Shown here: piece by piece, positions 1 to 64,000 of the stretch
How the letters are laid out: each line of letters starts with the position of its first letter
Numbering within the stretch: position 1 is the first letter of the stretch
Source of the DNA: Longibacter salinarum
Lineage (GTDB): Bacteria > Bacteroidota > Rhodothermia > Rhodothermales > Salinibacteraceae
NCBI RefSeq assembly: GCF_002554795.1
Contig: NZ_PDEQ01000006.1
Span: 124,001-188,000 of the forward strand
DNA length: 64,000 nt
Reading direction: 5' to 3'
Made by a program: the position numbers and the translations under genes
Notes under the pieces: generated by a model
Seen by the model: the letters and a program-made list of their open reading frames with translations, nothing else
What the model was told of the DNA's origin: nothing
Database searches by the model: none

Positions 1-1
1 T

Positions 2-1093
2 CTTTTCGCATTTGTAGCGACCGTCTCGGCGAGTCCGGCGGCCGCGACCGACGGATCAGCTGCGACGGACGGCAACGAGGACGCTCCCGTTGCCATGATG
101 ACCGTTCCTGGTCTTCCCATGCCGGTTCCCGTCGCCCCACAGTTCGGTGATATGGTCCGTCTTCCGGATGGAACCTTCATCATGGGTCTTACGGACGAGG
201 ACCCCTTCGAAATGCAGAGCGCCGGTCGTCGCCGTGTCACGGTGAGCGCTTTTTACATCGACCGTTTCGAGGTCACCAATGCAGAGTACCGCGAGTATCT
301 TCAGTCTCTCTCCCCGGGAGTCCGCGACGATGCACTGCCGGATTCGACAGCCTGGACGAGTTCGGCCAGCCGCGCCGACTTCTCGACGTATTTCTACGGC
401 TCGAACTATGATGAGTACCCGGTCGTCTCGGTGACATGGCAGGACGCGAAGGACTATTGCAAGGCAGAGGACAAGCGCCTTCCGACCGAAGCAGAGTGGG
501 AGTATGCTGCTCGCGCCGGGCGCGTCGGCGGTGTTTACCCGTGGTCCGGCTTCTCGCCGCGCGATGCCTTCGGCCGCTACCTCGCCAACTTCAACCCGGG
601 TCGCCAGGGGCAGGCAGCAGACGGTTATGCCTTCACGGCACCGGTCGGTTCATTCCCGCCCAGCCGCTGGGGCCTTCACGATGTCGCCGGCAACGCGGCT
701 GAATGGGTCGAAGATACATACTCTCCAACGTACGCCAACCTCTCCGACCTCGACCCCGTCTATCGTGGCGAGGACAGTGAGGAGACGCGCAAGGTCGTAC
801 GTGGCGGTGCGTGGGATTCGAATGCGTTCCGCATTGGCGTGGGCTTCCGTGACATGCACGAAGCCGACCAGGCCTCGCCCCGCATTGGTTTCCGCTGTGC
901 TGCCGACATCAGCCAGGTCGAAGGAACGCAGCGTCGCTTCAAAGACCCGGAGCCGCCGCAGCCGGATCCCTCTAACGAAGGTGGTGACGCCAACTCGGAG
1001 TCGGGTGACGACGCTGCTGGTGACACGACGGAAGAAGAAGATGGTACGGCGCCGCCGGAATCCGGCACGACGCCTCCCGGTGGTGGACAGTAG
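2..1093 (+). CDS. SUMF1/FGE-sulfatase-fold secreted protein, GldJ/GldK-like (5' end outside window)
   Basis: The reading frame is open from base 2, so the start lies upstream; the first visible residues (LFAFVATVSASPAAA) look like the end of a signal peptide, and the ATG at 95 is therefore internal. The body is a formylglycine-generating-enzyme (SUMF1) fold: RLPTEAEWEYAARAG, the AGNAAEWVED stretch, KVVRGGAW and a final IGFRC. The ANFNPGRQG and YPVVSVTWQDA segments resemble the T9SS gliding lipoproteins GldJ and GldK more than sulfatase-modifying enzymes, which suggests a structural role at the envelope. No gldL follows, so this is not a gldKLMN operon. The last 65 residues are an acidic Pro/Glu/Gly-rich tail. 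The SUMF1 fold is secure; the GldJ-like role is inference. Confidence 0.8.
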   Translation, partial: LFAFVATVSASPAAATDGSAATDGNEDAPVAMMTVPGLPMPVPVAPQFGDMVRLPDGTFIMGLTDEDPFEMQSAGRRRVTVSAFYIDRFEVTNAEYREYLQSLSPGVRDDALPDSTAWTSSASRADFSTYFYGSNYDEYPVVSVTWQDAKDYCKAEDKRLPTEAEWEYAARAGRVGGVYPWSGFSPRDAFGRYLANFNPGRQGQAADGYAFTAPVGSFPPSRWGLHDVAGNAAEWVEDTYSPTYANLSDLDPVYRGEDSEETRKVVRGGAWDSNAFRIGVGFRDMHEADQASPRIGFRCAADISQVEGTQRRFKDPEPPQPDPSNEGGDANSESGDDAAGDTTEEEDGTAPPESGTTPPGGGQ

Positions 1094-1141
1094 ATTCGGG
1101 CACAGGGACTAGATCGTCCCACACTGCTGATTGCTACAGGA

Positions 1142-1178
1142 AACGCTCCAGCTCTCGTCGAGGGCTGGAGCGTTTTTT
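1142..1178 (+). terminator. Intrinsic terminator of the SUMF1-fold gene
   Basis: An 11-bp perfect stem (AACGCTCCAGC, 1142-1152, against GCTGGAGCGTT, 1164-1174) with an 11-nt loop is followed by a run of six T. It lies 48 bp after the stop codon. Confidence 0.9.
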
Positions 1179-1294
1179 ATGGAGCAAAAAGGCGTTTGGT
1201 GAAATGTTTACGGCTCCGATTAATCGGCATGGATCTTCCGGGCAGGCCGATATGCGGCTCGGGGGCAAGGGAGAACCGACAGACCGTAATGTTG

Positions 1295-1318
1295 AGCGTC
1301 ACACGGCCGTGTGACGCT
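1295..1318. repeat. Perfect 24-bp palindrome
   Basis: Two 12-bp half-sites, AGCGTCACACGG and CCGTGTGACGCT, meet with no spacer. It lies in the 320-bp gene-free stretch 1179-1499, between the terminator above and the 3' end of the transporter gene. There is no T-run on either side, so it does not look like a terminator. It could be an operator or a recognition site for a dimeric protein. Confidence 0.75.
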
Positions 1319-1337
1319 GTGTTCGGTAGACGGTACG
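1305..1337 (+). repeat. 33-bp direct repeat, copy 1
   Basis: Begins inside the 24-bp palindrome (GGCCGTGTGACGCTGT) and extends to TAGACGGTACG. It matches copy 2 at 1462-1494 with three mismatches, same orientation, 157 bp apart. Confidence 0.65.
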
Positions 1338-1461
1338 CCATTTCGATACGTTCAAACGCGTTTACCGGCGTTTCCCGACAAGCCCTAACGGTTTTTCGTA
1401 ACACGTCAAATGGGTTGGTCAGCCCCTACCGCCTCTCACCCAGGAAGAATGATTGTGCATG

Positions 1462-1494
1462 GGCCGTGTGACGCTGTTTTCGATAGACGGTCCG
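1462..1494 (+). repeat. 33-bp direct repeat, copy 2
   Basis: Second copy of the 1305-1337 repeat. It keeps only one arm of the palindrome and ends 5 bp from the stop codon of the minus-strand transporter gene. Apart from the palindrome and these repeats I see nothing in 1179-1499. Confidence 0.65.
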
Positions 1495-1499
1495 GTATG

Positions 1500-2318
1500 T
1501 TATGCGCTGCGTGACTCTACCTTTGGGCGCTCCTCCTCCGTTGATGCATCTGCCTCCGCCCCCACCTCATCGCTTGAGCCAACGGCTTTATTCTCCTCCG
1601 CACGCTCTCGCATCTCCTCGGCTGTCTCGTGGCCGAGGTAATCGTCCATGATCCAGTGTGCGACGTAGATGATCGGCGTAATCCCGATCGCGATGAGAAA
1701 CTTGTAGATGTAGTTGAACAGCGAAATCGCAATGATCTCCTGGACGGTGAGCTGGCCGACGAAGGCGACCGTGAGGACGACGAACGTGTCGATGAATTGA
1801 GATCCGAATGTCGATCCCGTAGCGCGTAGCCACAGGTACCGGCCGTTCGTCAGGTTGCGGAGCCAGTGGAACAGGAAAATATCAACGAGCTGGCCGATGA
1901 GGTACGCCGTCAAGCTCCCGATAATGACGCGTGTGGAGTTGCCGAAAACCTCGACGAAGGCCTCCTGCGACACCGGAGAGGACGGAGCGACGGGCACCTC
2001 CATCGCAACCCACAACAGCAGAAACTCAAAGCAAATCATCGCCATTCCGACGAACGTCACAAAGCGGATCCCCCGCTTGCCGTAATACTCGTTGAGCAGG
2101 TCCGTGACGATGAACGTGATCGGGAAGGCGATCACGCCAGCGGTCATGGTCACCGAGGTGAACTCCTGCCCTGCAAGGTTGATGACGAACGGCAGATCGA
2201 CGACCGTGAAAAACTTACTGGCTGTCGCCTCCGCCACGACGAGTGCCGTCAGGAAGATGGCGGCGCAAATGACATACAGCTTCTGCGGTCGGGAAAGAAC
2301 GTAGGCCTCGCGAATCAT
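1500..2318 (-). CDS. Queuosine precursor transporter (VUT family, YhhQ/DUF165)
   Basis: A 272-residue integral membrane protein with about six hydrophobic segments. Family marks are ATASKFF, TAGVIAFPITFIVTDLLNEYYG, and the GSLTAYLIGQLVDI and TGSTFGSQFIDT segments. The YhhQ family imports queuosine precursors (preQ0/preQ1 or queuine) across the inner membrane for tRNA modification. I chose the ATG at 2318 (MIREAYVLSRPQK) because family similarity begins there; an in-frame ATG at 2375 would add 19 unrelated residues. The last 40 residues are an acidic, glutamate-rich cytoplasmic tail beyond the family core. It is the last gene of a minus-strand series with the two-component pair upstream. Confidence 0.85.
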   Translation of the reverse strand: MIREAYVLSRPQKLYVICAAIFLTALVVAEATASKFFTVVDLPFVINLAGQEFTSVTMTAGVIAFPITFIVTDLLNEYYGKRGIRFVTFVGMAMICFEFLLLWVAMEVPVAPSSPVSQEAFVEVFGNSTRVIIGSLTAYLIGQLVDIFLFHWLRNLTNGRYLWLRATGSTFGSQFIDTFVVLTVAFVGQLTVQEIIAISLFNYIYKFLIAIGITPIIYVAHWIMDDYLGHETAEEMRERAEENKAVGSSDEVGAEADASTEEERPKVESRSA

Positions 2319-2431
2319 AGGGGAGAGGTGGGTGAAACGGGCAGAGTGCCGGGAGGGGAGCAGGGTGCGATCCACGACTTCTCTGGGCCGTACCGCATGA
2401 TTTCCGCCTCCGTTCCGCGCCGTCAGATACG

Positions 2432-3550
2432 TTACGACGCGTGCGTGTCGCGGGCCGGCTCGGAAGCTGTCGGAGCCTCATTTGTTGGCTCGCCGTCGTA
2501 CACGGCCGGAAGGGTAAAGCCAAACGTGCTTCCGCTGCCGGGTGTGCTCTCGATCATCAACTCCCGTCCGTGCGCACTGAGGATGTGCTTGACGATCGCG
2601 AGGCCGAGACCGGTCCCTCCCTGACTGCGCGATCTGGACTTGTCGACGCGGTAAAACCGCTCCGTCAGACGCGGGATGTGCTCGGGTGAAATGCCGAGTC
2701 CATCGTCGGCGACGGTAATCTTTACCTCGTCGGATGGAAGGAGGCGCGCGATAATCTCAACGTGGCCGCCTTCTCGGTTATATTTGATCGCGTTATCACT
2801 GAGGTTCACGAGCACCTGACGTACACGCTCACGATCCCCGTACACCTTTGGCAGACTCTCCGGGAGCCGATGTTGCAGCGTCACGTTTTTGTTCTCGGCC
2901 TTGATCTCAAGCGACTCGACGACGCCTTCAACCAGAGATCGAAGGTCGAATGGCTCCGCTGACATTTCGAGTTCGCCGGTCTCGATGCGTGCGATGTGCG
3001 ACAGGTCGCGCGCAAGGTTATCGAGACGATTGGTGTTGCGCATGATTTTCTCCAGGAACGATCGATTTACGGACGGATCGTCGACCGCTCCATCGAGCAG
3101 CGTTTCCGTAAATCCCTGGACGGAGAAAATCGGCGTTTTAAGCTCGTGCGAGACGTTACCGATGAACTCACGTCGGTAATTCTCCATCTGTTTTAAGTCC
3201 TGAATTTCCCCCTCAAGCGTCTGGCCGGTACGGAAGACTTCCCACACAAGCTTCCGCATCTCATCGCCGCTCGGCCGCGGGGCGGCTTCCAGATCGTCGA
3301 ACTGGTGCTGGCGAATCTGCTGTAGCGTGCGTATGGCATGGTGAACGCGGGGCGTCACAAATCCCCACACGGCGACGTACGTGCCAAACCCAATCCCAAC
3401 GGTCATCGCGACGAGGGTGAGCCACGAGGCGTCAAAAAGAACGACCGTAAGGGCGAGTGCGACCACCATCACCGTCCCGGCCGTTTTCAGCGTCAGGCGA
3501 GAGAACAGCGGGGGGCGTTCGTCGGGCGTTGAAGGGGGCGATGTTGTCAT
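2432..3550 (-). CDS. Sensor histidine kinase, PhoR/ResE-like
   Basis: 372 residues. Two closely spaced membrane segments lie at about 24-40 and 43-65, with almost no periplasmic loop between them, then a linker coiled coil, a HisKA domain with phospho-acceptor His135 in NVSHELKTP, and a HATPase domain with the N box NLSDNAIKYN, G1 box DDGLGIS, F box ERFYRVDKSRSR and G2 box GGTGLGLAIVK. Its partner is the OmpR-family regulator at 3702-4409, transcribed just ahead on the same strand. Domain order matches PhoR without a PAS domain. No pst or phoU genes are visible, so phosphate sensing is only a guess from the family. The short loop suggests signal input from the membrane or from a partner protein. 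Confidence 0.9.
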   Translation of the reverse strand: MTTSPPSTPDERPPLFSRLTLKTAGTVMVVALALTVVLFDASWLTLVAMTVGIGFGTYVAVWGFVTPRVHHAIRTLQQIRQHQFDDLEAAPRPSGDEMRKLVWEVFRTGQTLEGEIQDLKQMENYRREFIGNVSHELKTPIFSVQGFTETLLDGAVDDPSVNRSFLEKIMRNTNRLDNLARDLSHIARIETGELEMSAEPFDLRSLVEGVVESLEIKAENKNVTLQHRLPESLPKVYGDRERVRQVLVNLSDNAIKYNREGGHVEIIARLLPSDEVKITVADDGLGISPEHIPRLTERFYRVDKSRSRSQGGTGLGLAIVKHILSAHGRELMIESTPGSGSTFGFTLPAVYDGEPTNEAPTASEPARDTHAS

Positions 3551-3701
3551 ATCGGTAAAGCGTCTGAACGGTACGGGCAGACGAATGGGGTTGCGCGTCG
3601 GGGCTCAACATAGCGAGCAGCGACATGAGGCGAGTCACCGTGGGATTAACGATCGCATGATCGTCAGTGCATGCGCCCGGGGCAATTGATCGCGTGCCCG
3701 A

Positions 3702-4409
3702 TTAACCTCGGAATCGATACCCGACCCCTTTGATGGTCTCGATGTAGTCGGATCCGATCTTCTCTCTGATCTTTCGCACGTGGACATCTACGGTTCGGTC
3801 GACGACGTAGACATCCGGTCCCCAGACCTCGTCGAGAATTTCCTGACGCGTAAACGCCGTACCGGGGTGGGAAGCCATGAACTGCAGCAGTTCAAACTCC
3901 TGCTTGGGGAAATGCATCTCCTTCGAGCCGTTCTCTTGCTCCTGTATGACAATAAACCGATCGCGATCAATGGTTAGGTCATGGATGCTCAGAGTGTCGG
4001 GCGGCGTATCATTCCGTTTCGACGACCGAAGAAGCGCCCGAACCTGACTCACGATAACAGGAATGGAGACCGGCTTGCTCAGGTACGAATCGGCCCCACT
4101 CTCCAGGCCCTCGATCATGCTTTCCTCCTCCGTACGTGCCGTGAGCATCAGAACCGGAATCGTACGCAAGTACGCGTCTTGCCGAATCCGACGACATGTC
4201 TCGAGCCCATCCATCTCAGGCATCATTACGTCGAGAATGATGAGGTCAGGCTCGATGTCCCGAGCTGTGGCCAGTGCTTCCTGCCCGTCTCGCGCCGCGG
4301 CAACCTCGTATCCTCGATTGGTGAGGTTGTAGTCCAGAAGATCGATGATATCCTGCTCGTCATCGACCACAAGAATAACCGTGTCACCGGAAGCGTCAGA
4401 GCGTGTCAT
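3702..4409 (-). CDS. Response regulator, OmpR/PhoB family
   Basis: 235 residues. The receiver domain (about 10-125) carries the acidic pair in VVDDEQD, phospho-acceptor Asp60 in LIILDVMMPEMDG, a Thr in LMLTA and Lys112 in LSKPV. The C-terminal winged helix has the PhoB-type FTRQEILDEVWG, the VVDRTVDVHVRKIREKIG helix and IETIKGVGYRF at the end. It binds DNA as a dimer when phosphorylated. The histidine kinase gene starts 151 bp downstream on the same strand and is the evident partner. Confidence 0.93.
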   Translation of the reverse strand: MTRSDASGDTVILVVDDEQDIIDLLDYNLTNRGYEVAAARDGQEALATARDIEPDLIILDVMMPEMDGLETCRRIRQDAYLRTIPVLMLTARTEEESMIEGLESGADSYLSKPVSIPVIVSQVRALLRSSKRNDTPPDTLSIHDLTIDRDRFIVIQEQENGSKEMHFPKQEFELLQFMASHPGTAFTRQEILDEVWGPDVYVVDRTVDVHVRKIREKIGSDYIETIKGVGYRFRG

Positions 4410-4469
4410 GATAGGACGGTGGTAGCCAGGGAGACGATAAAGGGGGCAGTCCCTTAGGTTACCGTAAAG

Positions 4470-5210
4470 TTAAGAGGTTTCGTCCCACCATGCAATGTCC
4501 GGAAGATCGTCCGTCAAATCAGAGAGAGGAGCGTCGTGTGATTCACCGAAGAGCTCAAAGGAAACGCCGTCTTTGACCTCTGAAAGAGGCTGATGCTCTT
4601 CAATGACCGGGAGGTACGTCTCGTACGAGTGCAGCGCTGCTTGCGCTCGCTCAAGGTCTGAGTCGGTAAACGTCGTAACGCAGCCGATCTTCGCTGCGGG
4701 AGACGACTGCAGATGATCGGGGCGTTCGCTGTCGTCCGGGGCAGGCGGAAGAGTGAAGAAGGCGAGGCGTTTGGGGTATGGCCGTCCCTGAGCTCGCAGG
4801 GCGCAGGCGAGGTGTTTCACCACAGCATGAGAGACGAGATGGTCGGGGTGGCCGCTGATCCCGTGGACCGGATACGTGATGAGAACATCCGGGGCCGTGC
4901 GGCGGACATGCTTTTCGATGATGGCAGCCAGCCGACGCGGATCGATGGCATCGAGTTCGCCGTCGGGAAGGTCGAGGACCCGAAGGGAGGATAGGTCGAG
5001 CTCGCGTGCGACGTTTTGCATTTCCTTGAATCGAACATTCCCCATCTCGTCCTTCGATAGCCCGAGACGCTCGCGCTGCGACGTTGCTTCTCCTCGCGTG
5101 AGTGTGAGAAGATGAACCTCGTGGTTCTCACGTCGCTGTCGCGCGAGCGCAGGAGCTGGGCCGAAGGATTCGTCGTCAGGGTGGGGAAAAACGTACAGCA
5201 GGGAGGCCAT
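4470..5210 (-). CDS. PIG-L/LmbE-family Zn-dependent N-deacetylase
   Basis: 246 residues. The metal site is visible as HPDDE (His10, Asp12, Asp13) near the N-terminus and the distal GHPDH. Members remove N-acetyl groups from GlcNAc-type sugars, including BshB in bacillithiol and MshB in mycothiol synthesis. BshA and BshC are not in the window, so a bacillithiol role is possible but unproven. The gene is on the same strand as the two-component pair, 60 bp ahead of it. The C-terminus, rich in Asp, is slightly longer than the catalytic core needs. Confidence 0.85.
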   Translation of the reverse strand: MASLLYVFPHPDDESFGPAPALARQRRENHEVHLLTLTRGEATSQRERLGLSKDEMGNVRFKEMQNVARELDLSSLRVLDLPDGELDAIDPRRLAAIIEKHVRRTAPDVLITYPVHGISGHPDHLVSHAVVKHLACALRAQGRPYPKRLAFFTLPPAPDDSERPDHLQSSPAAKIGCVTTFTDSDLERAQAALHSYETYLPVIEEHQPLSEVKDGVSFELFGESHDAPLSDLTDDLPDIAWWDETS

Positions 5211-5257
5211 GTGAGATGGGGAAATGGATAGCAGGCAGGTGACGATGAAATTAAGAA

Positions 5258-5377
5258 GTCAGAATCTGTTTGGCGGACGGCCTTCGGCCACCCAAATGTA
5301 CGGACCTCACGACGGTCGGTCCTCGCTGCGCTCCAAACCCCAGGCACGGTTGAGCTCGCGCATCGCGTCTACTAAGT
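5258..5377 (+). repeat. Dispersed ~120-bp intergenic repeat, copy A
   Basis: Starts GTCAGAATCTGTTTGGCGGA. Aligned by eye without gaps to the reverse complement of 10811-10930, about 84 of 120 positions agree, with the best blocks at the start and around GGTTGAGCTC. No frame in it gives a recognisable protein. Confidence 0.6.
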
Positions 5378-5828
5378 CATTGCGAAAGGATAACCGTCAG
5401 ACTGAATAATAGGTATGAACAGCTGCGCTCATTCTTTTGTGATGCACCTGCCAAACAGGTTGTCAGCACGATACATAGTAAGAATTGAGCGAGCAAGCGA
5501 ACGAATCTTGTACCCGTACCTCAACAGGACGTAGGTCTCGGGTGGCTCCGAATTTCTTTGTGCTTGTGCACGTCCGCGGATCGGAGGTCTTAGGATACGT
5601 ATTTGAATGCGATGAAATTACCCCCGAGAGTCCTCTGTGCTCAGGTCGCACTGCCCCAATCCGTTTTCCGAATGATATTGCCGGGATCGTCCAAACCGTG
5701 TCCTCGCAGCGGCTCCGAGTTGGGAAGAGCAACGTTTCAACAATACACGTTCAACCGTTCTTCTGTTAGGGTGTGGCGCGTCTGCCGAGTCGAAGCCGTT
5801 GGAGACATCGACATTTTACAGTCGAAAC
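5378..5828. other. Gene-free stretch
   Basis: Short overlapping frames of 60-130 residues exist on both strands (for example 5463-5732 minus and 5485-5769 plus), but none has a recognisable motif, signal peptide or family look. I see no RNA gene here. Confidence 0.5.
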
Positions 5829-5873
5829 GGTATAACAAACAGAAGAGGACGCCCGGTGATACCGAACGCCCTC
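5829..5873 (-). terminator. Probable terminator of the cobalamin-receptor operon
   Basis: On the minus strand a 13-bp imperfect stem (5873-5861 against 5857-5845, with G-U pairs) and a 3-nt loop are followed by a moderately T-rich stretch (TTCTGTTTGTTATAC). It lies about 30 bp past the stop of the BFD-like gene. Confidence 0.5.
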
Positions 5874-5901
5874 CGATTTATGCGCCGACCCTTATTCAGG
5901 T

Positions 5902-6132
5902 TCAATCAGATGAGGCGAACGTACGTGGTTCGTCTTGCTCTCGAATGATTTCATCGAACGATGTGTCGCCCGTTCGCAGCATTCTCCGTACATACGGGTG
6001 ACAAAGCTGGCATTTCTTGCCGAACTCGACGTGTTGCTGAAGCTCTTCCACGGAGGTAGCGCCGGTTGTCTCGGCGATCGCTCGTAACTCAACGAAGGGT
6101 TTCTGGAAGCAGTAGCAACGGTCGATATTCAT
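5902..6132 (-). CDS. BFD-type [2Fe-2S]-binding protein
   Basis: 76 residues. Four cysteines are spaced C6-x-C8-x32-C41-x2-C44, the signature of the bacterioferritin-associated-ferredoxin (BFD) [2Fe-2S] fold; the helical segment before CQLC also fits. BFD proteins are small electron carriers, and in Bfd itself the cluster reduces ferric iron in bacterioferritin. Here no ferritin is nearby. The gene is the last of a minus-strand set, 44 bp after the BtuG-like gene, and would be transcribed from the cobalamin riboswitch promoter if the set is one operon. A role in corrinoid or iron reduction is inference. The short ORF is credible because of the cysteine spacing and the following hairpin. Confidence 0.82.
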   Translation of the reverse strand: MNIDRCYCFQKPFVELRAIAETTGATSVEELQQHVEFGKKCQLCHPYVRRMLRTGDTSFDEIIREQDEPRTFASSD

Positions 6133-6176
6133 CGGAAGCGACGTCGGGTGAACGAGAGCCGAAAGAAGAAGGCGAA

Positions 6177-7256
6177 TTACCGGGCATTGATGGAAAAGTC
6201 GATGTGAGCCGGAGCAACGCCAGCCTGAATCGTGTCGACGGCTGCACCACCCCGCTCGTGCACGGTGACGGTTCCGCTTTCGTCAAACGGACTGGCCGGT
6301 GAAAGGCGACCGATGTACAACAACTCGTTTCTATCGTCGTAGCCGACAGCGCCGGGGCTGTCGCCCGCAACGTCGAGACGCGACTCGATCTGGTTCGTTG
6401 CCGTATCATATCGAAGAACACGTCCATCGGCCAGAAGAGCATATGCCTCTTCTGCTGCTGAGCTGTAGCTTACGTGTTGGCCGAAGCTCGCCGAGCTGAT
6501 CTGCGTCGTTAGTTCGACCTCGTCACTGATAGAGCCCGTCGACGGATCGACGACACGGATGGCCCCTGGACTCGACGTTGACGGGTTGCCGGTCTGGATG
6601 CCGGTGCAGAACACGATCACCTCGTCATCCTCGTCACGTACAAGAGAACGTGGGCCCGTGCAACCGATGTCGATCGTCTGGACAGTGAGATCATTCGCAT
6701 CGATGATGCCGATGGACGATCCGCTACCGAAACCGCCGAGCGCGACAACGATCGTGGAGCCCAGCACCTCCACATCTTCGGGTGTACCGGGGACATCGAC
6801 AGAATCAACGACGGTGCTCGTCGTGAGGTCAACCACGTCCACATCGGACGGGTCAACTCCGTAATCCTGGCTTGTCACGTAGGCTCGATCTCCGTTCACG
6901 GCGACGTAACGCGGGTTGGGAATACCCGTGATTTGGCCAATACGCTCATTCGTTGGGGTGTCGTAGATGTCGACCGTAGCCGTTTCTCCGAACACGACGA
7001 AGAGCCGTCCGCGAGGTCCGACCTCGATGCTCTGAATGTAAGACGAAAACCCGGCCTGACCAGCAGGAGGAAGCGTTTGAAGAGCTTCGGTCTGCGGATT
7101 GAAGATGGTCAGCGAACTGTTCGCATTGCCAAACGCACCACCGTTGGCGATGTAGACCCCAGATGTTACGACCGTCATAGAGTCATCTTCGGTGAGGTCG
7201 CATCCGGTAAAGAGAAGGAACAGAGAAAGGAGGGAGAGTAGCGAAACTGTGCGCAT
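6177..7256 (-). CDS. Surface beta-propeller lipoprotein, YncE/DUF5074-like, BtuG candidate
   Basis: 359 residues. A lipoprotein signal peptide ends in FTGC with the lipidated Cys19, followed by acidic residues (DLTEDD), the kind of export signal that sends Bacteroidota lipoproteins to the cell surface. The rest is a beta-propeller: repeated strands such as VYIANGGAFGNANSSLTIF, PRYVAVNGDRAYVTSQDYG and PEDVEVLGSTIVVALGGFG. The NGGxFGxxNSSL motif is typical of the YncE-like proteins next to BtuB; in Bacteroides these include BtuG, a surface protein that binds cobalamin very tightly and hands it to BtuB. It lies directly behind the TonB receptor gene on the same strand, downstream of a cobalamin riboswitch, which supports the same role here. 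Confidence 0.82.
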   Translation of the reverse strand: MRTVSLLSLLSLFLLFTGCDLTEDDSMTVVTSGVYIANGGAFGNANSSLTIFNPQTEALQTLPPAGQAGFSSYIQSIEVGPRGRLFVVFGETATVDIYDTPTNERIGQITGIPNPRYVAVNGDRAYVTSQDYGVDPSDVDVVDLTTSTVVDSVDVPGTPEDVEVLGSTIVVALGGFGSGSSIGIIDANDLTVQTIDIGCTGPRSLVRDEDDEVIVFCTGIQTGNPSTSSPGAIRVVDPSTGSISDEVELTTQISSASFGQHVSYSSAAEEAYALLADGRVLRYDTATNQIESRLDVAGDSPGAVGYDDRNELLYIGRLSPASPFDESGTVTVHERGGAAVDTIQAGVAPAHIDFSINAR

Positions 7257-7509
7257 ATTCGAGAAACGAAGTAAGGGGAGAGGGTTACCGACCGGACACG
7301 TTCGTTAGAGCGTGTGTCATTTCAGCATTCCACGGCGCGGCTGCTCAGACGTGTACGGCAGTATGCGGGAATGGGAGTGTGAGAGGGCCTCATGTTTGAC
7401 CATAACGCCGTATTTTCGGAACGCATGAGACGCGCGAGGTCCGTTTTTCGATGACATACGAAGACATTCCGGTTTGATATCAAAACAGTCCGGTAGATAG
7501 GGAAGGGGG
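7257..7509. other. Spacer between receptor and lipoprotein genes
   Basis: 253 bp without a credible gene. It holds a 12-bp perfect palindrome TTTGATATCAAA at 7473-7484, just after the receptor stop on the minus strand. I see no terminator, so read-through into the lipoprotein gene is plausible. Confidence 0.45.
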
Positions 7510-9510
7510 CTAGAGTTCGACCATGAGTCGAACGTGAAGGTGGCGAGGAGGCATGGGACGGTTGCCGACGGTGCGGTAGTCGGCCCCGGTGAGGTTGTCC
7601 GCGCGCAGGCTAAGTTGCGCGCGAAGCGAGTCGAAGGTGTGCGTGACCCGAATCTGGGCATCCGTCACGATGTACGCGTCGAGATAGCGAGAGCCTGTGC
7701 TGCTGATGTATCGGCGACCGGTATAGCGGGCATTCAGATCCAGCGCCACCGGGCCGTACGTGAGGGTACCATGCCATTTCGCCTGCTCCCGTGGAAGGTA
7801 GCGCAGGGGAGCATTGTACGATGCTGTACCGGGCTGGGAGCGATTCCGCGCATCTGTGTACGTGTAGGTAAGCCCGGTGTCGACCGTCCAGCGTTCGGTC
7901 AGCGAGAGTCGCGTTCCACTGGAGAACTCGACGCCGCGAGCGATAACGCGCTGTTCGTTTTCGGGAGACCACGAACCGGAGCGCACGGGCGACCAAATGA
8001 TTTGGTCGTGTCTCCAGTTGTGGAAGACGGTCGCCTCTGCGTGCCACGCCGGTTGTTGCCAGTGGACACCAGCGTCTGCGCTCCATCCGCGTTCCGGTTG
8101 AAGGTCGGGATTACCGCCGGGTTGCCAGAAGCGGTCGTTGAAGGTGGGCATCCGGAACGTGCTTCCGACGTGCGCCTTGAGACGCAGGCTCTCCCAGGTC
8201 GATATCGGTTGGAAATTTGCACCCATGCGAGGGCTCATCGCGGTACGGGTCCGTGCCGCCGGCGGTACGTACAAATCGATTCGGATCGCGGGAAAAAGAC
8301 GGAGCCGGCCGAAGGTGCCGATCGCGCTCGTAAACGCTCCGGCATGCCATTGATGTGCATCGTCCTGCAGGTTCGGATGGCGAGCGAGGGAGACATCCCC
8401 GTTGATGCCGGAGGTCGCGAGCCAGCGGGAACCGATGGGAACGCGCCCTTCGACATCGAAATTTGCCGTCCAGGTGCGTCCCGTATCGTCTACATTTTGC
8501 GACGGATTCCGATAGCGTAATTGCGTGTGTTGGACGAGCATGCTGCTTTCCAGTTGCCCCCAGCTAGCCTGTTGCTTGTCGCGGGCCCAGAAGCGGAACT
8601 GAGTATCCCACTGTCGCTCATCGCCTTCCACGGCGGCACCGGGGCGGGGAAGACCGCGCTCGGCGTGGGTGAACCACGCGGCAGTTTGCCATGGGTGCTT
8701 ATCGTCGCCTCCCCTGACGGCTGCGTACCCCGTGTAGCGGGTCCGATCTGCGTTTTGCCGCTGGACCGTTTGCGGGGGAAACGAGGCTTGGTCGAGATAC
8801 GGAAAATTGTTCGTGCTATGCCGAATCTCGCCCGCTGCGACCACGGAGACGGACCCCGCATGCGTCCCCGTCAGAAGGCTGCCGCCTCGCTCTCCGTACG
8901 CTCCAGCAAAGGTGGAGGCGCGTGCGATGGACTCTTCGGTTGGGCGGACGGTTTGCAGGTGGATGGCTCCGCCCATTCCCGATGAGCCATAGAGCGCCGA
9001 GGCGGGGCCGTGCATCACCTCCACGGATCGGATCAGAGTGGAGGGGAGAAGGCTCAGGTCGAGTTGGCCGAGCTGTGGGTCCGCAATCGCGTGCCCATCG
9101 AGCAATACGACTGTCTGTGCAGAGCCGGTACCTCGCAGCGACATGGTGGCGATTCCCGTTTCGCCATATCGGCGAACATGCAGGCCCGCTCGATCCTCGA
9201 GCAGATCACTGACGGAGGATGCCCCTGTCTGGGCGATTGAGGTGGAATCGAAAACAGAAATCCGCGCCGGGGACGTCAGCGCAGGTGTGGGAAGACGGGT
9301 TGCGGTGACCGTAACATTCGGCAGCGAAAGCTCCCACTGGATGTCAGACGTGTCACGTGAACTGGTGCGCTCGGCGGAAGCGACGGGTTGAGCGTTCGCC
9401 GCAGACTGCGCACGGAGAGGCAACGACCACGCGCAAGCAGTCAGTGAGCTGACAAGCAGAGCGACAGTGGCTCTGTATACAGTTTCCCAGAATGTAGAAC
9501 GTACGTCCAT
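7510..9510 (-). CDS. btuB: TonB-dependent outer-membrane receptor, BtuB-like
   Basis: 666 residues. Signal peptide (1 to about 35, ending LRAQS), TonB-box-like VTVTATR at about 69-75, plug domain with SVSDLLEDRAGLHVRRYG, MSLRGTG, VVLLDG and EVMHGPASALYGSSGMGGAI, then a 22-strand-type barrel ending in HLHVRLMVEL. Family members import cobalamin or other chelates with TonB/ExbBD energy. Cobalamin is assigned because a cobalamin riboswitch lies upstream and a BtuG-like lipoprotein follows. The ATG at 9510 directly follows the T-run of the riboswitch terminator; no other Met precedes the signal peptide core, so this start is likely. Size and plug motifs fit the BtuB group rather than the larger SusC group. 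Confidence 0.9.
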   Translation of the reverse strand: MDVRSTFWETVYRATVALLVSSLTACAWSLPLRAQSAANAQPVASAERTSSRDTSDIQWELSLPNVTVTATRLPTPALTSPARISVFDSTSIAQTGASSVSDLLEDRAGLHVRRYGETGIATMSLRGTGSAQTVVLLDGHAIADPQLGQLDLSLLPSTLIRSVEVMHGPASALYGSSGMGGAIHLQTVRPTEESIARASTFAGAYGERGGSLLTGTHAGSVSVVAAGEIRHSTNNFPYLDQASFPPQTVQRQNADRTRYTGYAAVRGGDDKHPWQTAAWFTHAERGLPRPGAAVEGDERQWDTQFRFWARDKQQASWGQLESSMLVQHTQLRYRNPSQNVDDTGRTWTANFDVEGRVPIGSRWLATSGINGDVSLARHPNLQDDAHQWHAGAFTSAIGTFGRLRLFPAIRIDLYVPPAARTRTAMSPRMGANFQPISTWESLRLKAHVGSTFRMPTFNDRFWQPGGNPDLQPERGWSADAGVHWQQPAWHAEATVFHNWRHDQIIWSPVRSGSWSPENEQRVIARGVEFSSGTRLSLTERWTVDTGLTYTYTDARNRSQPGTASYNAPLRYLPREQAKWHGTLTYGPVALDLNARYTGRRYISSTGSRYLDAYIVTDAQIRVTHTFDSLRAQLSLRADNLTGADYRTVGNRPMPPRHLHVRLMVEL

Positions 9511-9541
9511 AAAAAAACCTCACCTCAGACGAGAGGTGGGG
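9511..9541 (-). terminator. Riboswitch expression platform: terminator touching the start codon
   Basis: On the minus strand CCCCACCTC (9541-9533 region) pairs with GAGGTGAGG (ending 9518) with one C-A mismatch and a 6-nt loop, then seven T (9517-9511), then the ATG of the receptor gene. This is a classic off-switch placed exactly at the start codon. Confidence 0.8.
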
Positions 9542-9749
9542 TCGTGGACGAACAACTACGTTACGAACGGGCACCGATACGGATAGAGGACCCGAAGGGC
9601 GGTGCCGGAAGGTGTGCGAATGCGAGACGAGGGGGCGTTTCCTCAAAAGTCGTTCTCGCACAAACTCGTCGACCGGGAGCGGTGCGATTCGTACGAAGCG
9701 TCGTGCACGCCACCACCCTCAGATCCCGAAGGTATGTTGGCGAATCACA

Positions 9750-10118
9750 CCGCAGGCAGGTCTCCTGGCTCACCGGGCGTGCGGATAGCTCCTTCGCTCT
9801 CTTTTTCGACTGTTGGCCGATGTGGAACGAAGCAGATCGCACGGACGCGTAGTGCAGAGCGCCGTCCTCTCCGCCGAAGGCCTTCCCGCACGTGCAGACG
9901 CAAAGCCAGATATGACTTTGCGATCATGCTGACGCACAGTGACCCATGACATCTTCGAGAGACGACGCACCGCCCGGTTAACAGTTGCGGGTACAGCCCC
10001 CGACTTGACAGTGAAGACGTCAGAATTGAAAACTCAGACGATTCGGTCTGTCGCACGGGCGTTCCCTTTTCATCTCGCGGGCCGATCATGCCGGCGACGC
10101 GAGAACCTGCGGTGCCTG
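9750..10118 (-). promoter_or_regulatory. Cobalamin riboswitch
   Basis: Minus-strand motifs occur in the canonical order: GGTTCTCGCG near 10105; AAAAGGGAAC at 10070-10061; the core GGGGGCTGTACCCGCAACTG at 10002-9983 (consensus GACTGTCCCCGCAACTG); GGTCACTG; GGGAAGGC; and the B12 box GCCAGGAGACCTGCC at 9769-9755. The element controls the BtuB-like gene: with cobalamin bound, the downstream terminator should form. The distance from the CCGCAACTG core to the B12 box is about 210 nt, longer than usual, with an added hairpin pair GCAAAG/CTTTGC and about 100 nt between GGGAAGGC and the B12 box. Motif matches are by eye; the outer boundaries are approximate. Confidence 0.92.
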
Positions 10119-10133
10119 TGAAAGAACAGCTTT

Positions 10134-10162
10134 AACCTACGACGTCACGCTTTCATTTCCAA
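10134..10162 (-). promoter_or_regulatory. Possible promoter of the cobalamin riboswitch transcript
   Basis: On the minus strand TTGGAA (10162-10157) and TAGGTT (10139-10134) are separated by 17 bp, a sigma70-like arrangement about 20 bp ahead of the riboswitch. The -10 match is imperfect. Confidence 0.3.
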
Positions 10163-10240
10163 CCTCCTTGACATAGTCCTTTCAAAATCTCCCTCTGGTC
10201 GCGCCTGATGCCGAATTGGCATTGATCAGGAGCGCTTTAT

Positions 10241-10669
10241 TCAGGAAGAACCACGGAGCCGATCTGCCAGTCGGGCCGCGCGATCGGAATCCGTTCCTAA
10301 TTCGCCGCCGGCTGAGTCAGGGACTTCCGTATCCGAAGAGGCTGTCCGTTTTTCCGTCGAAGATGCATTCGAGTTTGCGAGGTCACCTGTTGTGTCCTGA
10401 TCCACACGTCGGGCCTTCAAGTCATCCCAGGACTCGCTCGTGACAATTGTTTCGAGGTTCTGAATGCGCCGTCGTAGGCTATCTCTTTCCTGCTTCACGT
10501 CGTCGAGCATTTTCGCGAGCGAAGAGATCGTCTGTTCGAGATCACGCATCCGGTCATCGTCTCCAGATTGCGACGTAATTTCTAGCTGCTTTACGTAGAC
10601 CCACGAAATTACGGCTACGATTGGGAGCCCGAAGAGAAGCAAAATGCTCAGCGTACCCGGAGAAAGCAT
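10241..10669 (-). CDS. PspB-like small membrane protein with coiled coil and extended tail
   Basis: 142 residues from the ATG at 10669 (MLSPGTLSILLLFG). One N-terminal membrane helix (about 6-24), a cytoplasmic coiled coil (DRMRDLEQTISSLAKMLDDV, then a basic helix with RDSLRRRIQNLETIV), then about 60 polar residues rich in Ser, Asp and Thr. The helix plus leucine-rich coiled coil and the ETIV end resemble phage-shock protein B, which helps PspC free the PspF activator; typical PspB is only about 75 residues. The longer reading frame up to 10756 was rejected because it runs through a repeat-like segment. No pspA or pspC is nearby, so the assignment is by shape. Confidence 0.6.
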   Translation of the reverse strand: MLSPGTLSILLLFGLPIVAVISWVYVKQLEITSQSGDDDRMRDLEQTISSLAKMLDDVKQERDSLRRRIQNLETIVTSESWDDLKARRVDQDTTGDLANSNASSTEKRTASSDTEVPDSAGGELGTDSDRAARLADRLRGSS

Positions 10670-10670
10670 G

Positions 10671-10690
10671 ATAATCTGTTTGGCGGATGG
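10671..10690 (+). repeat. Short fragment of the dispersed repeat
   Basis: AATCTGTTTGGCGGA here is identical to 15 bp at the start of repeat copy A (5258-5377). It sits immediately upstream of the chosen start of the PspB-like gene. Similarity stops after about 20 bp. Confidence 0.4.
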
Positions 10691-10810
10691 ATCGCGGAAA
10701 CGTAGCTGTTCAACCCTACTCACAGGCGTCACAACCTGCTTGGCGGGTGGGCGCAAAACGGAAGCGACGTTGTTTATGCAAATTCGGGGGCCAATGATAC
10801 GTTCGCTACG

Positions 10811-10930
10811 AGGCAGAAGACAGGGTGCAAGAGATCAACCGAGCCGTGTATTGCGAGCAGAGCGAAGATCGAGCAGCGGAAGATCTGTACCGTTGGATTA
10901 CCGAAGACGGTCCGCCAATCAGATTCTGAC
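10811..10930 (-). repeat. Dispersed ~120-bp intergenic repeat, copy C
   Basis: Reverse-strand counterpart of copy A at 5258-5377, reading GTCAGAATCTGATTGGCGGA on the minus strand, about 70 percent identical over 120 ungapped positions counted by hand. The rest of the gene-free stretch 10757-11252 shows no RNA gene or terminator that I can recognise; it must hold the promoter of the histidine kinase that follows. Confidence 0.6.
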
Positions 10931-11252
10931 TATTCTAATGGCGATCAGAATAGGGTATGGACAAAATATGCACAGGATGTAACGGTTTGTGCGTGTCGTA
11001 CTTCTACGTGTTGGAATGTAAGCAAAGCGGTCGCAGGATGAAGCCACTCGAACGAGCACATTCTCGTGGTCCCCGGCGGACGTATTTGTGGAGGTGGTGA
11101 AATTTGTGACACCGGCGATCCTGTCGTTGCGGGTGAATGTCAGCCTCTGTAATATTTTACACTGTTTTCTGTATTACGCCGGTGTAGTACAACTCCTTTC
11201 GTCCCAGCCGGGAGATCGCAGATTACTCAGCCCTTTTTGAAGTCGAATCAAC

Positions 11253-13400
11253 ATGGCGCCGTCGTCTGCTTTGCAAACGAAGGCCTGTATACCGCCTCAG
11301 GGCGATCCCACAACCGGGTGTCCGAACGTTCATTCTGGGGGACAGGTTCGATCTGGATTCTCTCTGATGCAGGTCATCGCTCTACTCGTTTTCCTGGCGT
11401 GTAGCAGTCATTCGCTACAGGCTGCCGTACCCAACCGCGTCGAAGCAACGGGCCCCGGGGGTACGTCTGAAGCATCCAGCTCTGCAGACTCCCTCGAGGT
11501 CGAGCTGCCGGGAGAGGTACGGGTCGACGCCGATGCCGATGGACGTCCGGATCGCATCGGTGAGACTGTTCGAGTAGGAGGTCGCGTCGGCGCCTCACGG
11601 GGCGTGGTTGGAAGTAACGTGACAGTGATCCAGTCCGCCAGACACGGGATTACACTGGTTACAGCTGGGGGACCTGCGGCTGTTAGGGGGGATAGTATCG
11701 TGGCGACGGGAGTCGTGGAGCAGGAGTACGGACGGACGCAGGTCCGCGTATCATCGTATTCTGTGTTGCCCGTTCCTCCTCGCGTTCCGACGCCGGTACA
11801 GTTAGATGTCGGACAAGCTCTCGGAGAGCGGTACGAGAGTGTCGTTGCAACAATCTACGGTCAAGTCAAACGAAAGGACCGTAACAACGGCGGACACTAT
11901 CTTGTGCTGGAGTCCGCAAAGGGTGGCGATGAAATTGCTGTTTTCGTGCCCATGAGTCGTGTCGATCGGGTCCCACTCAGTGCCATCGCAGAGGGCGATG
12001 ACGTAACTGTGAGCGGTGTGCTTCAGCAGCACGATTACACGAGTCCCTACACCTCGTACTACGAGCTCATTCCCCGAACCTCTGCGGATGTCGTGCGGAC
12101 GGCTATACCGCGCCGATACTATCGAAATGCCCTTCTCCTCGGCGGCTTGCTTATCATTCTGTCCGTTGGCGCCGTCGTCCTACTACGGGTTCAAGTCCGA
12201 CGTCGGACGAATGAACTTGCGGAAAGCCGCGCCCGCTTTCAGCGCCTTGCTGAGGCGACCTTCGAGGGAATCGTCATTCATGCGGAAGGGAAAATCATTG
12301 ATGTCAACCAGGCCATATCTCATATGACGGGATATGAGCGTCAGGAAATTCTCGGTCGAAATGCGATGGAGTTCGTTTCGGAGTCGACTCGGCCGATTGC
12401 AGCCACTCAGATTGCCCGAGATGGAGAAGACCCGTACGAGTGTGTTCTCGTTCGAAAGGATGGATCGACGTTTCCTGCTGACATACAGGCGAAGACGGTC
12501 GTAGAGGGAGATAGGAAACTTCGGATTGTAGCGGTCCGGGATGCGACAGAGCGTAAGAGGCATGAGACCGAGCTCCTTCTGGCGAAACAGGAAGCGGAAC
12601 AGGTTGCACGATTGAAATCGAGCCTACTCAACAACATGAGCCATGAACTACGTACACCAATCACGAGCATCATTGGTTATGCGGAGTTGATCATGGACGA
12701 GCCAGCGGAAACGCATGATCTCTTCGCGCAGCGCATCCGGGAGAGCGGTCGGCGTCTCTCGGAAACGCTCCGGTCCGTTCTGGACATGGCTCAGATTGAA
12801 GCTGGCACCGTCGATCTTCACATCGCTGACGTCGATACTGGAAGAGTCGCAGCGGAGGTCGTGTCGGCACACGAACCCATGGCCTCGAATGAAGGGGTCG
12901 CCTTGTATCTGAACACAGACGACGCGCCCGAACTCTCGACCGACCGCGTGCTTTGCTATCGCATTCTGACCAATCTGGTGCACAACGCCCTCAAGTTCAC
13001 GAACGAAGGGCACGTACGCATCACGGCCGAAAAGTCGAATCCGGGGGTGCGGTTCATCGTCGAGGATACTGGTATCGGAATCGGCAGCACGTTCATTCCG
13101 CACCTGTTCGAACCGTTTAAGCAGGAGTCCGACGGGCGGACACGCACGCACGAGGGTACGGGTCTCGGGCTTGCGATCACAAAGCGGATGGTTGATCTGC
13201 TCGGTGGACACATTAATGTTGAGTCCGACGGGGAACGAGGCACGCGCTTTACTGTCGATTTGCCCCCATCCTTTGCGTATACCAACGGTCAGTCCTCGGT
13301 TTTACGTGATGAAATGGAGGACGATACAACGCGGAGTGCTGTGCCGGACGGAGATCGCGTGCCGTCAATAGCAAAGAAGGAGACGGGATTGCGCGATTAA
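11253..13400 (+). CDS. Membrane histidine kinase with OB-fold-like periplasmic sensor and PAS domain
   Basis: 715 residues. Order: signal-anchor helix at about 39-57, a calcium-loop-like DADADGRPD at 92-100, two OB-fold-like beta domains (about 105-170 and 195-275), a membrane helix 291-312, a PAS domain (about 325-435), HisKA with phospho-acceptor His464 in NNMSHELRTP, and a HATPase domain with TNLVHNALKF, EDTGIGIG and GTGLGLAITKRMV. The kinase is orphan: no response regulator adjoins it. Hydrophobicity begins at Met39 (position 11367), which is an alternative start that would give a conventional signal peptide; upstream residues are not hydrophobic. The ligand is unknown. The kinase call is secure, the OB-fold reading of the sensor is by pattern only. 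Confidence 0.88.
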   Translation: MAPSSALQTKACIPPQGDPTTGCPNVHSGGQVRSGFSLMQVIALLVFLACSSHSLQAAVPNRVEATGPGGTSEASSSADSLEVELPGEVRVDADADGRPDRIGETVRVGGRVGASRGVVGSNVTVIQSARHGITLVTAGGPAAVRGDSIVATGVVEQEYGRTQVRVSSYSVLPVPPRVPTPVQLDVGQALGERYESVVATIYGQVKRKDRNNGGHYLVLESAKGGDEIAVFVPMSRVDRVPLSAIAEGDDVTVSGVLQQHDYTSPYTSYYELIPRTSADVVRTAIPRRYYRNALLLGGLLIILSVGAVVLLRVQVRRRTNELAESRARFQRLAEATFEGIVIHAEGKIIDVNQAISHMTGYERQEILGRNAMEFVSESTRPIAATQIARDGEDPYECVLVRKDGSTFPADIQAKTVVEGDRKLRIVAVRDATERKRHETELLLAKQEAEQVARLKSSLLNNMSHELRTPITSIIGYAELIMDEPAETHDLFAQRIRESGRRLSETLRSVLDMAQIEAGTVDLHIADVDTGRVAAEVVSAHEPMASNEGVALYLNTDDAPELSTDRVLCYRILTNLVHNALKFTNEGHVRITAEKSNPGVRFIVEDTGIGIGSTFIPHLFEPFKQESDGRTRTHEGTGLGLAITKRMVDLLGGHINVESDGERGTRFTVDLPPSFAYTNGQSSVLRDEMEDDTTRSAVPDGDRVPSIAKKETGLRD

Positions 13401-13468
13401 TTTTCGCAGTCGCGGGGTGCGTCCGGCATGCGGAGTAGTTGTTCATTTCGTTGTCAGTCTATGCTGCA

Positions 13469-14350
13469 CTACCGTTCTTCGTGCAGCACCATGTCGCTGA
13501 GTCTCGGTCCGAGGTCTTCCGCTACGTAGTGCGACGCGTCGGTCTCGTGGACACGAGCGTGCGGTAAGAGGCGGGTCCAACGTTCCAGATAGCGCGTCGA
13601 GCCAAACGCGGGGTCACGTCGTCCCCAGACGATGATAGCGTCTATGTCTCTCAGGCGGCTCCGATTAGTCCACAGCGATCGCAGCCAGTCGGTCTCGGCC
13701 AGAAGGGCCCGTGGAAACTCCCATGACGGCATCCGTCGTTCCGGTGTGTCGAGCGGAGAGGTGTACGCGCGAAGCACGTCTTTCGAAAGGGGGCGAGTCG
13801 TTCCGAGCCGAAGCCCGAGTTCCGCAAAGACATTGAATCGGCGGATCAGGACGCGTCCGATGGGTCCACCGACGAATCGAGAGAAGGAGCCGACCCATGG
13901 ATCCTTGTCATGTGGCCAGAGCCACGAATTTGTGATCACGAGGCGTGCAATCCGCTCTGGATGCCGGAGAGCGTAAGAGAGGCCGATTGGTCCGCCCCAA
14001 TCATGAACGACCATAGTGAGGGGCTCAAGCTCGAGGTGTTGGAGAAAGGCTTCGATGCGTGCAGCCTGGGCGGGCGGGCGATAGGAGGCGCCTGTGGGTT
14101 TGTCCGAGCGGCCGAAGCCGAGATAGTCCGGCGCGATGCACCGATGGGTGTTCGATAGATCGCGCAACAGGTGCCGGTACATGAAGGCCCACGTCGGATT
14201 TCCATGCAGGCACACGATCGGTGGCCCGTGTCCGATGTCTGTGTAGGCCATCCGTCCGGCCTCCGTTTGGAAATAGCTCGTTGGATATGGGAATGCACTG
14301 TTCATGTCAACAGAGCCGTACGTTGATGTAGCGGTTCGCATCTTGGTCAT
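13469..14350 (-). CDS. Alpha/beta hydrolase, haloalkane dehalogenase-like
   Basis: 293 residues. The oxyanion-loop motif CLHGNPTW, the nucleophile elbow VVHDWGG (Asp nucleophile followed by Trp), an acidic residue in VWGRRDPAFG and the catalytic His in DASHYVAED are in the order of the haloalkane dehalogenase/epoxide hydrolase branch. HGNPTW together with HDWGG favours haloalkane dehalogenase. Substrate cannot be read from sequence. The start at 14350 is the longest; an ATG at 14305 (MNSAFPYP) begins where family similarity begins and is an equally good choice. It converges on the histidine kinase gene, 68 bp apart, with no clear terminator between. Confidence 0.8.
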   Translation of the reverse strand: MTKMRTATSTYGSVDMNSAFPYPTSYFQTEAGRMAYTDIGHGPPIVCLHGNPTWAFMYRHLLRDLSNTHRCIAPDYLGFGRSDKPTGASYRPPAQAARIEAFLQHLELEPLTMVVHDWGGPIGLSYALRHPERIARLVITNSWLWPHDKDPWVGSFSRFVGGPIGRVLIRRFNVFAELGLRLGTTRPLSKDVLRAYTSPLDTPERRMPSWEFPRALLAETDWLRSLWTNRSRLRDIDAIIVWGRRDPAFGSTRYLERWTRLLPHARVHETDASHYVAEDLGPRLSDMVLHEER

Positions 14351-14838
14351 CAGCCATGCAGAAACTCGATGTCGACATATGCTATCGTCTGACGCGGATC
14401 ACATTGAGCGACTCCGCAGGTAGTCCACCAATCAGTCCAGTAAATAACAAACCAATAAAACCACTAAATTAGGTCATTAGGTTGGCAGCGATACACCAAT
14501 TATTGGTTGCGTGGAATTGATTCGTTCGGATTGAAGAAGCGTCACGTGCAGCTCTGACTTTTCCAAAGCCCACAGAAGGAAACGGGCAGGCAAAATATAC
14601 GGAATGTCGCCATCGACTTCTTCGCCAGAATACTGGTTTGGTTTACCTCGTGACAAAGGGAGGTGCTAGAAAAATCAAACATCAACTCCACATGATCCGC
14701 CCATACCGTCGTTGTGTGCGGGTCGATGCATCGTCAACGTCAGTTGACTGTGTGAAGCAGGTCCGGAACTGAAGATCGGAGCGAGGATGGGCCGATTATT
14801 GCGTCTACACGATCTCCCTCCCCCTTCGTACGGCAAAC
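14351..14838. other. Divergent intergenic region with ACCAAT motifs
   Basis: 488 bp between divergent genes, so it must hold both promoters. It contains three ACCAAT boxes in an AT-rich patch (near 14428, 14450 and 14495), the last forming the inverted repeat ACCAAT-T-ATTGGT at 14495-14507. No credible gene. Confidence 0.4.
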
Positions 14839-15690
14839 GTGAGTGTCATGCAGAACGTCAGCTCGTTTTATGTCGCGTGTCTTCTTGGTCTGTGTTGCTT
14901 CTGCAACGTCGACGTATCGGCGGCTCAGCCCGCGCTTCCCCCCGGCGTGCTGCCTGCGGGCGTGACGTTTCCGCATCAGGTCCGTTCGAACCCGCCGACG
15001 GCGATCGAGTCTGATTCTGCCCTTACGATCGCGTCGGTCATGGAAGTGGACGCGCCGGACCAGGAGGTAGGCACCACAGTTTTGCGGCCTGAAACGCCGG
15101 ACAGCGCACGTGTCTTCGAGCCCGTTCCGCCCGTCTGGGTCGACCAGCCTACGATGAAGGGTGTTCGCGCATACGAGGCGCTGTTTGATGCGCGTAAGCC
15201 AAACGCCGCGTCCGACGAGGAAACCGCATCTGGTAGTGCCCCGGAGGTGACGGCGGAGGCCTGTCCGGCGATCGACACCCATGATCTCGATGCACCGGAG
15301 TCATACGACCGTGATGCCACGTTGCTACCACCGGGTCAGGTAGCATACTTTTTCTCCAAGCAGGACTCCCTGGTTCGTTGCGCGGTCTACCGGTGGGATG
15401 AGATCAGCCAGCTCACGGGTCCGGAATTTATTCGGCTCATGCAGAAAGGTGGGATTGATGCTGATGCCGTGCTTGCCACGTACGACGTCATGTTTGAGGA
15501 AGTGGTTCGTTCGGTGAAGCGTCGTCTCGGAGATCCCAACCTCCTCGATCCGACGCCGACGCAGTCGAAGGAGGGAAGTCACTCGTACCTCCGCCGCGCG
15601 CGGTGGCAGACGAACGATGTTATGATTGACTTACGACTGGCTATTAGTCGCGTGGGTGGGCATCTGACCGTCGTTCAGTACTGGAACTGA
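14839..15690 (+). CDS. Secreted protein of unknown function
   Basis: 283 residues. A signal peptide covers about 1-30 (hydrophobic FYVACLLGLCCFCNV, ending VSAAQ). The mature N-terminal half is low in structure, rich in Pro, Asp, Glu and Val; the C-terminal part (about 165-283) looks folded, with FIRLMQKGGIDADAVLATYD, a VKRRLG helix and a beta-rich end HLTVVQYWN. I do not recognise a family. A second in-frame Met lies at residue 4. The gene stands alone, followed by a strong hairpin terminator. Long frames overlapping it on the minus strand show no protein character. Confidence 0.65.
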   Translation: MSVMQNVSSFYVACLLGLCCFCNVDVSAAQPALPPGVLPAGVTFPHQVRSNPPTAIESDSALTIASVMEVDAPDQEVGTTVLRPETPDSARVFEPVPPVWVDQPTMKGVRAYEALFDARKPNAASDEETASGSAPEVTAEACPAIDTHDLDAPESYDRDATLLPPGQVAYFFSKQDSLVRCAVYRWDEISQLTGPEFIRLMQKGGIDADAVLATYDVMFEEVVRSVKRRLGDPNLLDPTPTQSKEGSHSYLRRARWQTNDVMIDLRLAISRVGGHLTVVQYWN

Positions 15691-15726
15691 CCCGTTGCCA
15701 TTCGGAGCAGACATAGCAGGAAAATA

Positions 15727-15770
15727 GAGAAGAGCTGCCGGGTCCGGGATCCGGCAGCTCTTCTCGTTTT
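15727..15770. terminator. Bidirectional terminator between convergent genes
   Basis: A 15-bp perfect stem (GAGAAGAGCTGCCGG, 15727-15741, against CCGGCAGCTCTTCTC, 15751-15765) with a 9-nt loop and GTTTT after it on the plus strand. It separates the secreted-protein gene from pckA, whose 3' ends face each other. Confidence 0.88.
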
Positions 15771-15791
15771 CAATCGTCCGTGTTTGTGTCG

Positions 15792-17405
15792 CTATCGTTG
15801 AACCGAAGCCGAGGCCCGGGTCGGGCCAGCATCGACAACAGCGGACTCCACGTGGTTCACGTACTTCTCGAAGTTGTCGACGAACATGTCGGCCAGTTTG
15901 CGTGCCTGCTGGTCGTAGGCTGTCGGATCGGCCCACGTTTCCCGCGGCGTCAACACCTCTGTTGGAACGCCCGGTACGCTGCCCGGAATCGCGAGTCCGA
16001 AAACAGGGTCTTCGGTCGTCGGGACGTCGTCGAGGTCGCCGAGGAGGATGGCGTCTACCATCGCGCGGGTAAACTTTAAGTTGATGCGGTCACCGGTTCC
16101 ATACGGGCCACCAGTAAGACCGGTGTTCACGAGCCACACATTGGCGCCGTGCTCTTCCACGCGATCACCGAGCATTTCCGCGTACACGGACGGATGGCGG
16201 ACCATGAACGGTTCACCGAAACAGGTGCTGAACGTGGCCTTTGGCTCGCTGACGCCACGCTCGGTGCCGGCCACTTTGGCCGTGTAGCCGGAGAGGAAGT
16301 GGTACTGAGCCTGCTCCGGCGTAAGCCGAGAAACGGGCGGAAGAACGCCGAACGCATCGTAGGTGAGGAAGATCACGTTGTCCGGGTGGCCACCGGTGCC
16401 GCTTTCCGAGGCGTTCGGAATGAAGTGGAGAGGATACGACCCACGAGTATTGCGCGTAATGCTGTCATCACTGAAATCCGGCTCTCGCGTTTTCTCGTCA
16501 ACGATGACGTTCTCGAGAATCGTCCCGAATTCCTTTGTCGTGCCGTAGATTTCCGGCTCCCCGGACGGGGAGAGATCGATCATCTTGGCGTAACAGCCGC
16601 CTTCGAAATTGAAGACGCCGTCGGCGCTCCATCCGTGTTCGTCATCGCCGATCAGCGTCCGGCTTGCGTCTGCGGAAAGCGTCGTTTTGCCAGTGCCGCT
16701 GAGGCCAAAGAAGACCGCGGTGTCGCCATCCGGTCCCTCGTTTGCCGAGCAGTGCATCGGCAGCACGTCGCGCTCAGGCAGCATGTAGTTGAGCATTGAA
16801 AAGATCGACTTCTTGATCTCTCCACCATAATGCGTGCCGCCGATAAGCACGAGTTCCTGCTGGTCATCAACCAGAATCGCGGCCTCGGAGTTGGTCTTAT
16901 CTCGCTCCGGGTTGGCCTTGAACGTGCAAAGATCGAGCACGGTGAATCCCGGTTCGAAGTCTGCGCGATCATCGTGCTCTCCCCGCACAAACATGTTATA
17001 CGCGAAGAGGCTGTGCCAGGCTTTCTCCGTAATGATCCGCACCGGCATCCGGTAGGATGGGTCCCATCCCGCGTAGAGATCTTGCACAAAGAGGTCGCGC
17101 GAACCGGCATGCTCGATCATCCGCGCCTTGAGCTGATCGAACGTACCCCGGTCCGTGGGACGATTGACGTCACCCCAGTTGATGGTGTCGGCGTTGTTCT
17201 CGTCACGCACAAGAAAACGGTCGTCCGGGCTTCGTCCGGTGTACGGATCCGTCCTGACGAGCAGCGGACCGCCATTCGCGAGTGCGCTCTCGCCCCGGTC
17301 GAGCGATAGTTCGTAGAGCACAGGTGGTTTTAGATTGTAGTGCACCGTGTCTGGGGACAGGCCCAGGCGATCGAGGTGCGCAGTGACGTGCTGCGGAACG
17401 GTCAT
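15792..17405 (-). CDS. pckA: Phosphoenolpyruvate carboxykinase (ATP)
   Basis: 537 residues from the ATG at 17405 (MTVPQHVTAHLDRLGL), the usual length of the ATP-dependent enzyme; the frame stays open 131 codons further upstream, but that part has no family character. It converts oxaloacetate and ATP to PEP, CO2 and ADP at the start of gluconeogenesis. Visible marks are TGRSPDDRF, the Mn-binding Lys region THYGGEIKKSIF, the P-loop GLSGTGKTTLSAD, DDEHGW, FNFEGGCYAK, NTRGSYPL and the FTRAMVDAIL end region. The ATP form, not the GTP form, is shown by GLSGTGKTT and overall length. Confidence 0.97.
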   Translation of the reverse strand: MTVPQHVTAHLDRLGLSPDTVHYNLKPPVLYELSLDRGESALANGGPLLVRTDPYTGRSPDDRFLVRDENNADTINWGDVNRPTDRGTFDQLKARMIEHAGSRDLFVQDLYAGWDPSYRMPVRIITEKAWHSLFAYNMFVRGEHDDRADFEPGFTVLDLCTFKANPERDKTNSEAAILVDDQQELVLIGGTHYGGEIKKSIFSMLNYMLPERDVLPMHCSANEGPDGDTAVFFGLSGTGKTTLSADASRTLIGDDEHGWSADGVFNFEGGCYAKMIDLSPSGEPEIYGTTKEFGTILENVIVDEKTREPDFSDDSITRNTRGSYPLHFIPNASESGTGGHPDNVIFLTYDAFGVLPPVSRLTPEQAQYHFLSGYTAKVAGTERGVSEPKATFSTCFGEPFMVRHPSVYAEMLGDRVEEHGANVWLVNTGLTGGPYGTGDRINLKFTRAMVDAILLGDLDDVPTTEDPVFGLAIPGSVPGVPTEVLTPRETWADPTAYDQQARKLADMFVDNFEKYVNHVESAVVDAGPTRASASVQR

Positions 17406-17658
17406 GATGAATCGCGAACTCGTGGGAGGAGCAATACACCTGCGGCACGATGCACGCAGGGAGCGACTGAAAGCGCTTCCATGTTCACGTCGCCAATATA
17501 TGGGTCGGGTAGCCGGGAATACTATGAACAATGTGTTTGGGATTGAGACAGACTGGACGAACATCTGTTGCGACGCGGTGGTCGGTCGAACCTGTTGAGC
17601 GTCACAACCCGTATTACAATCGCTGATCCAACGCCATACGCCGTCCCTGACCGCTTTC

Positions 17659-18576
17659 GTGACGCCCATTTCTCCACAACCGGGACCGGGATCTAACACC
17701 ATACCTTTCCCGGGAGACAAGCGAGAGCGCTGCCGACCGATTTGGCGTGCTGTTCTCCACGATCCGCTTCCGATCGGGGCGGTTGCCGTCGGTGTCATCT
17801 TGGGTACATACGCTATACTCGGTCTGCCCGTATCCGTGCCGCTTCTCGTCGCCGCGTTTTCGGGAACGTCTCTCGTCTACTGGGCGGACCGCGTGTTGGA
17901 GTTTTCTCCAGAGGATACGTTCGCCCATCCGGATCGCGTGCGGTGGGTACGATCGCATGAGACTTGGCTTCGGATGGAAGCCGTCGGCCTCGTCGGGGCG
18001 GGGCTCGCGACCCTTCCATGGCTCCGGGTCGAAACGCTCCTCGGGGCCGCTGTTTGTGCCGGGCTCGGGATTGTGCACGTCGCGCCCGTTTTACCGGGGG
18101 GGCGACGTCTCAAGTCGCTGCCCTGGGGAAAGCAAACTTCGATTGCAGCGACCTGGGCAACCGGCGGCGTAATTCTACCATGGCTTCAGGCAGGAGGGAG
18201 CAGCGTACCACTGCACGTCGTTGCGGTGCTCGTCCTTGCACGGGCAGTTCTCGTCTGGGCCAATGTCGCTGTCGCCGACTGGACCGATCGGTGCGGTGAT
18301 CAGGCCGTCGGTCTTGGCTCCGAGTCTTGTCGTTCGGGGCAGGAGGTGAAGCGTGTGGCGATTGGTGCCGCACTGTTTGGTGGCGCGCTCATCGTGGCGC
18401 TGGGCGCTACTGGACTCGCGTCCCTCTCTCTCGCACTCGTTGATGCAGTCGGCGCCGGGGGACTTGCTCTTGCCATCGCTCGGACGCGACCGCGCGCCGC
18501 GAAATCCCATGTACTGGTGCTCGACCTCTTGATCGCGTGGCCCGCCGTTGCGTATGGCGTGAGTCTGCTGCCGTGA
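17659..18576 (+). CDS. UbiA-like integral membrane protein
   Basis: 305 residues with about eight hydrophobic helices. Polar motifs sit at the membrane face where UbiA-family prenyltransferases have their aspartates: SLVYWADRVLE with HPDRVRWVRSH after the second helix, and WANVAVADWTDRCGD after the sixth. The classical NDxxDxxxD box is not intact, so catalytic activity is uncertain. UbiA enzymes attach prenyl chains to aromatic acceptors or make lipid quinones and pigments. The gene diverges from pckA, with 253 bp between starts, and converges on the TPR gene at 18607. I am confident of a membrane protein, less of the family. Confidence 0.6.
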   Translation: MTPISPQPGPGSNTIPFPGDKRERCRPIWRAVLHDPLPIGAVAVGVILGTYAILGLPVSVPLLVAAFSGTSLVYWADRVLEFSPEDTFAHPDRVRWVRSHETWLRMEAVGLVGAGLATLPWLRVETLLGAAVCAGLGIVHVAPVLPGGRRLKSLPWGKQTSIAATWATGGVILPWLQAGGSSVPLHVVAVLVLARAVLVWANVAVADWTDRCGDQAVGLGSESCRSGQEVKRVAIGAALFGGALIVALGATGLASLSLALVDAVGAGGLALAIARTRPRAAKSHVLVLDLLIAWPAVAYGVSLLP

Positions 18577-18606
18577 GGTGAACCGCAAAGGTGGTGCGTC
18601 TGCAGT

Positions 18607-20538
18607 CTAGCTGTCACGTTCGGTAAACAGAACGCGGAGGCGAGACCGAGCGTCGGCAGCGAGGATGGACCCGCCGTGGTTCTCCAGGAGCCGATTGTAG
18701 GCTTTGACGGCCGCCTTCACGTCGCCAAGCTCCTCATATGCGGCGCCCGCGGCGAAGAGAGCTTCGTCAGCGTACGGACTGCGAGGGTGAATCAGCGGAA
18801 GTTCGGCAAAGGCTGCAGCGGCGTCCGCCGTATGCCCCTGGTCCCGCAGGAGCTGTGCTCGTTTCATTCGGGCATCGTCGGCCAGGGAGTGCCGTCCGTA
18901 CGTTTCGAGGAGCGAGTCGAGCCGGGCTGTCGCTGCGGGTACGCTTCGCTGCCTTGCCAGAAGCTCGGCCTCTGCAAAAAGCTTCAGCGGAGTGTGCGTC
19001 GAGTCAGGACCACGGTTGGAGCGGATGAGCACGCCGAGCTTGATGGCGTCGTTTGCCACGTCCGCGGAGGTGTTCTCGTTTGTCGCATCGAGTTGAGTCT
19101 CAGCAGCGTCGAAGTTGCCGCGATAGAAGTCGATCTGGGCGAGTTCGAATCGGGCGCGGTTGGCAAGGTCTCCTGTGCGAACCTGTTCGACGATCCGGGA
19201 AAACGTGAGGCGAGCGTCGTTGAGATTATCGCGCTGAAGCTCCAGGCGACCGAGGTCGTAGCGCGCCTCCTGGGCGGTCTCGCTACCAGGCACGCGGTCA
19301 ATTACCTCATTTAGTCGTGTTTCTGCGGCATCGTCATTCCGAAATACGTCCTGTTCGAGGCGCGCGAGTCGAAGCATAACCGACGGTACATCGGAGTGCC
19401 CGGGATAGGTCTCCAGAAACATTTCGTATGCCTCACGGGCGGCCTTGTAGAGTGGAGCCTCGACACGTTCTCCCGAGGCATTCACTGCGCGCTCATCGGC
19501 GTCGCGGGCTTGTTTCCGGTACATGTCTCCAAGTCCGAGCTGGGCGGCGGGGGCGACGGCGGCGTCGGGATGACGCTCCAGGATTTCTTCATATGCATCC
19601 GTTGCGACGGCCACGGCGCCCGCATCTGCTGCCTTCTGGGCAAAAGGAAAGAGAGTCGCGCCGTTTTCCTTCTCGAGCCGATCGATGGCGCGATACACGT
19701 CGAAGGCGGCGCGAAAGTCACCGTTCTCGATGTGAAGCCAGGCCAAGAGTTCGCGATAGGCGCGGTTGAGCGGCGCATCTTGGACCGCTTGCTGTAGCGC
19801 CTCGATACTCGCGTCCAGACCTTCCCCCTGTTCCACGAACGGCTCGAGGCGGCTTCGTACGAAATCGAGCCGCGCGGCGTCCTGCTCCAGGATCGCGATG
19901 TACTCCTGCATCGCCTCTGCGTGATTACCGACCAGACTGTGGAGGTAGGCAATCTGGATTGAAAACGCATTCGGCTCGTTAAGCGCATCCCGTCCCTGAC
20001 TCAGGATATCGATGGCCCGGTCGAACCGGCGAATGTCCGTCAGCGCCTGATAGACAATTCGGTAGGTGCTCGAGCGCTCCGGCGCCAGCGATACGGCGGT
20101 GTCCCATGTATCGTATGCCTCGTCCTCGCGACCGGCGAGATACTGTAGTCGTGCCTTCTCCGACATCAGCATCGGAGTATTGTAGTTCTCCAGGCGCTTC
20201 GTGACAAGGCGGATGGCGTCGTCATACTGCTTAACGTTTTCGTAGGCCTCCTTCAACTTCATATAAAAGGCGGCATTGTCCGACGCGGAGGCGTACAGGT
20301 CCTCGAGAATTGGAATCGCGCGATCGTATTGCCCCGCTCGCATGAATTGGTCGGCGAGCTGGAAGCGTTGCATGTTTTCAGCATCGCTACTTTGCGCGTT
20401 CACCGCATTCGGTCCCAGCCCCGCGATCACAAGCGCGATAAGGAGTCCGGCAGTGACCGTGGAGAAACGCACTGTACGCTGAATGCCCGGCCGTAAAGCC
20501 GTGAAGAATGGGAAGAATGCTGTCACGCGTCGGGCCAT
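18607..20538 (-). CDS. Periplasmic TPR-repeat protein
   Basis: 643 residues from the ATG at 20538 (MARRVTAFFPFF); the open frame runs 93 codons further up but without protein character. A signal peptide or anchor (about 20-50, ending NAVNAQSSD) is followed by TPR repeats almost end to end, for example ADQFMRAGQYDRAIPILEDL, YENVKQYDDAIRLVTKRLEN and, at the C-terminus, EALFAAGAAYEELGDVKAAV, which resembles YbgF/BamD-type repeats. Such proteins are scaffolds for envelope complexes. It is divergent from dxr, 355 bp away. No enzymatic motif. Its place next to an envelope-biogenesis series suggests a role there, which is inference. Confidence 0.8.
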   Translation of the reverse strand: MARRVTAFFPFFTALRPGIQRTVRFSTVTAGLLIALVIAGLGPNAVNAQSSDAENMQRFQLADQFMRAGQYDRAIPILEDLYASASDNAAFYMKLKEAYENVKQYDDAIRLVTKRLENYNTPMLMSEKARLQYLAGREDEAYDTWDTAVSLAPERSSTYRIVYQALTDIRRFDRAIDILSQGRDALNEPNAFSIQIAYLHSLVGNHAEAMQEYIAILEQDAARLDFVRSRLEPFVEQGEGLDASIEALQQAVQDAPLNRAYRELLAWLHIENGDFRAAFDVYRAIDRLEKENGATLFPFAQKAADAGAVAVATDAYEEILERHPDAAVAPAAQLGLGDMYRKQARDADERAVNASGERVEAPLYKAAREAYEMFLETYPGHSDVPSVMLRLARLEQDVFRNDDAAETRLNEVIDRVPGSETAQEARYDLGRLELQRDNLNDARLTFSRIVEQVRTGDLANRARFELAQIDFYRGNFDAAETQLDATNENTSADVANDAIKLGVLIRSNRGPDSTHTPLKLFAEAELLARQRSVPAATARLDSLLETYGRHSLADDARMKRAQLLRDQGHTADAAAAFAELPLIHPRSPYADEALFAAGAAYEELGDVKAAVKAYNRLLENHGGSILAADARSRLRVLFTERDS

Positions 20539-20893
20539 TCGTTTACACGGGATCGTCCTCGTTGTATCCTCACAGGAGGAGAGTGCAGCATCCGTGTCGC
20601 CTGATCGAAGGCATCCTCGAAGCGGCGATCGGGCACGGCGCCCTGTGAGATAATCTGGAAGGCGTACGAAGAGGCCGGCATGCGCGTTTCCTCTATTTCT
20701 CAGATACGATGCGGCCGTTTCGTCATGTTTGTTCGGTAGATCATCTCGCTCCACGGAATCGATTTGGTCTTTTTCAAAGCAGCGAACGGTCGACCAGCGT
20801 GCGGCGTCATATTTCAAAATTGACGAGCCTCCGTCGTTCAGCGTCGCTGCCCGACCGTACGACCTCCGTTACTAGTAATCTCTTGCCTCGCTC

Positions 20894-22123
20894 ATGATCG
20901 ATCCCGACAAGGTCTCTCGTCTCACTGCATCGGATGCCGGTTCGGAGGCGTCCTCATCTTCCGATCCGCAGCGCGTCACCGTCCTTGGTTCCACGGGGTC
21001 GATTGGACGGCAGACGCTGGAGGTGCTTCGCCTTTTCCCCGAGCGCTTTACTGTAAGTGCGTTGACCTGCGGGTCAAATGTAGATCTCCTGGTCCAGCAG
21101 GCGCGAGAGTTTCAGCCATCCTGCGTCGCCGTCGGCAATCCTGCGTATGTCGAATCGTGTCGCGAGCAGTTGGCTGGAACGGGAATACGTGTACTAGCCG
21201 GTCCCGAGGGCGTTTGCGAGGGGGCGTCGCAGCCGGCAGATGTCGTCATGGCAGCCATCCTCGGGTTTGCCGGGCTTGAACCCGTGCTGGCTGCAATTGA
21301 AACCGGTGCGAGAATTGCGCTTGCGAACAAAGAGACCATGGTCGTTGCCGGTGACCTGGTCAATCGTGCGCTGGACGCCAGCGGAAGCACGATGATACCG
21401 GTGGACAGCGAACACTCCGCGATATTTCAATGCCTTGCTGGCGAGACGTTCGGCTCCGTCGAAGAGGTGATTTTGACAGCGAGTGGCGGCCCGTTTCGAC
21501 AGCGGCCCAAACACTCCTTCGATCAGATTACAAAGGAGGAAGCGCTCGACCACCCGAACTGGGATATGGGCGCTAAAATAACGATCGACTCTGCCACGTT
21601 AATGAACAAGGGGCTCGAGGTGATCGAGGCCCGATGGCTCTTCGATCTGTCTCCGGAGGAGATTCGGGTGCTGGTGCATCCACAGTCGATCGTCCATTCG
21701 ATGGTAGCATTTTCCGACGGATCGATTAAAGCTGAGCTTGGCGTCCCAGACATGAAGGTGCCGATTCAGTACGCGCTCACGTATCCTGATCGCTGGCCTG
21801 CGCCATATGAACGGCTGGATTGGACTGCCACCGCTTCGCTGGATTTCGAAATGCCGGACACCGATCGCTTTCCGTGTCTTCGGCTCGCCTATGATGCATT
21901 GCGCCAAGGAGGCACGGCTCCGGCCGTCCTGAATGCCGCAAACGAGGTTGCTGTCGAACTCTTTCTGAATGAACAGATCCCGTTCACTCTCATTCCTGAA
22001 CTGATCGAGGAAGCGATGCAGAATGTCGCGGGTCCTGGGGTCGACTCGCTGGATGCGTTGAAGGAGGTTGACGCAGAGGCCCGGCGAGTAACAAAGGAAC
22101 TCACACAACCGACCGCAGATTGA
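20894..22123 (+). CDS. dxr: 1-Deoxy-D-xylulose 5-phosphate reductoisomerase
   Basis: 409 residues. NADPH-binding VLGSTGSIGRQTLEVLR at about 32-48, ALANKETMVVAGDLV, the metal and substrate site PVDSEHSAIFQCL, SGGPFR, the WDMGAKITIDSATLMNKGLEVIEA region (shown in parts) and VHPQSIVHSMV are all present. It converts DXP to MEP, the second step of the non-mevalonate isoprenoid pathway. The product feeds undecaprenyl synthesis by UppS, encoded 1.9 kb downstream on the same strand. The first 25 residues are a Ser/Asp-rich leader not needed for catalysis. rseP follows after 184 bp, an order common in many bacteria. Confidence 0.97.
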   Translation: MIDPDKVSRLTASDAGSEASSSSDPQRVTVLGSTGSIGRQTLEVLRLFPERFTVSALTCGSNVDLLVQQAREFQPSCVAVGNPAYVESCREQLAGTGIRVLAGPEGVCEGASQPADVVMAAILGFAGLEPVLAAIETGARIALANKETMVVAGDLVNRALDASGSTMIPVDSEHSAIFQCLAGETFGSVEEVILTASGGPFRQRPKHSFDQITKEEALDHPNWDMGAKITIDSATLMNKGLEVIEARWLFDLSPEEIRVLVHPQSIVHSMVAFSDGSIKAELGVPDMKVPIQYALTYPDRWPAPYERLDWTATASLDFEMPDTDRFPCLRLAYDALRQGGTAPAVLNAANEVAVELFLNEQIPFTLIPELIEEAMQNVAGPGVDSLDALKEVDAEARRVTKELTQPTAD

Positions 22124-22307
22124 ACCGCACCGCACTTACGCGACTCTAGCTGTCTGAACCGACGATCTGGATTCGGTGGCAGCGAGTCCACGTTTTGACT
22201 GTTGTGCTCCCGAGCGGGAGTTCGACGTGTAACTTGTCTTCCGGCAGCGCCGTATTCGTGTCGAAACGGTCTGCACCTGTTTGTCTCACCTCTGTAGTAG
22301 CATTTGC

Positions 22308-23732
22308 ATGGAAACCATTCTCGGCTTCGTAACCTCGGCGCTCTGGGTCATTCTGGGGATCGGTCTGCTCGTATTTATCCACGAGCTCGGCCACTTCCTC
22401 GCCGCCAAGTATTTTGGCATGCGCGTCGAACAATTCTCGATCGGCTTTCCGCCTAAGATTTTTAGTAAGACGGTCGGTGAGACCGAGTACGTTGTGGGGG
22501 CAACCCCGCTTGGTGGGTATGTGCGTGTATCCGGAATGCTCGATGAATCGTTGGATACCGATGCAATCCACCAGGAGCCTGAGCCGCACGACTACCGCGC
22601 AAAGCCCGTGTGGCAGAGAATGATTTTCATCACGGCGGGTGTCATCTTCAACGCCATCCTCGCTGTGCTCATCTTTGCAGGCATTAGCTTCAGCGAGGGC
22701 GACGTATACATTCCGATGGACGGGGTGGAGCACGTGTACGTCGTGCCGGGCGGGGTTGCCGATGACATGGGCATGAAGACCGGCGACCGCGTACTGTCGA
22801 TGAACGGGCAGCCGGTCGAGCGTTTCGGCACGCTCATGAACCTCAACTCCGTTGTCGAGAAGGATACGCTTCGGCTCACCGTTCAGCGTGACGGAAAGAC
22901 CGTTCCGCTTGCGATCTCGCGGGACTCGATCATCCGGAAGGTGACACGCTTGAACAATTCGGATCGTCCTGAGCTCCGCGGCCGGGCGATCGGAATCGGC
23001 ATCGATCCGCCCACAGTGTCGCAGGTGTCGGAGGGGTATCCGGCTGATTCCGTCGGAATGGCTGCGGGAGATCGGATCGTACGAGTAAATCAAGACACGG
23101 TGCGGTACTTCGAGGAGCTGATTTACCGCGTCAATACGGCACCGAGCGACACGATGCAGATCCAATGGCTGAGAGCCGACTCGGTAGAAGCGGTGCCGGC
23201 GAATGCGAAGTCGGTGCAGCGCCTCGGCGATGGGACCGTATACGAGGCGACACTTGCGACGCAGAATCGGGAAGGGCAGCGCGTAATAGGTGTTGCTGGC
23301 CCGATTTCGGGTGCGTACGAGGTAAAGCGTGAGCCGTATTCGCTGGCCGGTGCGGTTGTGGCGGGCGCCAACCAGACGTGGGATTTCACGCGCACGACCG
23401 TGCTCAGCCTGAAGCGTGTGATCACGGGACAAGACGATCCGCGTGACAGTCTCGGTGGACCGGTAAAAATCGTCGAGATTACCAGTTCTGCCGCAGCTGC
23501 CGGCCCGAGCCAGTTCTGGCGCATCGTAGCGATTCTCTCGATCACGCTCGCCATCATGAACATCCTTCCGATCCCGGCGCTGGATGGTGGTCACCTGATC
23601 TTCCTGCTGTATGAGATCGTCACGCGCCGTGAGCCGTCAACGCGCTTCCGCCTGATGGCCCAGCAGATCGGCATGATTCTGCTCCTGGCGTTCATCACGT
23701 TCCTGATTTTCAACGACCTGATGCGTCTGTAG
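22308..23732 (+). CDS. rseP: Site-2 intramembrane zinc metalloprotease RseP
   Basis: 474 residues from the ATG at 22308 (METILGFVTSALW). The active-site HELGHF lies in the first membrane helix, the family loop GGYVRVSGM follows, then two PDZ-like domains (about 130-210 and 225-300), and the third catalytic element NILPIPALDGGHL near the C-terminus, with four membrane helices in total. It cleaves anti-sigma factors and leftover signal peptides within the membrane. It sits between dxr and uppS, as in many genomes. A 482-codon open frame on the opposite strand is an artefact of codon bias. Confidence 0.95.
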   Translation: METILGFVTSALWVILGIGLLVFIHELGHFLAAKYFGMRVEQFSIGFPPKIFSKTVGETEYVVGATPLGGYVRVSGMLDESLDTDAIHQEPEPHDYRAKPVWQRMIFITAGVIFNAILAVLIFAGISFSEGDVYIPMDGVEHVYVVPGGVADDMGMKTGDRVLSMNGQPVERFGTLMNLNSVVEKDTLRLTVQRDGKTVPLAISRDSIIRKVTRLNNSDRPELRGRAIGIGIDPPTVSQVSEGYPADSVGMAAGDRIVRVNQDTVRYFEELIYRVNTAPSDTMQIQWLRADSVEAVPANAKSVQRLGDGTVYEATLATQNREGQRVIGVAGPISGAYEVKREPYSLAGAVVAGANQTWDFTRTTVLSLKRVITGQDDPRDSLGGPVKIVEITSSAAAAGPSQFWRIVAILSITLAIMNILPIPALDGGHLIFLLYEIVTRREPSTRFRLMAQQIGMILLLAFITFLIFNDLMRL

Positions 23733-23876
23733 GGCAGAGCGGAGGCAACGTCCACTGTGGTTTTTTTCGTCCACCCGCTTCGTTTGGGGTAGAAATGTTG
23801 CAAGTTACACACAGTTGATCGAACCTCCACGTGGCAGCGTTGATCTTCGGTAGCGATACCTTTAATCTGTAAAGTC

Positions 23877-23904
23877 GATACTCGCTCCGGTCTCTGCGAG
23901 TATC
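23877..23904 (+). promoter_or_regulatory. Hairpin in the leader of uppS
   Basis: A 9-bp perfect stem, GATACTCGC (23877-23885) and GCGAGTATC (23896-23904), with a 10-nt loop, 90 bp before the uppS start. No T-run follows, so it is not a terminator. The stretch also has a T7 run at 23760-23766 after rseP without a strong stem. Confidence 0.4.
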
Positions 23905-23994
23905 ATCGTGAAAAACGCGACGCTCTGGTCGTGCAGGCCTTCGCGTGTCTGCGGCAGGCCGGGATAGAAGAACCTGTCACGTTATCGAAAAAGG

Positions 23995-24915
23995 ATGGCT
24001 TCCGAATCGATGTCCACACCTGAGTCCTCGTCCGCTTCCAAGTCTGCGGGCGAAGAAGTCTCCACCGAAGACACCCGCTCGGCTGCCGATGTTCGCGAGC
24101 AGCAGGCGTTGCGTCAACGAGGGGAGGTCCCTCGGCACATCGCGTGCATCATGGACGGCAATGGCCGCTGGGCACAGTGCAGGGATCAGCACCGCTCTTA
24201 CGGTCACTACGAGGGCGTTTCGTCTGTTCGCGACGTGACGGAAACGTGTGCGCACGTCGGGGTCGACTACCTCACGCTGTACACGTTTAGCACCGAGAAC
24301 TGGAACCGTCCCGAGTTCGAGGTCAATGCGCTCATGGAGCTTCTCGTTCGGACGATCGAGAAGGAGCGGGAGACGCTGATGCGCAACAACGTACAGCTCA
24401 ACACGATCGGGGACCTGCAAGAACTCCCCGAGCCATGCCGTGACGCGTTGAACCGAACCAAAGAAGAAACGTCGGTCAACGATGGAATGACATTGACGCT
24501 GGCACTATCGTACAGCGGGCGGTGGGAAATCATCGACGCCGTTCGGGACATCGCTCGAAAGGTTCGCGACGGTGAGTTGGAACCGGAAGCCGTAGACGAA
24601 GCCCTCTTTGCTCGCTATCTCGATACGGCTGGCATGCCAGACCCGGATCTGATCATCCGGACCGGTGGGGAATACCGTCTTTCAAATTTCCTGCTCTGGC
24701 AGAGCGCCTATACCGAGTTGTATATAACGGACTGTTACTGGCCAGACTTTCGTTCGGACGAGCTGTACGAAGCAATTCGAACGTATCAGGATCGTGATCG
24801 GCGATTTGGCCGCGTCGAGGCGCCGACGGAGTCAACATCTGGGGATGGTGCGGTCCCGAACGATGCGTCATCGGACGCCACCATCTCATCTCCTGACGTG
24901 CTTCCGTCGTCTTAA
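23995..24915 (+). CDS. uppS: Undecaprenyl diphosphate synthase
   Basis: 306 residues. Family marks: IACIMDGNGRWAQ with the catalytic Asp, SYGHYEGVSSVRD, TLYTFSTENWNRP, LALSYSGRWEI, PDLIIRTGGEYRLSNFLLWQ and YITDCYWPDF. It condenses farnesyl diphosphate with eight isopentenyl diphosphates to make the C55 carrier for peptidoglycan and polysaccharide assembly, including the exopolysaccharide encoded from 43 kb on. The core is normal, but about 45 Ser/Glu-rich residues precede it and about 35 acidic residues follow, so the protein is some 55 residues longer than usual. MASES and MSTPES are alternative starts five codons apart. Confidence 0.96.
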   Translation: MASESMSTPESSSASKSAGEEVSTEDTRSAADVREQQALRQRGEVPRHIACIMDGNGRWAQCRDQHRSYGHYEGVSSVRDVTETCAHVGVDYLTLYTFSTENWNRPEFEVNALMELLVRTIEKERETLMRNNVQLNTIGDLQELPEPCRDALNRTKEETSVNDGMTLTLALSYSGRWEIIDAVRDIARKVRDGELEPEAVDEALFARYLDTAGMPDPDLIIRTGGEYRLSNFLLWQSAYTELYITDCYWPDFRSDELYEAIRTYQDRDRRFGRVEAPTESTSGDGAVPNDASSDATISSPDVLPSS

Positions 24916-25532
24916 CGGACCGAACAAACCGTGCTTCGATGAGCGAGAGCGGGCAAACCGGGCCGGATCCAGGCGCGTGAAGCAGGTGAACGTGAAGCGG
25001 TTCCACGCCCCGGAGGACGTGCCCCTGGGGGGCTGCGCACAGCTCGAATGAGGTAGTATTGGGCCTCTTAGTCTGTCGATGTCCTCGCCCGAAGCGCCAT
25101 TCGCCCAGCGATTGGACGGGTAGGGTAATTCGTCTATTTCTTTCGTCTATTGGCTAGCGCTTGCGGGCCTCGTTCGGCCAGCGCCCTGTAGCTATTCTCG
25201 TTGTGACGGGGTCGACTTGAGGAAAACGAAGCGGATAAGACAATAACGACGCCCCACCTGCGTTCAAACTAATCCGCAGGGCGCCGACTCCACCGTCATG
25301 CGCTCGTGAAGGCTGGAACAACTTTGTGGGGCGATGGCAATAGACGCCGTTGAACGTAGTTTAGCCGGTGTCCATTTCGAAACTGCGAACCTCCCGCCGG
25401 GTTGCTTGAACGATACCCTGACGTAGGTCGAATCGTCCTATTCCCGGCATTTTGTACCAATCTGAATTGATGCCGGCGGTCGTCCCTGCGACCCTCTCTC
25501 GTTTGTCACCCGATCACCTTTTGTTTCCAGGC
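24916..25532. other. Gene-free stretch upstream of bamA
   Basis: About 620 bp with no credible gene or RNA that I recognise. It presumably holds the bamA promoter. The open frame of bamA begins at 25452, but its first 27 codons lack the look of a signal peptide. Confidence 0.4.
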
Positions 25533-28067
25533 ATGCGATTTCGCTCCCTCCTCCTCGTTCTAGCGATTCTGCTCTGGGTCGTACCGGCAGAAGCGCAAGT
25601 CCCCAACGGAGGACTGCAGAGTTCGCCCGGCGCACAGGCGTCGACGTTTATCATCGACAACATCCGGGTCGAAGGCGTCGAGGACCAGCAGACGCAAACG
25701 TTCATCTCGCAAACGAGCGGACTTGCTCGTGGGATGGAGGTTCAGATGCCAGCAGGGCAAAGGATTGCCGACGCGATCCGATCCATCTATGACCTGCAAC
25801 TCTTCTCGGACGTCCGTATCTACCGAGAATCAACGACCGGCCGGAACGTAGATCTCGTCATCGAAGTGACGCCGGAGCCCCGCCTTGGGCGATACAACTT
25901 CACCGGAATCAAAGGTCGTCACGAAGACGATTTGCGAGAAAAAATAACGCTCCTTTCTGGACGTCCGGTGCGTCCGTCGGATACGGAACGCGCGAAGCAA
26001 CAGATCAAGGCCTTTTACGCTGAGAAAGGGTATCTCCGGACGGAGGTCGATATTGAGAAAACGACGACGGCGGACAATCGCGTAAACCTTACGTTTAAGG
26101 TTGATCGCCGCGAGAAAGTCGAGGTCGAGACGATCGATTTCGTTGGTAACGAAATGTTCGATGATGGCGATCTCCGAGGCGCGATGGACGAAACCAAGGA
26201 GAACCGCTGGTGGCGCTTCTGGAAAGGGGAGAAGTTTAAAGAGAACGCGTACGAGGACGATCTCGAAAGTGTCGTTGATTACTACAACGCGCGAGGATAT
26301 TACGACGCCCGGATCGTTAGCGACTCCGTCTACTACAGCAGTGAGGACGGGATCGGCATTCGGGTAGAGGTTCAGGAGGGGCAGAAGTATTACGTCCGAA
26401 ACATCGACTGGGAAGGGAATACCATCTTCCCTGACCGGACCCTTACGGAGCGTCTCGGACTGGAGGAGGATGAGCCGTGGAATGGAAAGCGACTGGAGGA
26501 AAATCTTCTCGGAAACCGGGAGGGAAGCGACGTGATGGGGCTCTACATGGATCAGGGCTACATGCGCGCCAACATCCAGCCGACCGTCCGGGTTGTCGGT
26601 GATGACTCCCTCGACATCACGTTTGATGTGCGGGAGGGCGAGATCTATAACTTCGGTGACATCCAGATCACGGGCAACAACAAGACGAAGAGTCATGTCA
26701 TCCGTCGTGAGCTGTACACGGTGCCGGGGCAGCGTTTCAGCCGAAGCGCGATTCAGGAGTCGATTCGTCGTCTCATGCAGCTGAAGTACTTCAGTCAGGA
26801 ATCGCTGGCAGCGGGTCCAGACGTACGAGTTGACGAGCAAGACAAGCAGGCAAATCTGACCTACAACGTCGAGGAGGTCGGAAGCGACCAGGTGGAGCTG
26901 TCCGGAACATATGGGCGCCAGCTGGGGCTTATCCTGCAGCTCGGGTTCCAGTTCAACAACTTCTCGATTCAGAATCTCTTCAACGGTGATGCCTGGCGCC
27001 CGCTGCCGACCGGCGACGGGCAGAAACTCGGCGTGAATGTGCGCACGAACGGTACGTTCTACCAGAGCTATTCGCTGTCCTTCACCGAGCCATGGTTCCG
27101 CGGCCGCCCTACGCCTCTCGGTGGGTCGATCTCGTACTCGCGCTTCAGCAACACACCCAGCCAGTTCCGCTTTCAGCAGCAGGACCGCACGGAGGTCGGC
27201 GACGGCCGGTTCACGCGAGTCAGCGGGTCCGTCTTTTACGAGCGGCGTCTCGGTTGGCCGGACGACAAATTCAGCACGGGCACGACGCTCGGTTTCCAGC
27301 TATACAACAACGTGCAGCGCTACCGCTCCTCCACCGATCCTAGTGCGGAGCCGGTGAATCGCGGCCTGATTTCGTCGGTGCCGCCTGGGCGAAACCAGCT
27401 GGTGACGATTCGCCAGTCGCTGACACGCAACTCTCAGGACAACCCGCTCTTCCCACGAAGTGGCTCCAAAATGGAGCTCTCGCTCGAGGTGGCCCCGCCG
27501 ATTGGTGATTTGCAGCAGTACCACAAGTGGCGCCTGAATACGCGCTGGAATCTACCGATGGGCAATAAATTCTCGCTTGGCATCGGAACCGACTTCGGAT
27601 ACATCGGCTCCCTGACCGGCGAAGATGTTGGCTTCGAGCGCTTTGAGGTTGGCGGGACGCCCTTCGACTACAGCGGCTATAATTACGGGACGGATCCTGT
27701 CTTCGTCCGTGGTTTCCCGGCCCGCGTCATCGGCCCGCGTGCCAACGACGGACAGATTCCGATCGGCGGTACGGTGCTGAATAAGTATACGGCCGAATTC
27801 CGTTGGAAAGCCGTCGAGTCGCAGCAGCTGCAGGCCCAGCCGTACCTATTCGCCGATGCGGCAAATACGTGGATCGGGTTTGATAGCTACAATCCGAGCG
27901 AGCTATACCGAGCTGCTGGTGTAGGACTCAAGATCTTCCTACCGATTGTCGGAATGATCGAAGTCAACTACGGCTACAACTTCGATAGCTACGTTCCGCT
28001 AGAGGCAAACGACGACGGCGTGTCGGACTGGACGTTCCAGTTCTCTCTCGGCCGAGGATTTAACTAG
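25533..28067 (+). CDS. bamA: Outer-membrane protein assembly factor BamA
   Basis: 844 residues from the ATG at 25533, chosen because MRFRSLLLVLAILLWVV...AEA is a standard signal peptide; an in-frame ATG at 25452 would spoil it. Five POTRA domains follow (about 45-440), for example VDLVIEVTPEPRLGRYNFTG and NLTFKVDRREKVEVETIDFV, and then a 16-strand Omp85 barrel with the conserved FVRGFP loop at about 725. BamA inserts beta-barrel proteins into the outer membrane. It is followed by two ompH genes that encode periplasmic chaperones for its clients. The last residue is Asn after Phe (GRGFN), a small departure from the usual terminal aromatic. Confidence 0.96.
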   Translation: MRFRSLLLVLAILLWVVPAEAQVPNGGLQSSPGAQASTFIIDNIRVEGVEDQQTQTFISQTSGLARGMEVQMPAGQRIADAIRSIYDLQLFSDVRIYRESTTGRNVDLVIEVTPEPRLGRYNFTGIKGRHEDDLREKITLLSGRPVRPSDTERAKQQIKAFYAEKGYLRTEVDIEKTTTADNRVNLTFKVDRREKVEVETIDFVGNEMFDDGDLRGAMDETKENRWWRFWKGEKFKENAYEDDLESVVDYYNARGYYDARIVSDSVYYSSEDGIGIRVEVQEGQKYYVRNIDWEGNTIFPDRTLTERLGLEEDEPWNGKRLEENLLGNREGSDVMGLYMDQGYMRANIQPTVRVVGDDSLDITFDVREGEIYNFGDIQITGNNKTKSHVIRRELYTVPGQRFSRSAIQESIRRLMQLKYFSQESLAAGPDVRVDEQDKQANLTYNVEEVGSDQVELSGTYGRQLGLILQLGFQFNNFSIQNLFNGDAWRPLPTGDGQKLGVNVRTNGTFYQSYSLSFTEPWFRGRPTPLGGSISYSRFSNTPSQFRFQQQDRTEVGDGRFTRVSGSVFYERRLGWPDDKFSTGTTLGFQLYNNVQRYRSSTDPSAEPVNRGLISSVPPGRNQLVTIRQSLTRNSQDNPLFPRSGSKMELSLEVAPPIGDLQQYHKWRLNTRWNLPMGNKFSLGIGTDFGYIGSLTGEDVGFERFEVGGTPFDYSGYNYGTDPVFVRGFPARVIGPRANDGQIPIGGTVLNKYTAEFRWKAVESQQLQAQPYLFADAANTWIGFDSYNPSELYRAAGVGLKIFLPIVGMIEVNYGYNFDSYVPLEANDDGVSDWTFQFSLGRGFN

Positions 28068-28112
28068 CAGAACGCCTTCCGGGTCTCGCCTTGAGCTGTT
28101 TCTTGCGCTCTG

Positions 28113-28856
28113 TTGCCGCTGGGGCGAGTCTCCGCCCGATGTTCTCCATTGACTTGCACAACCCGCACCGTGCCTGATTTCCGACCTCGTCGATGTCTAG
28201 CGCGCCCTCGTACGAGCGGTACACGCCAGAGCTCGAACGGGGGCTCGATCCAGGCACGTGCTCTGTGCGTATGTCTCGTTCTACTTCTGACCACCGCCCT
28301 CATCCCGTCGTCTGTTCAAGCGCAGCAGAAGATTGGGCATATCGATTCCCAGTACATTCTTGATCGACTGCCTGAATACAAGACTGTTCAGCAGAAGCTT
28401 GATCAGGTCGAGCAGCAGTGGCGAGCAGAGATAGAAGAGGCTCGGAACCGTGTCGAAGAACTGCGTCAAGAGTTCCAGGCGCGCGAGCTCCTCTACACGG
28501 ACGAAGAGCGAGCAGAGCGACAGAAGGAGATTGACGAAGCGCGTCGTGAAGTAGAAGCGCTACGACAGCGCTACTTCGGGCCAAATGGTGAGCTGTTTGC
28601 TCGCCAACGCGAGCTGATGCGACCGATTCAAGAACGCATTCTGGTCGCCGTCGAAGAAGTCGCTACGAGCGACGGATACGATTACGTTCTGGACCAAAGT
28701 GGCGACGTCCTCTTCATGTTTACGCGAGAACAGAACGATTTGAGCGACGCCGTCCTGCGAGAGCTGGGCGTCGATGTCGATCGCCAGCAGAACAACGCTG
28801 CACCGGCGAACGGGACGCAGCCGCAAGGGAACAGTCCCGGGCGTCGCAACAACTAG
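28113..28856 (+). CDS. OmpH/Skp-family periplasmic chaperone (first copy)
   Basis: Up to 247 residues. The export signal is RALCVCLVLLLTTALIPSS ending VQAQ, then KIGHIDSQYILDRLPEYK, the typical start of mature OmpH, a long charged coiled coil (about 95-165), and the C-terminal beta part with YDYVLDQSGDVLFM. Skp forms trimers that hold unfolded outer-membrane proteins for BamA. The start is uncertain: the ATG at 28113 gives 50 residues before the hydrophobic core, and a GTG at 28170 or a TTG nearby may be used. It lies 45 bp behind bamA and is followed by a second ompH. Confidence 0.88.
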   Translation: MPLGRVSARCSPLTCTTRTVPDFRPRRCLARPRTSGTRQSSNGGSIQARALCVCLVLLLTTALIPSSVQAQQKIGHIDSQYILDRLPEYKTVQQKLDQVEQQWRAEIEEARNRVEELRQEFQARELLYTDEERAERQKEIDEARREVEALRQRYFGPNGELFARQRELMRPIQERILVAVEEVATSDGYDYVLDQSGDVLFMFTREQNDLSDAVLRELGVDVDRQQNNAAPANGTQPQGNSPGRRNN

Positions 28857-29005
28857 AGACGGTCCTTTTCCAATGAGACCGCGCACATTATTGTGCATTG
28901 TCCGCGCTGAGTCCGCTCCGTGTGAAGAATACGAGCCCGGATACGAAACTCAACCGGACCTCCGTTTCACCCCTGATCGTACTTACGAGAATCGACTGAC
29001 TAATC

Positions 29006-29587
29006 ATGATCCGACGACTACAAACGCTTGCCCTGTTTCTTCTGGTAGGCGGACTTCTGCTTGCCGCTCCAGCGCAGGCACAAAAGATCGGCTACACGAA
29101 TCAGCAGCTGATCCTGGTCAACATGCCGGAATACGCCAACGTGCAGCAGCAGTTGCAGCAGGAGGCCCAGCAACAGCAGCAGCAGCTGCAGCAGGAGCAG
29201 CAGCAGTTTCAGCAGCGTCTACAGACGTACCAGCGCCAGCAGTCGCTACTGGCTGACTCCGTAAAGGCTCGCCGAGAGAATGAGCTGCGTCAGCAACAGC
29301 AGGAGCTCCAGCGTTCGGCCGCTCAGCGCGAGCAGCAGCTTGCTCAGCGCGAACAGGAGCTTATGCAGCCGCTTCTCGAAGAACTACAAACGGCCATTGG
29401 CGATGTCTCCGAGCAGCAGAATATTGACATCGTGATGCGGACGGAAGCCCTTCTCTACGTCTCTGAAAATACAGAGTCGGCCGTTGACATCACCGTTGAC
29501 GTCGCGCGACAGCTCGGCATTGAAGTGCCGGAAGGCGATGCGCAGCCGGAGCCGACGGTCGACATGGAGGGTCCGGATACGCCGTAG
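29006..29587 (+). CDS. OmpH/Skp-family periplasmic chaperone (second copy), Gln-rich
   Basis: 193 residues. Signal peptide MIRRLQTLALFLLVGGLLL ending AQAQ, then KIGYTNQQLILVNMPEYANV, then a coiled coil in which roughly every second residue is Gln between about 46 and 125, then the closing beta part IDIVMRTEALLYV. Role as for the first copy: periplasmic chaperone for outer-membrane proteins. The two copies are clearly paralogous in the LVNMPEY/LDRLPEY segment. The Gln-rich coil, where most Skp proteins have Lys and Glu, is unusual. A terminator follows at 29672. Confidence 0.9.
   Translation: MIRRLQTLALFLLVGGLLLAAPAQAQKIGYTNQQLILVNMPEYANVQQQLQQEAQQQQQQLQQEQQQFQQRLQTYQRQQSLLADSVKARRENELRQQQQELQRSAAQREQQLAQREQELMQPLLEELQTAIGDVSEQQNIDIVMRTEALLYVSENTESAVDITVDVARQLGIEVPEGDAQPEPTVDMEGPDTP
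29143..29216 (+). repeat. CAG-rich triplet tract inside ompH
   Basis: About 24 codons, mostly CAG with CAA, GAG and CTG/TTG between them. They encode the Gln-rich coiled coil of the second OmpH. Such a tract can change length by slippage in steps of whole codons. Confidence 0.75.
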
Positions 29588-29671
29588 TCCTGTAGCACGA
29601 GGTCGGGATGTCCGTCGGATCATGACGTGATCGGGCGTTTCCCCCGACATCGTATATTGCATGACGCCGGA

Positions 29672-29711
29672 GCGCGGGTTCCTTACCGGGGAGCCCGCGC
29701 TTCGTGTTTTC
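29672..29711 (+). terminator. Terminator after the bamA-ompH-ompH genes
   Basis: GCGCGGGTTCC (29672-29682) pairs with GGGAGCCCGCGC (29689-29700) with one bulge or mismatch, followed by TTCGTGTTTT. It is 85 bp after the second ompH stop and before panB. Confidence 0.65.
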
Positions 29712-29878
29712 TGTCGTGTTGGGCGGAACGCGTTCTCGCAGAACGCTCGCATGGCCGGGATGGAGAGCCGACAGATTCTGCATGCGCATTTGGGGGCAGT
29801 CGAGATCTTTCGTACGTTACACCGCCCCGCTTACTCCTGCCACCCCGTTCCTCGCCTCGATCGCGTAAAGCAGAAACC

Positions 29879-30712
29879 ATGAGTACCCAGACGACGCCTC
29901 CAAATCCCTCCGACGTCCCTCGCGTCACGACAAAGACGCTGCAAGAAATGAAGTCGGCCGATATCCCGATCGCGATGCTCACAGCATACGATTTCACGTC
30001 GGCTCGTCTACTCGACCAGGCGGGTGTTGATGTCCTGCTAGTGGGTGACTCCGCGTCGAATGTCATGGCGGGCAATGAGACGACACTGCCCATGACGCTC
30101 GACCATATGATTTATCACGCTCAGTGCGTGGTGAATGCCATCGAGCGAGCCCTCGTCGTCGTTGACCTTCCGTTTGGAACGTACCAGGGCAACTCGAGAG
30201 AGGCGCTCGTGTCCGCCATCCGTGTGATGAAAGAGGCAGGTGCTCACGGCGTGAAGCTGGAGGGTGGACACGTCATAGCCGATACGATCGAGCGAATCGT
30301 GACAGCGGGGATTCCGGTGATGGGACATCTCGGCCTCACGCCGCAGAGCATTTACAATTTCGGTTCGTACAAAGTCCGGGCCCAGGAAGAGGAAGAAGCC
30401 GAGCAGTTGCTGGCAGACGCGAAGCGATTAGAGGAGGCCGGATGCTTTGCTCTCGTGCTGGAAAAAATCCCGGCCGGTCTCGCTACGAAGGTGACGGAGT
30501 CGATCGACATTCCCGTCATCGGTATTGGTGCGGGAAGTGGGACGGACGGTCAGGTCCTCGTCATGCACGATGCTCTCGGGCTTACCACGGACTTTAATCC
30601 GCGATTTGTGAGACGCTACGCGCGCTTAGACGAGGAAATCAAAGGTGCTGTTGGGCGGTATATCGAAGATGTCCGTAGTCGCGACTTTCCGAGTGAAGAC
30701 GAAAGCTACTGA
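29879..30712 (+). CDS. panB: 3-Methyl-2-oxobutanoate hydroxymethyltransferase
   Basis: 277 residues from the ATG at 29879; the frame is open 84 codons further up, but that part crosses the terminator. PanB transfers a hydroxymethyl group from methylene-tetrahydrofolate to ketoisovalerate, the first step to pantothenate and coenzyme A. Marks: [32 protein letters not shown] with the Mg ligand Asp, [31 protein letters not shown] and [18 protein letters not shown]. panC is not adjacent. Confidence 0.97.
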
Positions 30713-30777
30713 CCTACTGTCGAGATTTGACTGTAGGAATCGACTTCTGAATGAGATTCTTCTTTTGATCTATCTGC

Positions 30778-31581
30778 ATGTCTTCAACCGATTCAACCCC
30801 CGATCGCCCATTCATTCTCATCTGCAACGACGACGGGATTGATGCTCCCGGAATCCAGGCGCTGGCCACGGCCCTCGATGGGCATGGTGATCTCTGCGTC
30901 GTCGCTCCCGAGCGGGAGCAGAGCGCCGTGGGTCACGCCATTACCGTACGCGATCCGGTGCGTGCGCACAGGTATGAGTTCGAGGTGCCTTCCGGCCCGA
31001 TTCCGGCCTGGGCGGTAAGTGGGACACCGGCAGACTGCATCAAGCTGGCGACGCACCAACTGCTGGACCGACGTCCGGATGTTGTCGTGAGCGGAATCAA
31101 TCGCGGGCCGAATACGGCGGTTAACATTCTTTATTCCGGAACCGTGAGTGCGGCTACGGAAGCTGCCATTCTCGGATTCGACGCGGTTGCGGTGTCCCTG
31201 TGCTCGTTCACTCGAGACGAATACGAAGCCGCAGGTCGATTTGCCGAACAGATTGTTGACCGCGTGTTAGCCGGTGGCTTGCCGCCCGGCGTACTCCTAA
31301 ATGTGAACGTGCCCGCTTACGAGAAGAGCGAAATTAAGGGAATCCGGGTGACCCGCCAGGCACGGTCGCGTTGGGAAGAGAGCTTCGAGGCGCGCGTCGA
31401 CCCGTTCGACCGGCCCTACTACTGGATAGCCGGCAAATTCGTGAACCTGGACGATGGAGACGAGACCGATCTAGAGGCGATTGAAAATGGGTACGTGTCG
31501 GTCACGCCAATCCAGTTTGATCTCACTGCCTACGAGCACCTGAAATCCATTCGCGACTGGCAGTGGAACGGGGAAGAGTAA
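30778..31581 (+). CDS. surE: 5'-Nucleotidase SurE
   Basis: 267 residues. The metal-binding [12 protein letters not shown] at about 14-25, [13 protein letters not shown], the AVSGTPADC segment and [27 protein letters not shown] (shown in family order) are complete. SurE removes phosphate from nucleoside 5'- and 3'-monophosphates in the cytoplasm and may act in stationary-phase survival. It lies 65 bp after panB on the same strand and converges on the MscS gene, 35 bp away, with a 12-bp palindrome CGGATATATCCG (31590-31601) between them. Confidence 0.95.
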
Positions 31582-31616
31582 GGACAATGCGGATATATCC
31601 GATCGATGTCCGGCCG

Positions 31617-32753
31617 TCATGCATCCGGCTCTTCAGCTGAAGGATTGGTCGACGTCCCGTTCTCCTGTTTGTTGAATAGCGTGCTATCGTGGAGGCCGCG
31701 AGCTTCGTCGAGGAAGAGCTGGCGATGGGGGAACGGAATCTCGATATCCGCCTCTCGTAGGGCTTCGCGAACCTTTTCGGTGTACTCCCATCGCATCGGA
31801 ACCTCTTCGCTGGGTTCGCGGATGAAGAAGCGGAGTGTCATGGTGACGGCCGAGTCCGCCATCCCCGTAACGACGACAGAGGGCTCGGGCCGCGTCAGAA
31901 TGCGGTCGTCATCCTCCAGAATTGGAAGCACGGCCTCACGAGCCTCTTGCGGATACTCTTTGTACGCGATCCCGAACTCGATGTCGATCCGGAGCGTGTT
32001 CTGCTTCGTGTGGTTGACGACCTCCTGTGTTATCATCTCCGTGTTCGGTAGGACGAGCACCTCGTTCCGGACGCTTCGGATACGCGTAGAGCGGAGCGTG
32101 ATTTCGTGAACCTGGCCGTAGTGATCTTTGATCACGATGTAGTCGCCCACCTTGAACGGCTTATCCATGAGGATCGTGACACCGGCGATGAAGTTTTCGA
32201 GGGAGTCACGTGCGGCAAAACCGACGGCGATACCGGCAATCGAAAGACCCGCTACGAGGGCCGTCACATTCACGCCGAGCGAACTCAAGACCATCGCGAT
32301 GATGAACGTGATCGCGATGACGCGAAATGATTTCATGAGCAGGCCCTGAACGCCTGCATCAATTCTACTACTGTGGTCGAAGATGCGCGCCAGCGCGCGA
32401 TCAACGAGTCGGTAGATCGTGAACAAGATGACGAGGTAGAGAAGCGCCTCGACCACGTTGGCAAGAATGTTTCCTCCCGCGACGATAGCGCCTTCGTAAA
32501 CGAGTTTCTCGATCGCCTGCCAGTCGCCCGCACGAGCATAGCGGATCACGTCAATGACGAACTCGCCAAAGTCCTGAGCCAGATTCGTTGCCTGATCCAT
32601 CGGGTTGGAATCGGCCGAATCAGCGACTGCGGACGAATCCGTTGGTGCTGAATCGTTGGATCCGCTGGAGAAGGGCGTGAAGATCCCTCGATTGAAAAAT
32701 GACGGCACGGACGTCGAGTCGGCAGCGGCCGTATCGGCAGATTGAGGCAACAT
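31617..32753 (-). CDS. MscS-family mechanosensitive ion channel
   Basis: 378 residues. A Ser/Ala/Asp-rich N-terminal stretch of about 80 residues is followed by three membrane helices (about 92-115, 140-160, 165-190). The pore helix reads VAGLSIAGIAVGFAARD with the Gly/Ala pattern of MscS, then the conserved beta domain FKVGDYIVI, the RSTRIRSVRNEVLVLPNTE segment and the alpha/beta C-terminal domain. The channel opens under membrane tension and releases solutes on hypo-osmotic shock. The long soluble ends are extensions beyond E. coli MscS (286 residues). Operon partners are not evident; folD lies 79 bp upstream on the same strand. Confidence 0.93.
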   Translation of the reverse strand: MLPQSADTAAADSTSVPSFFNRGIFTPFSSGSNDSAPTDSSAVADSADSNPMDQATNLAQDFGEFVIDVIRYARAGDWQAIEKLVYEGAIVAGGNILANVVEALLYLVILFTIYRLVDRALARIFDHSSRIDAGVQGLLMKSFRVIAITFIIAMVLSSLGVNVTALVAGLSIAGIAVGFAARDSLENFIAGVTILMDKPFKVGDYIVIKDHYGQVHEITLRSTRIRSVRNEVLVLPNTEMITQEVVNHTKQNTLRIDIEFGIAYKEYPQEAREAVLPILEDDDRILTRPEPSVVVTGMADSAVTMTLRFFIREPSEEVPMRWEYTEKVREALREADIEIPFPHRQLFLDEARGLHDSTLFNKQENGTSTNPSAEEPDA

Positions 32754-32832
32754 AGACGACTAGAACGGTTTGGGAAGCAGGCGCAGCGGATACGTCCGAG
32801 TACGCTCCGACGGGATTGAGAGAAGAGCCGCG

Positions 32833-33720
32833 TTACGGAGCCACAACGTCAGCATGACGACGGGCTGCGTTCATCGTGTTTTTTAGCAACATGGCACGCG
32901 TCATCAAGCCGACACCGCCAGGAACTGGTGTGATCCATGAGGCCTTCTCCCGAACGCCCTCGAAATCGATGTCTCCGGCGAGCCGGTATCCCTTGTCTCG
33001 GGACTCATCGTCCACACGATTGATGCCCACGTCGACGACGACAGCGCCTTCCTTGACCATGTCAGCTGTGATGAAATTGGCTCGCCCGACGGCGGCAACG
33101 AGTAGATCAGCCTCGCGGGTGTGTGCTGCAAGATTGCGGGTCCGGCTATGGCATACGGTGACCGTCGCATTGATGTCCCGTTGCATCAACAGGGCCGCCA
33201 GTGGTTTGCCGACGATGTTCGAGCGGCCAACGATCACAGCACGCATTCCTTCTGTCTCAATCTTCGAGCGCTTTAGCATTTCCACGATGCCAAATGGCGT
33301 CGCGGGGATGAACGACGGGGCACCGATGAGGAGACGTCCAAGATTCTCCGGATGAAACCCGTCGACATCCTTCTCTGGATCGATGGCGTCAATCACCGAG
33401 CGATCATCGATGTGATCGGGGAGAGGAAGCTGGACGAGAATGCCGTCGACGCTTGGATCGGTATTCAGTCGATCCACGACCCCGAGCAGGTCGGCTTCGG
33501 AAATGTCGTCGTCGAATCGGAGGGTCTCACTGTCGATGCCGGCCTCGCGGGCGTCCTTTTCCTTCCCGCGGACATATGCTTCCGATGCCGGGTTCGAGCC
33601 GATCAAGACGACGCGGAGGCAGGGTGGGCGTTGTCCGCTGTCGGTCCAGGCTTGGACTTCAGCAGCAACGTCATTGCGAACGGATTGGGCGAGCTCTTTT
33701 CCGTTGAGAATCTGGGCCAC
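32833..33720 (-). CDS. folD: Bifunctional methylenetetrahydrofolate dehydrogenase/cyclohydrolase
   Basis: 295 residues, normal length. Catalytic SEAYVRGKEKDAREAGI with the key Lys, DGILVQLPLPDHID, PEKDVDGFHPEN, the NADP-binding GRSNIVGKPLAALLM, TVCHSRT and the closing TPVPGGVGLMTRAML are all visible. FolD interconverts methylene-, methenyl- and formyl-tetrahydrofolate; PanB, 2 kb away, uses methylene-tetrahydrofolate. The gene diverges from the aspartokinase gene; the 320 bp between hold both promoters and no recognisable gene. Confidence 0.97.
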   Translation of the reverse strand: MAQILNGKELAQSVRNDVAAEVQAWTDSGQRPPCLRVVLIGSNPASEAYVRGKEKDAREAGIDSETLRFDDDISEADLLGVVDRLNTDPSVDGILVQLPLPDHIDDRSVIDAIDPEKDVDGFHPENLGRLLIGAPSFIPATPFGIVEMLKRSKIETEGMRAVIVGRSNIVGKPLAALLMQRDINATVTVCHSRTRNLAAHTREADLLVAAVGRANFITADMVKEGAVVVDVGINRVDDESRDKGYRLAGDIDFEGVREKASWITPVPGGVGLMTRAMLLKNTMNAARRHADVVAP

Positions 33721-34044
33721 GGGAGGAGAAAGCGGTGAGGATGGGACGGTGGAGGAGAATACACTCTACACCATACAAAAAGCTATCCCCGTGTGAAACG
33801 TCTCCTCCCCGTAGAGATGCGAAAAGTGATTGAGGAGGGCCCTTTTTCGACGTGGTAATGGGTCGAAATGAACGGGCTACGTACCGCTTGATCTAGATGC
33901 CCGGATCGTTTCGAGGACAGCAGGTGAACCCGGGACCGCAAACGGAACGTTCTTCGTCGGCGCTGGGTAGCAACGCGTCCAGTCGAAAACGGGCCGGGCC
34001 GCCCCGATTTCGCTCACGTCGCCTCCTGCCACCGCGCTTATCGC

Positions 34045-35064
34045 ATGTCCACCGCTGCTTCGCCGTCGCCGATCTCGCCGTCCTCCTGGTCTAATGTCCC
34101 TCTTGCCGCTCGTCCAGTGGCCGTGTTGAAGTTCGGAGGCTCATCCGTCGGCTCGCCCGAAACGTTCTCCACCGTGGTGGATGTGGTATCTGAGTCGGTA
34201 AAGCACGGTCCCATCGTCGTCATTGCCTCTGCGCTCGCGCGGGTCACGCGACTTCTCTCGGGTGCCCTCGAAAACTTTACCACGCATCATCACGACGAAG
34301 GCGTCGTCGATGAATTGGTCGATACGCTCCGACGGCGTCATCTCGATCACGCCGAGGCGGCGCTGCGATCTGACTCTCTCGAAGCGTATCGACTCATCCT
34401 GGACGATCATCTGTCTCGCCTTCGAACCGTTTTCGGGCGCGTCCGGGAGGAAGGGTTTTCTCCAGCGCTGCGGGACTCCGTGCTTGCGGCCGGAGAGCAG
34501 ATGTCGGTTCCGATTCTCACCCTTGCTCTACAGGACGCAGGATATCTCGCACCCCATTGCGACGCCACGCAACTTGTGGTTACAGACGACGCGTTCGGTG
34601 GAGCCAATGTTCAACTCACCGATTCAGCCGATCGCATCCGGCGCTGGTATGGCGGGCTCGACGAAAAGGCTATCCCAGTCGTAGCAGGATTCATCGGTGC
34701 GACACGAGCCGGGACAATCACGACCCTCGGGTTCGAAGGGAGCGACTATTCGGCCGCGCTTTTCGCCGCGATTCTTGAGGCCGGTGCGCTCACCCGATAC
34801 ACGGATGTCAACGGCCTATACACGTCGGACCCAAACACGGACGCGAACGCGGAACGCCTCGACCGGATCGACATGGAAGAGGCCTACGCGCGAACGGAGT
34901 CCGGTGCTCTCGGCATGCACCCCAAAACGCTCCGTCCACTCGTGCACGCAGGTATTCCGATGCAGGTTCGATCGATCTTGCGCCCGCAGGCGCGTGGTAC
35001 CTGCATCCTCCCGACCGGCGTCGACCTTTCCGTGATCGTACCTCCAGTGCCAGCGGCCGACTGA
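34045..35064 (+). CDS. Aspartokinase, catalytic domain only
   Basis: 339 residues, where usual aspartokinases have about 400-460. The kinase domain is complete: VLKFGGSSVGS at about 27-37, VLAAGEQMSVP, VVAGFIGATRAGTITTLGFEGSDYSAALFA (in parts), RYTDVNGLYTSDP and MHPKTLRPLVHAGIPMQVR. The protein ends just after RGTCILPTG, so the two C-terminal ACT domains that bind lysine or threonine are missing. It phosphorylates aspartate, the first step to lysine, methionine, threonine and diaminopimelate. asd, the next enzyme, follows after 46 bp on the same strand, so the two are surely co-transcribed. Loss of ACT domains suggests no allosteric feedback, or control by a separate protein. Confidence 0.92.
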   Translation: MSTAASPSPISPSSWSNVPLAARPVAVLKFGGSSVGSPETFSTVVDVVSESVKHGPIVVIASALARVTRLLSGALENFTTHHHDEGVVDELVDTLRRRHLDHAEAALRSDSLEAYRLILDDHLSRLRTVFGRVREEGFSPALRDSVLAAGEQMSVPILTLALQDAGYLAPHCDATQLVVTDDAFGGANVQLTDSADRIRRWYGGLDEKAIPVVAGFIGATRAGTITTLGFEGSDYSAALFAAILEAGALTRYTDVNGLYTSDPNTDANAERLDRIDMEEAYARTESGALGMHPKTLRPLVHAGIPMQVRSILRPQARGTCILPTGVDLSVIVPPVPAAD

Positions 35065-35110
35065 CCCTCGACCGGACGGCCCTTTTCCCCAGACCTATTC
35101 CTTCTGCCTC

Positions 35111-36166
35111 ATGTCTATGCCTTCGTTCAACGTCGGGATTCTCGGTGCTACGGGCGCTGTCGGACAGACATTCATCCGACTCCTCGAAGATCATCCCTGG
35201 TTCACCGTCACGGCTCTCGCTGCTTCGGAGCGTTCCGCAGGTAAACCGTACCGGGAGGCGGCCAACTGGCTCAGCGGAAAGCGGATGCCCGATGCTGTCG
35301 CCGAGCTCGAGGTGACGACCACGGAGCCGTCGGAGATGGATTGCGACTTCGTGTTCTCGGGCCTCAGTTCGTCCGTTGCGGGTGACGTTGAGAAGGCGTT
35401 TGCGGAGGCTGGCTTTCCGGTAATCTCCAACGCGAAGAATTACCGAATGCAGGAGGACGTGCCGCTGCTCATCCCGGAAGTGAACGCGGATCACGCCCGA
35501 CTGGTCGAGAACCAGGACTGGGGCTCTGACGGGTTCATCGTCACCAATCCAAATTGTTCGACGGTTGGACTTGTGTGCGCGTTGCGTCCACTCGTTGACG
35601 CCTTCGGAGTAGAGAAGGTGCAGGTGACCATGCTGCAGGCCCTTTCAGGAGCGGGATATCCGGGCGTTTCATCGCTCGATGCGCTCGGGAACGTGATTCC
35701 GTACATTGGAGGAGAAGAGGACAAACTTGCGACGGAGCCACGGAAGATTCTTGGGCAACTGGAAAATGGCGAAATCAGGCCGGCGGACATGGTCGTGAGC
35801 GCACAGTGCAATCGCGTGCCGGTTCGACAGGGTCACCTCGCGTGCATCTCCGTCGCCTGCACTGAGCCTGTGAACGTTACGGATGTCACTGACGCACTGG
35901 AGTCATACCGGTCGCCTCTGACGTCTGAAGATCTACCGAGCGTGCCAGATGCGTTCCTGCGCGTGATGGACGAAGTGGATGCTCCGCAGCCGCTTCGTCA
36001 TGTGAAGAACGGCAACGGGATGACCGTTTCGATTGGTCGCATTCAGGAATGCCCCGTTAACCATGTGAAGTTCGTTGCGCTGTCACACAACACGATTCGG
36101 GGGGCAGCCGGCGGTGCGGTTCTAAACGCCGAATTGCTCGCTCGCGATGGCTACCTGTCCGCATGA
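35111..36166 (+). CDS. asd: Aspartate-semialdehyde dehydrogenase
   Basis: 351 residues. NADP-binding NVGILGATGAVGQTFIRLL at the N-terminus, active-site Cys in VTNPNCSTVGL (about 155), SGAGYPGVSS, and the acid-base His in NRVPVRQGHLACISV. The NPNCSTVGL form and the spacing match the archaeal/fungal-type branch rather than the E. coli type. It reduces aspartyl phosphate to the semialdehyde, next step after the aspartokinase encoded 46 bp upstream. The second Met (MPSFNVG) is an equally possible start. Confidence 0.96.
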   Translation: MSMPSFNVGILGATGAVGQTFIRLLEDHPWFTVTALAASERSAGKPYREAANWLSGKRMPDAVAELEVTTTEPSEMDCDFVFSGLSSSVAGDVEKAFAEAGFPVISNAKNYRMQEDVPLLIPEVNADHARLVENQDWGSDGFIVTNPNCSTVGLVCALRPLVDAFGVEKVQVTMLQALSGAGYPGVSSLDALGNVIPYIGGEEDKLATEPRKILGQLENGEIRPADMVVSAQCNRVPVRQGHLACISVACTEPVNVTDVTDALESYRSPLTSEDLPSVPDAFLRVMDEVDAPQPLRHVKNGNGMTVSIGRIQECPVNHVKFVALSHNTIRGAAGGAVLNAELLARDGYLSA

Positions 36167-36255
36167 GGTAAAAGCTTCCTGGGTGCTCTACGGACATTGT
36201 TCGTGGACGCATGCGTCCGGATCCGATCGCTTTCATTCATCCGATACATGTTTGT

Positions 36256-36783
36256 ATGGCCTACGCTGATGTACGCCGCGCGCTCAAAACTGACCGTGAT
36301 GCTGTAACGGAGCTGTGGATCAACTTTTTGGATGAGCAGGCGGAGACCGACGACCGTCTGGACGTGTCGGAAGATGCAGAAGAGCGCTGGAAAAACGACT
36401 TTCCCGCCTGGCTAGAAGACGAGACTCGGCGCGTCTATGTAGTCGAAGCAGATGGTGATGTCGTTGGCTTTGCGACCGCTCATCGCACCGCTCCTCCGCC
36501 GATTTACGAGTCGCGCGGAGAGGTCTACCTTGATGAGATCTACGTCCAGCCGGACTATCGGCGTGCCGGCCGGGGGAAGCAGCTTGTCGAGGCGGTTGTG
36601 GCATGGAGTGACCGCGTTCACGCCGAGCGTATCCGACTGAGCGTCCTCGACTTGAATCGCGGTGCACGAGACTTCTGGGAAGCACAGGACGCCGTTGCAT
36701 TCTCTCAGACGTACACGATAGAGAGGGAGGTCGCCGAGGATGCCAAGGATGACGAAGGAACGAAAAAGATCGGATTCGTCTAG
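36256..36783 (+). CDS. GNAT-family N-acetyltransferase
   Basis: 175 residues from the ATG at 36256 (MAYADVRRALKTDRD), which fits the GNAT start; the frame begins 15 codons earlier. The acetyl-CoA site is visible as EIYVQPDYRRAGRGKQLVEA (motif A, Q/R-x-x-G-x-G/A), preceded by the beta strand VVGFATAHRT. The substrate, protein, amine or antibiotic, cannot be told. It follows asd by 89 bp and may be in its transcript. Confidence 0.88.
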   Translation: MAYADVRRALKTDRDAVTELWINFLDEQAETDDRLDVSEDAEERWKNDFPAWLEDETRRVYVVEADGDVVGFATAHRTAPPPIYESRGEVYLDEIYVQPDYRRAGRGKQLVEAVVAWSDRVHAERIRLSVLDLNRGARDFWEAQDAVAFSQTYTIEREVAEDAKDDEGTKKIGFV

Positions 36784-36928
36784 GAACCGAGGGTAGGGGG
36801 CGGCGTTTCGCAGCATCCCTTAACCGAGCAGCACACGGGACGGGTTGGCCGCTCGTGCAAATCGTGTGATGCTGCGGCGCGGACTTGACATCGACGGTGC
36901 GATTTGGTACCGTTTTGATCCGCAATCC

Positions 36929-37004
36929 GCGGGTGTAGCTCAGTGGCTAGAGCATCTGCTTGCCATGCAGAAGGTCGTGAGTTCGAATCTCATCACCCGC
37001 TCCA
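36929..37004 (+). tRNA. tRNA-Gly(GCC), copy 1
   Basis: Acceptor GCGGGTG pairs with CACCCGC, D arm GCTC/GAGC, anticodon stem TCTGC/GCAGA with loop TTGCCAT (anticodon GCC), T arm GTGAG-TTCGAAT-CTCAT. The discriminator is T, and the CCA end is encoded (37002-37004). Confidence 0.97.
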
Positions 37005-37087
37005 GACCGGTTGACCCGGCAGAGTATACATTTTATTTTTGAGATAGCATCGCACGTATGTAGCTTACGGTGTTATCGACGCCTCCA

Positions 37088-37160
37088 GCGGGTGTAGCTC
37101 AGTGGCTAGAGCATCTGCTTGCCATGCAGAAGGTCGTGAGTTCGAATCTCATCACCCGCT
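37088..37160 (+). tRNA. tRNA-Gly(GCC), copy 2
   Basis: Identical to copy 1 over all 73 nt including the T discriminator, 159 bp downstream. The next bases are CCG, so CCA is not encoded and must be added by the CCA-adding enzyme. A terminator follows. Confidence 0.97.
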
Positions 37161-37175
37161 CCGCGAGATCGGCTT

Positions 37176-37214
37176 AGACGACGAAGGATTCAACGTCCTT
37201 CGTCGTCTTTTTTT
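37176..37214 (+). terminator. Terminator after the tRNA-Gly pair
   Basis: AGACGACGAAGGA (37176-37188) pairs perfectly over 13 bp with TCCTTCGTCGTCT (37196-37208), with a 7-nt loop, followed by a T-rich run to 37214. Confidence 0.92.
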
Positions 37215-37613
37215 ATTGTCTAGACGGTCGTTACCGGGTCGTATTCGTTGCCGTCCATGAGTATTCGCTAGCGCATGGGGTAATGGATTCCGGAATGAAA
37301 ACATGTAATATAAGAGAGACTTATGAATGGAAGTAGATTCCTATGATTTAGGATGAGCCGGCATGCTCCATAGGATGATGCCGAACTGTGCCTGTACGGG
37401 CAATTTGGCGGGGCAACAGAGAGCGATCTTCTGTCGTTCTTGGCTTTGCAACATCAGTTGACTGATTCTTCAGCAGCATGTTGAAGTCATACGCTTCAAT
37501 ACGTATTGGAACGCACCCCGGGCGGAGTATCGATCGTATCGTTCCCGTTTTCTCAAGTCGAGACTCGTGGTGTCCTTCCAGTACATTCGGGTCTCTTACA
37601 ACACACTCTATCC
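37215..37613. other. Gene-free stretch before the GAF/PAS kinase
   Basis: 399 bp with no credible gene; the kinase frame is open from 37506, but its first 36 codons have no domain character. The AT-rich patch near 37300-37325 (GTAATATAAGAGAGACTTAT) is a possible promoter area. Confidence 0.35.
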
Positions 37614-40097
37614 ATGAGTATTGACCGCTCGGCTGCACCCGCTCTACCTGCTATGGAGGAAACAGAGAACGGCGCTCTCCTGCGCAACATCATTTTAGCT
37701 ACGGCACAACTGCTTCGCGGTGATGACCTGCATCTCGCCGTGGAGCGCGCGCTTGACCTGGTGGGGCAAGCCGTCGGAGCGGATGCCGCTGCCATCTACG
37801 AGTATACGCCATCTCGGGCAGCCGCAGTCAGCGATGTCAAAACGACAGCGACACGCGAGCACCGGGACGATTCCTCGGGCGTACACGCCCAACTGCTCTA
37901 TTCCTGGTCGACCCCTGCGGAGGAAACCGTGACGGCAGCCGATTCGCCCGATCAAGGGGGCGAGCATTCGGCGGCGAAGGGAGCAGGTTTTTCCATGACG
38001 TTGCCGATCACCGTTGGCGACATGACGTGGGGGACGCTTCAATTTCAGACATCCAGCGCTCGTGCGGAGTGGACTCGCCGGCGCATCAGTGTGCTGCAAC
38101 TCATGGCTCAGAATTTTGGCGAGGCCATTCGGCATAGCCGGTCTCGATCGGTCAGGCAGACGCCACTTCCGGATGTGGTATCTCAGGTCATCGAGCATGC
38201 CGAGTCGTCTGGCCAGCTCAAGGGGGGCGTCGCTGTCGTGAGCCCCGATGGTCAGGTCATGTATCAGAATGATGCTCTTGTCGACATCTGTGGGCAGACG
38301 CGTGTGGGCCTCAACCGGAACGGAGGGCTGATTCCGGTCGTGCGACCGGTTGAGCGTCGGGGTGACTTGCGCGCGGCTCTACGAGACGGAACCGAACTGG
38401 ACGTCAATGTGTCGGTCGGAGCGACGGACGCGGTTTCCCTTCGTCTGCATGTGACTCCAATACACGACGCCGATGAGCCTGTATGCTCGGTGTGCTGGTT
38501 TCAAAGCACGGCTGAAAACGTTTGCACGCTAACAAACGAACGTCAGAATCTGAGTCTTCGGCGCCGCGTACGAGCGGAGCGTGCGCTGGTCGACGCCTCG
38601 AGGTTGCTCGTCTCCTCCGATGCATGTGACTTCGACGAGTTGCTCGATATTGTCGGACAAGCGACCGGGGCGCAGTACGCGTATCTCGTCATCATCACGC
38701 CCGATGACGTCGTCGGTTTTCCGCAGAGTGGATCTCTATCGGACGTAACCCGGCAGCCTATCCACCTCGACACCTACCGGCAGTACGAGTGGTTTCTGTC
38801 TCCGAAAATATCGCATGAGCGGAATGTGGAGGCTGAGAGTGGGCCGACTTTTGCCGTTCCGATCCTTTCGTCTGACGATCAACTTTTCGGATACCTTGGC
38901 ATCGAGTATGAGGTTGGCTCAGCCCCGTATCATGACGAGGATGCACGGGTCCTTTCCGTCCTCGGTGATATGCTGTGCACGTATCTTCGTCGACAGCTAT
39001 CGGAAGAGGCGCTGCGTCGAAGCGAGCAGCGGTATCGCTACTTTGTCGATACGATCGCCGAAGCCATCTGGCGCATCGATCTGGCGCGTCCGCTACCTGA
39101 GGAGGCATCGGTGCAGGCTCAGGTCGATCATGTTTTGGAATACGGAGTCGTTAGCGAAGCCAATGCGGCACTCGCAGATCTCTTTGGCGTGTCATCACCG
39201 GAGGCGCTGATTGATATTCCTGTATCTCAGTTCATGAAGGAGGTAAATCGGGACTTTCTTTTTGAGCTCGCGGAGGCTGGATTTGAGCTTCAGCAGTACG
39301 AGTATGTGGTGTCGATCGACGATCAGCCATCTCGCTACTTCGTCATCAACACCGTGGGTGTGGACGACGGAAATGGAATCGAGGGCATCTGGGGGAGTGG
39401 GGCCGAGGTCACCGATCGCGTCGTGCTTGAGCGCCGAATGGTAGAAGCGCTTGAGCGGCAGCAGCAACGGTTTGGGCATGATCTCCACGACCGGGTGAGT
39501 CAGCAGCTTGCTGGTACCCGAATGCTCGCGCAAAACCTGTCGTCCCGATACTTCGATGATGATCCCAGGGGACAGCGAGAGGTCAACAAGATTATCGATT
39601 ACGTTCAGGAGGCTGCACAGCACGTCTCAGATCTACAGCGAGGCGTGATGCCGGTCCAGGTAGATCGGGATGGACTGGCGCAGGGACTCCGCGAACTGAG
39701 CAGCCGGATCGATCGTCTTCCCGGAATCAGGTGCACCTACGATCATGACGGTCGAACGGATGTCGATGACCACGAAGTGAAGCTACAGATGTACCGTATC
39801 GCCCAGGAGGCGACGCGAAATGCACTTACACACGGTGATCCGTCACACATCCACATCGAACTGGTTGGCACCGAATCATCCATCCACCTGAAAGTGGAGG
39901 ACGACGGCGCGGGCTTCAACCCCGAGCGCCTTCAGGAAGGGGAAGCGTCGGCGCTTGGTCTGCACAGTATGAGGTATCGTGCACACGTCATTGGGGCATC
40001 GCTGCACATCGACTCGTCGGAAGGGGAGGGAACGCGGATCGAGGTCACACTCCCGCGTTCGGCGACCGAGCCTAACCACGGGCCGTTTGTCGCTTGA
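37614..40097 (+). CDS. Soluble NarL-type sensor histidine kinase with GAF and PAS domains
   Basis: 827 residues from the ATG at 37614. No membrane helix. Order by pattern: GAF (about 20-170), a PAS-like segment (about 185-300), GAF (about 315-460), PAS (about 465-600), HisKA_3 with phospho-acceptor His around 625 in FGHDLHDRVSQQLAG, and a HATPase with QEATRNALTHG, EDDGAGF and LGLHSMRYRA at the end. This is the kinase class that pairs with NarL/LuxR-type regulators, and two such regulators follow on the same strand (40576 and 42149). GAF/PAS domains bind small ligands, haem or flavin, or sense redox; which applies here cannot be read. Confidence 0.9.
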   Translation: MSIDRSAAPALPAMEETENGALLRNIILATAQLLRGDDLHLAVERALDLVGQAVGADAAAIYEYTPSRAAAVSDVKTTATREHRDDSSGVHAQLLYSWSTPAEETVTAADSPDQGGEHSAAKGAGFSMTLPITVGDMTWGTLQFQTSSARAEWTRRRISVLQLMAQNFGEAIRHSRSRSVRQTPLPDVVSQVIEHAESSGQLKGGVAVVSPDGQVMYQNDALVDICGQTRVGLNRNGGLIPVVRPVERRGDLRAALRDGTELDVNVSVGATDAVSLRLHVTPIHDADEPVCSVCWFQSTAENVCTLTNERQNLSLRRRVRAERALVDASRLLVSSDACDFDELLDIVGQATGAQYAYLVIITPDDVVGFPQSGSLSDVTRQPIHLDTYRQYEWFLSPKISHERNVEAESGPTFAVPILSSDDQLFGYLGIEYEVGSAPYHDEDARVLSVLGDMLCTYLRRQLSEEALRRSEQRYRYFVDTIAEAIWRIDLARPLPEEASVQAQVDHVLEYGVVSEANAALADLFGVSSPEALIDIPVSQFMKEVNRDFLFELAEAGFELQQYEYVVSIDDQPSRYFVINTVGVDDGNGIEGIWGSGAEVTDRVVLERRMVEALERQQQRFGHDLHDRVSQQLAGTRMLAQNLSSRYFDDDPRGQREVNKIIDYVQEAAQHVSDLQRGVMPVQVDRDGLAQGLRELSSRIDRLPGIRCTYDHDGRTDVDDHEVKLQMYRIAQEATRNALTHGDPSHIHIELVGTESSIHLKVEDDGAGFNPERLQEGEASALGLHSMRYRAHVIGASLHIDSSEGEGTRIEVTLPRSATEPNHGPFVA

Positions 40098-40575
40098 TGC
40101 GAGCGTATCCCACGCTTGATTGCGCGTTTGCCCGTTTCAGACGACGAAAGGTGCTACGATGATGGAGAGAAAGACGGGGCGATCCATCCCAGACGCGCCC
40201 CGAAAGGACCGAAGGAGCAAGCCAATATTCCCCGCGAGTTTGCTATTCGGTTCGCGTGCAGTATCTTTTAAACGAAGGTTTGGATAAGGCGGAATACGCT
40301 TTTGCGCGCGGATTGCCTAGACATTCTCGAATTGCGCCATCTGTGATCCCCGCGTACCGTGTTCTCTCATCCAAAAGATGAATGAGGCGCACTCAGTATT
40401 GACGTTGTTGTAGGCAGTTGACTTCCGATCATCCAGATGTAGTCTCCTTGCGAGGTTAGCGTATTACTCCTCGCAGGGACGAAAAGTGTGATGGGTCGGA
40501 CCCTAGCGGGTTCGTTCGTTGGTGAACACTCCCCGCTTTCTTTCCTGTGACCGAAGCAGACCGCACCGACCACTC
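40098..40575. other. Gene-free stretch between kinase and first regulator
   Basis: 478 bp, no recognisable gene or hairpin terminator. It separates the kinase from its likely regulator, so each may have its own promoter. Confidence 0.35.
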
Positions 40576-41307
40576 ATGGCCAACTCTACGAACAACCGCG
40601 CGAGCGACCACATCCGTGTCTTCATCGTCGACGATCATCCTGCGATTCGCGAGGCGGTCGCTGATACGATCGACGGCACTATGGACCTTGAAATCTGTGG
40701 ACAGGCAAGCTCTTCTGATGAAGCCTTCCGCATGATCGAGGAACTCGAGCCGGATGTCGCGATCGTCGATATTTCTCTCAACGATGCACACGGGCTCGAC
40801 CTCGTTCAAAATGTCCGGGCACAGTACCCGGATGTGAAGATGATCGTATTCTCCATGTACGATGAAAACGTGTATGCTGAGCGGGCGATTCGTGCTGGAG
40901 CGTCGGGCTACCTCATGAAGAGTGAGCCGACCAAAAGCGTCATTGAAGCCATCCGAAGTGTCCACCGCGGGGAGGTATACCTCAGCCGGAAGATGGCGTC
41001 TCGGATTCTGAACAAAGTTGCAATGGGACGTAACTCCGAGCCGAGCTTTGCGATTGACGAGCTTACCGATCGGGAGATGGCCGTTTTTCAGATGCTTGGA
41101 CAGGGATACAGTGTCCAGGACATTCAGGATCGGCTCAGTCTGAGCCGTAAGACGATCGAAACGTATCGCCGCCGAGCGAAAGAGAAACTCGGGTTCGATA
41201 CCGTATCCGAACTGCTGCAGTACGCCGTCCAATGGACGTACGGGCAGGGTACTCATGGTCGTGATGCGGATGTGCCGACGCCCAAGCCCCCCGCTTCCAC
41301 CTCATAG
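40576..41307 (+). CDS. NarL/LuxR-family response regulator, paralogue 1
   Basis: 243 residues from the ATG at 40576 (MANSTNNRAS), chosen because the receiver starts soon after; the frame is open 19 codons upstream. Receiver with FIVDDHPAIREAV, phospho-acceptor Asp65 in VAIVDISLND, and YLMKSEP with the conserved Lys; C-terminal LuxR helix-turn-helix LTDREMAVFQMLGQGYS with SLSRKTIETYRRRAKEKLG. It is closely related to the regulator at 42149. Likely phosphorylated by the kinase upstream. Confidence 0.94.
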   Translation: MANSTNNRASDHIRVFIVDDHPAIREAVADTIDGTMDLEICGQASSSDEAFRMIEELEPDVAIVDISLNDAHGLDLVQNVRAQYPDVKMIVFSMYDENVYAERAIRAGASGYLMKSEPTKSVIEAIRSVHRGEVYLSRKMASRILNKVAMGRNSEPSFAIDELTDREMAVFQMLGQGYSVQDIQDRLSLSRKTIETYRRRAKEKLGFDTVSELLQYAVQWTYGQGTHGRDADVPTPKPPASTS

Positions 41308-42148
41308 TGTAGTGACCTGTTCATCATGATGGTGCAACGCGCTGCATCATCAATCCCCACGTAGCACGTGAACGTTTTTGAACGTGCTGCATCCCCAGCG
41401 GTGCTCAAGCCACAGGCTCATTCTCTTCGGAGGATGGGCCTGTCGTGTGTTTATCCCATACGTCATTCAGAGCGTTGTTGTCAGCGTCGTCTGGTCTGTA
41501 GCGGGGACCTGTACGCAACCGTCTCACCCGGTTTTGGGAGGGACACGGAGTCGATCGATCGGACAGAGGGTACGTGCGGAGACGCGACTGCACCTCGTGT
41601 CGTCCGGGCGGGGAACGCGATTCATGTCCGCGACGGGTCTATGCGAAGAATCTAGGGCCGTGTGGGCGCGGGGTGGAAAGATTCATTCACCCGGGGATGG
41701 GATCTCGTACGGTGTCGTCATCGATGCACGCGGGTCATAGAACGCCTATATCTCAGTTGAGATCAAGGCGGCCTCGATGACTCGCGGCAGGAGCAAGTGA
41801 CATCCACGGTATGGCATGGGTCGCAATACACGTTGGACGCGCGCCCGAGGTCTGACTCGTGCCATAGGAACGGTTAACCGGAGATGCGCCCGAACTACAC
41901 TGTGGGTTGGGCGAGAACTCATGCGAAGCGGAAAGAGCAAAAAGATACTTTCTTCTCGTCGCCTCCGAGAGACTGTCTCATCCAAGTGAATCAATCGCCT
42001 CCAGCCAGATTGAGCGCGCATGGGAATTGATCTCCGGATGCCGACCCGCGCACTACTGCCCTGGCGGGTAGAACGATACGACCTCACTCCGCGGATGGCT
42101 GTCCTCTTCTTGGGATCGGGTCCGCACCCACAGGTGACCAAAAATCGC
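41308..42148. other. Gene-free stretch between the paralogous regulators
   Basis: 841 bp. Overlapping frames of 60-160 residues on both strands (41368-41740 and 41746-42237 regions) show no recognisable domain, and the reading frames conflict. A small inverted repeat ATCTCA-GT-TGAGAT lies at 41751-41764. I see no RNA gene, although a long unassigned gap between paralogues could hold one. Confidence 0.4.
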
Positions 42149-42886
42149 ATGAACGAAACATCTGAGGCACAGTCCTCGCGCATTCGGCGGGATTCTTCGC
42201 ACAACACATCCTCCGACCGAACACGCGTGTTTGTCATCGACGATCATCCTGCAATTCGCGAGGCGCTTGCGACGACGATCAATAGCAAGGTCGATATGCG
42301 TCTCGTGGGGGAGAGCGGGTCAGCGACGCAAGCACTGCGACAAATGGAGCGCAACGCCCCCGATGTCGTGATCGTCGACATTTCGCTGGACGACGCGCAC
42401 GGGCTCGACCTCGTAGAGGAGATCCGCGATCGGTTTCCATCGGTTCGGATCATCGTCTTCTCGATGTATGATGAAAGCGTCTACGCCGAGCGAGCGATAC
42501 GGGCCGGCGCGTCTGGGTATATCATGAAAAGCGAGCCGACGCAAAACGTCGTCAATGCAGTGAAAGCCGTGAGCGAAGGGGATGTATACCTGAGTCGTCG
42601 CATGTCGTCTCGCATCCTGAGCAAGGTGATCCGGCAGCAGGACTATCAGCTTGGTTCGGCGACAGAGAAGCTGACGGATCGGGAGATGACCGTTTTTCAA
42701 AAGCTTGGGGAAGGCTACAGTGTCCGCGAAATTGCCGCCCAGCTCGATCTGAGTCGAAAAACGATAGAGACGTACCGTCGCCGTGCAAAAGAAAAGCTTG
42801 GCTTCGAGACGGTCGCCGAGCTCCTTCAATACGCTGTTCAATGGGCGTATGGTCGAGAAGAGGAGGGTTCTGCGAATGGGCAGTAA
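42149..42886 (+). CDS. NarL/LuxR-family response regulator, paralogue 2
   Basis: 245 residues from the ATG at 42149 (MNETSEAQSS); the frame is open 43 codons further up without domain character. Receiver with FVIDDHPAIREAL, phospho-acceptor Asp77 in VVIVDISLDD and YIMKSEP; LuxR helix-turn-helix LTDREMTVFQKLGEGYS with DLSRKTIETYRRRAKEKLG. The last 25 residues of the DNA-binding domain are nearly identical to paralogue 1, so both may bind the same sites. The exopolysaccharide genes begin 270 bp downstream on the same strand. Confidence 0.94.
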   Translation: MNETSEAQSSRIRRDSSHNTSSDRTRVFVIDDHPAIREALATTINSKVDMRLVGESGSATQALRQMERNAPDVVIVDISLDDAHGLDLVEEIRDRFPSVRIIVFSMYDESVYAERAIRAGASGYIMKSEPTQNVVNAVKAVSEGDVYLSRRMSSRILSKVIRQQDYQLGSATEKLTDREMTVFQKLGEGYSVREIAAQLDLSRKTIETYRRRAKEKLGFETVAELLQYAVQWAYGREEEGSANGQ

Positions 42887-43156
42887 CGATCTGTATCCGC
42901 GAGTCCGGTCTCGATTCCGGATGCGAGTCCATCGAGAAAAGATGGTTCATGCAATCACCCATTTCGCGCACATTTCCAACCATACGTCCCCCGATCTTTG
43001 GCGCACTCCGTTCTGGAAAAAGGGCTATCCGTTGGACATATCTGTTTGCCATAAGCCCGTCATCATTGCGCTACTCCTGTACCGTGTCTGGACGCGTCGT
43101 GTCGTAGACTATCGGCACGTTCGTCATCTTCGACTCCGCTAACGTTCTGACGATAC

Positions 43157-44425
43157 ATGCCCTCAATATCGCACGACATTCTCCACCGATCTGGCTCCAT
43201 GAGTATGATGCAAGGAGACGGTGGTCCCGATGCGTCCACCGTGCTGCGGCCGGGACACGTTGGTTTAGTGCATGACTGGCTGCCGGTGTATGCGGGTGCC
43301 GAGCGTGTTTTAGAACAAATCATTCGTGCGTACCCCTCCTCAGATCTGTACAGTCTCATCGACTTTATCCCTGATGATCAACGTGACTTTTTGCAGGGGA
43401 AATCGGTTGAGACATCGTTCATTCAGCGCCTACCATTCTCCAAGTCAAAGTACCGCTACTACCTGCCGCTGGCACCGATGGCGATCGAGCAGTTCGACCT
43501 CACGGACTACGACGTCGTGGTCTCGTCTAGCTACGCTGTGGCAAAGGGGATCCTCACGAAGGCCGATCAGCTCCACGTCAGTTACGTGCACAGTCCGATC
43601 CGGTATGCCTGGGACCTCCACCATGATTACCTCCGCGAAAGTGGACTGACAAGCGGCATTCGCAGCATGTGTGCCCGTGCGATCCTTCACTACATTCGCC
43701 TCTACGACGCCATCGCGGCCAATCGTGTGGACGTCTTCCTCGCAAACTCCCAGCATGTAGCGCGCCGAATATGGAAGACGTATCGGCGCAAGGCGCAGGT
43801 CATCTACCCTCCGGTAGACGTTGATCGGTTCCAGCTTCAGGCGAAAAAGGAGGATTTCTACCTCACGATGTCCCGTCTCGTGCCATACAAGCGCATCGAT
43901 CTGATCGTCGAGGCCTTTACGGCCATGCCAGACAAGGAGCTCGTCGTCATTGGAGATGGTCCGGAGATGAAGAAGATCGAGAAGCTCGCCGGGCCCAACG
44001 TGACGCTTCTGGGTTATCAGCCAGATGAGGCGGTGGAGTACTACATGCAAAACGCCCGGGCCTTCGTCTTTGCCGCAGAAGAGGATTTCGGCATTGTACC
44101 CGTCGAAGCACAGGCCTGTGGAACACCTGTCATCGCGTACGGGCGGGGCGGTGCGCTGGAAACGATCGTGCCGGGACAAACGGGCATTTTCTTTCAGGAG
44201 CAAGACGTAGCTCATTTAAAAAACGCTATTGACGATTTTGAGGCGGTTGAAGATCGTCTTGATCCGGAAACCATCCGTGCAAATGCCGAGCGATTTTCGC
44301 CGCAGGTATTCCGCGACGCCTTCACGCGAGCAGTAAATCGAGCCTATGCCGAGTTCATCGACGATCACTTCGTGTCCAACGACCACGCAATGCGTACCGT
44401 GGCGCCGGAAGTCGTCGGATCGTGA
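43157..44425 (+). CDS. GT4-family glycosyltransferase, WbaZ-like
   Basis: 422 residues. The N-terminal Rossmann domain has VGLVHDWLPVYAGAERVLE and VVVSSSYAVAKGI with VSYVHSPIRYAWD; the C-terminal GT4 domain has MSRLVPYKRIDLIVEAF, VVIGDGPEM and the nucleotide-sugar site AEEDFGIVPVEAQACGTPVIA with the Glu pair. It transfers a sugar, mannose in the WbaZ relatives, to a polyprenyl-linked chain on the cytoplasmic face. In-frame Met codons at 43199 and just after are alternative starts. It opens the plus-strand polysaccharide set, with the sugar-phosphate transferase following. Confidence 0.92.
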   Translation: MPSISHDILHRSGSMSMMQGDGGPDASTVLRPGHVGLVHDWLPVYAGAERVLEQIIRAYPSSDLYSLIDFIPDDQRDFLQGKSVETSFIQRLPFSKSKYRYYLPLAPMAIEQFDLTDYDVVVSSSYAVAKGILTKADQLHVSYVHSPIRYAWDLHHDYLRESGLTSGIRSMCARAILHYIRLYDAIAANRVDVFLANSQHVARRIWKTYRRKAQVIYPPVDVDRFQLQAKKEDFYLTMSRLVPYKRIDLIVEAFTAMPDKELVVIGDGPEMKKIEKLAGPNVTLLGYQPDEAVEYYMQNARAFVFAAEEDFGIVPVEAQACGTPVIAYGRGGALETIVPGQTGIFFQEQDVAHLKNAIDDFEAVEDRLDPETIRANAERFSPQVFRDAFTRAVNRAYAEFIDDHFVSNDHAMRTVAPEVVGS

Positions 44426-44518
44426 GATCCGTTGCCGCATCGGCCCTTCGGTGGGTCATTCATCATCTGTTTCGCTTTCGACCTAGATCCTGTGGCTGCG
44501 ACTCTTCAGCATGATTCG

Positions 44519-45985
44519 ATGATCGGGCCTCCTGCGCCCGAGTTGACGATTGTCTCTCGTGCAGACGTCGCTTCGGCGTCCACACAGTCGTTAGAAGCCG
44601 TACATGCACGACGTGCACGCTGGATGACGCTCCTGGCTCTTGCTGTGACCGATTTCGTCGCGTTTGGGTCGGTTCTTGGGATCCTCGATCTGGCGGCCTA
44701 TGCCGTTGCCCCTGCGTACGCGAGCACGGTCTGGTCGGCGGCGGCTCTACTTCCTGTCATCCTCATTGCGTTCGTCTTTCTCGGGCTGTATCACCACACC
44801 CGAATGCATCCAGCAGATGAGATGCGGATGGCGAGTCAGGTGACGGTGACCATCGGCTTGACAGCGGCCATCGCTGTGTACGTGGGCGGCGGCAACTCCA
44901 TCGTGGCGATGACTATGGTGGCAGCTGCTCTGCTTGGGGCAGTTGTGGTCCCGCTTTGCCGGGGATTCTTCCGAGTCATTTGTGCACGGGCAGAGTGGTG
45001 GGGACAACCTGCCGTGGTCATCGGCGAGAAGGAGGAAGCATTGACGGTGACCGATACGCTGAAACGATGGCCGGAAATTGGGCTGCGTCCCGTTGCGCTT
45101 CTCACCGATCGACCTGTTGATACACCGATCTGGTCTGGCCCGAGCGGGACGGCCCTACATGTGGCCGCGAATCACGATATACCGTACGCGATTGTCGTCG
45201 AACCGAATCTCGACGCCGAAGAGCACGACCATCTTGTCGCACGCTACAGCAAGTTCTTCGACAACGTGCTCGTCGTCCCCGACGTGAAGAAGGGAGCCGC
45301 CGCGCTGTGGCGAACCGGACGCTCGCATCAGGGCCTTGTCGGGTACGGCGTGAGTCACTACGAATTGCAGGTCGGTGCGCGGTTCGCCAAGCGCATCATC
45401 GACATGATCGGTGCCCTGCTACTCACGATTGTATCGTTTCCCCTGCTTTTGACGATCGCCGTTCTGATCAAGATCGACTCCCCCGGGGGCGTGTTCTACA
45501 GCCAGAACCGGATGGGACGCCAGGGCCGATGTTTCTCCGTGTTGAAATTTCGGACGATGCATGTGGATGCAGACGCCATCCTGGCCGACTTGCTCGATAA
45601 GGACCCCACGCTACGGGCCGAGTACGAGCAGTTTCACAAACTGCAGGAAGACCCGCGGGTGACCCGGATTGGGCGCGTGTTGCGTCGATACAGTCTGGAC
45701 GAGCTCCCGCAGCTTTTCAACGTGATCGCAGGAGATATGAGTCTCGTGGGGCCTCGCGCGTACATGCCGAGAGAACTTCCCAAGATGAAAAATCTCGCTC
45801 GCATCGTTCTTCAGACCCCACCGGGAATCACTGGGCTGTGGCAGGTTTCAGGTCGAAACGCTCTGAGCTTCGAGCGGCGCGTGGATTTGGATGTGCACTA
45901 CTTCAAGAACTGGTCGCCATGGCTTGACCTCTACCTGCTCATTCGCACCGTGCCCGTGGTCCTTTCGGGCGAGGGCGCATCTTGA
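44519..45985 (+). CDS. Polyprenyl-phosphate hexose-1-phosphate transferase (WbaP/WcaJ type)
   Basis: 488 residues from the ATG at 44519 ([10 protein letters not shown]); the frame starts at 44432, overlapping nothing. Four or five N-terminal membrane helices (about 35-165), a nucleotide-sugar-like CoA-binding_3 domain (about 165-280), a further membrane re-entrant helix ([19 protein letters not shown]), and the catalytic domain with [38 protein letters not shown] and [11 protein letters not shown]. It starts repeat-unit assembly by moving sugar-1-phosphate from a UDP-sugar to undecaprenyl phosphate, made by UppS. The KFRTM and LDELPQ motifs are diagnostic. Confidence 0.95.
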
Positions 45986-46072
45986 CTCAGCGTTCGGGTG
46001 CAGAACGCGGTTATAGAGAACCTCAACACTCCTTCTTTCGGTACGCCCCATCATTGCAACACCCCCAGACCC

Positions 46073-48496
46073 ATGAATGACAAGAATCTGAGTCGCTTTG
46101 ACAGCGGCGACATGACGCCGGCTCCGCTTCGAAACGGGCACGCGAGTAATCGGATGAACGGTTCGGCCCACCATGGTGGCGGTTCGTCTGGCTCTTCGTC
46201 AGAAGCCAATGCAGGAATTGATGTCGCGGAAATTCTGGATATGCTCCGTCGCGGCAAGTGGATTATCGCTGCCACGACGATTGTTGTGGTTGCACTGGTC
46301 GGAGCGTACACCTACACGGTCGACCCTGTGTACGAGGCGAAGAGTATCGTGAAGATCGATTTAGGTGCACAATCCGGGCCTGGAGGGATGGGGGCCTTCG
46401 GGCAGCAGCGTGATCTGGCGAGTGAAGTCGGCGTTCTTCAGTATTCCGCTGAACTCGCCTCCCGGGTCGTTGCTGAGTTACGTGCGACCGAGTCCGCTCT
46501 CGAGGAAAAAGGAAAGTTTCCTCTATTATACGGCGAGGACGGTCAAGCGAGGTCAACCAATGAAGTGATGTCTCACATGATGCAACGTGTGAGTTTCGTT
46601 CCCATGCAGAGCCAGAGCATGATCCAGTTCACCGTGGAAAGCGGTGTCCCGGAAGAAGCGTCCACGGTAGCGAATCTGTATTCTTCGCAGTACGAAATCT
46701 TTAGCCGAGAGAAAGCGAGAGCGAGCGTTACGGCGGCGCGCGATTTCCTGGAAACGCAGGCGGAGAAACGCCGCGAGGAGATTCGAGAACTGGAGCAACA
46801 ATGGGAAACCTTTGCACAGAATAATCAGGTGGTCACGCAGGGGATCGGCGGTGAGCGACTCGTGGCGGAATATACCGAATTGACTGCACGACGTGACGCT
46901 CTTCGATTTGAGTTAGAGCAAGAGGAAGAAGCCCTTCGCCTCCTCCGCGATCAGTTAGCTCAGTTCGAGCCGGGTCTTCGTGAAACGGTTCAACAGGAAC
47001 AAGAAGCAAGCGGGCTACGAAGCGAGATTAGCGTTCTGGAGCGTAAGATCGGTGAAATGAGGGCAGAAGCTGCTCAATACTACGTTGCCAATGATGGGCT
47101 CGAAGGGGATACCGACCGCATCGAGACTGAATTTCCTCAGCTTGCTGATTTGCTTGAGCGGATTAATGGGCTTGAGAAGCGCAAGCGTTCGCTAACGAAT
47201 CAACTTGTTGCAGAGGCTACGCAGAGCTCGGGACTTCCGGGAGCAACGGCCGGGAATGACTCCCAGATGGGGACCAGTGCCTTAAACCGCATCATGCAGC
47301 TTAAAACCCGGATCACAGAGCAAGAAATCCGAATCGGTCAGATTGAGGCGCAAATTGCCGGTTTAGAAAGCGCCATACAAAGCTATGAGCCGCGATTGAA
47401 CCGAATTCCGCAGCAAACGATTCAGCGGGAGCAAATCGATCGTAAGCTACAGCAGGCCGAACGTTTTTATCAGTCCATAACGTCCGAACTTCAGAAAACC
47501 ATCATTGCTGAAGAGTCAGAACTTGGATACGTGGAGACGGTCCGAAAGGCGTTCGTGCCGTCGATTCCTGTGAAACCGAACGTTCAACAAAACCTGCTTC
47601 TCGGTTTGCTTCTCGGCGTCGGTTTCGGCATCGGACTGGCCTTTCTCCGTTTAGCATCCAACTCGCGAATTTATCGTCCGGACGACCTTCTTCGGAACGG
47701 CTATCGCGTAACCGGCGTCGTTCCCAAAATGGATAACGAAATCAAAAAAGAATTTCGAGGTCGTGATACCGTCGAGATTGAAGGACACGAGTTGTCCACG
47801 CGGCTTCTTCCTATTCTGAGTCCGTGGTCACCCGTGACTGAGAACTACCGATTGATTCGGACGAACATGCAGTATGCCGGATCCGGTCAATCGTATGGCG
47901 AACCGCCACAAACGATTCTTGTGACCAGTCCGGAGCCGGGAGACGGAAAGACGACAACAGCCATAAATCTCGCGCTGACCTTTGTGTTGAGTGGGAAGAA
48001 AGTGCTTTTGATCGACGCCGATATGCGTCGTCCGACAGCTCATAAGCTACTTGGAATGGAGCGATCTCCCGGTCTTGCAGAGATGCTCCGCGGGGATGAC
48101 AAGGTTCAGGTTGTCCGTCGAACCTATGTCGATGGTCTCTACTTCGTGCCAGCAGGAAAAGCAGAGGATCCACCAACCGAAGCGCTAGATTCGGTCCGGA
48201 TGGACAAGCTCATCGAACTAGGCAAGTCCAGGTGCGATATCGTCATTATTGACACTCCGCCGGTTTTAGCAGCGAGTGATCCACTGGTTCTGGCACCACG
48301 AGCAGACGCGACCCTGGTTGTAACGTCGGCAAACTCAACCGATGTGGACTCGCTCGATCTGACGCGTGACATGTTGGAAGGGGTTGGGGTTTCGATAAGC
48401 GGTGTCATATTTAACCGCTTTGACGACGCCAAGGCGTCCGGTTCGAATTATAAGTACGGATATTATCACAGCGACAACTATCGCATGGTGTCATAA
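46073..48496 (+). CDS. Wzc-like polysaccharide co-polymerase with BY-type tyrosine kinase
   Basis: 807 residues from the ATG at 46073. A Wzz domain with first membrane helix at about 63-82, a long periplasmic coiled coil (about 190-500), a second helix at about 506-530 (LLLGLLLGVGFGIGLAFL), then a cytoplasmic kinase with Walker A SPEPGDGKTTTAINLA at about 617-632, Walker A' LLIDADMRRPTAHKLLG, Walker B VIIDTPPVL and a tyrosine cluster at the very end (NYKYGYYHSDNY). Phosphorylation of that cluster regulates chain length and export of capsule or exopolysaccharide. No Wza exporter or tyrosine phosphatase lies in the window. The convergent T9SS gene begins 52 bp past its stop. Confidence 0.95.
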   Translation: MNDKNLSRFDSGDMTPAPLRNGHASNRMNGSAHHGGGSSGSSSEANAGIDVAEILDMLRRGKWIIAATTIVVVALVGAYTYTVDPVYEAKSIVKIDLGAQSGPGGMGAFGQQRDLASEVGVLQYSAELASRVVAELRATESALEEKGKFPLLYGEDGQARSTNEVMSHMMQRVSFVPMQSQSMIQFTVESGVPEEASTVANLYSSQYEIFSREKARASVTAARDFLETQAEKRREEIRELEQQWETFAQNNQVVTQGIGGERLVAEYTELTARRDALRFELEQEEEALRLLRDQLAQFEPGLRETVQQEQEASGLRSEISVLERKIGEMRAEAAQYYVANDGLEGDTDRIETEFPQLADLLERINGLEKRKRSLTNQLVAEATQSSGLPGATAGNDSQMGTSALNRIMQLKTRITEQEIRIGQIEAQIAGLESAIQSYEPRLNRIPQQTIQREQIDRKLQQAERFYQSITSELQKTIIAEESELGYVETVRKAFVPSIPVKPNVQQNLLLGLLLGVGFGIGLAFLRLASNSRIYRPDDLLRNGYRVTGVVPKMDNEIKKEFRGRDTVEIEGHELSTRLLPILSPWSPVTENYRLIRTNMQYAGSGQSYGEPPQTILVTSPEPGDGKTTTAINLALTFVLSGKKVLLIDADMRRPTAHKLLGMERSPGLAEMLRGDDKVQVVRRTYVDGLYFVPAGKAEDPPTEALDSVRMDKLIELGKSRCDIVIIDTPPVLAASDPLVLAPRADATLVVTSANSTDVDSLDLTRDMLEGVGVSISGVIFNRFDDAKASGSNYKYGYYHSDNYRMVS

Positions 48497-48548
48497 GCCG
48501 GAGAGTGTTCGCTCGATCGAGTGTGCTCCAGCGAAAGGGTCCGTGTCG

Positions 48549-49586
48549 TCACTTGACGACATGGACGAGCTGCGACACTGTTTGCGTTTTACCCTGGACG
48601 GATAGAACATACGGACCGCTAGAGAGGCTGGCTGCGTCGATTGAGAACGTCCGGTGCTCACCGGTACGCAGCTTCGTCTTCAGAATGGTGCTGATGTGTT
48701 GGCCTGTTACAGAGAACAAGTCAATGCTAACATCCTGAGCAATTGACGATTTGACCGTCACCTGGGATGACGCGGTAACCGGATGCGGTGCGATGGGAGA
48801 CAGGAACAGACTTCTGTTTGTACCGACGGTCACGTGTAAGACCCGACTGAGCGATATCGCACCGTCTACGTCTACCTGACGGAGTCGTATATTGTACTGA
48901 CCGGGCGCATCAACCGTGAATTTATACTGGTATGATTGAGGGCGATCTGTCGTGCCCGCACCGTCGATGAACGCGACCTTTTCCCATAGGGACGCAGGTT
49001 CGTTCGTGGGACGCATTATCACGTCAAAGCCCGCGTTATTCGTTTCCGTTGCTGTCTCCCATTCTAGGACAATTGTGCTCCCATCCACGAAGGCCTGCCA
49101 CGAAACCAATTCGACGGGGAGGAAGAAGGGATCGAAGTCGGTAATGGTGTAAATGCCATTCCGGTCATAGATTGCCTCATCAACACACAAGTTCTCATCC
49201 GGCTGACATGGCTGGAATGTAGGCGTTAGTTCGTATATATCCCCGGTAGATGTCTGTGCCCAGAATCGTAAGGTATCTCCAGGGCGGTAGCCCGGCGCGG
49301 AGGTTTGTGGGTTTTGCTCTGCGATCGCAAAACTGTTTGGTTCCGACGAGTCGATACGTGTCTCGCCGGTGCAGGTATTCCCATCTGGGGTTACGGCTAT
49401 CAAGACATCTCCCTCGGTGAGAGGGCTCTTTTGCACCGCATTCGCCGCTGCACTTGTCTCAATGACGACCGTTGCGTTATTCACATTCTCAACGCAATCG
49501 GTCGGGAATGTGGGTTGCGCGTAGCCGGGGTGTGGCAACGCACCGATCATGAAGGCGCAGATTGAGAGTAACAGCCTATGTAGCAT
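48549..49586 (-). CDS. Secreted protein with T9SS type A sorting domain
   Basis: 345 residues from the ATG at 49586 (MLHRLLLSICAFMIGALPH...YAQ is a signal peptide); the frame is open 29 codons further up. Middle part: a beta-rich region with WQAFVDGSTIVLEWETATE and NNAGFDVI, the fibronectin-like segment common before T9SS tails. C-terminal sorting domain (about 270-345): SLFLSPIAPHPVTASSQVTV, SIDLFSVTGQHI and GPYVLSVQGKTQTVSQLVHVVK (in parts). The protein is exported by T9SS and attached to or released from the cell surface. Cysteines near the N-terminal part may form disulfides. Function unknown. Its place inside the polysaccharide region suggests a surface role. Confidence 0.85.
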   Translation of the reverse strand: MLHRLLLSICAFMIGALPHPGYAQPTFPTDCVENVNNATVVIETSAAANAVQKSPLTEGDVLIAVTPDGNTCTGETRIDSSEPNSFAIAEQNPQTSAPGYRPGDTLRFWAQTSTGDIYELTPTFQPCQPDENLCVDEAIYDRNGIYTITDFDPFFLPVELVSWQAFVDGSTIVLEWETATETNNAGFDVIMRPTNEPASLWEKVAFIDGAGTTDRPQSYQYKFTVDAPGQYNIRLRQVDVDGAISLSRVLHVTVGTNRSLFLSPIAPHPVTASSQVTVKSSIAQDVSIDLFSVTGQHISTILKTKLRTGEHRTFSIDAASLSSGPYVLSVQGKTQTVSQLVHVVK

Positions 49587-49712
49587 GGTCTTGTGGGATT
49601 GAAAGTCCAAAACGTTCTTCTCCTCCTTGTACATCGTGTACGGTAGAGAGCAATCTGGCGTGCCGACAGGCATTTCAGATTACGGCAAGTTGAAGGCTCC
49701 GGTGTATAGAAG

Positions 49713-49745
49713 AAAGGTCACTCCGCGCAATGCAGAGTGACCTTT
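49713..49745 (-). terminator. Terminator-like hairpin after the haem-motif gene
   Basis: AAAGGTCACTC (49713-49723) and GAGTGACCTTT (49735-49745) form an 11-bp perfect stem with an 11-nt loop, 47 bp past the stop of the 1177-residue gene on the minus strand. The following T-run is short. Confidence 0.65.
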
Positions 49746-49791
49746 CGTGTTATGCATCGACGTGCTAAGGGTAAAACATTGCCACTCCTTC

Positions 49792-52700
49792 CTAACGCAC
49801 GACCGTCATCTTCTTGGTGAGCGTAGTCGAACCGGCACGTAGGCGGTAGAAATATGGACCGCTGTCGAGTCGGCTTGCATCCATACGGACTTTATGCTCA
49901 CCCGCGCGGCGCAATTCATCGACGAGTGTTGCGACGCGACGACCGAGAACATCATATACCTCCAGCGAAACACGTTCTTGCTTCGGTAGGACGAACTCGA
50001 TCGTAGCAGATCCCTGGACGGGATTCGGTGCGATTCCACGCAGCAGCAACTCGGTGTTCTGGTCACCGGCGACCAATTTCAGGACGGCGTTTTCCTGAAA
50101 TGCGATCTTAGAGATGGGACGGTCAGAGAGCATGTCCTCTACCTTCTGGACGTCGAGGGATTCCCCAGTCTCGCTTCCTACGTAGATGGATAAGCGTTCA
50201 CCGGACGTTGCCCCATCAACGGGTGTGGTTTGTGGATCGTCACCCCACAATCGGACGATCCCGCGACCATCGCTCACTATTCCCTTACCAACAATTCGTC
50301 CTTTTGCTGTTTTGGCGAGTAATGATGTTCCGTCGCTCATGGATGGTGATTCCACGATCGCCGTCGCTGTCACAGCATGACCGCGCCGTGCCTTTGCGGA
50401 CGACGTTTTCGCATACGCAGCCTTTGATGAGGGGTAAGTAAGAGTTGTCGCGTTGTCTACGTAAATTTGATACCCCTGTCCCGGTCGAACAAGACCGCTT
50501 CCGGCATCAAGCGTATTCAAATTTTCAGACGGAATATATGCATCTCCTGCATAATCCTTAACGATTACGAGCTCACTCGATATTGACGAGAAGGCTTCCT
50601 CGGCAGACATCGAACCATCCGGCCAGTACGCTACTAGGTTCCAACCCTGCTCAAGTTTGATCGGTGCTGTGGGGTCTAGCACTGATCCATTCATCGACAG
50701 TTTGCTGTCCTTCGTCAGGTAAACCTTGTAGGCTTCGTCGGAAGACCATGAGCCGATAGTGTTGATTCCATAGTCTGGGATGTACGTCTCTCCGACTTCA
50801 TTTTTTACAAGCACGACGTCCGACACGATCGAACCAAAGACCGTTTCCATTGAGGCATCATCTGGAGCGATCGAGCTCGACACGATATTCCAACCAGAGT
50901 TGAGAGACATGTCCGACGAGGACTGCTCAACGAACCACTGTTCCCAGTCTCCATTCGGCCACATTTTCTCCCCCCAACGGGCGGCTCGATCCAGTACACG
51001 TCCGTCGAGATTGCGTCCCGACCAGAGGTGCATCATCGAGTAGAACATGTCTGCGCGATTGGCTGACCACTTAATGGAATTTACCTTTTGGGGCTTATAC
51101 GTCTGGTCCGGGATTCGGCTATTTCCCTTGTCGTCTCTTCGCCAGTCGCTCACGGCCCATTCATTATTTTGCTTGATCCACGAATCGATCGCTGCTTCGG
51201 TGAATCGATTGCGCAGGTTCGAATTCATGGACGTAAGCATATTCTGCACTTCCCACACTTCGAGCTTTTGCAGGCTGTGACCGTGAATCGACCATGGCCA
51301 TGAACCCTTTCGTTCGGCTTTTATGTCGCTATCGGGCTGATAGAATCGGTTGAACTGCTGGATGGCCGAGATATAGTGTCGGAAGTAACGTACCCCCTGG
51401 TTGCTGTTGTACTCGCTCGTCGACTGAATGTGCATCGAGTTATAATTCCAGTCGTACGGGTTATTCCCGGTTGCGAGCCGGTTGCCTGGCGCCAGAGTCA
51501 GAGCCAGATCGTACCAAATATCTCCCCAGTAGTTACGAGACCGCGCGTTCCGGTGTGTACCAGCACCTTGCCCATATTGGGGCGTTCCTCCACCCGCGCC
51601 ACAACACTTCCGTTGATTTTTGTGTGGGCTTGTGTCGTACACATTCGCGTTATTGAACCAGACGCGATCCTGACCTCCGGCAAAGATCCCATTCGGGAGT
51701 GAGCCTGCTTCCGGGCCCCATGCGAGGCGGTCCGGTTGTCCCTCGGGACCGTAAATCTCCGCACCGAGTCCTTCGAGTTTGTGCTCGTGCATGATCTCCC
51801 AGAGCTTCATCGAAAGAAACTGCCGCGTTGAGTAGCGTTTCTCGAATTCGGTCGAGAAGCTCGCGTCGACTGGAGGATCCCAATTATTCCACCGATCAAG
51901 CAATTTGCTTATTCGGCGATCAAGTCGTGTGGTGTTACCGCCTCTACGCTCGCCGACGTTGTCTCGTGCGGTAGCGATCATCTGCTCCCGACTCGTTTCA
52001 AGGTCGTCGTGGATGGAGAGATAGTTCTTGTACCAGTCCTGATTTTCCACCGTTGAGACATCCCAGATATCCACGGGGTGAACGTCGGGCCACCACTCGA
52101 AGATATCCGGCCACTGCACCTGGACGGGGACCTCACGGTTGTTCATCGTGGAGTCGGTGTGCGCCATCGCGAACATCTTCGACTGATCAGAGGTCATTGA
52201 GATCTGATCGGCGAGCTTGTTGCAGTCGACGCCGCGATCGGGGTCGTGGTCGGCGTTGCGCAGCACCGTCTCGGATCCATCGCTCGGGAACAGGAACGGA
52301 GCACTGTCTTCGTCGCGATCGACAACGCAGTCGATTCCGGCGCCTGCTGCCCATAGCTCAACCGGTCGCTCATCAAGACCGGGGCCGGGTTGATACGGAG
52401 GGTTCCATGGACGACCCGCATCGGACACGTCATACCCCGACGGAAGCTCAAGATCGACGGACCGAATGTAACTTGCGATCTGTCGACCTTCCTTGTCGGT
52501 TAGACCGTGGAACGTCGAGCGTGCTACGATCGACTTGTTTGAGAAGTTGAAGTACTTCAGGTCGCGGCCATCACGAGCGTGACAATCGGCGCACGAAGCA
52601 GTGATCGGCTTGCCGTCGAGCGGTGATTCAACGAGAATGCCCCGAGCGTGCCAAAGCTCCTTCCCCTTGCTGATGTCGCTGCTACTACTGTACGGGGGGG

Positions 52701-53325
52701 ACCAGGAGGCCGGATCGTCCCATGTAAATGTCGTCGAGCCGAGACGACTCTGAGTACCCGCACGCACGTCGAGATCGAGAATCCGGTATCCGCTAGAGTA
52801 CCCCTCTGTGCCATTGAATCGAAACTCGATCGTGTTTTGGCCCGATGTCCAGGAGCCGGACTCGGTTGCATCTACCGCTATGCGCATGGTCTTATTCGAA
52901 AGTGGGCCGTCCATGCAGCCAAATTCACTTTCTGGAGAATCACACGTTATGCGCTCCTTTGTCATGCCAACCCACGGTCCGCCGTTGATTCGGAAGCTGG
53001 CCTTCTGGTCGTACCGCTCGCCTCCGTTCGTGACATGTGGGTCGGTACCGTTTTCAGCCCACTCGCTCCAGTGATAGGCGAGATTGTGAACCTCGAGATG
53101 CAGGTTGTCCACTCCGCTTGCATCAGAGACATCGACATTCACAGAGACCGTGTGGCCTTTGTCGCCGATGACCTCAAGTGGGAGTTGGACCGATCCACTG
53201 CTTGCGGTTTGGAACGTAGAGTAGGCTCCCGCCACGAAAATGGCAGCAACACAGAGAAAGAAGAGGGATAAGGTCGACCAGAGGCTAGACTGCTTGTTCT
53301 GGTCGTCCCGATGGGGGTAAGGCAT
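49792..53325 (-). CDS. Very large T9SS cargo protein with a c-type haem motif
   Basis: 1177 residues. Signal peptide or anchor at about 15-35; beta-sandwich-like region (about 45-190); a cytochrome-c-like part with the haem site C245-A-D-C248-H249 and FHGLTDKEGRQIASYIRS; a long helical central region (about 400-780) rich in Trp and Asn; two tandem repeats that begin GWNIVSSSIAP (about 807) and GWNLVAYWPDG (about 890), each about 80 residues; a linker; and a T9SS type A sorting domain (about 1090-1177) with NPVQGSATIEF and DVLGRRVATLVDEL. One haem is therefore carried on a protein exported to the surface. No known enzyme motif is visible in the middle. Several Trp residues next to Asp (WPDIFEWWPDVHP) could be a ligand site. 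Function unknown. Confidence 0.85.
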   Translation of the reverse strand: MPYPHRDDQNKQSSLWSTLSLFFLCVAAIFVAGAYSTFQTASSGSVQLPLEVIGDKGHTVSVNVDVSDASGVDNLHLEVHNLAYHWSEWAENGTDPHVTNGGERYDQKASFRINGGPWVGMTKERITCDSPESEFGCMDGPLSNKTMRIAVDATESGSWTSGQNTIEFRFNGTEGYSSGYRILDLDVRAGTQSRLGSTTFTWDDPASWSPPYSSSSDISKGKELWHARGILVESPLDGKPITASCADCHARDGRDLKYFNFSNKSIVARSTFHGLTDKEGRQIASYIRSVDLELPSGYDVSDAGRPWNPPYQPGPGLDERPVELWAAGAGIDCVVDRDEDSAPFLFPSDGSETVLRNADHDPDRGVDCNKLADQISMTSDQSKMFAMAHTDSTMNNREVPVQVQWPDIFEWWPDVHPVDIWDVSTVENQDWYKNYLSIHDDLETSREQMIATARDNVGERRGGNTTRLDRRISKLLDRWNNWDPPVDASFSTEFEKRYSTRQFLSMKLWEIMHEHKLEGLGAEIYGPEGQPDRLAWGPEAGSLPNGIFAGGQDRVWFNNANVYDTSPHKNQRKCCGAGGGTPQYGQGAGTHRNARSRNYWGDIWYDLALTLAPGNRLATGNNPYDWNYNSMHIQSTSEYNSNQGVRYFRHYISAIQQFNRFYQPDSDIKAERKGSWPWSIHGHSLQKLEVWEVQNMLTSMNSNLRNRFTEAAIDSWIKQNNEWAVSDWRRDDKGNSRIPDQTYKPQKVNSIKWSANRADMFYSMMHLWSGRNLDGRVLDRAARWGEKMWPNGDWEQWFVEQSSSDMSLNSGWNIVSSSIAPDDASMETVFGSIVSDVVLVKNEVGETYIPDYGINTIGSWSSDEAYKVYLTKDSKLSMNGSVLDPTAPIKLEQGWNLVAYWPDGSMSAEEAFSSISSELVIVKDYAGDAYIPSENLNTLDAGSGLVRPGQGYQIYVDNATTLTYPSSKAAYAKTSSAKARRGHAVTATAIVESPSMSDGTSLLAKTAKGRIVGKGIVSDGRGIVRLWGDDPQTTPVDGATSGERLSIYVGSETGESLDVQKVEDMLSDRPISKIAFQENAVLKLVAGDQNTELLLRGIAPNPVQGSATIEFVLPKQERVSLEVYDVLGRRVATLVDELRRAGEHKVRMDASRLDSGPYFYRLRAGSTTLTKKMTVVR

Positions 53326-54161
53326 TGCTTCACAATCGAGATGTTTTGAGCGGCTCTAGATCACGCTGTCCGCACACCGACGTAGCGATACTGAACCACG
53401 TGCGTGGTTTCGCTTCAGGTTATGCAACGTGAGAGTGGATGAGCCTGGAGTAATCCAGAAAACAACGTCAGCCAGAGAAAAGACTGAGCGACGAAGGTTG
53501 AAATGACTCCCGTGTCATCCGTCGGATACGATCTACAAGTGGCGTACCGGATTGGCCATTTTCCACGTCACAACGCTGGAAACGTGACATTTCCCCGCTA
53601 TCTCCTGCGTTTAAAGAAGGCGATACTTTTGCTTTGGTCCAGTATCGTTGCGCTTATGAACCCAACTGATGCGTCATCTTCGTCTACTGTAAAACATGAC
53701 AACCCCCGGTGCTAGCTCAATAAAGAGGGGTTTTGGGCAGTCCGTGGGACATCGTCGTCTTGTTACAACCTCCCGAATATAAAATAACGTTGAAGTTATC
53801 GGCAGCATCCCTCGTTTGGCTCAATCTCACTTCGGGATATCATTCGCATCTCGAAGATCCTTGTGGAGCATCGGGTAAGCTTTCGGATCAGCTATAGTGC
53901 GCCTAAAGAGCTGTATCGTACAATTCGTAGCCCATTATATCCCAGCTAGCCGTGGCGTTTCGGGGTGTAATGTCCTCGTGTCAGCCAGTTCTGTGTGGGT
54001 CAGAGCGCGATCAGCGGTGTTTCATCGAGACACTTAGTGAAACGCTACAGCTTGGACAATCCATAGGATGACCGCCGCGGCGACATTCAGGATCCACCTC
54101 TTTCCGTATTGATGGGTAGAGAGAACCCCCATCCTTGGCACAGCACGAAGCGGGCTCAGGG
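53326..54161. other. Gene-free stretch between the GT operon and the haem-motif gene
   Basis: 836 bp. It must hold the promoter of the haem-motif gene and the 3' end of the glycosyltransferase operon. I see a weak hairpin AACCCC/GGGGTT with T-run at about 53700-53737 and a small inverted repeat ATAAC-GTTGAA-GTTAT near 53785-53800. No credible gene. Confidence 0.4.
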
Positions 54162-55337
54162 CTACACGTGGGGCTCGTGGGACGCATGATCGGCGTGCGT
54201 CTGCCGTAACACGTCGTGGAGGCGGTGCGTCATCTGCTTGACGGAAAACCGGTGTCGTGCAACCTCCCGCCCTCGGCGGGCGATGATCGTGCTTTCCCGG
54301 CCATTCTCGAAAATCTGCTCGAGAACGGATGCGAGTGATTGCGCGTCGCCGGGTTCGGCGAAGTACCCCGTTCTGCGATGATCTATGATTTCCTTGACGC
54401 CTCCCGCACGGGAGGCAACGACGGGTCGGTTCGCGAGCATTCCCTCTACCACCACCCGACCGAAGGGCTCGGGAGCGGTTGACGCGTGGACGACGGCGTC
54501 GACTTCCTGCATTAGACGAGGGATGTCGTCGCGAAAGCCGAGAAAATGGACGCGATCAGCGACGTCACGCTTTTCGCATCGATCCCGGATTTCGTCCGCG
54601 TATGCGACATCGTCGGGAAATAAGGCGTCACCTACAACGAGGGCATGCACCGTTGGCAACGATGCCAGCGCATCGATGAGAACGTGCTGTCCCTTCCAGG
54701 GAGCGAGTCGGCTGAAGATTCCGACAAGAGGGGTGTCTCCGAGGTTCAACTCCCGTCGAATCGACCCATTTTGAGAGGAGGTGGATGCGTGGGAGTGCTC
54801 CTCAATGCCATTGTACACGACCTCGGTGGGTCGGCGGCCCCCACTGGACCGGTAGGCGGCTTCCGTTGCCTGCGAATTGACGACGACACGGTCGACGAAT
54901 GCATTCGACATTCGCGTCGCCAGAAAACGATTGGTACGACTAAAATGGTCGTTCGATAGGATGTCGTGCAAGCTCCATATTGCGGGGCGATTTGCAAGCC
55001 AGCTTGCAAGAGCACCGATGAGCATGGCTTTTTGAGAGTTCAGAAAGACAACGTCGTAGTCGCGAGCGACGCGAGATACGTTTGCGATCATACGAGTAAG
55101 CCCAGGGATCGCGGCGATCGCGTCGCAAGCGGTGGCAGTTTTCTGAACCCGTAGCACGGATGCGGGGGCTTCGACCACGCGGACATCATGTCCCTGTGCG
55201 TGAAGACGTTCTACAAGCGGGCCGCGTTCAAACGTCAAGACGGTGGAGTCAGGCGTGGCGCGGACCAGGTCCAACAGATATAACTCAGCGCCACCGAGTG
55301 AGCCCGTGTGGTCGATAAAAAGGGTGCGCGGCAACAT
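54162..55337 (-). CDS. GT4-family glycosyltransferase
   Basis: 391 residues. N-terminal LFIDHTGSLGGAELYLLDLV, acceptor domain with VVFLNSQKAMLIGAL, and a C-terminal domain with GIFSRLAPWKGQHVLIDAL, VHFLGFRDDIPRLMQEVDAVVH and PEPFGRVVVEGMLANRPVVAS. GT4 enzymes transfer a sugar from a nucleotide donor and retain its anomeric form. It is the last gene of the minus-strand operon, 29 bp behind the next glycosyltransferase. Confidence 0.92.
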   Translation of the reverse strand: MLPRTLFIDHTGSLGGAELYLLDLVRATPDSTVLTFERGPLVERLHAQGHDVRVVEAPASVLRVQKTATACDAIAAIPGLTRMIANVSRVARDYDVVFLNSQKAMLIGALASWLANRPAIWSLHDILSNDHFSRTNRFLATRMSNAFVDRVVVNSQATEAAYRSSGGRRPTEVVYNGIEEHSHASTSSQNGSIRRELNLGDTPLVGIFSRLAPWKGQHVLIDALASLPTVHALVVGDALFPDDVAYADEIRDRCEKRDVADRVHFLGFRDDIPRLMQEVDAVVHASTAPEPFGRVVVEGMLANRPVVASRAGGVKEIIDHRRTGYFAEPGDAQSLASVLEQIFENGRESTIIARRGREVARHRFSVKQMTHRLHDVLRQTHADHASHEPHV

Positions 55338-55366
55338 ATCGGTCTTGCTTGACGAAAGATGTCGTA

Positions 55367-56539
55367 TCAGTGCAGCGCGGCTGGGGCACGTCGATCGGAT
55401 GTTCGCGCATAGAGGTCTCGTGTTTTGCGTGCGATCACGGACCAGTCGAAATGTTCTGCGGCATGGTTTCTACATGTTGCCCCGTCGGGGAGCACACGGT
55501 CGCCATTGAGTGCCTCTAGCAGCCCTCGTGCGATGGATGGGACCTCTGCCCGATCCAGGACGAGATCATCGCTCAACCCTGACACGATGGATGGGAGTCC
55601 TCCCACCGGAGTCGCCAGCACAGGTGTGCCGGCTGCCAGGGACTCGACTGCAGAGAGCCCGAAACCTTCTAATGCGACGGTAGGCATGACCGAAGCCGTT
55701 GCGGCGCGGTAGGTTAGTGCGAGGTCCTCGTCTGGGACGAAGCCGAGAAATCGTACGTGATCGTTGAGGCCGGCATTGGCGACGTCCTCTTCCAAATGAG
55801 GTCGAAGTGGACCCGTACCTGCGATCATGAGCATCACGTCGGGACATACCTGCCGGACGCGATCTAGGGCAGCAATTAGTTGTTCGAGGCCGACGCGGCG
55901 GACGAGGCGGCGCACCGACAAGAAAATCGGACGATCGGTCGGCCACCCTAGCAGCTGTCGAGCGTCGGTGCGGGAAATGTGAGTTCGATCAAATGCACCG
56001 ACGTCAACACCCCCTGGTATGATGCTGATACGATCCGGCGGAACGCCGTAATCGCTGCTCAGGATATCCCGAAACGCCTCCGATAGGACAACGAATCGGT
56101 CCGCCCGGTTGTACACGAGTCGCTCGATGTGCGACTTGAGGGTGACCTTGAGACGAGACTCGCCCTCCATCAGCGATTCGCGCGCCCACGGGCCGTGGAA
56201 ATGGACGATCGTGGGGTAACCGCGAATTAAGTCGAGAACGGGGAGCGTATAGAGGGCAAAATGCGTGGTTACGACATCAGGGTCGACTTCCTGGATTGTC
56301 GACTGAACGTGATTTCGGATCGCGCGCCAACGCGTGGTCAGCGACGCCTTCTCATCTGCGACCCCGTGAAGTCCCCTAATCGGAGATCGTTGCTTCCCTG
56401 ACCCGTCTACCACGAGTCCATGCACGTACGCATCTGTCGCTGGTAGGTGATGTTGTAGGGCCTCAAACACACGATCGGACCCGCCTCCGGATGACGGGGA
56501 GAATCGTGTCTTGCCAATTTGATAAATGTGTATTGACAT
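55367..56539 (-). CDS. GT4-family glycosyltransferase
   Basis: 390 residues from the ATG at 56539 (MSIHIYQIGKTRFSPSSGGG); an in-frame ATG at 56554 adds five residues. Features: VVTTHFALYTLPVLDLIRG, VSVRRLVRRVGLEQLIAALD, ARFLGFVPDEDL-like segment HVRFLGFVPDEDLALTYRAA, and VALEGFGLSAVESLAAGTPVLA with the nucleotide-sugar-binding Glu. Operon neighbours are a sulfotransferase 28 bp upstream and another glycosyltransferase downstream. Confidence 0.92.
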   Translation of the reverse strand: MSIHIYQIGKTRFSPSSGGGSDRVFEALQHHLPATDAYVHGLVVDGSGKQRSPIRGLHGVADEKASLTTRWRAIRNHVQSTIQEVDPDVVTTHFALYTLPVLDLIRGYPTIVHFHGPWARESLMEGESRLKVTLKSHIERLVYNRADRFVVLSEAFRDILSSDYGVPPDRISIIPGGVDVGAFDRTHISRTDARQLLGWPTDRPIFLSVRRLVRRVGLEQLIAALDRVRQVCPDVMLMIAGTGPLRPHLEEDVANAGLNDHVRFLGFVPDEDLALTYRAATASVMPTVALEGFGLSAVESLAAGTPVLATPVGGLPSIVSGLSDDLVLDRAEVPSIARGLLEALNGDRVLPDGATCRNHAAEHFDWSVIARKTRDLYARTSDRRAPAALH

Positions 56540-56567
56540 GGAGTCGTGTCGCATAGAGGGGAATCAC

Positions 56568-57524
56568 TCAGGCAGCTTCTGGTAGAGCGGCCTGATGAGA
56601 CGTTGGGACGACGTTGTATCCGTATCGAAGCAGAAATGGCAGTGTGAGTGCCGTAACGAGTACCTTATGTATCCCCGCCATGTTAACCCTCCATGCAGCA
56701 TCTTCTCGGATACGGGTCACACCAGATTTTGCGCGACCTGGGTTGCCCCAGATCGTATGATTCGTTCCAAGCGTTATCTCGCGCTGTCCGTGAAATGGAC
56801 TCCCCGGAAAGGGGAGGCCAAGTGCTCGGACGGTGGACTCCAACATTCGCGCGGGGTTGGCGCAGAAATCTTCATACCGTAGGCGAATATTCGGAACGTC
56901 GTGTCGACGCAGTAACTGCTCCAGCGTCAGATTACACGCGACGTATCTTCGACAGCTGCCGACCGGAGAGAGCGTGGGCATGTAGAGGTCTTCCTGTGGT
57001 GCCACGTCCGTTCGCTTTTTCTTTTTTGACCATGAGTTTGCATTGCCCCTGGGATCGCGAACAAGATGCAAGACTCGAGTGTCGAGATTTGTGGCGCTCA
57101 GCAAGAGATACAGGTGTGACGGCGTTTTTGACATGTCGACGATCACCTCGGCTCCCGATACCGTTGCTACTTCTTCGTAGATCGCCTGGATGGCCGCACC
57201 GTATTCTTTCAGTACATCCTGCTTGGTCGGCGCAAGACCGGCAGCGATCTCAATGTTTGAGGGGAGGGCCTTTCGCTGTCGTATCAGGTCATCGACTGGC
57301 ACAGCGTCCACAGAACCATATAGCGAGCGAAACACCGGCCCCCAGAGTGCGCATGACGATATTTTCTCTCCGCACCCGCATGCATGGCCTCCGACGAAGA
57401 TATTCTCCCACGCATAATTAGCCTCCCCGATGTTCACGTAGCTGGTGATCTCGTTGAGGCAGTTGGCGAGGATGGTGCTACCACTTCGCCCACGACCCGC
57501 GATGTAGAGTACTTTGGTCTTCAT
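56568..57524 (-). CDS. PAPS-dependent sulfotransferase
   Basis: 318 residues. The 5'-phosphosulfate loop GRGRSGSTILANCL at about 10-23 and the 3'-phosphate site LHLVRDPRGNANSWSKKKK at about 158-175 define the sulfotransferase fold. It would move sulfate from PAPS to a hydroxyl, most likely on the growing polysaccharide, given that its start overlaps the end of a glycosyltransferase gene (ATGA overlap at 57521-57524). Cysteines in ACGCGEKISSCALWG are close together and could bind a metal or form a disulfide. Enzyme class is firm, substrate inferred. Confidence 0.9.
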   Translation of the reverse strand: MKTKVLYIAGRGRSGSTILANCLNEITSYVNIGEANYAWENIFVGGHACGCGEKISSCALWGPVFRSLYGSVDAVPVDDLIRQRKALPSNIEIAAGLAPTKQDVLKEYGAAIQAIYEEVATVSGAEVIVDMSKTPSHLYLLLSATNLDTRVLHLVRDPRGNANSWSKKKKRTDVAPQEDLYMPTLSPVGSCRRYVACNLTLEQLLRRHDVPNIRLRYEDFCANPARMLESTVRALGLPFPGSPFHGQREITLGTNHTIWGNPGRAKSGVTRIREDAAWRVNMAGIHKVLVTALTLPFLLRYGYNVVPTSHQAALPEAA

Positions 57525-58732
57525 GCCGTTTCTGCTGAAGAGGATTTCGAGGACGTGGTAGAATGACCGGGTGAGCCGCTGTCAGGGGCCTCGGTGGCCA
57601 ACACACGATGTAAGGTCGACACGAATCTGTTCGCGAGGACCTCGTCGGTGTGCGTACGGAGCACGTGTTGACGACCTGTTTCTGCAAAGCGTCGGCGCTT
57701 GTCCGGATGCTGGGCCATGAATCTCAGTGCGTTGGAGAGTGCGGTTGAGTTGCCTTCCTCGAAGGAGATTCCACCACCGGACCGTCGAATAACATGCGGG
57801 ATTTCCCCAGAGTCGGATCCGATCAATGCAGTCCCGCAGGCGAGGGCTTCAATCAGGACACGGCCGAATTGCTCTTTCCAGTTCGCTTGGGTCTCGGATG
57901 GAAGTACGAGAACGTCAAACAAAGAGAGGTAGTCGGGGGCCTCTTCGTGCGGAACATATCCTGTAAAGCGAAGCCGATCCCCAATGCCCAAAGACTCAGC
58001 ACGGGAACGAAGGACCTCGGCATAATCTCCATTTCCTACGACCACGAAGCGCCATGGAATGTCGCGCATGGACGACAGCGCGTCGAGCGCCGTATCGAGA
58101 CCCTTCACTTGGCTTACGCGGCCCATGAACCCAATGACGATCTCATCGCTCCCGACATTTAGATTGGCTTTAAGCTCGTCGTTCGATTCCCGTGGGTAGT
58201 ATGCCGATTGATCCACACTACCCGGCAGTAGCACACACGGACCGTCATATCCTTTTGCTCGAAGGATCTCTGTAGCGCTGTCGGAGCCGGCAAATGCAAA
58301 GGCGCTTTCTCGAAGTACCATGCGTTCGGTTTGGGCGAAGGGCGGCGGATAAGTTTTCTGAATATTTTGCCAGGTAAAAAAGCCGATCGGGCAATCGTGC
58401 CACAACCGATTTGCCTGGTAGACCTGAGCGGTAGCGGCGCCGTATGGTTCGTGGCGCACGTAAATCACATCGGGCTTGTCTCGCTTTAGGATGTGCCGAA
58501 AGGTGGTACGGTAGACGTGGAGAGGGACGCTGCCATTCATCCAGACAGGTATCGCTTCAAGACGCCCCCGAAATGCGGGCCATCGTTCGAGAGAGCGCTG
58601 GTTTCCGTAATCGTCAACCCACATGGATGGAGAGACGAGCGTGATATCAACGTCTGAGACCCGTTCGACGACGCTGTAGAACTGCTGATTGGTAGGTGTC
58701 GCGCAGTCGTGGCTTACGACGAGAAGTTTCAT
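57521..58732 (-). CDS. GT4-family glycosyltransferase
   Basis: 403 residues from the ATG at 58732 (MKLLVVSHDCATPTNQQF), where the family begins. VIYVRHEPYGAATAQVYQAN, IGFMGRVSQVKGLDTALDAL, RLRFTGYVPHEEAPDYLSLFDVLVLPSE and EQFGRVLIEALACGTALIGSD are typical. Its last four bases overlap the sulfotransferase start (translational coupling). It is 32 bp behind a second sulfotransferase gene. Confidence 0.92.
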   Translation of the reverse strand: MKLLVVSHDCATPTNQQFYSVVERVSDVDITLVSPSMWVDDYGNQRSLERWPAFRGRLEAIPVWMNGSVPLHVYRTTFRHILKRDKPDVIYVRHEPYGAATAQVYQANRLWHDCPIGFFTWQNIQKTYPPPFAQTERMVLRESAFAFAGSDSATEILRAKGYDGPCVLLPGSVDQSAYYPRESNDELKANLNVGSDEIVIGFMGRVSQVKGLDTALDALSSMRDIPWRFVVVGNGDYAEVLRSRAESLGIGDRLRFTGYVPHEEAPDYLSLFDVLVLPSETQANWKEQFGRVLIEALACGTALIGSDSGEIPHVIRRSGGGISFEEGNSTALSNALRFMAQHPDKRRRFAETGRQHVLRTHTDEVLANRFVSTLHRVLATEAPDSGSPGHSTTSSKSSSAETA

Positions 58733-58763
58733 CTTGTACCGACGGGGGATTCCGAACAAAGAG

Positions 58764-59741
58764 TCAGGAAGGGGTTAAATCGCCTAGTTTAAAACTTTCG
58801 CGATCATAGATGCGAAGTGCTATCTCTGACGTGATCTCAAAAATATCGCGCCTTGTGTTGAGCGGGACAGAGTCACGCCGCATCTCGAAGATGCTCGCAC
58901 TGTCACGCTTAAAGTCCTGCACCCGACCATCCGAAGCGTACGCTTTCCCGTTGTTGGTCGTTAGCGATAGGATTTTCTTATGTACGCCATCAGACCAGGG
59001 GAGCCCGCACTCTCGATAGATTCGGCGAAAGACCCTCACCGGGTGTGAAGAGAGCTCTTCGTGTGTGACCACGATCCAGTCACCGTGTTTTTCAGCCTGA
59101 TCAAGCAACACGCGATAAAGCATGCGCCAGTGTGCCATAGACTCCAGCAGGCGATCCTCCCAGTTGGTGTGCAAGAGATGCAGGTCATCTTCTAGGTGGT
59201 TGGCGATAACGTCGGGTTGCAATGCGAAGTCGTACACTTCCGGAAACCATGATAATCGCTTCAAGCTGGCTGCAAGCGAAACCGGGTGACGGACGATCAC
59301 AACCGGCTTGACACCGAACTCTCGGTAGAGAAAGTCGGTCGTTAGGCCCGCCATCGGGTCTTTGATTAAAGCGTGACGCCGAAACCAATTTGCTTTAGCG
59401 AGTCGAAGGTAGAAGGGGCCGCGACTCCCGAAAAGTCTCTTCGCGACCTTTCGAGCGAGGGGGTCATCGTCGTATTTCGCAGACGACATCCCGATGTCGT
59501 ACGTAAAAATGTGTCGCACATGGTCGCGATATCGACGAGCGGCATGCGAATGGTCGTTTTTATCGACGTACCGAGCCTTGAGAGCAATCCCCTCGGGAAT
59601 CGTATAGCCTCCATTAAATGGCTCGTGGATGTAGTCGACGCTCACAGGGTGGCTCAGTACCGAGGCCAAAAATGTCGTGCCGCTACGGATCATGCCCGTA
59701 ACGAACACCCATGATTCGATCGATGTGGGGTCAATGGACAT
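58764..59741 (-). CDS. PAPS-dependent sulfotransferase, second of two
   Basis: 325 residues. 5'-PSB loop VTGMIRSGTTFLASVL at about 14-29 and 3'-phosphate site VVIVRHPVSLAASLKRL at about 145-162, with HEELSSHPVRVFRRIY following. It is not closely similar to the sulfotransferase at 56568, so the two probably modify different positions or sugars. It lies between two glycosyltransferase genes in the same operon. Confidence 0.9.
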   Translation of the reverse strand: MSIDPTSIESWVFVTGMIRSGTTFLASVLSHPVSVDYIHEPFNGGYTIPEGIALKARYVDKNDHSHAARRYRDHVRHIFTYDIGMSSAKYDDDPLARKVAKRLFGSRGPFYLRLAKANWFRRHALIKDPMAGLTTDFLYREFGVKPVVIVRHPVSLAASLKRLSWFPEVYDFALQPDVIANHLEDDLHLLHTNWEDRLLESMAHWRMLYRVLLDQAEKHGDWIVVTHEELSSHPVRVFRRIYRECGLPWSDGVHKKILSLTTNNGKAYASDGRVQDFKRDSASIFEMRRDSVPLNTRRDIFEITSEIALRIYDRESFKLGDLTPS

Positions 59742-59774
59742 AGATCTGTACCTGACGACGAGCGTGAGCGAGAG

Positions 59775-60920
59775 CTAGACAAAGGACGGCTCGCATGAGG
59801 AGATGGACAGCGTATCGAAAAGAGATAAGTACTTCCGAGCCATCCCATTCCAAGAGTGGTTCTCGGCGATTCTTCGGGCCGCCCGGCTCATGGAGTCGGA
59901 GGTACGTGTTTCTGCAGCGAGCCGACGCAGTTCGACCGCAACGCGTGTCACGTCGTCGGGATCGTCAATCACGACGCCGGCTGACGACTGGACCAGCTCT
60001 GCGCCTCCGGCGGATTGAGCAGTCAGAATGGGGAGCCCCGAGCCAAGCGCCTCGAGGAGTACGAGCGAGCAGGCTTCGTAACGAGAAGGAAAGACGAAGA
60101 AGTCGGATGCACGCATCAGATCGGGGATGTCACTGCGAAACCCAAGGAAGTGTACGCGATCGGCAACGCCGATTTCTGAGCACATTTGTGGGAAGGGGCT
60201 TCCTTCGATTCGCCCGGCAACAGCGATGTGAATACCTTTCGCATCGGGAAGGGCCTTAATCACGGTGTCGAGCCCTTTCCTCGGCGTTCGAATATCACCG
60301 GCAAAAAGCCCTATGGGCACACCATCGGGTAAGCCCAACTGCTGCCGTGATGCAGGACCAGGATGAAATTCAGTTGCGTCGACACCGTTGTGGATGACCG
60401 ATATGTTCTCGGGGGGGCAGCCAACATGGATTAGTTCGCGTTTTACTTTCTCAGAGACCGCAACCAGCCGTCTTGCCCTCGGCAACACTCGCTGCTCAAT
60501 GTTCGCATTCACCTTCGAGTACACCCACTGATACATTCCCTTCACGTCGCGGCGAATTTTGGAATCATGAACGTTGGAGGTGCGCCAGGCAGAATGAACG
60601 AAGTGAATGATGTTGACGTCTACCGGTGCCCAGGTATTGGCGCCGTTCGCAACGATTAAATCGACGTCCTGTCCGTGTTCTTGTATCCACGATGTGCTCT
60701 CCTGGGCGAAGCGTAGATTTCCCAACAACGCATTAGGAGCGTTCGCGTCAGGCATCGGAACCCACTCCACATTCGGCTCCATCAGAAGTCGGTTGTCGAC
60801 GTCAGACGCCAAACATGTGATGGTATGTCCGTGTTGGGCGGAGAGGCGAGCGAGTTCTAAATTGACACGACCCTGTCCCTCACCCTTGATTAAGCGATTC
60901 GTGACAATCGTTATGTGCAT
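59775..60920 (-). CDS. GT4-family glycosyltransferase
   Basis: 381 residues. ITIVTNRLIKGEGQGRVNLELARL, RLVAVSEKVKRELIHVG, VIHNGVDATEFHPG, GLFAGDIRTPRKGLDTVIKAL, VHFLGFRSDIPDLMRASDFFVFPS and EACSLVLLEALGSGLPILTA. The FHFxxS-like GFRSDIPDLMRAS segment recurs in several glycosyltransferases of this operon. It is 33 bp behind the next gene on the left and 44 bp from the polymerase gene. Confidence 0.92.
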   Translation of the reverse strand: MHITIVTNRLIKGEGQGRVNLELARLSAQHGHTITCLASDVDNRLLMEPNVEWVPMPDANAPNALLGNLRFAQESTSWIQEHGQDVDLIVANGANTWAPVDVNIIHFVHSAWRTSNVHDSKIRRDVKGMYQWVYSKVNANIEQRVLPRARRLVAVSEKVKRELIHVGCPPENISVIHNGVDATEFHPGPASRQQLGLPDGVPIGLFAGDIRTPRKGLDTVIKALPDAKGIHIAVAGRIEGSPFPQMCSEIGVADRVHFLGFRSDIPDLMRASDFFVFPSRYEACSLVLLEALGSGLPILTAQSAGGAELVQSSAGVVIDDPDDVTRVAVELRRLAAETRTSDSMSRAARRIAENHSWNGMARKYLSLFDTLSISSCEPSFV

Positions 60921-60964
60921 GGATTCCTGGCGACGTAGGTGGAAGAGGTGATGGGAGCAGCAAC

Positions 60965-62416
60965 CTATCGAGACTCGGCATTGTCCGTCTCGGACGTGCG
61001 ATCAAGGTGGTCGAGAGCGCCGATCGTCAGCCAGGTAAGCGGTGTCAATACATAGAACCCCGGCTTGAGCCACGATAAACCGGTAAAGGCTAGCATGCCG
61101 ACAAAGACGAGCCCGATAAGCGATCGCTCTCGTTGCCAATATCGGACGGCCTTGACGGCGACGAGGACTAGGATGCACAGGTAGAGGAAGCCTCCGATCA
61201 AACCGCCGCCCTTGAACATGTCTGAGAGGTCCTTTTCCGTGCTTCCGCCGCTGTCTCCGTACTTGGATGCGGCCAACGTCGTCGCGCCGATTCCTTTGCC
61301 GAGCGGATCTGTAAAGCCCGATTTGATCCCGATCCAGAACAAGTGACCATGGATCGCCACGGTCCCCCCAGCCCCAGGTGTCGTCGGAATGAGGTCGGAT
61401 TGCCGATCGAGAACCCGACTCACGCGCTGATGATCGATTGAGCCACTACTTGCCAGTTGGCCTGCCTGGCTCAATCCCCAGAAGAGGGCCATCCCGCCGA
61501 TCAGAACTGTAAAAGCAAGGCGTGGGGCCCACGTAGCGATGCTTCGTCCCTGGACTGTATATAGAATCGATATGGCGACGATGATCTTGGCGATCGGGCC
61601 GCGGCTCCCCGCTAGGAAGAGCGCCGCAAAGATCACGATGGAGAGAAGCAGAAGGCCGCGCTGCTTTTTAAAGGCGGCGGCACTTGCCACGACCACGACG
61701 ATTCCGATGTACTGGATGTATTCGCTGATGTTAGGGAATATTGAGATCGATCGGAGCATCTGTTCGTTTGGGCCCAGTGCACTGTATCCTGCGATCCGGT
61801 ACCAGTCGAGCTGGTATGGAAGCCAACCGTAGAACACCTGGTACAGGCCCATCAGAGCAGCAACGAGAGCAAGGGCAGGCATAATGCGCAAGAACCAGGT
61901 GCGCATCATTTGCTCTGTCGTAAACGCTTGTCCGATCCAGAACCAGAGCATCGGTACCAAATAAAGCATCGCGCCGGCGACCCCGACCATCAATCCTCCT
62001 TGCTTGGGGTTGAAGATCTGCAGCGTCATGAACACCATGAACAGGGCGATCACCTTCGCGGCCGTGGAGTCCAGCGAAACTCGTCTCCACATTACAGCGG
62101 CAATAAAAAGAATGAGCGTAAGCGCGGGACCGACGAGCAGAATCGGATCATTCCCTGACCACCCCGATATCGGCACGAGAAGACGGCGAAGGTCTCCGAG
62201 AAGTGTTAGGTAGATAAGCAGCGCGAGAATCGCGAGTCGCACGTTCTTGAGCGCGATTCCAAAAAGAATCAAACCGCATGTGCCTGCCACAACAAGGCGA
62301 ACGTGTCCTGCATCAATGAGCACTGTAATCGTCGCAGCGCCGAGAAACATAGCGACGACAATCGCAAGGCGTAGCCAGCGTTCGCGCGACATGGTGAGGG
62401 AGCTTAGCGTGGTCAT
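60965..62416 (-). CDS. O-antigen polymerase/ligase-like membrane protein (Wzy candidate)
   Basis: 483 residues with about eleven membrane helices and one larger periplasmic loop (about 330-395, GQLASSGSIDHQRVSRVLDR). The helix pattern, the NEQMLRSISIFPN segment and the FLAGSRGPIAKII motif before the last loop fit the Wzy/WaaL family that polymerises or ligates lipid-linked oligosaccharides. Motifs in this family are weak, so the exact activity is open, but a Wzy fits the Wzc gene at 46 kb. Its start overlaps the upstream glycosyltransferase stop by 4 bp (62413-62416). Confidence 0.82.
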   Translation of the reverse strand: MTTLSSLTMSRERWLRLAIVVAMFLGAATITVLIDAGHVRLVVAGTCGLILFGIALKNVRLAILALLIYLTLLGDLRRLLVPISGWSGNDPILLVGPALTLILFIAAVMWRRVSLDSTAAKVIALFMVFMTLQIFNPKQGGLMVGVAGAMLYLVPMLWFWIGQAFTTEQMMRTWFLRIMPALALVAALMGLYQVFYGWLPYQLDWYRIAGYSALGPNEQMLRSISIFPNISEYIQYIGIVVVVASAAAFKKQRGLLLLSIVIFAALFLAGSRGPIAKIIVAISILYTVQGRSIATWAPRLAFTVLIGGMALFWGLSQAGQLASSGSIDHQRVSRVLDRQSDLIPTTPGAGGTVAIHGHLFWIGIKSGFTDPLGKGIGATTLAASKYGDSGGSTEKDLSDMFKGGGLIGGFLYLCILVLVAVKAVRYWQRERSLIGLVFVGMLAFTGLSWLKPGFYVLTPLTWLTIGALDHLDRTSETDNAESR

Positions 62417-63579
62417 CGTGCTAGGGTAGGCCGAGGGGAGGGGACGTCAACGGCATCTGTCGTCTCAGCGATAAGCAACTCGTTGATTCTGGAGGCGAAG
62501 GCTTTCACGGAAAAGCTGCGGGCTCGAATCGCTGCATTGTGCGCAACGCGGTCCGAAAACTCTGCGTCGCCGAAGTACCGAACTATCGCTTTTGCCATGG
62601 CCTCAGCGTCACCATACGGCGTAAGAAGGCCGGTTTGGCCATGCTCGATGACTTCGGTCGGTCCGGCTGTATCGGAGGCAATAACCGGTCGAGCAGACGC
62701 CATGGCTTCGATCACGACAATGCCGAACGGCTCACGGTCTGATGCGTGGACGACGACATCGGCTGCGTGCATCCAGTCGCGAACGTTGGACTGAAATCCG
62801 ACCATGTGGATAGACTCCTCGAGGTTTCTCCGTTGAATCAGATCCTTGAGGTACTGCGGGTACTCCGGCTCTAGATCGTGCTTCCCTCCAACCACAATCC
62901 CTTGAACATCGGGATAGTCCTGCCGGACTTGATCGATACTCTCGATGAAAACATGCATGCCTTTCCAGCGCTGAAGCCGGCCGACGATAACAGCCGTTGG
63001 CGCAGTTTCGTCCAGTCCAAGGCGTCGTCGGATGGCGCTGCGGTGTTCAGGTCCAGGTGCAAAGTGTCTAACATCTGTCCCGGGGTGCACGACTGCGGTC
63101 CGACGGTGCGGGAAGAGAGCCGCCTGGGCTTTGGCGCCGGCGTTCGAACACGTCAGGACGCGACGGGCGGGAATGGCGGTTGCGAGTCGGTCCATCCAGT
63201 GGACATCCGCGGGCAAACCGAGCTGGAACCAGAAGGCGGGGCAGCCGAGCGTAAACGCTGCTGGACCTCCATACACGTGCCCCTTGCTCATCCAGCCGAG
63301 AATGCCCCGCGCTTGAACGTCTTTTCCAAGCTCAACGAGCTGGCGAATCGTCCGCCCATATGACATCACATGGCGGAGGCGTCCAGCAGGAAAAACGTGC
63401 GTATCGGACCACTCCGACCGGCACTCGTCCACCATGGGGCCATCTTCGAGGAAGACCACATGCCAGTGGATCGTTGTGGGAGCGGCTTCCGGCGGCGTGG
63501 TAACGAGTTGTTTAAGCATTAACTCCGCTCCGCCTCGCTGCTCCGCCAAAGGCATTACGACGATCACGTCTACTGTCAT
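62413..63579 (-). CDS. GT4-family glycosyltransferase
   Basis: 388 residues. VVMPLAEQRGGAELMLKQLV, VLTCSNAGAKAQAALF, VVHPGTDVRHFAPG, AVIVGRLQRWKGMHVFIESID, VHMVGFQSNVRDWMHAADVVVHASD-like stretch and REPFGIVVIEAMASARPVIAS. It is coupled by 4-bp overlaps to the polymerase downstream and the glycosyltransferase upstream, so these three are translated together. Confidence 0.92.
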   Translation of the reverse strand: MTVDVIVVMPLAEQRGGAELMLKQLVTTPPEAAPTTIHWHVVFLEDGPMVDECRSEWSDTHVFPAGRLRHVMSYGRTIRQLVELGKDVQARGILGWMSKGHVYGGPAAFTLGCPAFWFQLGLPADVHWMDRLATAIPARRVLTCSNAGAKAQAALFPHRRTAVVHPGTDVRHFAPGPEHRSAIRRRLGLDETAPTAVIVGRLQRWKGMHVFIESIDQVRQDYPDVQGIVVGGKHDLEPEYPQYLKDLIQRRNLEESIHMVGFQSNVRDWMHAADVVVHASDREPFGIVVIEAMASARPVIASDTAGPTEVIEHGQTGLLTPYGDAEAMAKAIVRYFGDAEFSDRVAHNAAIRARSFSVKAFASRINELLIAETTDAVDVPSPRPTLAR

Positions 63580-64000
63580 GGCAGGGAGGATTCGATGAGA
63601 GGGGAGGGTGTCGTGGCATCGTTTGGGTTTGTTGGAATCGCTCGTTCGAGTGAGTCCATGAAACGGGGGACTGTGATGCGAAAGTCGTACGTTTCATTGT
63701 ACAGCCGGCGTCCCGCTTGACCTATCGTTTTTCGTCGACGTGTGTCTTCATAAAGCTCGGATGCTCGGGCACCGAAAGACGCTGGATCGTCGGCGGGGGC
63801 GAGACAAAAGGCCGTTCCGTCAGCTTCAATCAGGGCTTGATCCGTGAGGTGGCCTCGAGTGCCCAGTGTTGGCACGGCGTGCTGGAGGCCGGCCATAAAT
63901 GATCCGCGTCTAGACGAGATGCCGTCCGGAAATGGCGTCAGATGAAGGTCCATGATCTGCAGGTGACGCGAAACGTCTTCGGCGGGAAGACGGCCGGCGT
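63576..64000 (-). CDS. GT4-family glycosyltransferase, C-terminal part (5' end outside window)
   Basis: The frame is open to the right edge (upstream codons read RLPAEDVSRHLQIMDL), so the Met at 63953 is internal. What is visible is the end of a GT4 domain: LHLTPFPDGISSRRGSFMAGLQHAVP, where the sugar-nucleotide site is expected, then AAGRRLY-like helices QAGRRLYNETYD and a polar tail. Overlaps the next gene by 4 bp. The EX7E motif is replaced by GISSRRGSFMAGL, so the donor site is unusual, as in related short-loop GT4 proteins. Confidence 0.75.
   Translation of the reverse strand, partial: AGRLPAEDVSRHLQIMDLHLTPFPDGISSRRGSFMAGLQHAVPTLGTRGHLTDQALIEADGTAFCLAPADDPASFGARASELYEDTRRRKTIGQAGRRLYNETYDFRITVPRFMDSLERAIPTNPNDATTPSPLIESSLP

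Follow-up and report, generated by a model that had tools for sequence, protein, structure and literature searches.

The gene at 49792..53325 on the minus strand of the 64,000-nucleotide stretch of Longibacter salinarum DNA analysed here (the window) encodes a 1177-residue, predicted secreted monohaem protein (P0001) that has full-length homologues within the same order. These proteins make up a coherent family, unnamed in the databases searched and present in at least eight phyla. We tentatively propose, as a possibility that falls somewhat short of probable, that the protein is a polysaccharide-bound extracellular haem oxidoreductase acting on the surface polysaccharide or on a substrate associated with it.

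An earlier note, made from the letters of the window, had placed a reading frame of this length at exactly these positions, with its strand unstated, and had described in it a beta-sandwich, a Trp-rich region, two GWN repeats, a single haem motif and a T9SS tail; all of these features were recovered in our analysis, and every feature of the gene given below lies on the minus strand. Structure prediction, a step that the note had proposed, was conducted with AlphaFold2 for core residues 46 to 801 on the basis of 22 sequences, and the resulting model (pLDDT 79.8, pTM 0.84) consists of three modules, i.e., a beta jelly roll (residues 46 to 200, 52726..53190), a small helical haem domain, apparently of a short cytochrome c type (residues 201 to 295, 52441..52725), and a long all-helical domain (residues 318 to 801, 50923..52374). 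Between the last two modules lies a near-invariant linker, PWNPPYQPGP (residues 306 to 315, 52381..52410), in which W307, Q312, P313 and G314 are kept in 92 of 92 aligned members. The N terminus (residues 1 to 43, 53197..53325) carries a candidate export signal, with a hydrophobic stretch at residues 19 to 34. A scan for promoters and terminators gave a signal no higher than that in shuffled sequences.

At the other end of the protein, residues 1098 to 1177 (49795..50034) constitute a T9SS type A sorting domain, with PF18962 matching residues 1100 to 1175 (E 4.5e-10, 40.1 bits; cut-off 27) and TIGR04183 matching the same tail (E 4.1e-9, 36.3 bits; cut-off 23). Since the host genome encodes both the T9SS translocon SprA (TIGR04189, 1714.7 bits) and a Cytochrom_C_asm assembly protein (PF01578), export of the protein to the surface by T9SS and covalent attachment of haem at its CADCH motif are both plausible. 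About 50 T9SS sorting domains in this genome match the tail of the 1177-residue protein; T9SS cargo is thus abundant in L. salinarum.

The haem c attachment motif CADCH occupies residues 245 to 249 (52579..52593). Only 0.0014 CxxCH motifs would be expected by composition in a protein of such make-up, where one was observed, and no second CxxCH was present in any reading frame of at least 150 codons in the window. Furthermore, the aligned homologues, which come from at least eight phyla, keep C245, C248 and H249 in 92 cases of 92, indicating that the motif did not arise by chance, and each full-length member has exactly one CxxCH, at the same alignment column. The residues of the haem domain are the most conserved part of the protein, since 14 of about 113 columns are invariant in the haem-domain alignment (A4) versus 4 of about 400 in the alignment compared with it. 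Residues invariant in all 92 members comprise D255, I266 and R288 along with the haem-binding and linker residues named above, as well as W411, D419 and W604 in the helical domain. In the AlphaFold2 model, the haem domain resembles the cytochrome c domain of QcrC (7qhm_C; Z 5.6, rmsd 2.4 A over 68 residues), and weak matches to Pfam Cytochrom_C were obtained for 34 of 65 members at E 0.1 (best E 1.6e-4).

The distal side of the putative haem pocket departs from that of a typical cytochrome c. No conserved Met ligand was found, as Met occurs in more than 5 of the 92 members at only three columns across residues 240 to 330, namely 241 (nine members), 246 (12 members) and 271 (10 members). In normal class I cytochromes, 17 residues lie between the sixth ligand and the aromatic residue of the C-terminal helix (PMC2909971). 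Counting back from Y286 by this spacing leads to A268, which is not a ligand, and H273 is located five residues nearer; the textbook axial ligand is therefore missing. When the haem domain was aligned with Pseudomonas aeruginosa c551 (an approximate sequence) by hhalign, only the N-terminal half was aligned and the sixth ligand was not placed. A candidate distal-pocket motif, R269-S-T-F272-H273 (52507..52521), is conserved instead: R269 is present in 88 of the 92 members, an aromatic residue (F, Y or W) at 272 in 88 and H273 in 89, with R-x-x-aromatic-H found in 87 and R-x-x-H-H in one more. The three members lacking H273, which read K-L-R, K-L-R and V-A-R at these positions, have lost the Arg and the Phe too and retain the haem motif. 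Both K-L-R copies are from Rhodothermus, each next to a tandem paralogue that retains R-F-H, and the V-A-R member sits on a long branch in another part of the tree; hence, the triad appears to have been lost jointly on two occasions. Plant-type peroxidases have a distal Arg, Phe and His with the same R-x-x-F-H spacing. We regard this likeness, which concerns three residues and implies no relation in fold, as a lead, and H273 could equally ligate the iron directly; in the model, it falls in the loop joining the final two haem-domain helices.

The earlier note could name no family for the protein, and neither could we: searches of Pfam, NCBIfam and PDB sequences with residues 46 to 801, whether as a single sequence or as a profile, gave no match, and no description of the protein in Rhodothermus or of its kind was found in the literature consulted, mostly open-access papers. 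In a contig scan, relatives were retrieved with an alignment as the query and none with the single sequence. A homologue is encoded in 27 of 100 near and order-level relatives, and a profile scan of GTDB genomes yielded 167 encoding stretches, 79 of which were retained as loci. Members occur in Bacteroidota, Rhodothermota, Acidobacteriota, Myxococcota, Pseudomonadota, Verrucomicrobiota, Bdellovibrionota, Chloroflexota and Deinococcota, and because many of the source genomes are metagenome-assembled, the single-phylum cases (Chloroflexota, Deinococcota) could represent binning errors. The spread is patchy (9 of 296 genomes sampled from the phylum), and plasmid records gave two partial, unannotated matches in Caballeronia. 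Rhodothermales proteins form one group in a FastTree phylogeny (support 88), save for one long-branch member. Where members outside Rhodothermales possess extra domains, these are of Ig-like, lectin-like or sorting types. Tandem pairs of family genes were noted in Rhodothermus, one Rhodothermales metagenome-assembled genome and Burkholderiaceae (L029-L032, L035, L123, L125), one copy of the pair being devoid of R-x-x-F-H in two Rhodothermus strains. Hymenobacter montanus has three family copies in one genome (L057, L059, L091), all with T9SS-like tails.

Among the remaining modules, the jelly roll has its best structural match in the CBM35 structure 2wz8 (Z 6.8, rmsd 3.2 A over 102 residues), a score that is too low to stand out and is tied with those of BcsB and other carbohydrate-active jelly rolls. 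No Pfam CBM family matched the protein above the cut-off. The predicted fold suggests that this module may bind sugar. Two GWN repeats, SGWNIV and QGWNLV, follow the core at residues 808 to 965 (50431..50904), and within the family at least one GWN[LIM][VI] is found in Rhodothermales members only. Trp amounts to 5.4% of residues 300 to 800, and the helical domain making up most of this region contains, besides its invariant residues, D625 and Y628 as near-invariant positions among the 92 members. It was remodelled from 79 diverse sequences (m3f808d073f2d; pLDDT 80.5, pTM 0.85), had no match among PDB sequences and gave no convincing fold match in a Foldseek search of the PDB (best E 0.77). The best hit in VIA, a designed helical repeat (Z 8.1), superimposed poorly (rmsd 6.5 A), and the helical-repeat look-alikes, which were all that the fold searches gave (Z 8.1 or lower), were rejected as kin. 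From this absence of a match, the modelled domain could be a new fold.

The neighbourhood of the gene points to exopolysaccharide (EPS) synthesis. As had been observed from the letters of the window, the gene sits between two parts of an EPS locus: GT4, Bac_transf priming transferase and Wzz/Wzc-type tyrosine kinase genes on the plus strand (43157..48496), identified with Pfam, and GT4 glycosyltransferase and two sulfotransferase genes on the minus strand (54162..60920), four of which were assigned by Pfam and two, 57521-58759 and 59775-60920, taken as GT4 by eye. The presence of the two sulfotransferase genes (56568-57524 and 58764-59741, minus strand) suggests that the locus probably makes a sulfated EPS. 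A search for homologues and their neighbours, likewise proposed in the note, revealed that the link holds across Rhodothermales, where GT4 genes are near the family gene in 16 of 20 loci and in 10 of 13 genera. With 22 to 42 such genes per genome, the chance of a GT4 neighbour is at most about 0.11 to 0.16 per gene, and the association by genus has P < 2e-5 even at a chance of 0.2. The three genera that have no GT4 nearby belong to one family (f9), and another locus (L048) is cut off by a contig edge.

Outside Rhodothermales, no shared neighbours or EPS context were found in the loci examined, and EPS was accordingly rejected as a family-wide role. The basic function of the family is thus broader than EPS, and our reading is that of a general surface redox protein that was recruited to EPS loci in Rhodothermales. 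Nor is the family essential for EPS, since it is missing in numerous Salinibacteraceae whose genomes may well provide for EPS synthesis. Directly downstream of the gene lies one for a 374-residue T9SS-tailed protein (48549..49673, minus strand; PF18962 and no other Pfam domain), a possible partner of the 1177-residue protein. T9SS-tailed proteins of 354 to 388 residues occupy this position in at least five loci (L034, L038, L039, L042, L047), and the copy in the window was likened to them by size and tail alone. In Burkholderiaceae, a gene of the tetrapyrrole methylase family follows the family gene (L123 12707-13537, L125 12848-13651, L127 10107-11063), as assigned by Pfam for L123 only and by clustering for L125 and L127.

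In the mechanism that we propose, T9SS would carry the protein to the surface, where it would be anchored, by the jelly roll and possibly also by the GWN repeats, to the EPS that the cell itself makes and that is probably sulfated. Its c-type haem would have His249 as the proximal ligand and Arg269, Phe272 and His273 in the distal pocket in place of a fixed Met, and the coordination left open in this way would allow the haem to react with peroxide or O2. The oxidising equivalent would then travel on to a substrate bound within the aromatic helical domain, resulting in modification or cross-linking of the surface polysaccharide or of a phenol or protein associated with it. An enzyme was favoured on account of the large conserved helical partner, the invariant aromatic and acidic residues and the non-canonical distal side. 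Against it, the putative peroxidase likeness consists of three residues of a domain that is well conserved at many other positions, the scores of the modelled jelly roll are middling, and the lack of EPS context outside Rhodothermales means that EPS need not be the substrate.

A further objection is that H273 may simply ligate the iron, and this leads to the main rival, an extracellular electron carrier in which a six-coordinate bis-His haem (H249/H273) would relay electrons from the outer membrane to an acceptor in the EPS matrix, the jelly roll being an anchor only. We consider this rather unlikely, even though H273 is so widely kept and is modelled where the sixth ligand normally sits, and even though the CBM-linked X183 cytochromes provide a precedent (PMC8981238, PMC10916295). 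Each protein would carry a single haem, and the Rhodothermales loci were found to encode no further protein with CxxCH, which argues against a locally encoded electron chain. The host genome has no LPMO_10 gene, which removes a likely acceptor and makes a role as LPMO electron donor unlikely in L. salinarum. In addition, a carrier would not be expected to have so large and conserved a helical domain, in which W411, D419 and W604 are invariant. The joint loss of R269, F272 and H273 from three members still possessing the haem motif also speaks against this rival.

Those same helical-domain residues, together with D625 and Y628, could instead mark a carbohydrate-active enzyme of a new fold that hydrolyses, cleaves or transfers polysaccharide, with the haem being structural or regulatory. 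EPS clusters often encode a glycan-cleaving enzyme, and the Rhodothermales loci would be in keeping with this, but such an enzyme is improbable given that conservation is strongest in the haem domain, and the helical domain has no fold match to glycoside hydrolases or lyases, although the absence of such a match does not exclude one. Weak matches to DUF1924 (PF09086), which we take to be the family of SHP (sphaeroides heme protein), were given by 11 of the 65 haem domains (E 0.1 or lower, best 0.0076), raising the idea of a surface haem-based sensor or scavenger of O2, NO or redox state that takes no action on polysaccharide. SHP binds O2 and has a ligand other than Met (PMC2909971). These matches nevertheless appear to be below significance, a separate surface sensor would be hard to use with no signalling partner, and the repeated EPS linkage would stay unexplained, so this idea appears very improbable. 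An adhesin or matrix scaffold with a vestigial haem domain is scarcely credible, for although several members are fused to Ig-like, laminin-G-like and T9SS domains, vestigial sites decay, whereas the haem motif is present in 92 of 92 members amid strict conservation.

Our results thus place a haem family that is unmatched in Pfam, NCBIfam and PDB sequences across many phyla. If the protein is a true redox enzyme, it would add oxidative chemistry to the assembly of bacterial surface polysaccharides, and its Arg-x-x-Phe-His would put to the test the conversion of a cytochrome c domain into a peroxidase. Were it no more than a carrier, it would still be an unnamed family for catalogues of extracellular cytochromes. 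The boldest form of the oxidoreductase proposal, which we regard as unlikely, is a new class of extracellular haem enzyme in which a c-type cytochrome domain lost its Met ligand, evolved a plant-peroxidase-like Arg-x-x-Phe-His independently, became coupled to a helical substrate domain of a new fold and, in Rhodothermales, was recruited for the oxidation of the EPS that the cell itself makes.

Several known systems resemble parts of the protein. It shares CxxCH (92 of 92) with class I cytochrome c and differs from it in lacking a conserved sixth ligand at the canonical spacing, and its jelly roll resembles CBM35 in modelled topology, at a score too low to stand out, and has no CBM sequence match above the cut-off. 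Class II and III haem peroxidases have a distal Arg-x-x-Phe/Trp-His with the same three-residue motif spacing; here, however, the haem is of the c type in a cytochrome c-like domain, and no Pfam peroxidase family was among the Pfam matches of the protein or its members, so that the likeness would be convergent at most. SHP, too, is a class-I-like c cytochrome that has one haem and a sixth ligand other than Met (PMC2909971), but it is small and releases its Asn ligand when reduced, and its profile resemblance to the family is weak and apparently not significant. The X183 monohaem domains of Cbp2D of Cellvibrio japonicus and of TERTU_2913/3803 of Teredinibacter turnerae are likewise extracellular c-type modules of large multidomain proteins, some of which also carry carbohydrate-binding modules; electron donation to LPMOs is slow for CjX183 and was not seen for the TtX183s (PMC8981238, PMC10916295). 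X183 haem is His/Met coordinated, in contrast to the haem domain of the family with no conserved Met, which is joined to its own helical domain; the L. salinarum genome is devoid of LPMO_10, and no X183 chain was retrieved up to E 5 in an hmmsearch of PDB sequences with the haem-domain profile (A4). Finally, GlxA, DtpA and CslA of Streptomyces differ from the protein in cofactors, folds and export route and offer a works-like analogy and not a relationship; extracellular oxidases (the radical-copper GlxA and the haem peroxidase DtpA) are tied there to surface glucan synthesis and can be integral to the making of a surface glycan (PMC11022532, PMC4736821).

Follow-up and report, generated by a model that had tools for sequence, protein, structure and literature searches.

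Near one end of the stretch of Longibacter salinarum DNA analyzed here (64,000 nucleotides, hereafter the window) lies a gene cluster which, judging from its sequence, quite probably makes a sulfated surface polysaccharide, the lipid-linked repeat unit of which would be sulfated in the cytoplasm, then exported and polymerized. This reading is built on the genes and their motifs, on the predicted fold of one sulfotransferase (ST-B), on linkage and conservation and on the presence of PAPS pathway genes. The cluster (C6:178162-203151) comprises 21 genes and continues for 15 kb beyond the window edge. It forms an operon on one strand, with gaps of at most 99 bp apart from two of 449 and 319 bp, and 12 of its genes encode glycosyltransferases, eight identified by Pfam and four by reading. 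The earlier note on this DNA had described two sulfotransferases in a glycosyltransferase operon: both are PAPS-type and inside the operon, but the cluster total is four, from three Pfam families, two of them (ST-C and ST-D) being encoded past the window edge. The priming transferase and the PCP belong to a divergent unit, about 6 kb away from where the operon ends. The genes concerned within the window are:

43157..44425, + strand, GT4-like glycosyltransferase that opens the divergent unit (71% identical Longimonas counterpart beside WbaP and Wzc counterparts)
44432..45985, + strand, WbaP-type priming sugar-phosphate transferase of the divergent unit (TIGR03022, PF02397)
45998..48496, + strand, Wzc-type chain-length/BY-kinase protein (TIGR01007; Wzz and GNVR domains)
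54162..55337, - strand, GT4 glycosyltransferase (GT4_54162), conserved ST-B partner and last gene of its unit (PF00534; Longimonas and cyanobacteria have a counterpart close to ST-B)
55367..56554, - strand, GT4 glycosyltransferase (GT4_55367), conserved ST-B partner (PF00534; likewise with a Longimonas and cyanobacterial counterpart close to ST-B)
56568..57524, - strand, ST-A, PAPS-dependent sulfotransferase, 318 aa (PF13469)
57521..58759, - strand, GT4 glycosyltransferase (GT4_57521), between ST-A and ST-B (PF00534, E 1.2e-36; gene geometry)
58764..59741, - strand, ST-B, PAPS-dependent sulfotransferase, 325 aa (PF13469)
59775..60920, - strand, GT4 glycosyltransferase (GT4_59775), upstream of ST-B (PF13439 and PF00534)
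60965..62416, - strand, Wzy-like polymerase candidate (10 hydrophobic segments; TIGR04370 below cut-off)
62413..63579, - strand, GT4 glycosyltransferase (PF00534, E 2.4e-40)
63576..64000, - strand, GT4-like glycosyltransferase truncated at the window edge and complete as L002:1576-2772 (the Longimonas, G010 and G052 clusters have relatives)

ST-A and ST-B match PF13469 (cut-off 27) with 37.6 bits (E 3.8e-9) and 58.8 bits (E 1.2e-15), respectively, and each contains what we take to be the 5' phosphosulfate loop (GRGRSGST in ST-A, GMIRSGTT in ST-B) and the 3' phosphate loop (RDPRGNANS and RHPVSLAAS). Open reading frames, Pfam scores and both loops thus agree on the two sulfotransferases with PAPS loops that had been placed at these positions, and the two differ in sequence, as had also been claimed, with no mutual blastp match at E 1e-3. 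Their described coupling to GT4 genes, or placement within 35 bp of them, holds as well: GT4_57521 and ST-A overlap by 4 bp, ST-A and GT4_55367 are 13 bp apart, GT4_59775 and ST-B 33 bp, and ST-B is separated from GT4_57521 by 4 bp if the latter is read from its TTG start or by 31 bp from the ATG at residue 10. Residues S14, G15, T17, E34 and S164 are invariant in ST-A (11 sequences) and R19, T23, H39, E40, K127 and S159 in ST-B (22 sequences); in both, the Glu located 21 residues beyond the loop Arg is invariant. Chance open reading frames or misread motifs are ruled out by the Pfam scores and this residue conservation. That the islands are decaying or silent, with no sulfated polymer made, is extremely improbable: surface loci are variable in the related Salinibacter ruber, according to the available part of PMC6060240, and the GC content of ST-A (0.552) and ST-B (0.533) is somewhat below the 0.582 of the window's initial 43 kb, but all reading frames and the PAPS loops are intact and the genes tightly packed.

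Single-protein sequence searches against solved structures gave no useful match, whereas profile searches did: the ST-A family profile matched solved PAPS sulfotransferases (4gox, E 3.7e-21; 4gbm, E 6.3e-20), polyketide sulfotransferase domains being its nearest solved relatives. The AlphaFold2 model of ST-B (pLDDT 87) superposed on the PAP-bound TPST1 (5wrj_C; VIA Z 18.0, rmsd 3.5, 231 aligned); PAP-bound tyrosylprotein sulfotransferases were its nearest structures, and heparan sulfate 3-O- and N-sulfotransferases were more distant. Foldseek returned 40 matches to it at E ≤0.001, and the 40 listed are sulfotransferases or retinol dehydratase, which have the same fold. On the basis of this model, the predicted fold of ST-B is that of a sulfotransferase. 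The ST-A model is poor (pLDDT 59.8); its top Foldseek matches are sulfotransferases, with adenylate kinases lower down. Such fold searches return sulfotransferases of many functions and indicate fold, not substrate. Lipids, peptides and small molecules are also among the substrates of enzymes with a sulfotransferase fold.

The nearest solved relatives, protein-tyrosine sulfotransferases for ST-B and polyketide sulfotransferase domains for ST-A, would suit enzymes that act on a small metabolite, a lipid or a protein and stand in the operon by chance. We regard this as very unlikely, given that a single glycosyltransferase operon has four sulfotransferases from three Pfam families, that 10 of the genome's 11 Pfam-supported sulfotransferases share their locus with glycosyltransferases or flippases, and that a linkage between ST-B and GT4 genes is conserved across phyla. 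Concerning this linkage, both Longimonas and cyanobacteria have ST-B, GT4_55367 and GT4_54162 as a group, and the conserved cluster is present in Longimonas halophila KCTC 42399. Of the 13 ST-B clade members, 7 have counterparts of both GT4 genes near ST-B; four of these are cyanobacteria, and they keep the order ST-B, 55367, 54162. The pair is missing over longer stretches in L047 and L056, and a single gene of the pair is present in L057; in L053, L055, L057 and L065 the contigs end close to ST-B, so that absence of the pair there is weak evidence. The neighborhood scan covered 18 of 26 loci (L058, L059 and L068 were examined through L048, L045 and L049; L069, L072, L076, L077 and L078 were left out), and the ST-B tree included 19 of the 26 loci together with the window and L047 (omitting L066, L069, L072, L074, L076, L077 and L078). 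ST-B probably sulfates a sugar laid down by GT4_55367 or GT4_54162, or one next to their products. Relatives of ST-A also occur in polysaccharide settings: in genome G041 the neighbors of one are a fused ATP sulfurylase/APS kinase, a flippase and another sulfotransferase, and on pSymB of S. meliloti a further relative belongs to a locus that also encodes Wzz, an O-antigen ligase, several glycosyltransferases and one more sulfotransferase.

The sulfate donor has a plausible source in the same genome. PAPS genes are absent from the C6 cluster of ST-A and ST-B, and the search for them elsewhere that the earlier note had proposed found cysD-cysNC on another contig, within a second polysaccharide locus (C2) and about 13 kb from the sulfotransferase there; the one APS kinase of the genome sits in this cysD-cysNC. 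PAPS is probably free for sulfation because the assimilatory reductase (CysH) carries a CC...CxxC pattern, cysteines which we take to be of the APS-reductase type; CysH HMMs did not decide between APS and PAPS reductase. For the PAP phosphatase CysQ, only matches below the curated cut-off were obtained. In 43 good-quality genomes, PF13469 and APS kinase were both present in 35, both absent in six and discordant in two (Fisher p 7.9e-6), in a test that ignores shared ancestry, three of the six double-negative genomes being of one genus, which leaves four genera. The association was weaker over all 60 genomes of the host's order (47, 5, 2, 6; p 2e-4), 52 of which, the host's own included, have PF13469. 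An APS kinase lies within 25 kb of the listed sulfotransferases in at least 12 of 51 places.

For assembly and export, the transferase claimed as WbaP/WcaJ-type proved to be WbaP (TIGR03022, 416.7 bits with a cut-off of 403), and the BY-kinase scores 138.7 against TIGR01007 (cut-off 108). In the Wzy candidate, 10 hydrophobic segments were counted; it has no Pfam match, a TIGR04370 score of 24.2 bits (below the cut-off of 40) and 38% identity to a protein of the G052 cluster. The ABC protein of the cluster is of HepA type, with 751.5 over a curated NF045513 cut-off of 725, and belongs by score to a family named for heterocyst formation. When the 21 operon proteins and three from the divergent unit were screened for hydrophobic segments, a count of at least five was reached by the Wzy candidate, the ABC protein and WbaP alone, and no Wzx was recognized on this basis; the ABC protein seems to take its place. 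From these genes we infer the substrate, the order of steps, the number of sulfates and the extracellular fate as follows. WbaP (44432) would prime undecaprenyl phosphate with a sugar phosphate, and GT4, GT2 and GT61 enzymes would extend the repeat unit at the cytoplasmic face. While the chain is short and lipid-linked, soluble ST-A and ST-B would transfer sulfate from PAPS, presumably supplied by CysD-CysNC of the second polysaccharide locus, to hydroxyls of defined sugars; the same role is very likely for ST-C and ST-D, whose genes lie a short way past the window edge. The HepA-type transporter may then flip or export the sulfated chain, and the Wzy-like protein and Wzc would polymerize it and set its length.

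Wzy-like proteins and WbaP are common to exopolysaccharide and O-antigen or capsule fates, and the product could be a sulfated O-antigen or capsule rather than a released exopolysaccharide, made by the same enzymology with a different anchor. The island sulfotransferases and glycosyltransferases of Salinibacter ruber were indeed placed in an O-antigen cluster, in the accessible text of PMC6060240. We nevertheless judge such an anchored product unlikely, since a Wzc-type BY-kinase is encoded beside WbaP and the exporter family is named for an envelope exopolysaccharide system.

Sulfated polymers were long considered special to cyanobacteria, algae and animals. Those of bacteria are stated in the consulted parts of two papers to be reported exclusively in cyanobacteria (PMC8205485, PMC13390465). 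Clusters for sulfated polysaccharides are nevertheless already known (synechan, the Vibrio capsule and, for the gene types, the Salinibacter islands), and the present one is a variant. As far as described in the available text of PMC8205485, the xss cluster for synechan in Synechocystis PCC 6803 is likewise a large glycosyltransferase cluster with at least two sulfotransferases of distinct subfamilies, a Wzy candidate, a PCP and a priming transferase; it has a Wzx where the HepA-type ABC exporter is found here, and two sulfotransferases instead of four. The same text gives about two sulfates per eight sugars for synechan and reports that deletion of xssE, one of the two sulfotransferase genes, left EPS accumulation and bloom formation without substantial change, which calls for caution over the repeat unit with two or more sulfated positions predicted in the earlier note. 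In a comparison with xss DNA (NC_005229), the nearest protein by blastp was the C7 sulfotransferase for XssA (23%) and a sulfotransferase of the Longimonas cluster for XssE (29%); ST-A and ST-B are outside the three best matches of either, and xss-family membership by orthology was rejected. With the ST-A family profile, XssE is found at E 5.2e-17, similar to the E 8.4e-16 of the C1 sulfotransferase from the host itself.

In the portion of PMC11641403 at hand, the capsule locus of Vibrio sp. KMM 8419, whose sulfated structure has been established chemically and spectroscopically, shares polysaccharide genes, several sulfotransferases, cysNDC and ABC-type export with our genome; its export is KpsT-type, in contrast to Wzc, WbaP and the HepA-type ABC protein here, and its cysNDC is in the same locus, whereas our PAPS genes are in another. 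PAPS genes and sulfotransferases in one polysaccharide locus are named there as a hallmark. Salinibacter ruber, a related halophile, has the same gene types: sulfotransferases with glycosyltransferases are already reported in its variable islands, and its sulfonated extracellular metabolites vary among strains, with no sulfated polymer named in the parts of these reports that were available (PMC6060240, PMC3669384). No ST-B match at E 1e-10 or better occurs in the many-genome genus g8, which may be Salinibacter. The wps-1 cluster of Actinoplanes missouriensis, from the accessible part of PMC13390465, similarly combines two sulfotransferases with a Wzx/Wzy-type cluster and a sulfated polysaccharide predicted only; it differs in coming from an actinomycete, having Wzx and using sulfotransferases of other InterPro families.

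The host had been presented as a member of Bacteroidota; current NCBI taxonomy gives Rhodothermota, through its relative Longimonas. A study of Shark Bay mats scored all its Bacteroidetes genomes as lacking a sulfotransferase gene and considered Bacteroidetes as degraders. The genome studied here holds a full gene set for a sulfated polymer and has no PF00884 sulfatase, which is present in 10 of 14 control genomes. A search of the open-license PMC literature found no chemically shown sulfated exopolysaccharide from Rhodothermota, and PMC11848413, PMC12555021 and PMC4189415 contributed no decisive information. If our reading is true, production of sulfated glycans extends to halophilic Rhodothermota, the ST-B/GT4 module specifies concrete genes for a sulfated motif held in common, and the enzymes enlarge the small set of bacterial polysaccharide sulfotransferases.

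More speculatively, and with considerable doubt, ST-B and the two GT4 genes, in Rhodothermota often with a HepA-type exporter, might form a transferable module common to Rhodothermota and mat-forming cyanobacteria and directing the same sulfated saccharide motif, HepA-type exporters outside heterocystous cyanobacteria serving mainly for sulfated polymers. Were this so, the several polysaccharide loci of this genome, with ten sulfotransferases, would mean a heavily sulfated cell surface, and heavy surface sulfation would be a trait of hypersaline life, not of cyanobacteria alone. A plasmid search with ST-B matched 2 of 72,556 records, none cyanobacterial. HepA-type exporters lie within 10 kb of listed sulfotransferases in at least 13 of 19 places, against 0.94 expected under random scatter, a naive null as both are polysaccharide genes and related genomes were counted singly. 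The Pleurocapsa locus with ST-B (L056) has a HepA-type exporter too, with 938 bits.

The genomic evidence gives good support to the prediction that this locus makes a sulfated surface polysaccharide, which we consider probable; at least two sulfated positions in the polymer, as the earlier note had proposed from two sulfotransferases in a GT4 operon, are plausible. Both sulfotransferase ORFs, ST-A and ST-B, were found where they had been placed and represent a real, meaningful feature, each protein having the 5' and 3' loops for PAPS, the sulfate donor, and scoring above the Pfam cut-off for PF13469. The main features are listed here (unprefixed positions are window positions; L002 positions lie on the same contig, C6, past the window edge).

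43157-48496, divergent unit: WbaP and Wzc
48549-49673, minus strand: T9SS-sorted protein, in the interval from the WbaP/Wzc unit to the operon end
49792-53325, minus strand: larger T9SS-sorted protein, same interval
56568-57524, minus strand: ST-A, 318 aa
58764-59741, minus strand: ST-B, 325 aa
L002:5038-5805, beyond the window: sulfotransferase ST-D, PF03567, E 2.7e-8
L002:9514-10491, beyond the window: sulfotransferase ST-C, PF00685, E 3.2e-13
L002:11674-13566 (C6:197674-199566): HepA-type ABC exporter, above the HepA equivalog cut-off
Beyond the window, same unit: GT61, GT2 and GT4 enzymes and two epimerase-type enzymes
Beyond the window: small SLBB-like membrane protein, named by reading; no Pfam match, related proteins at the C7 and Longimonas loci

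Conserved residues were examined in both families: R19, T23, H39, E40, K127 and S159 are invariant among 22 ST-B sequences, and S14, G15, T17, G33, E34 and S164 among 11 of ST-A. In both proteins a conserved Glu lies 21 residues past the loop Arg, and the ST-A profile aligns its own with a Glu of the solved sulfotransferase domains 4gox and 4gbm; we infer that it is the catalytic residue. The ST-B model, built from 21 sequences (pLDDT 87.0, pTM 0.87), found as top Foldseek matches tyrosylprotein sulfotransferases with PAP (E 1.1e-8), and a second structure comparison gave a Z of 18.0 with TPST1 (rmsd 3.5 over 231 residues) and of about 12.5 with heparan sulfate 3-O-sulfotransferase and NDST1. 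Since the ST-A model, from four sequences, was poor (pLDDT 59.8), its fold is predicted from the profile match.

The operon runs past the window (C6:124001-188000) into the upstream DNA, to C6:203151, and comprises 21 genes on a single strand over 25 kb; the intergenic gaps are at most 99 bp, save two of 449 and 319 bp, and the unit is therefore presumably read as one or few transcripts. All four cluster sulfotransferases lack hydrophobic segments, which is consistent with cytosolic action with PAPS. The larger T9SS-sorted protein has one CxxCH motif. Upstream of the operon (L002:17418-20000 and L003:1-4593), reading of the sequence pointed to one or more very long proteins that look secreted, contain repeats and end in a sorting-like C-terminal tail.

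The PAPS synthesis genes, for which the earlier note had suggested a search, are present elsewhere in the genome, on contig C2. The single APS kinase match corresponds to the C-terminal portion of a fusion of CysN with APS kinase (PRK05506, 925 bits for a cut-off of 715) following cysD, and both genes lie in a second polysaccharide locus with a flippase and a sulfotransferase. Reading of this locus also indicated a UDP-glucose dehydrogenase, nucleotide-sugar enzymes and an export protein of SLBB type. Curated HMMs do not settle whether the sulfate reductase (L017:4658-5536) is of APS or PAPS type; it has the CC and CxxC cysteines which we take to mark APS-type reductases and, if this is right, PAPS would be dispensable for assimilation. 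A search of the host genome for PF00884 sulfatases found none, against 10 positive genomes among 14 controls. Pfam supports 11 sulfotransferase ORFs in the genome (four each on C6 and C7, one each on C1, C2 and C4), and ten of them have glycosyltransferases or flippases in their loci; the exception is the one on C4, whose neighbours were judged by reading. The C7 members form a third polysaccharide locus (C7:142001-176000) with a pyruvyl transferase, an ABC transporter and a fifth candidate known by motif only (L020:720-1478).

Among 60 genomes of the order, host counted, ST-B occurs in six (E 1e-10 or better) and ST-A in 14. The Longimonas halophila cluster retains ST-B, an ST-A-like protein, ST-C, the two GT4 genes downstream of ST-B (GT4_55367 and GT4_54162), the HepA-type ABC protein, the divergent GT4-WbaP-Wzc unit and the T9SS pair, whose same-spot counterparts show 30% and 31% identity; genome G052 retains several GT4s, an epimerase, the Wzy candidate (38%) and ST-A. 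The Longimonas cluster, with its several sulfotransferases, also encodes a GT47 exostosin-domain protein (L046:1496-2473, PF03016, E 1.3e-16), whose likeness to heparan sulfate polymerases is one of family name only.

A scan of public genomes yielded 26 ST-B loci. In the tree, the window ST-B, three other Rhodothermota-order sequences and nine cyanobacterial ones form one clade (100/99), within which the cyanobacterial sequences group together (94/98). Both GT4 partners lie near ST-B in 7 of the 13 members, the best match among 10 GT4 queries exceeding the runner-up by a factor of 2.4 or more in bits, and the order ST-B, 55367, 54162 is conserved in four cyanobacterial loci (L054, L060, L061, L064). 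A contig labelled Candidatus Gracilibacteria (L066) has ST-B at 46-47% identity; its bin label may be wrong, because a neighbouring ORF starts like one on a Hydrococcus contig (L055). In the actinomycete Nonomuraea gerenzanensis (NZ_LT559118, L080), relatives of ST-A (35%) and ST-B (30%) stand about 2 kb apart.

PAPS genes also accompany sulfotransferases elsewhere in the order. In G041, an ST-A relative follows an ATP sulfurylase/APS kinase fusion, near a transporter, sugar-nucleotide enzymes, a flippase and a second sulfotransferase. APS kinase is found in 49 of the 60 genomes and PF13469 in 52: 47 have both, five the sulfotransferase only, two the kinase only and six, from four genera, neither (p 2e-4, ancestry ignored). 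For the 43 good-quality genomes these counts are 35, 1, 1 and 6 (p 7.9e-6, ancestry again ignored). HepA-type exporters (E 1e-150 or better) occur in 18 of the 60, 17 above the cut-off, and 13 of 19 such places are within 10 kb of a sulfotransferase among the matches listed, the null for this proximity being naive. The cluster's own ABC protein passes the HepA equivalog cut-off outside cyanobacteria, and the HepA-type proteins of the related genomes are mostly near sulfotransferases.

A locus of this kind has precedents: synechan is the bacterial sulfated EPS whose locus has been worked out as an example (PMC8205485), a sulfated capsule in Vibrio KMM 8419 accompanies PAPS genes and sulfotransferases in the capsule locus (PMC11641403), and further precedents exist in Kiritimatiellae with sulfated exopolymers (PMC7356697), Actinoplanes wps-1 (PMC13390465) and Salinibacter islands (PMC6060240, PMC3669384). 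The present case differs from these in its host group, in having a set of four sulfotransferases and a HepA-type exporter, and in an ST-B/GT4 module that is shared with cyanobacteria. By blastp, the synechan sulfotransferases XssA and XssE are nearer to other host and Longimonas sulfotransferases than to ST-A and ST-B; the ST-A family profile nonetheless finds XssE (E 5.2e-17).
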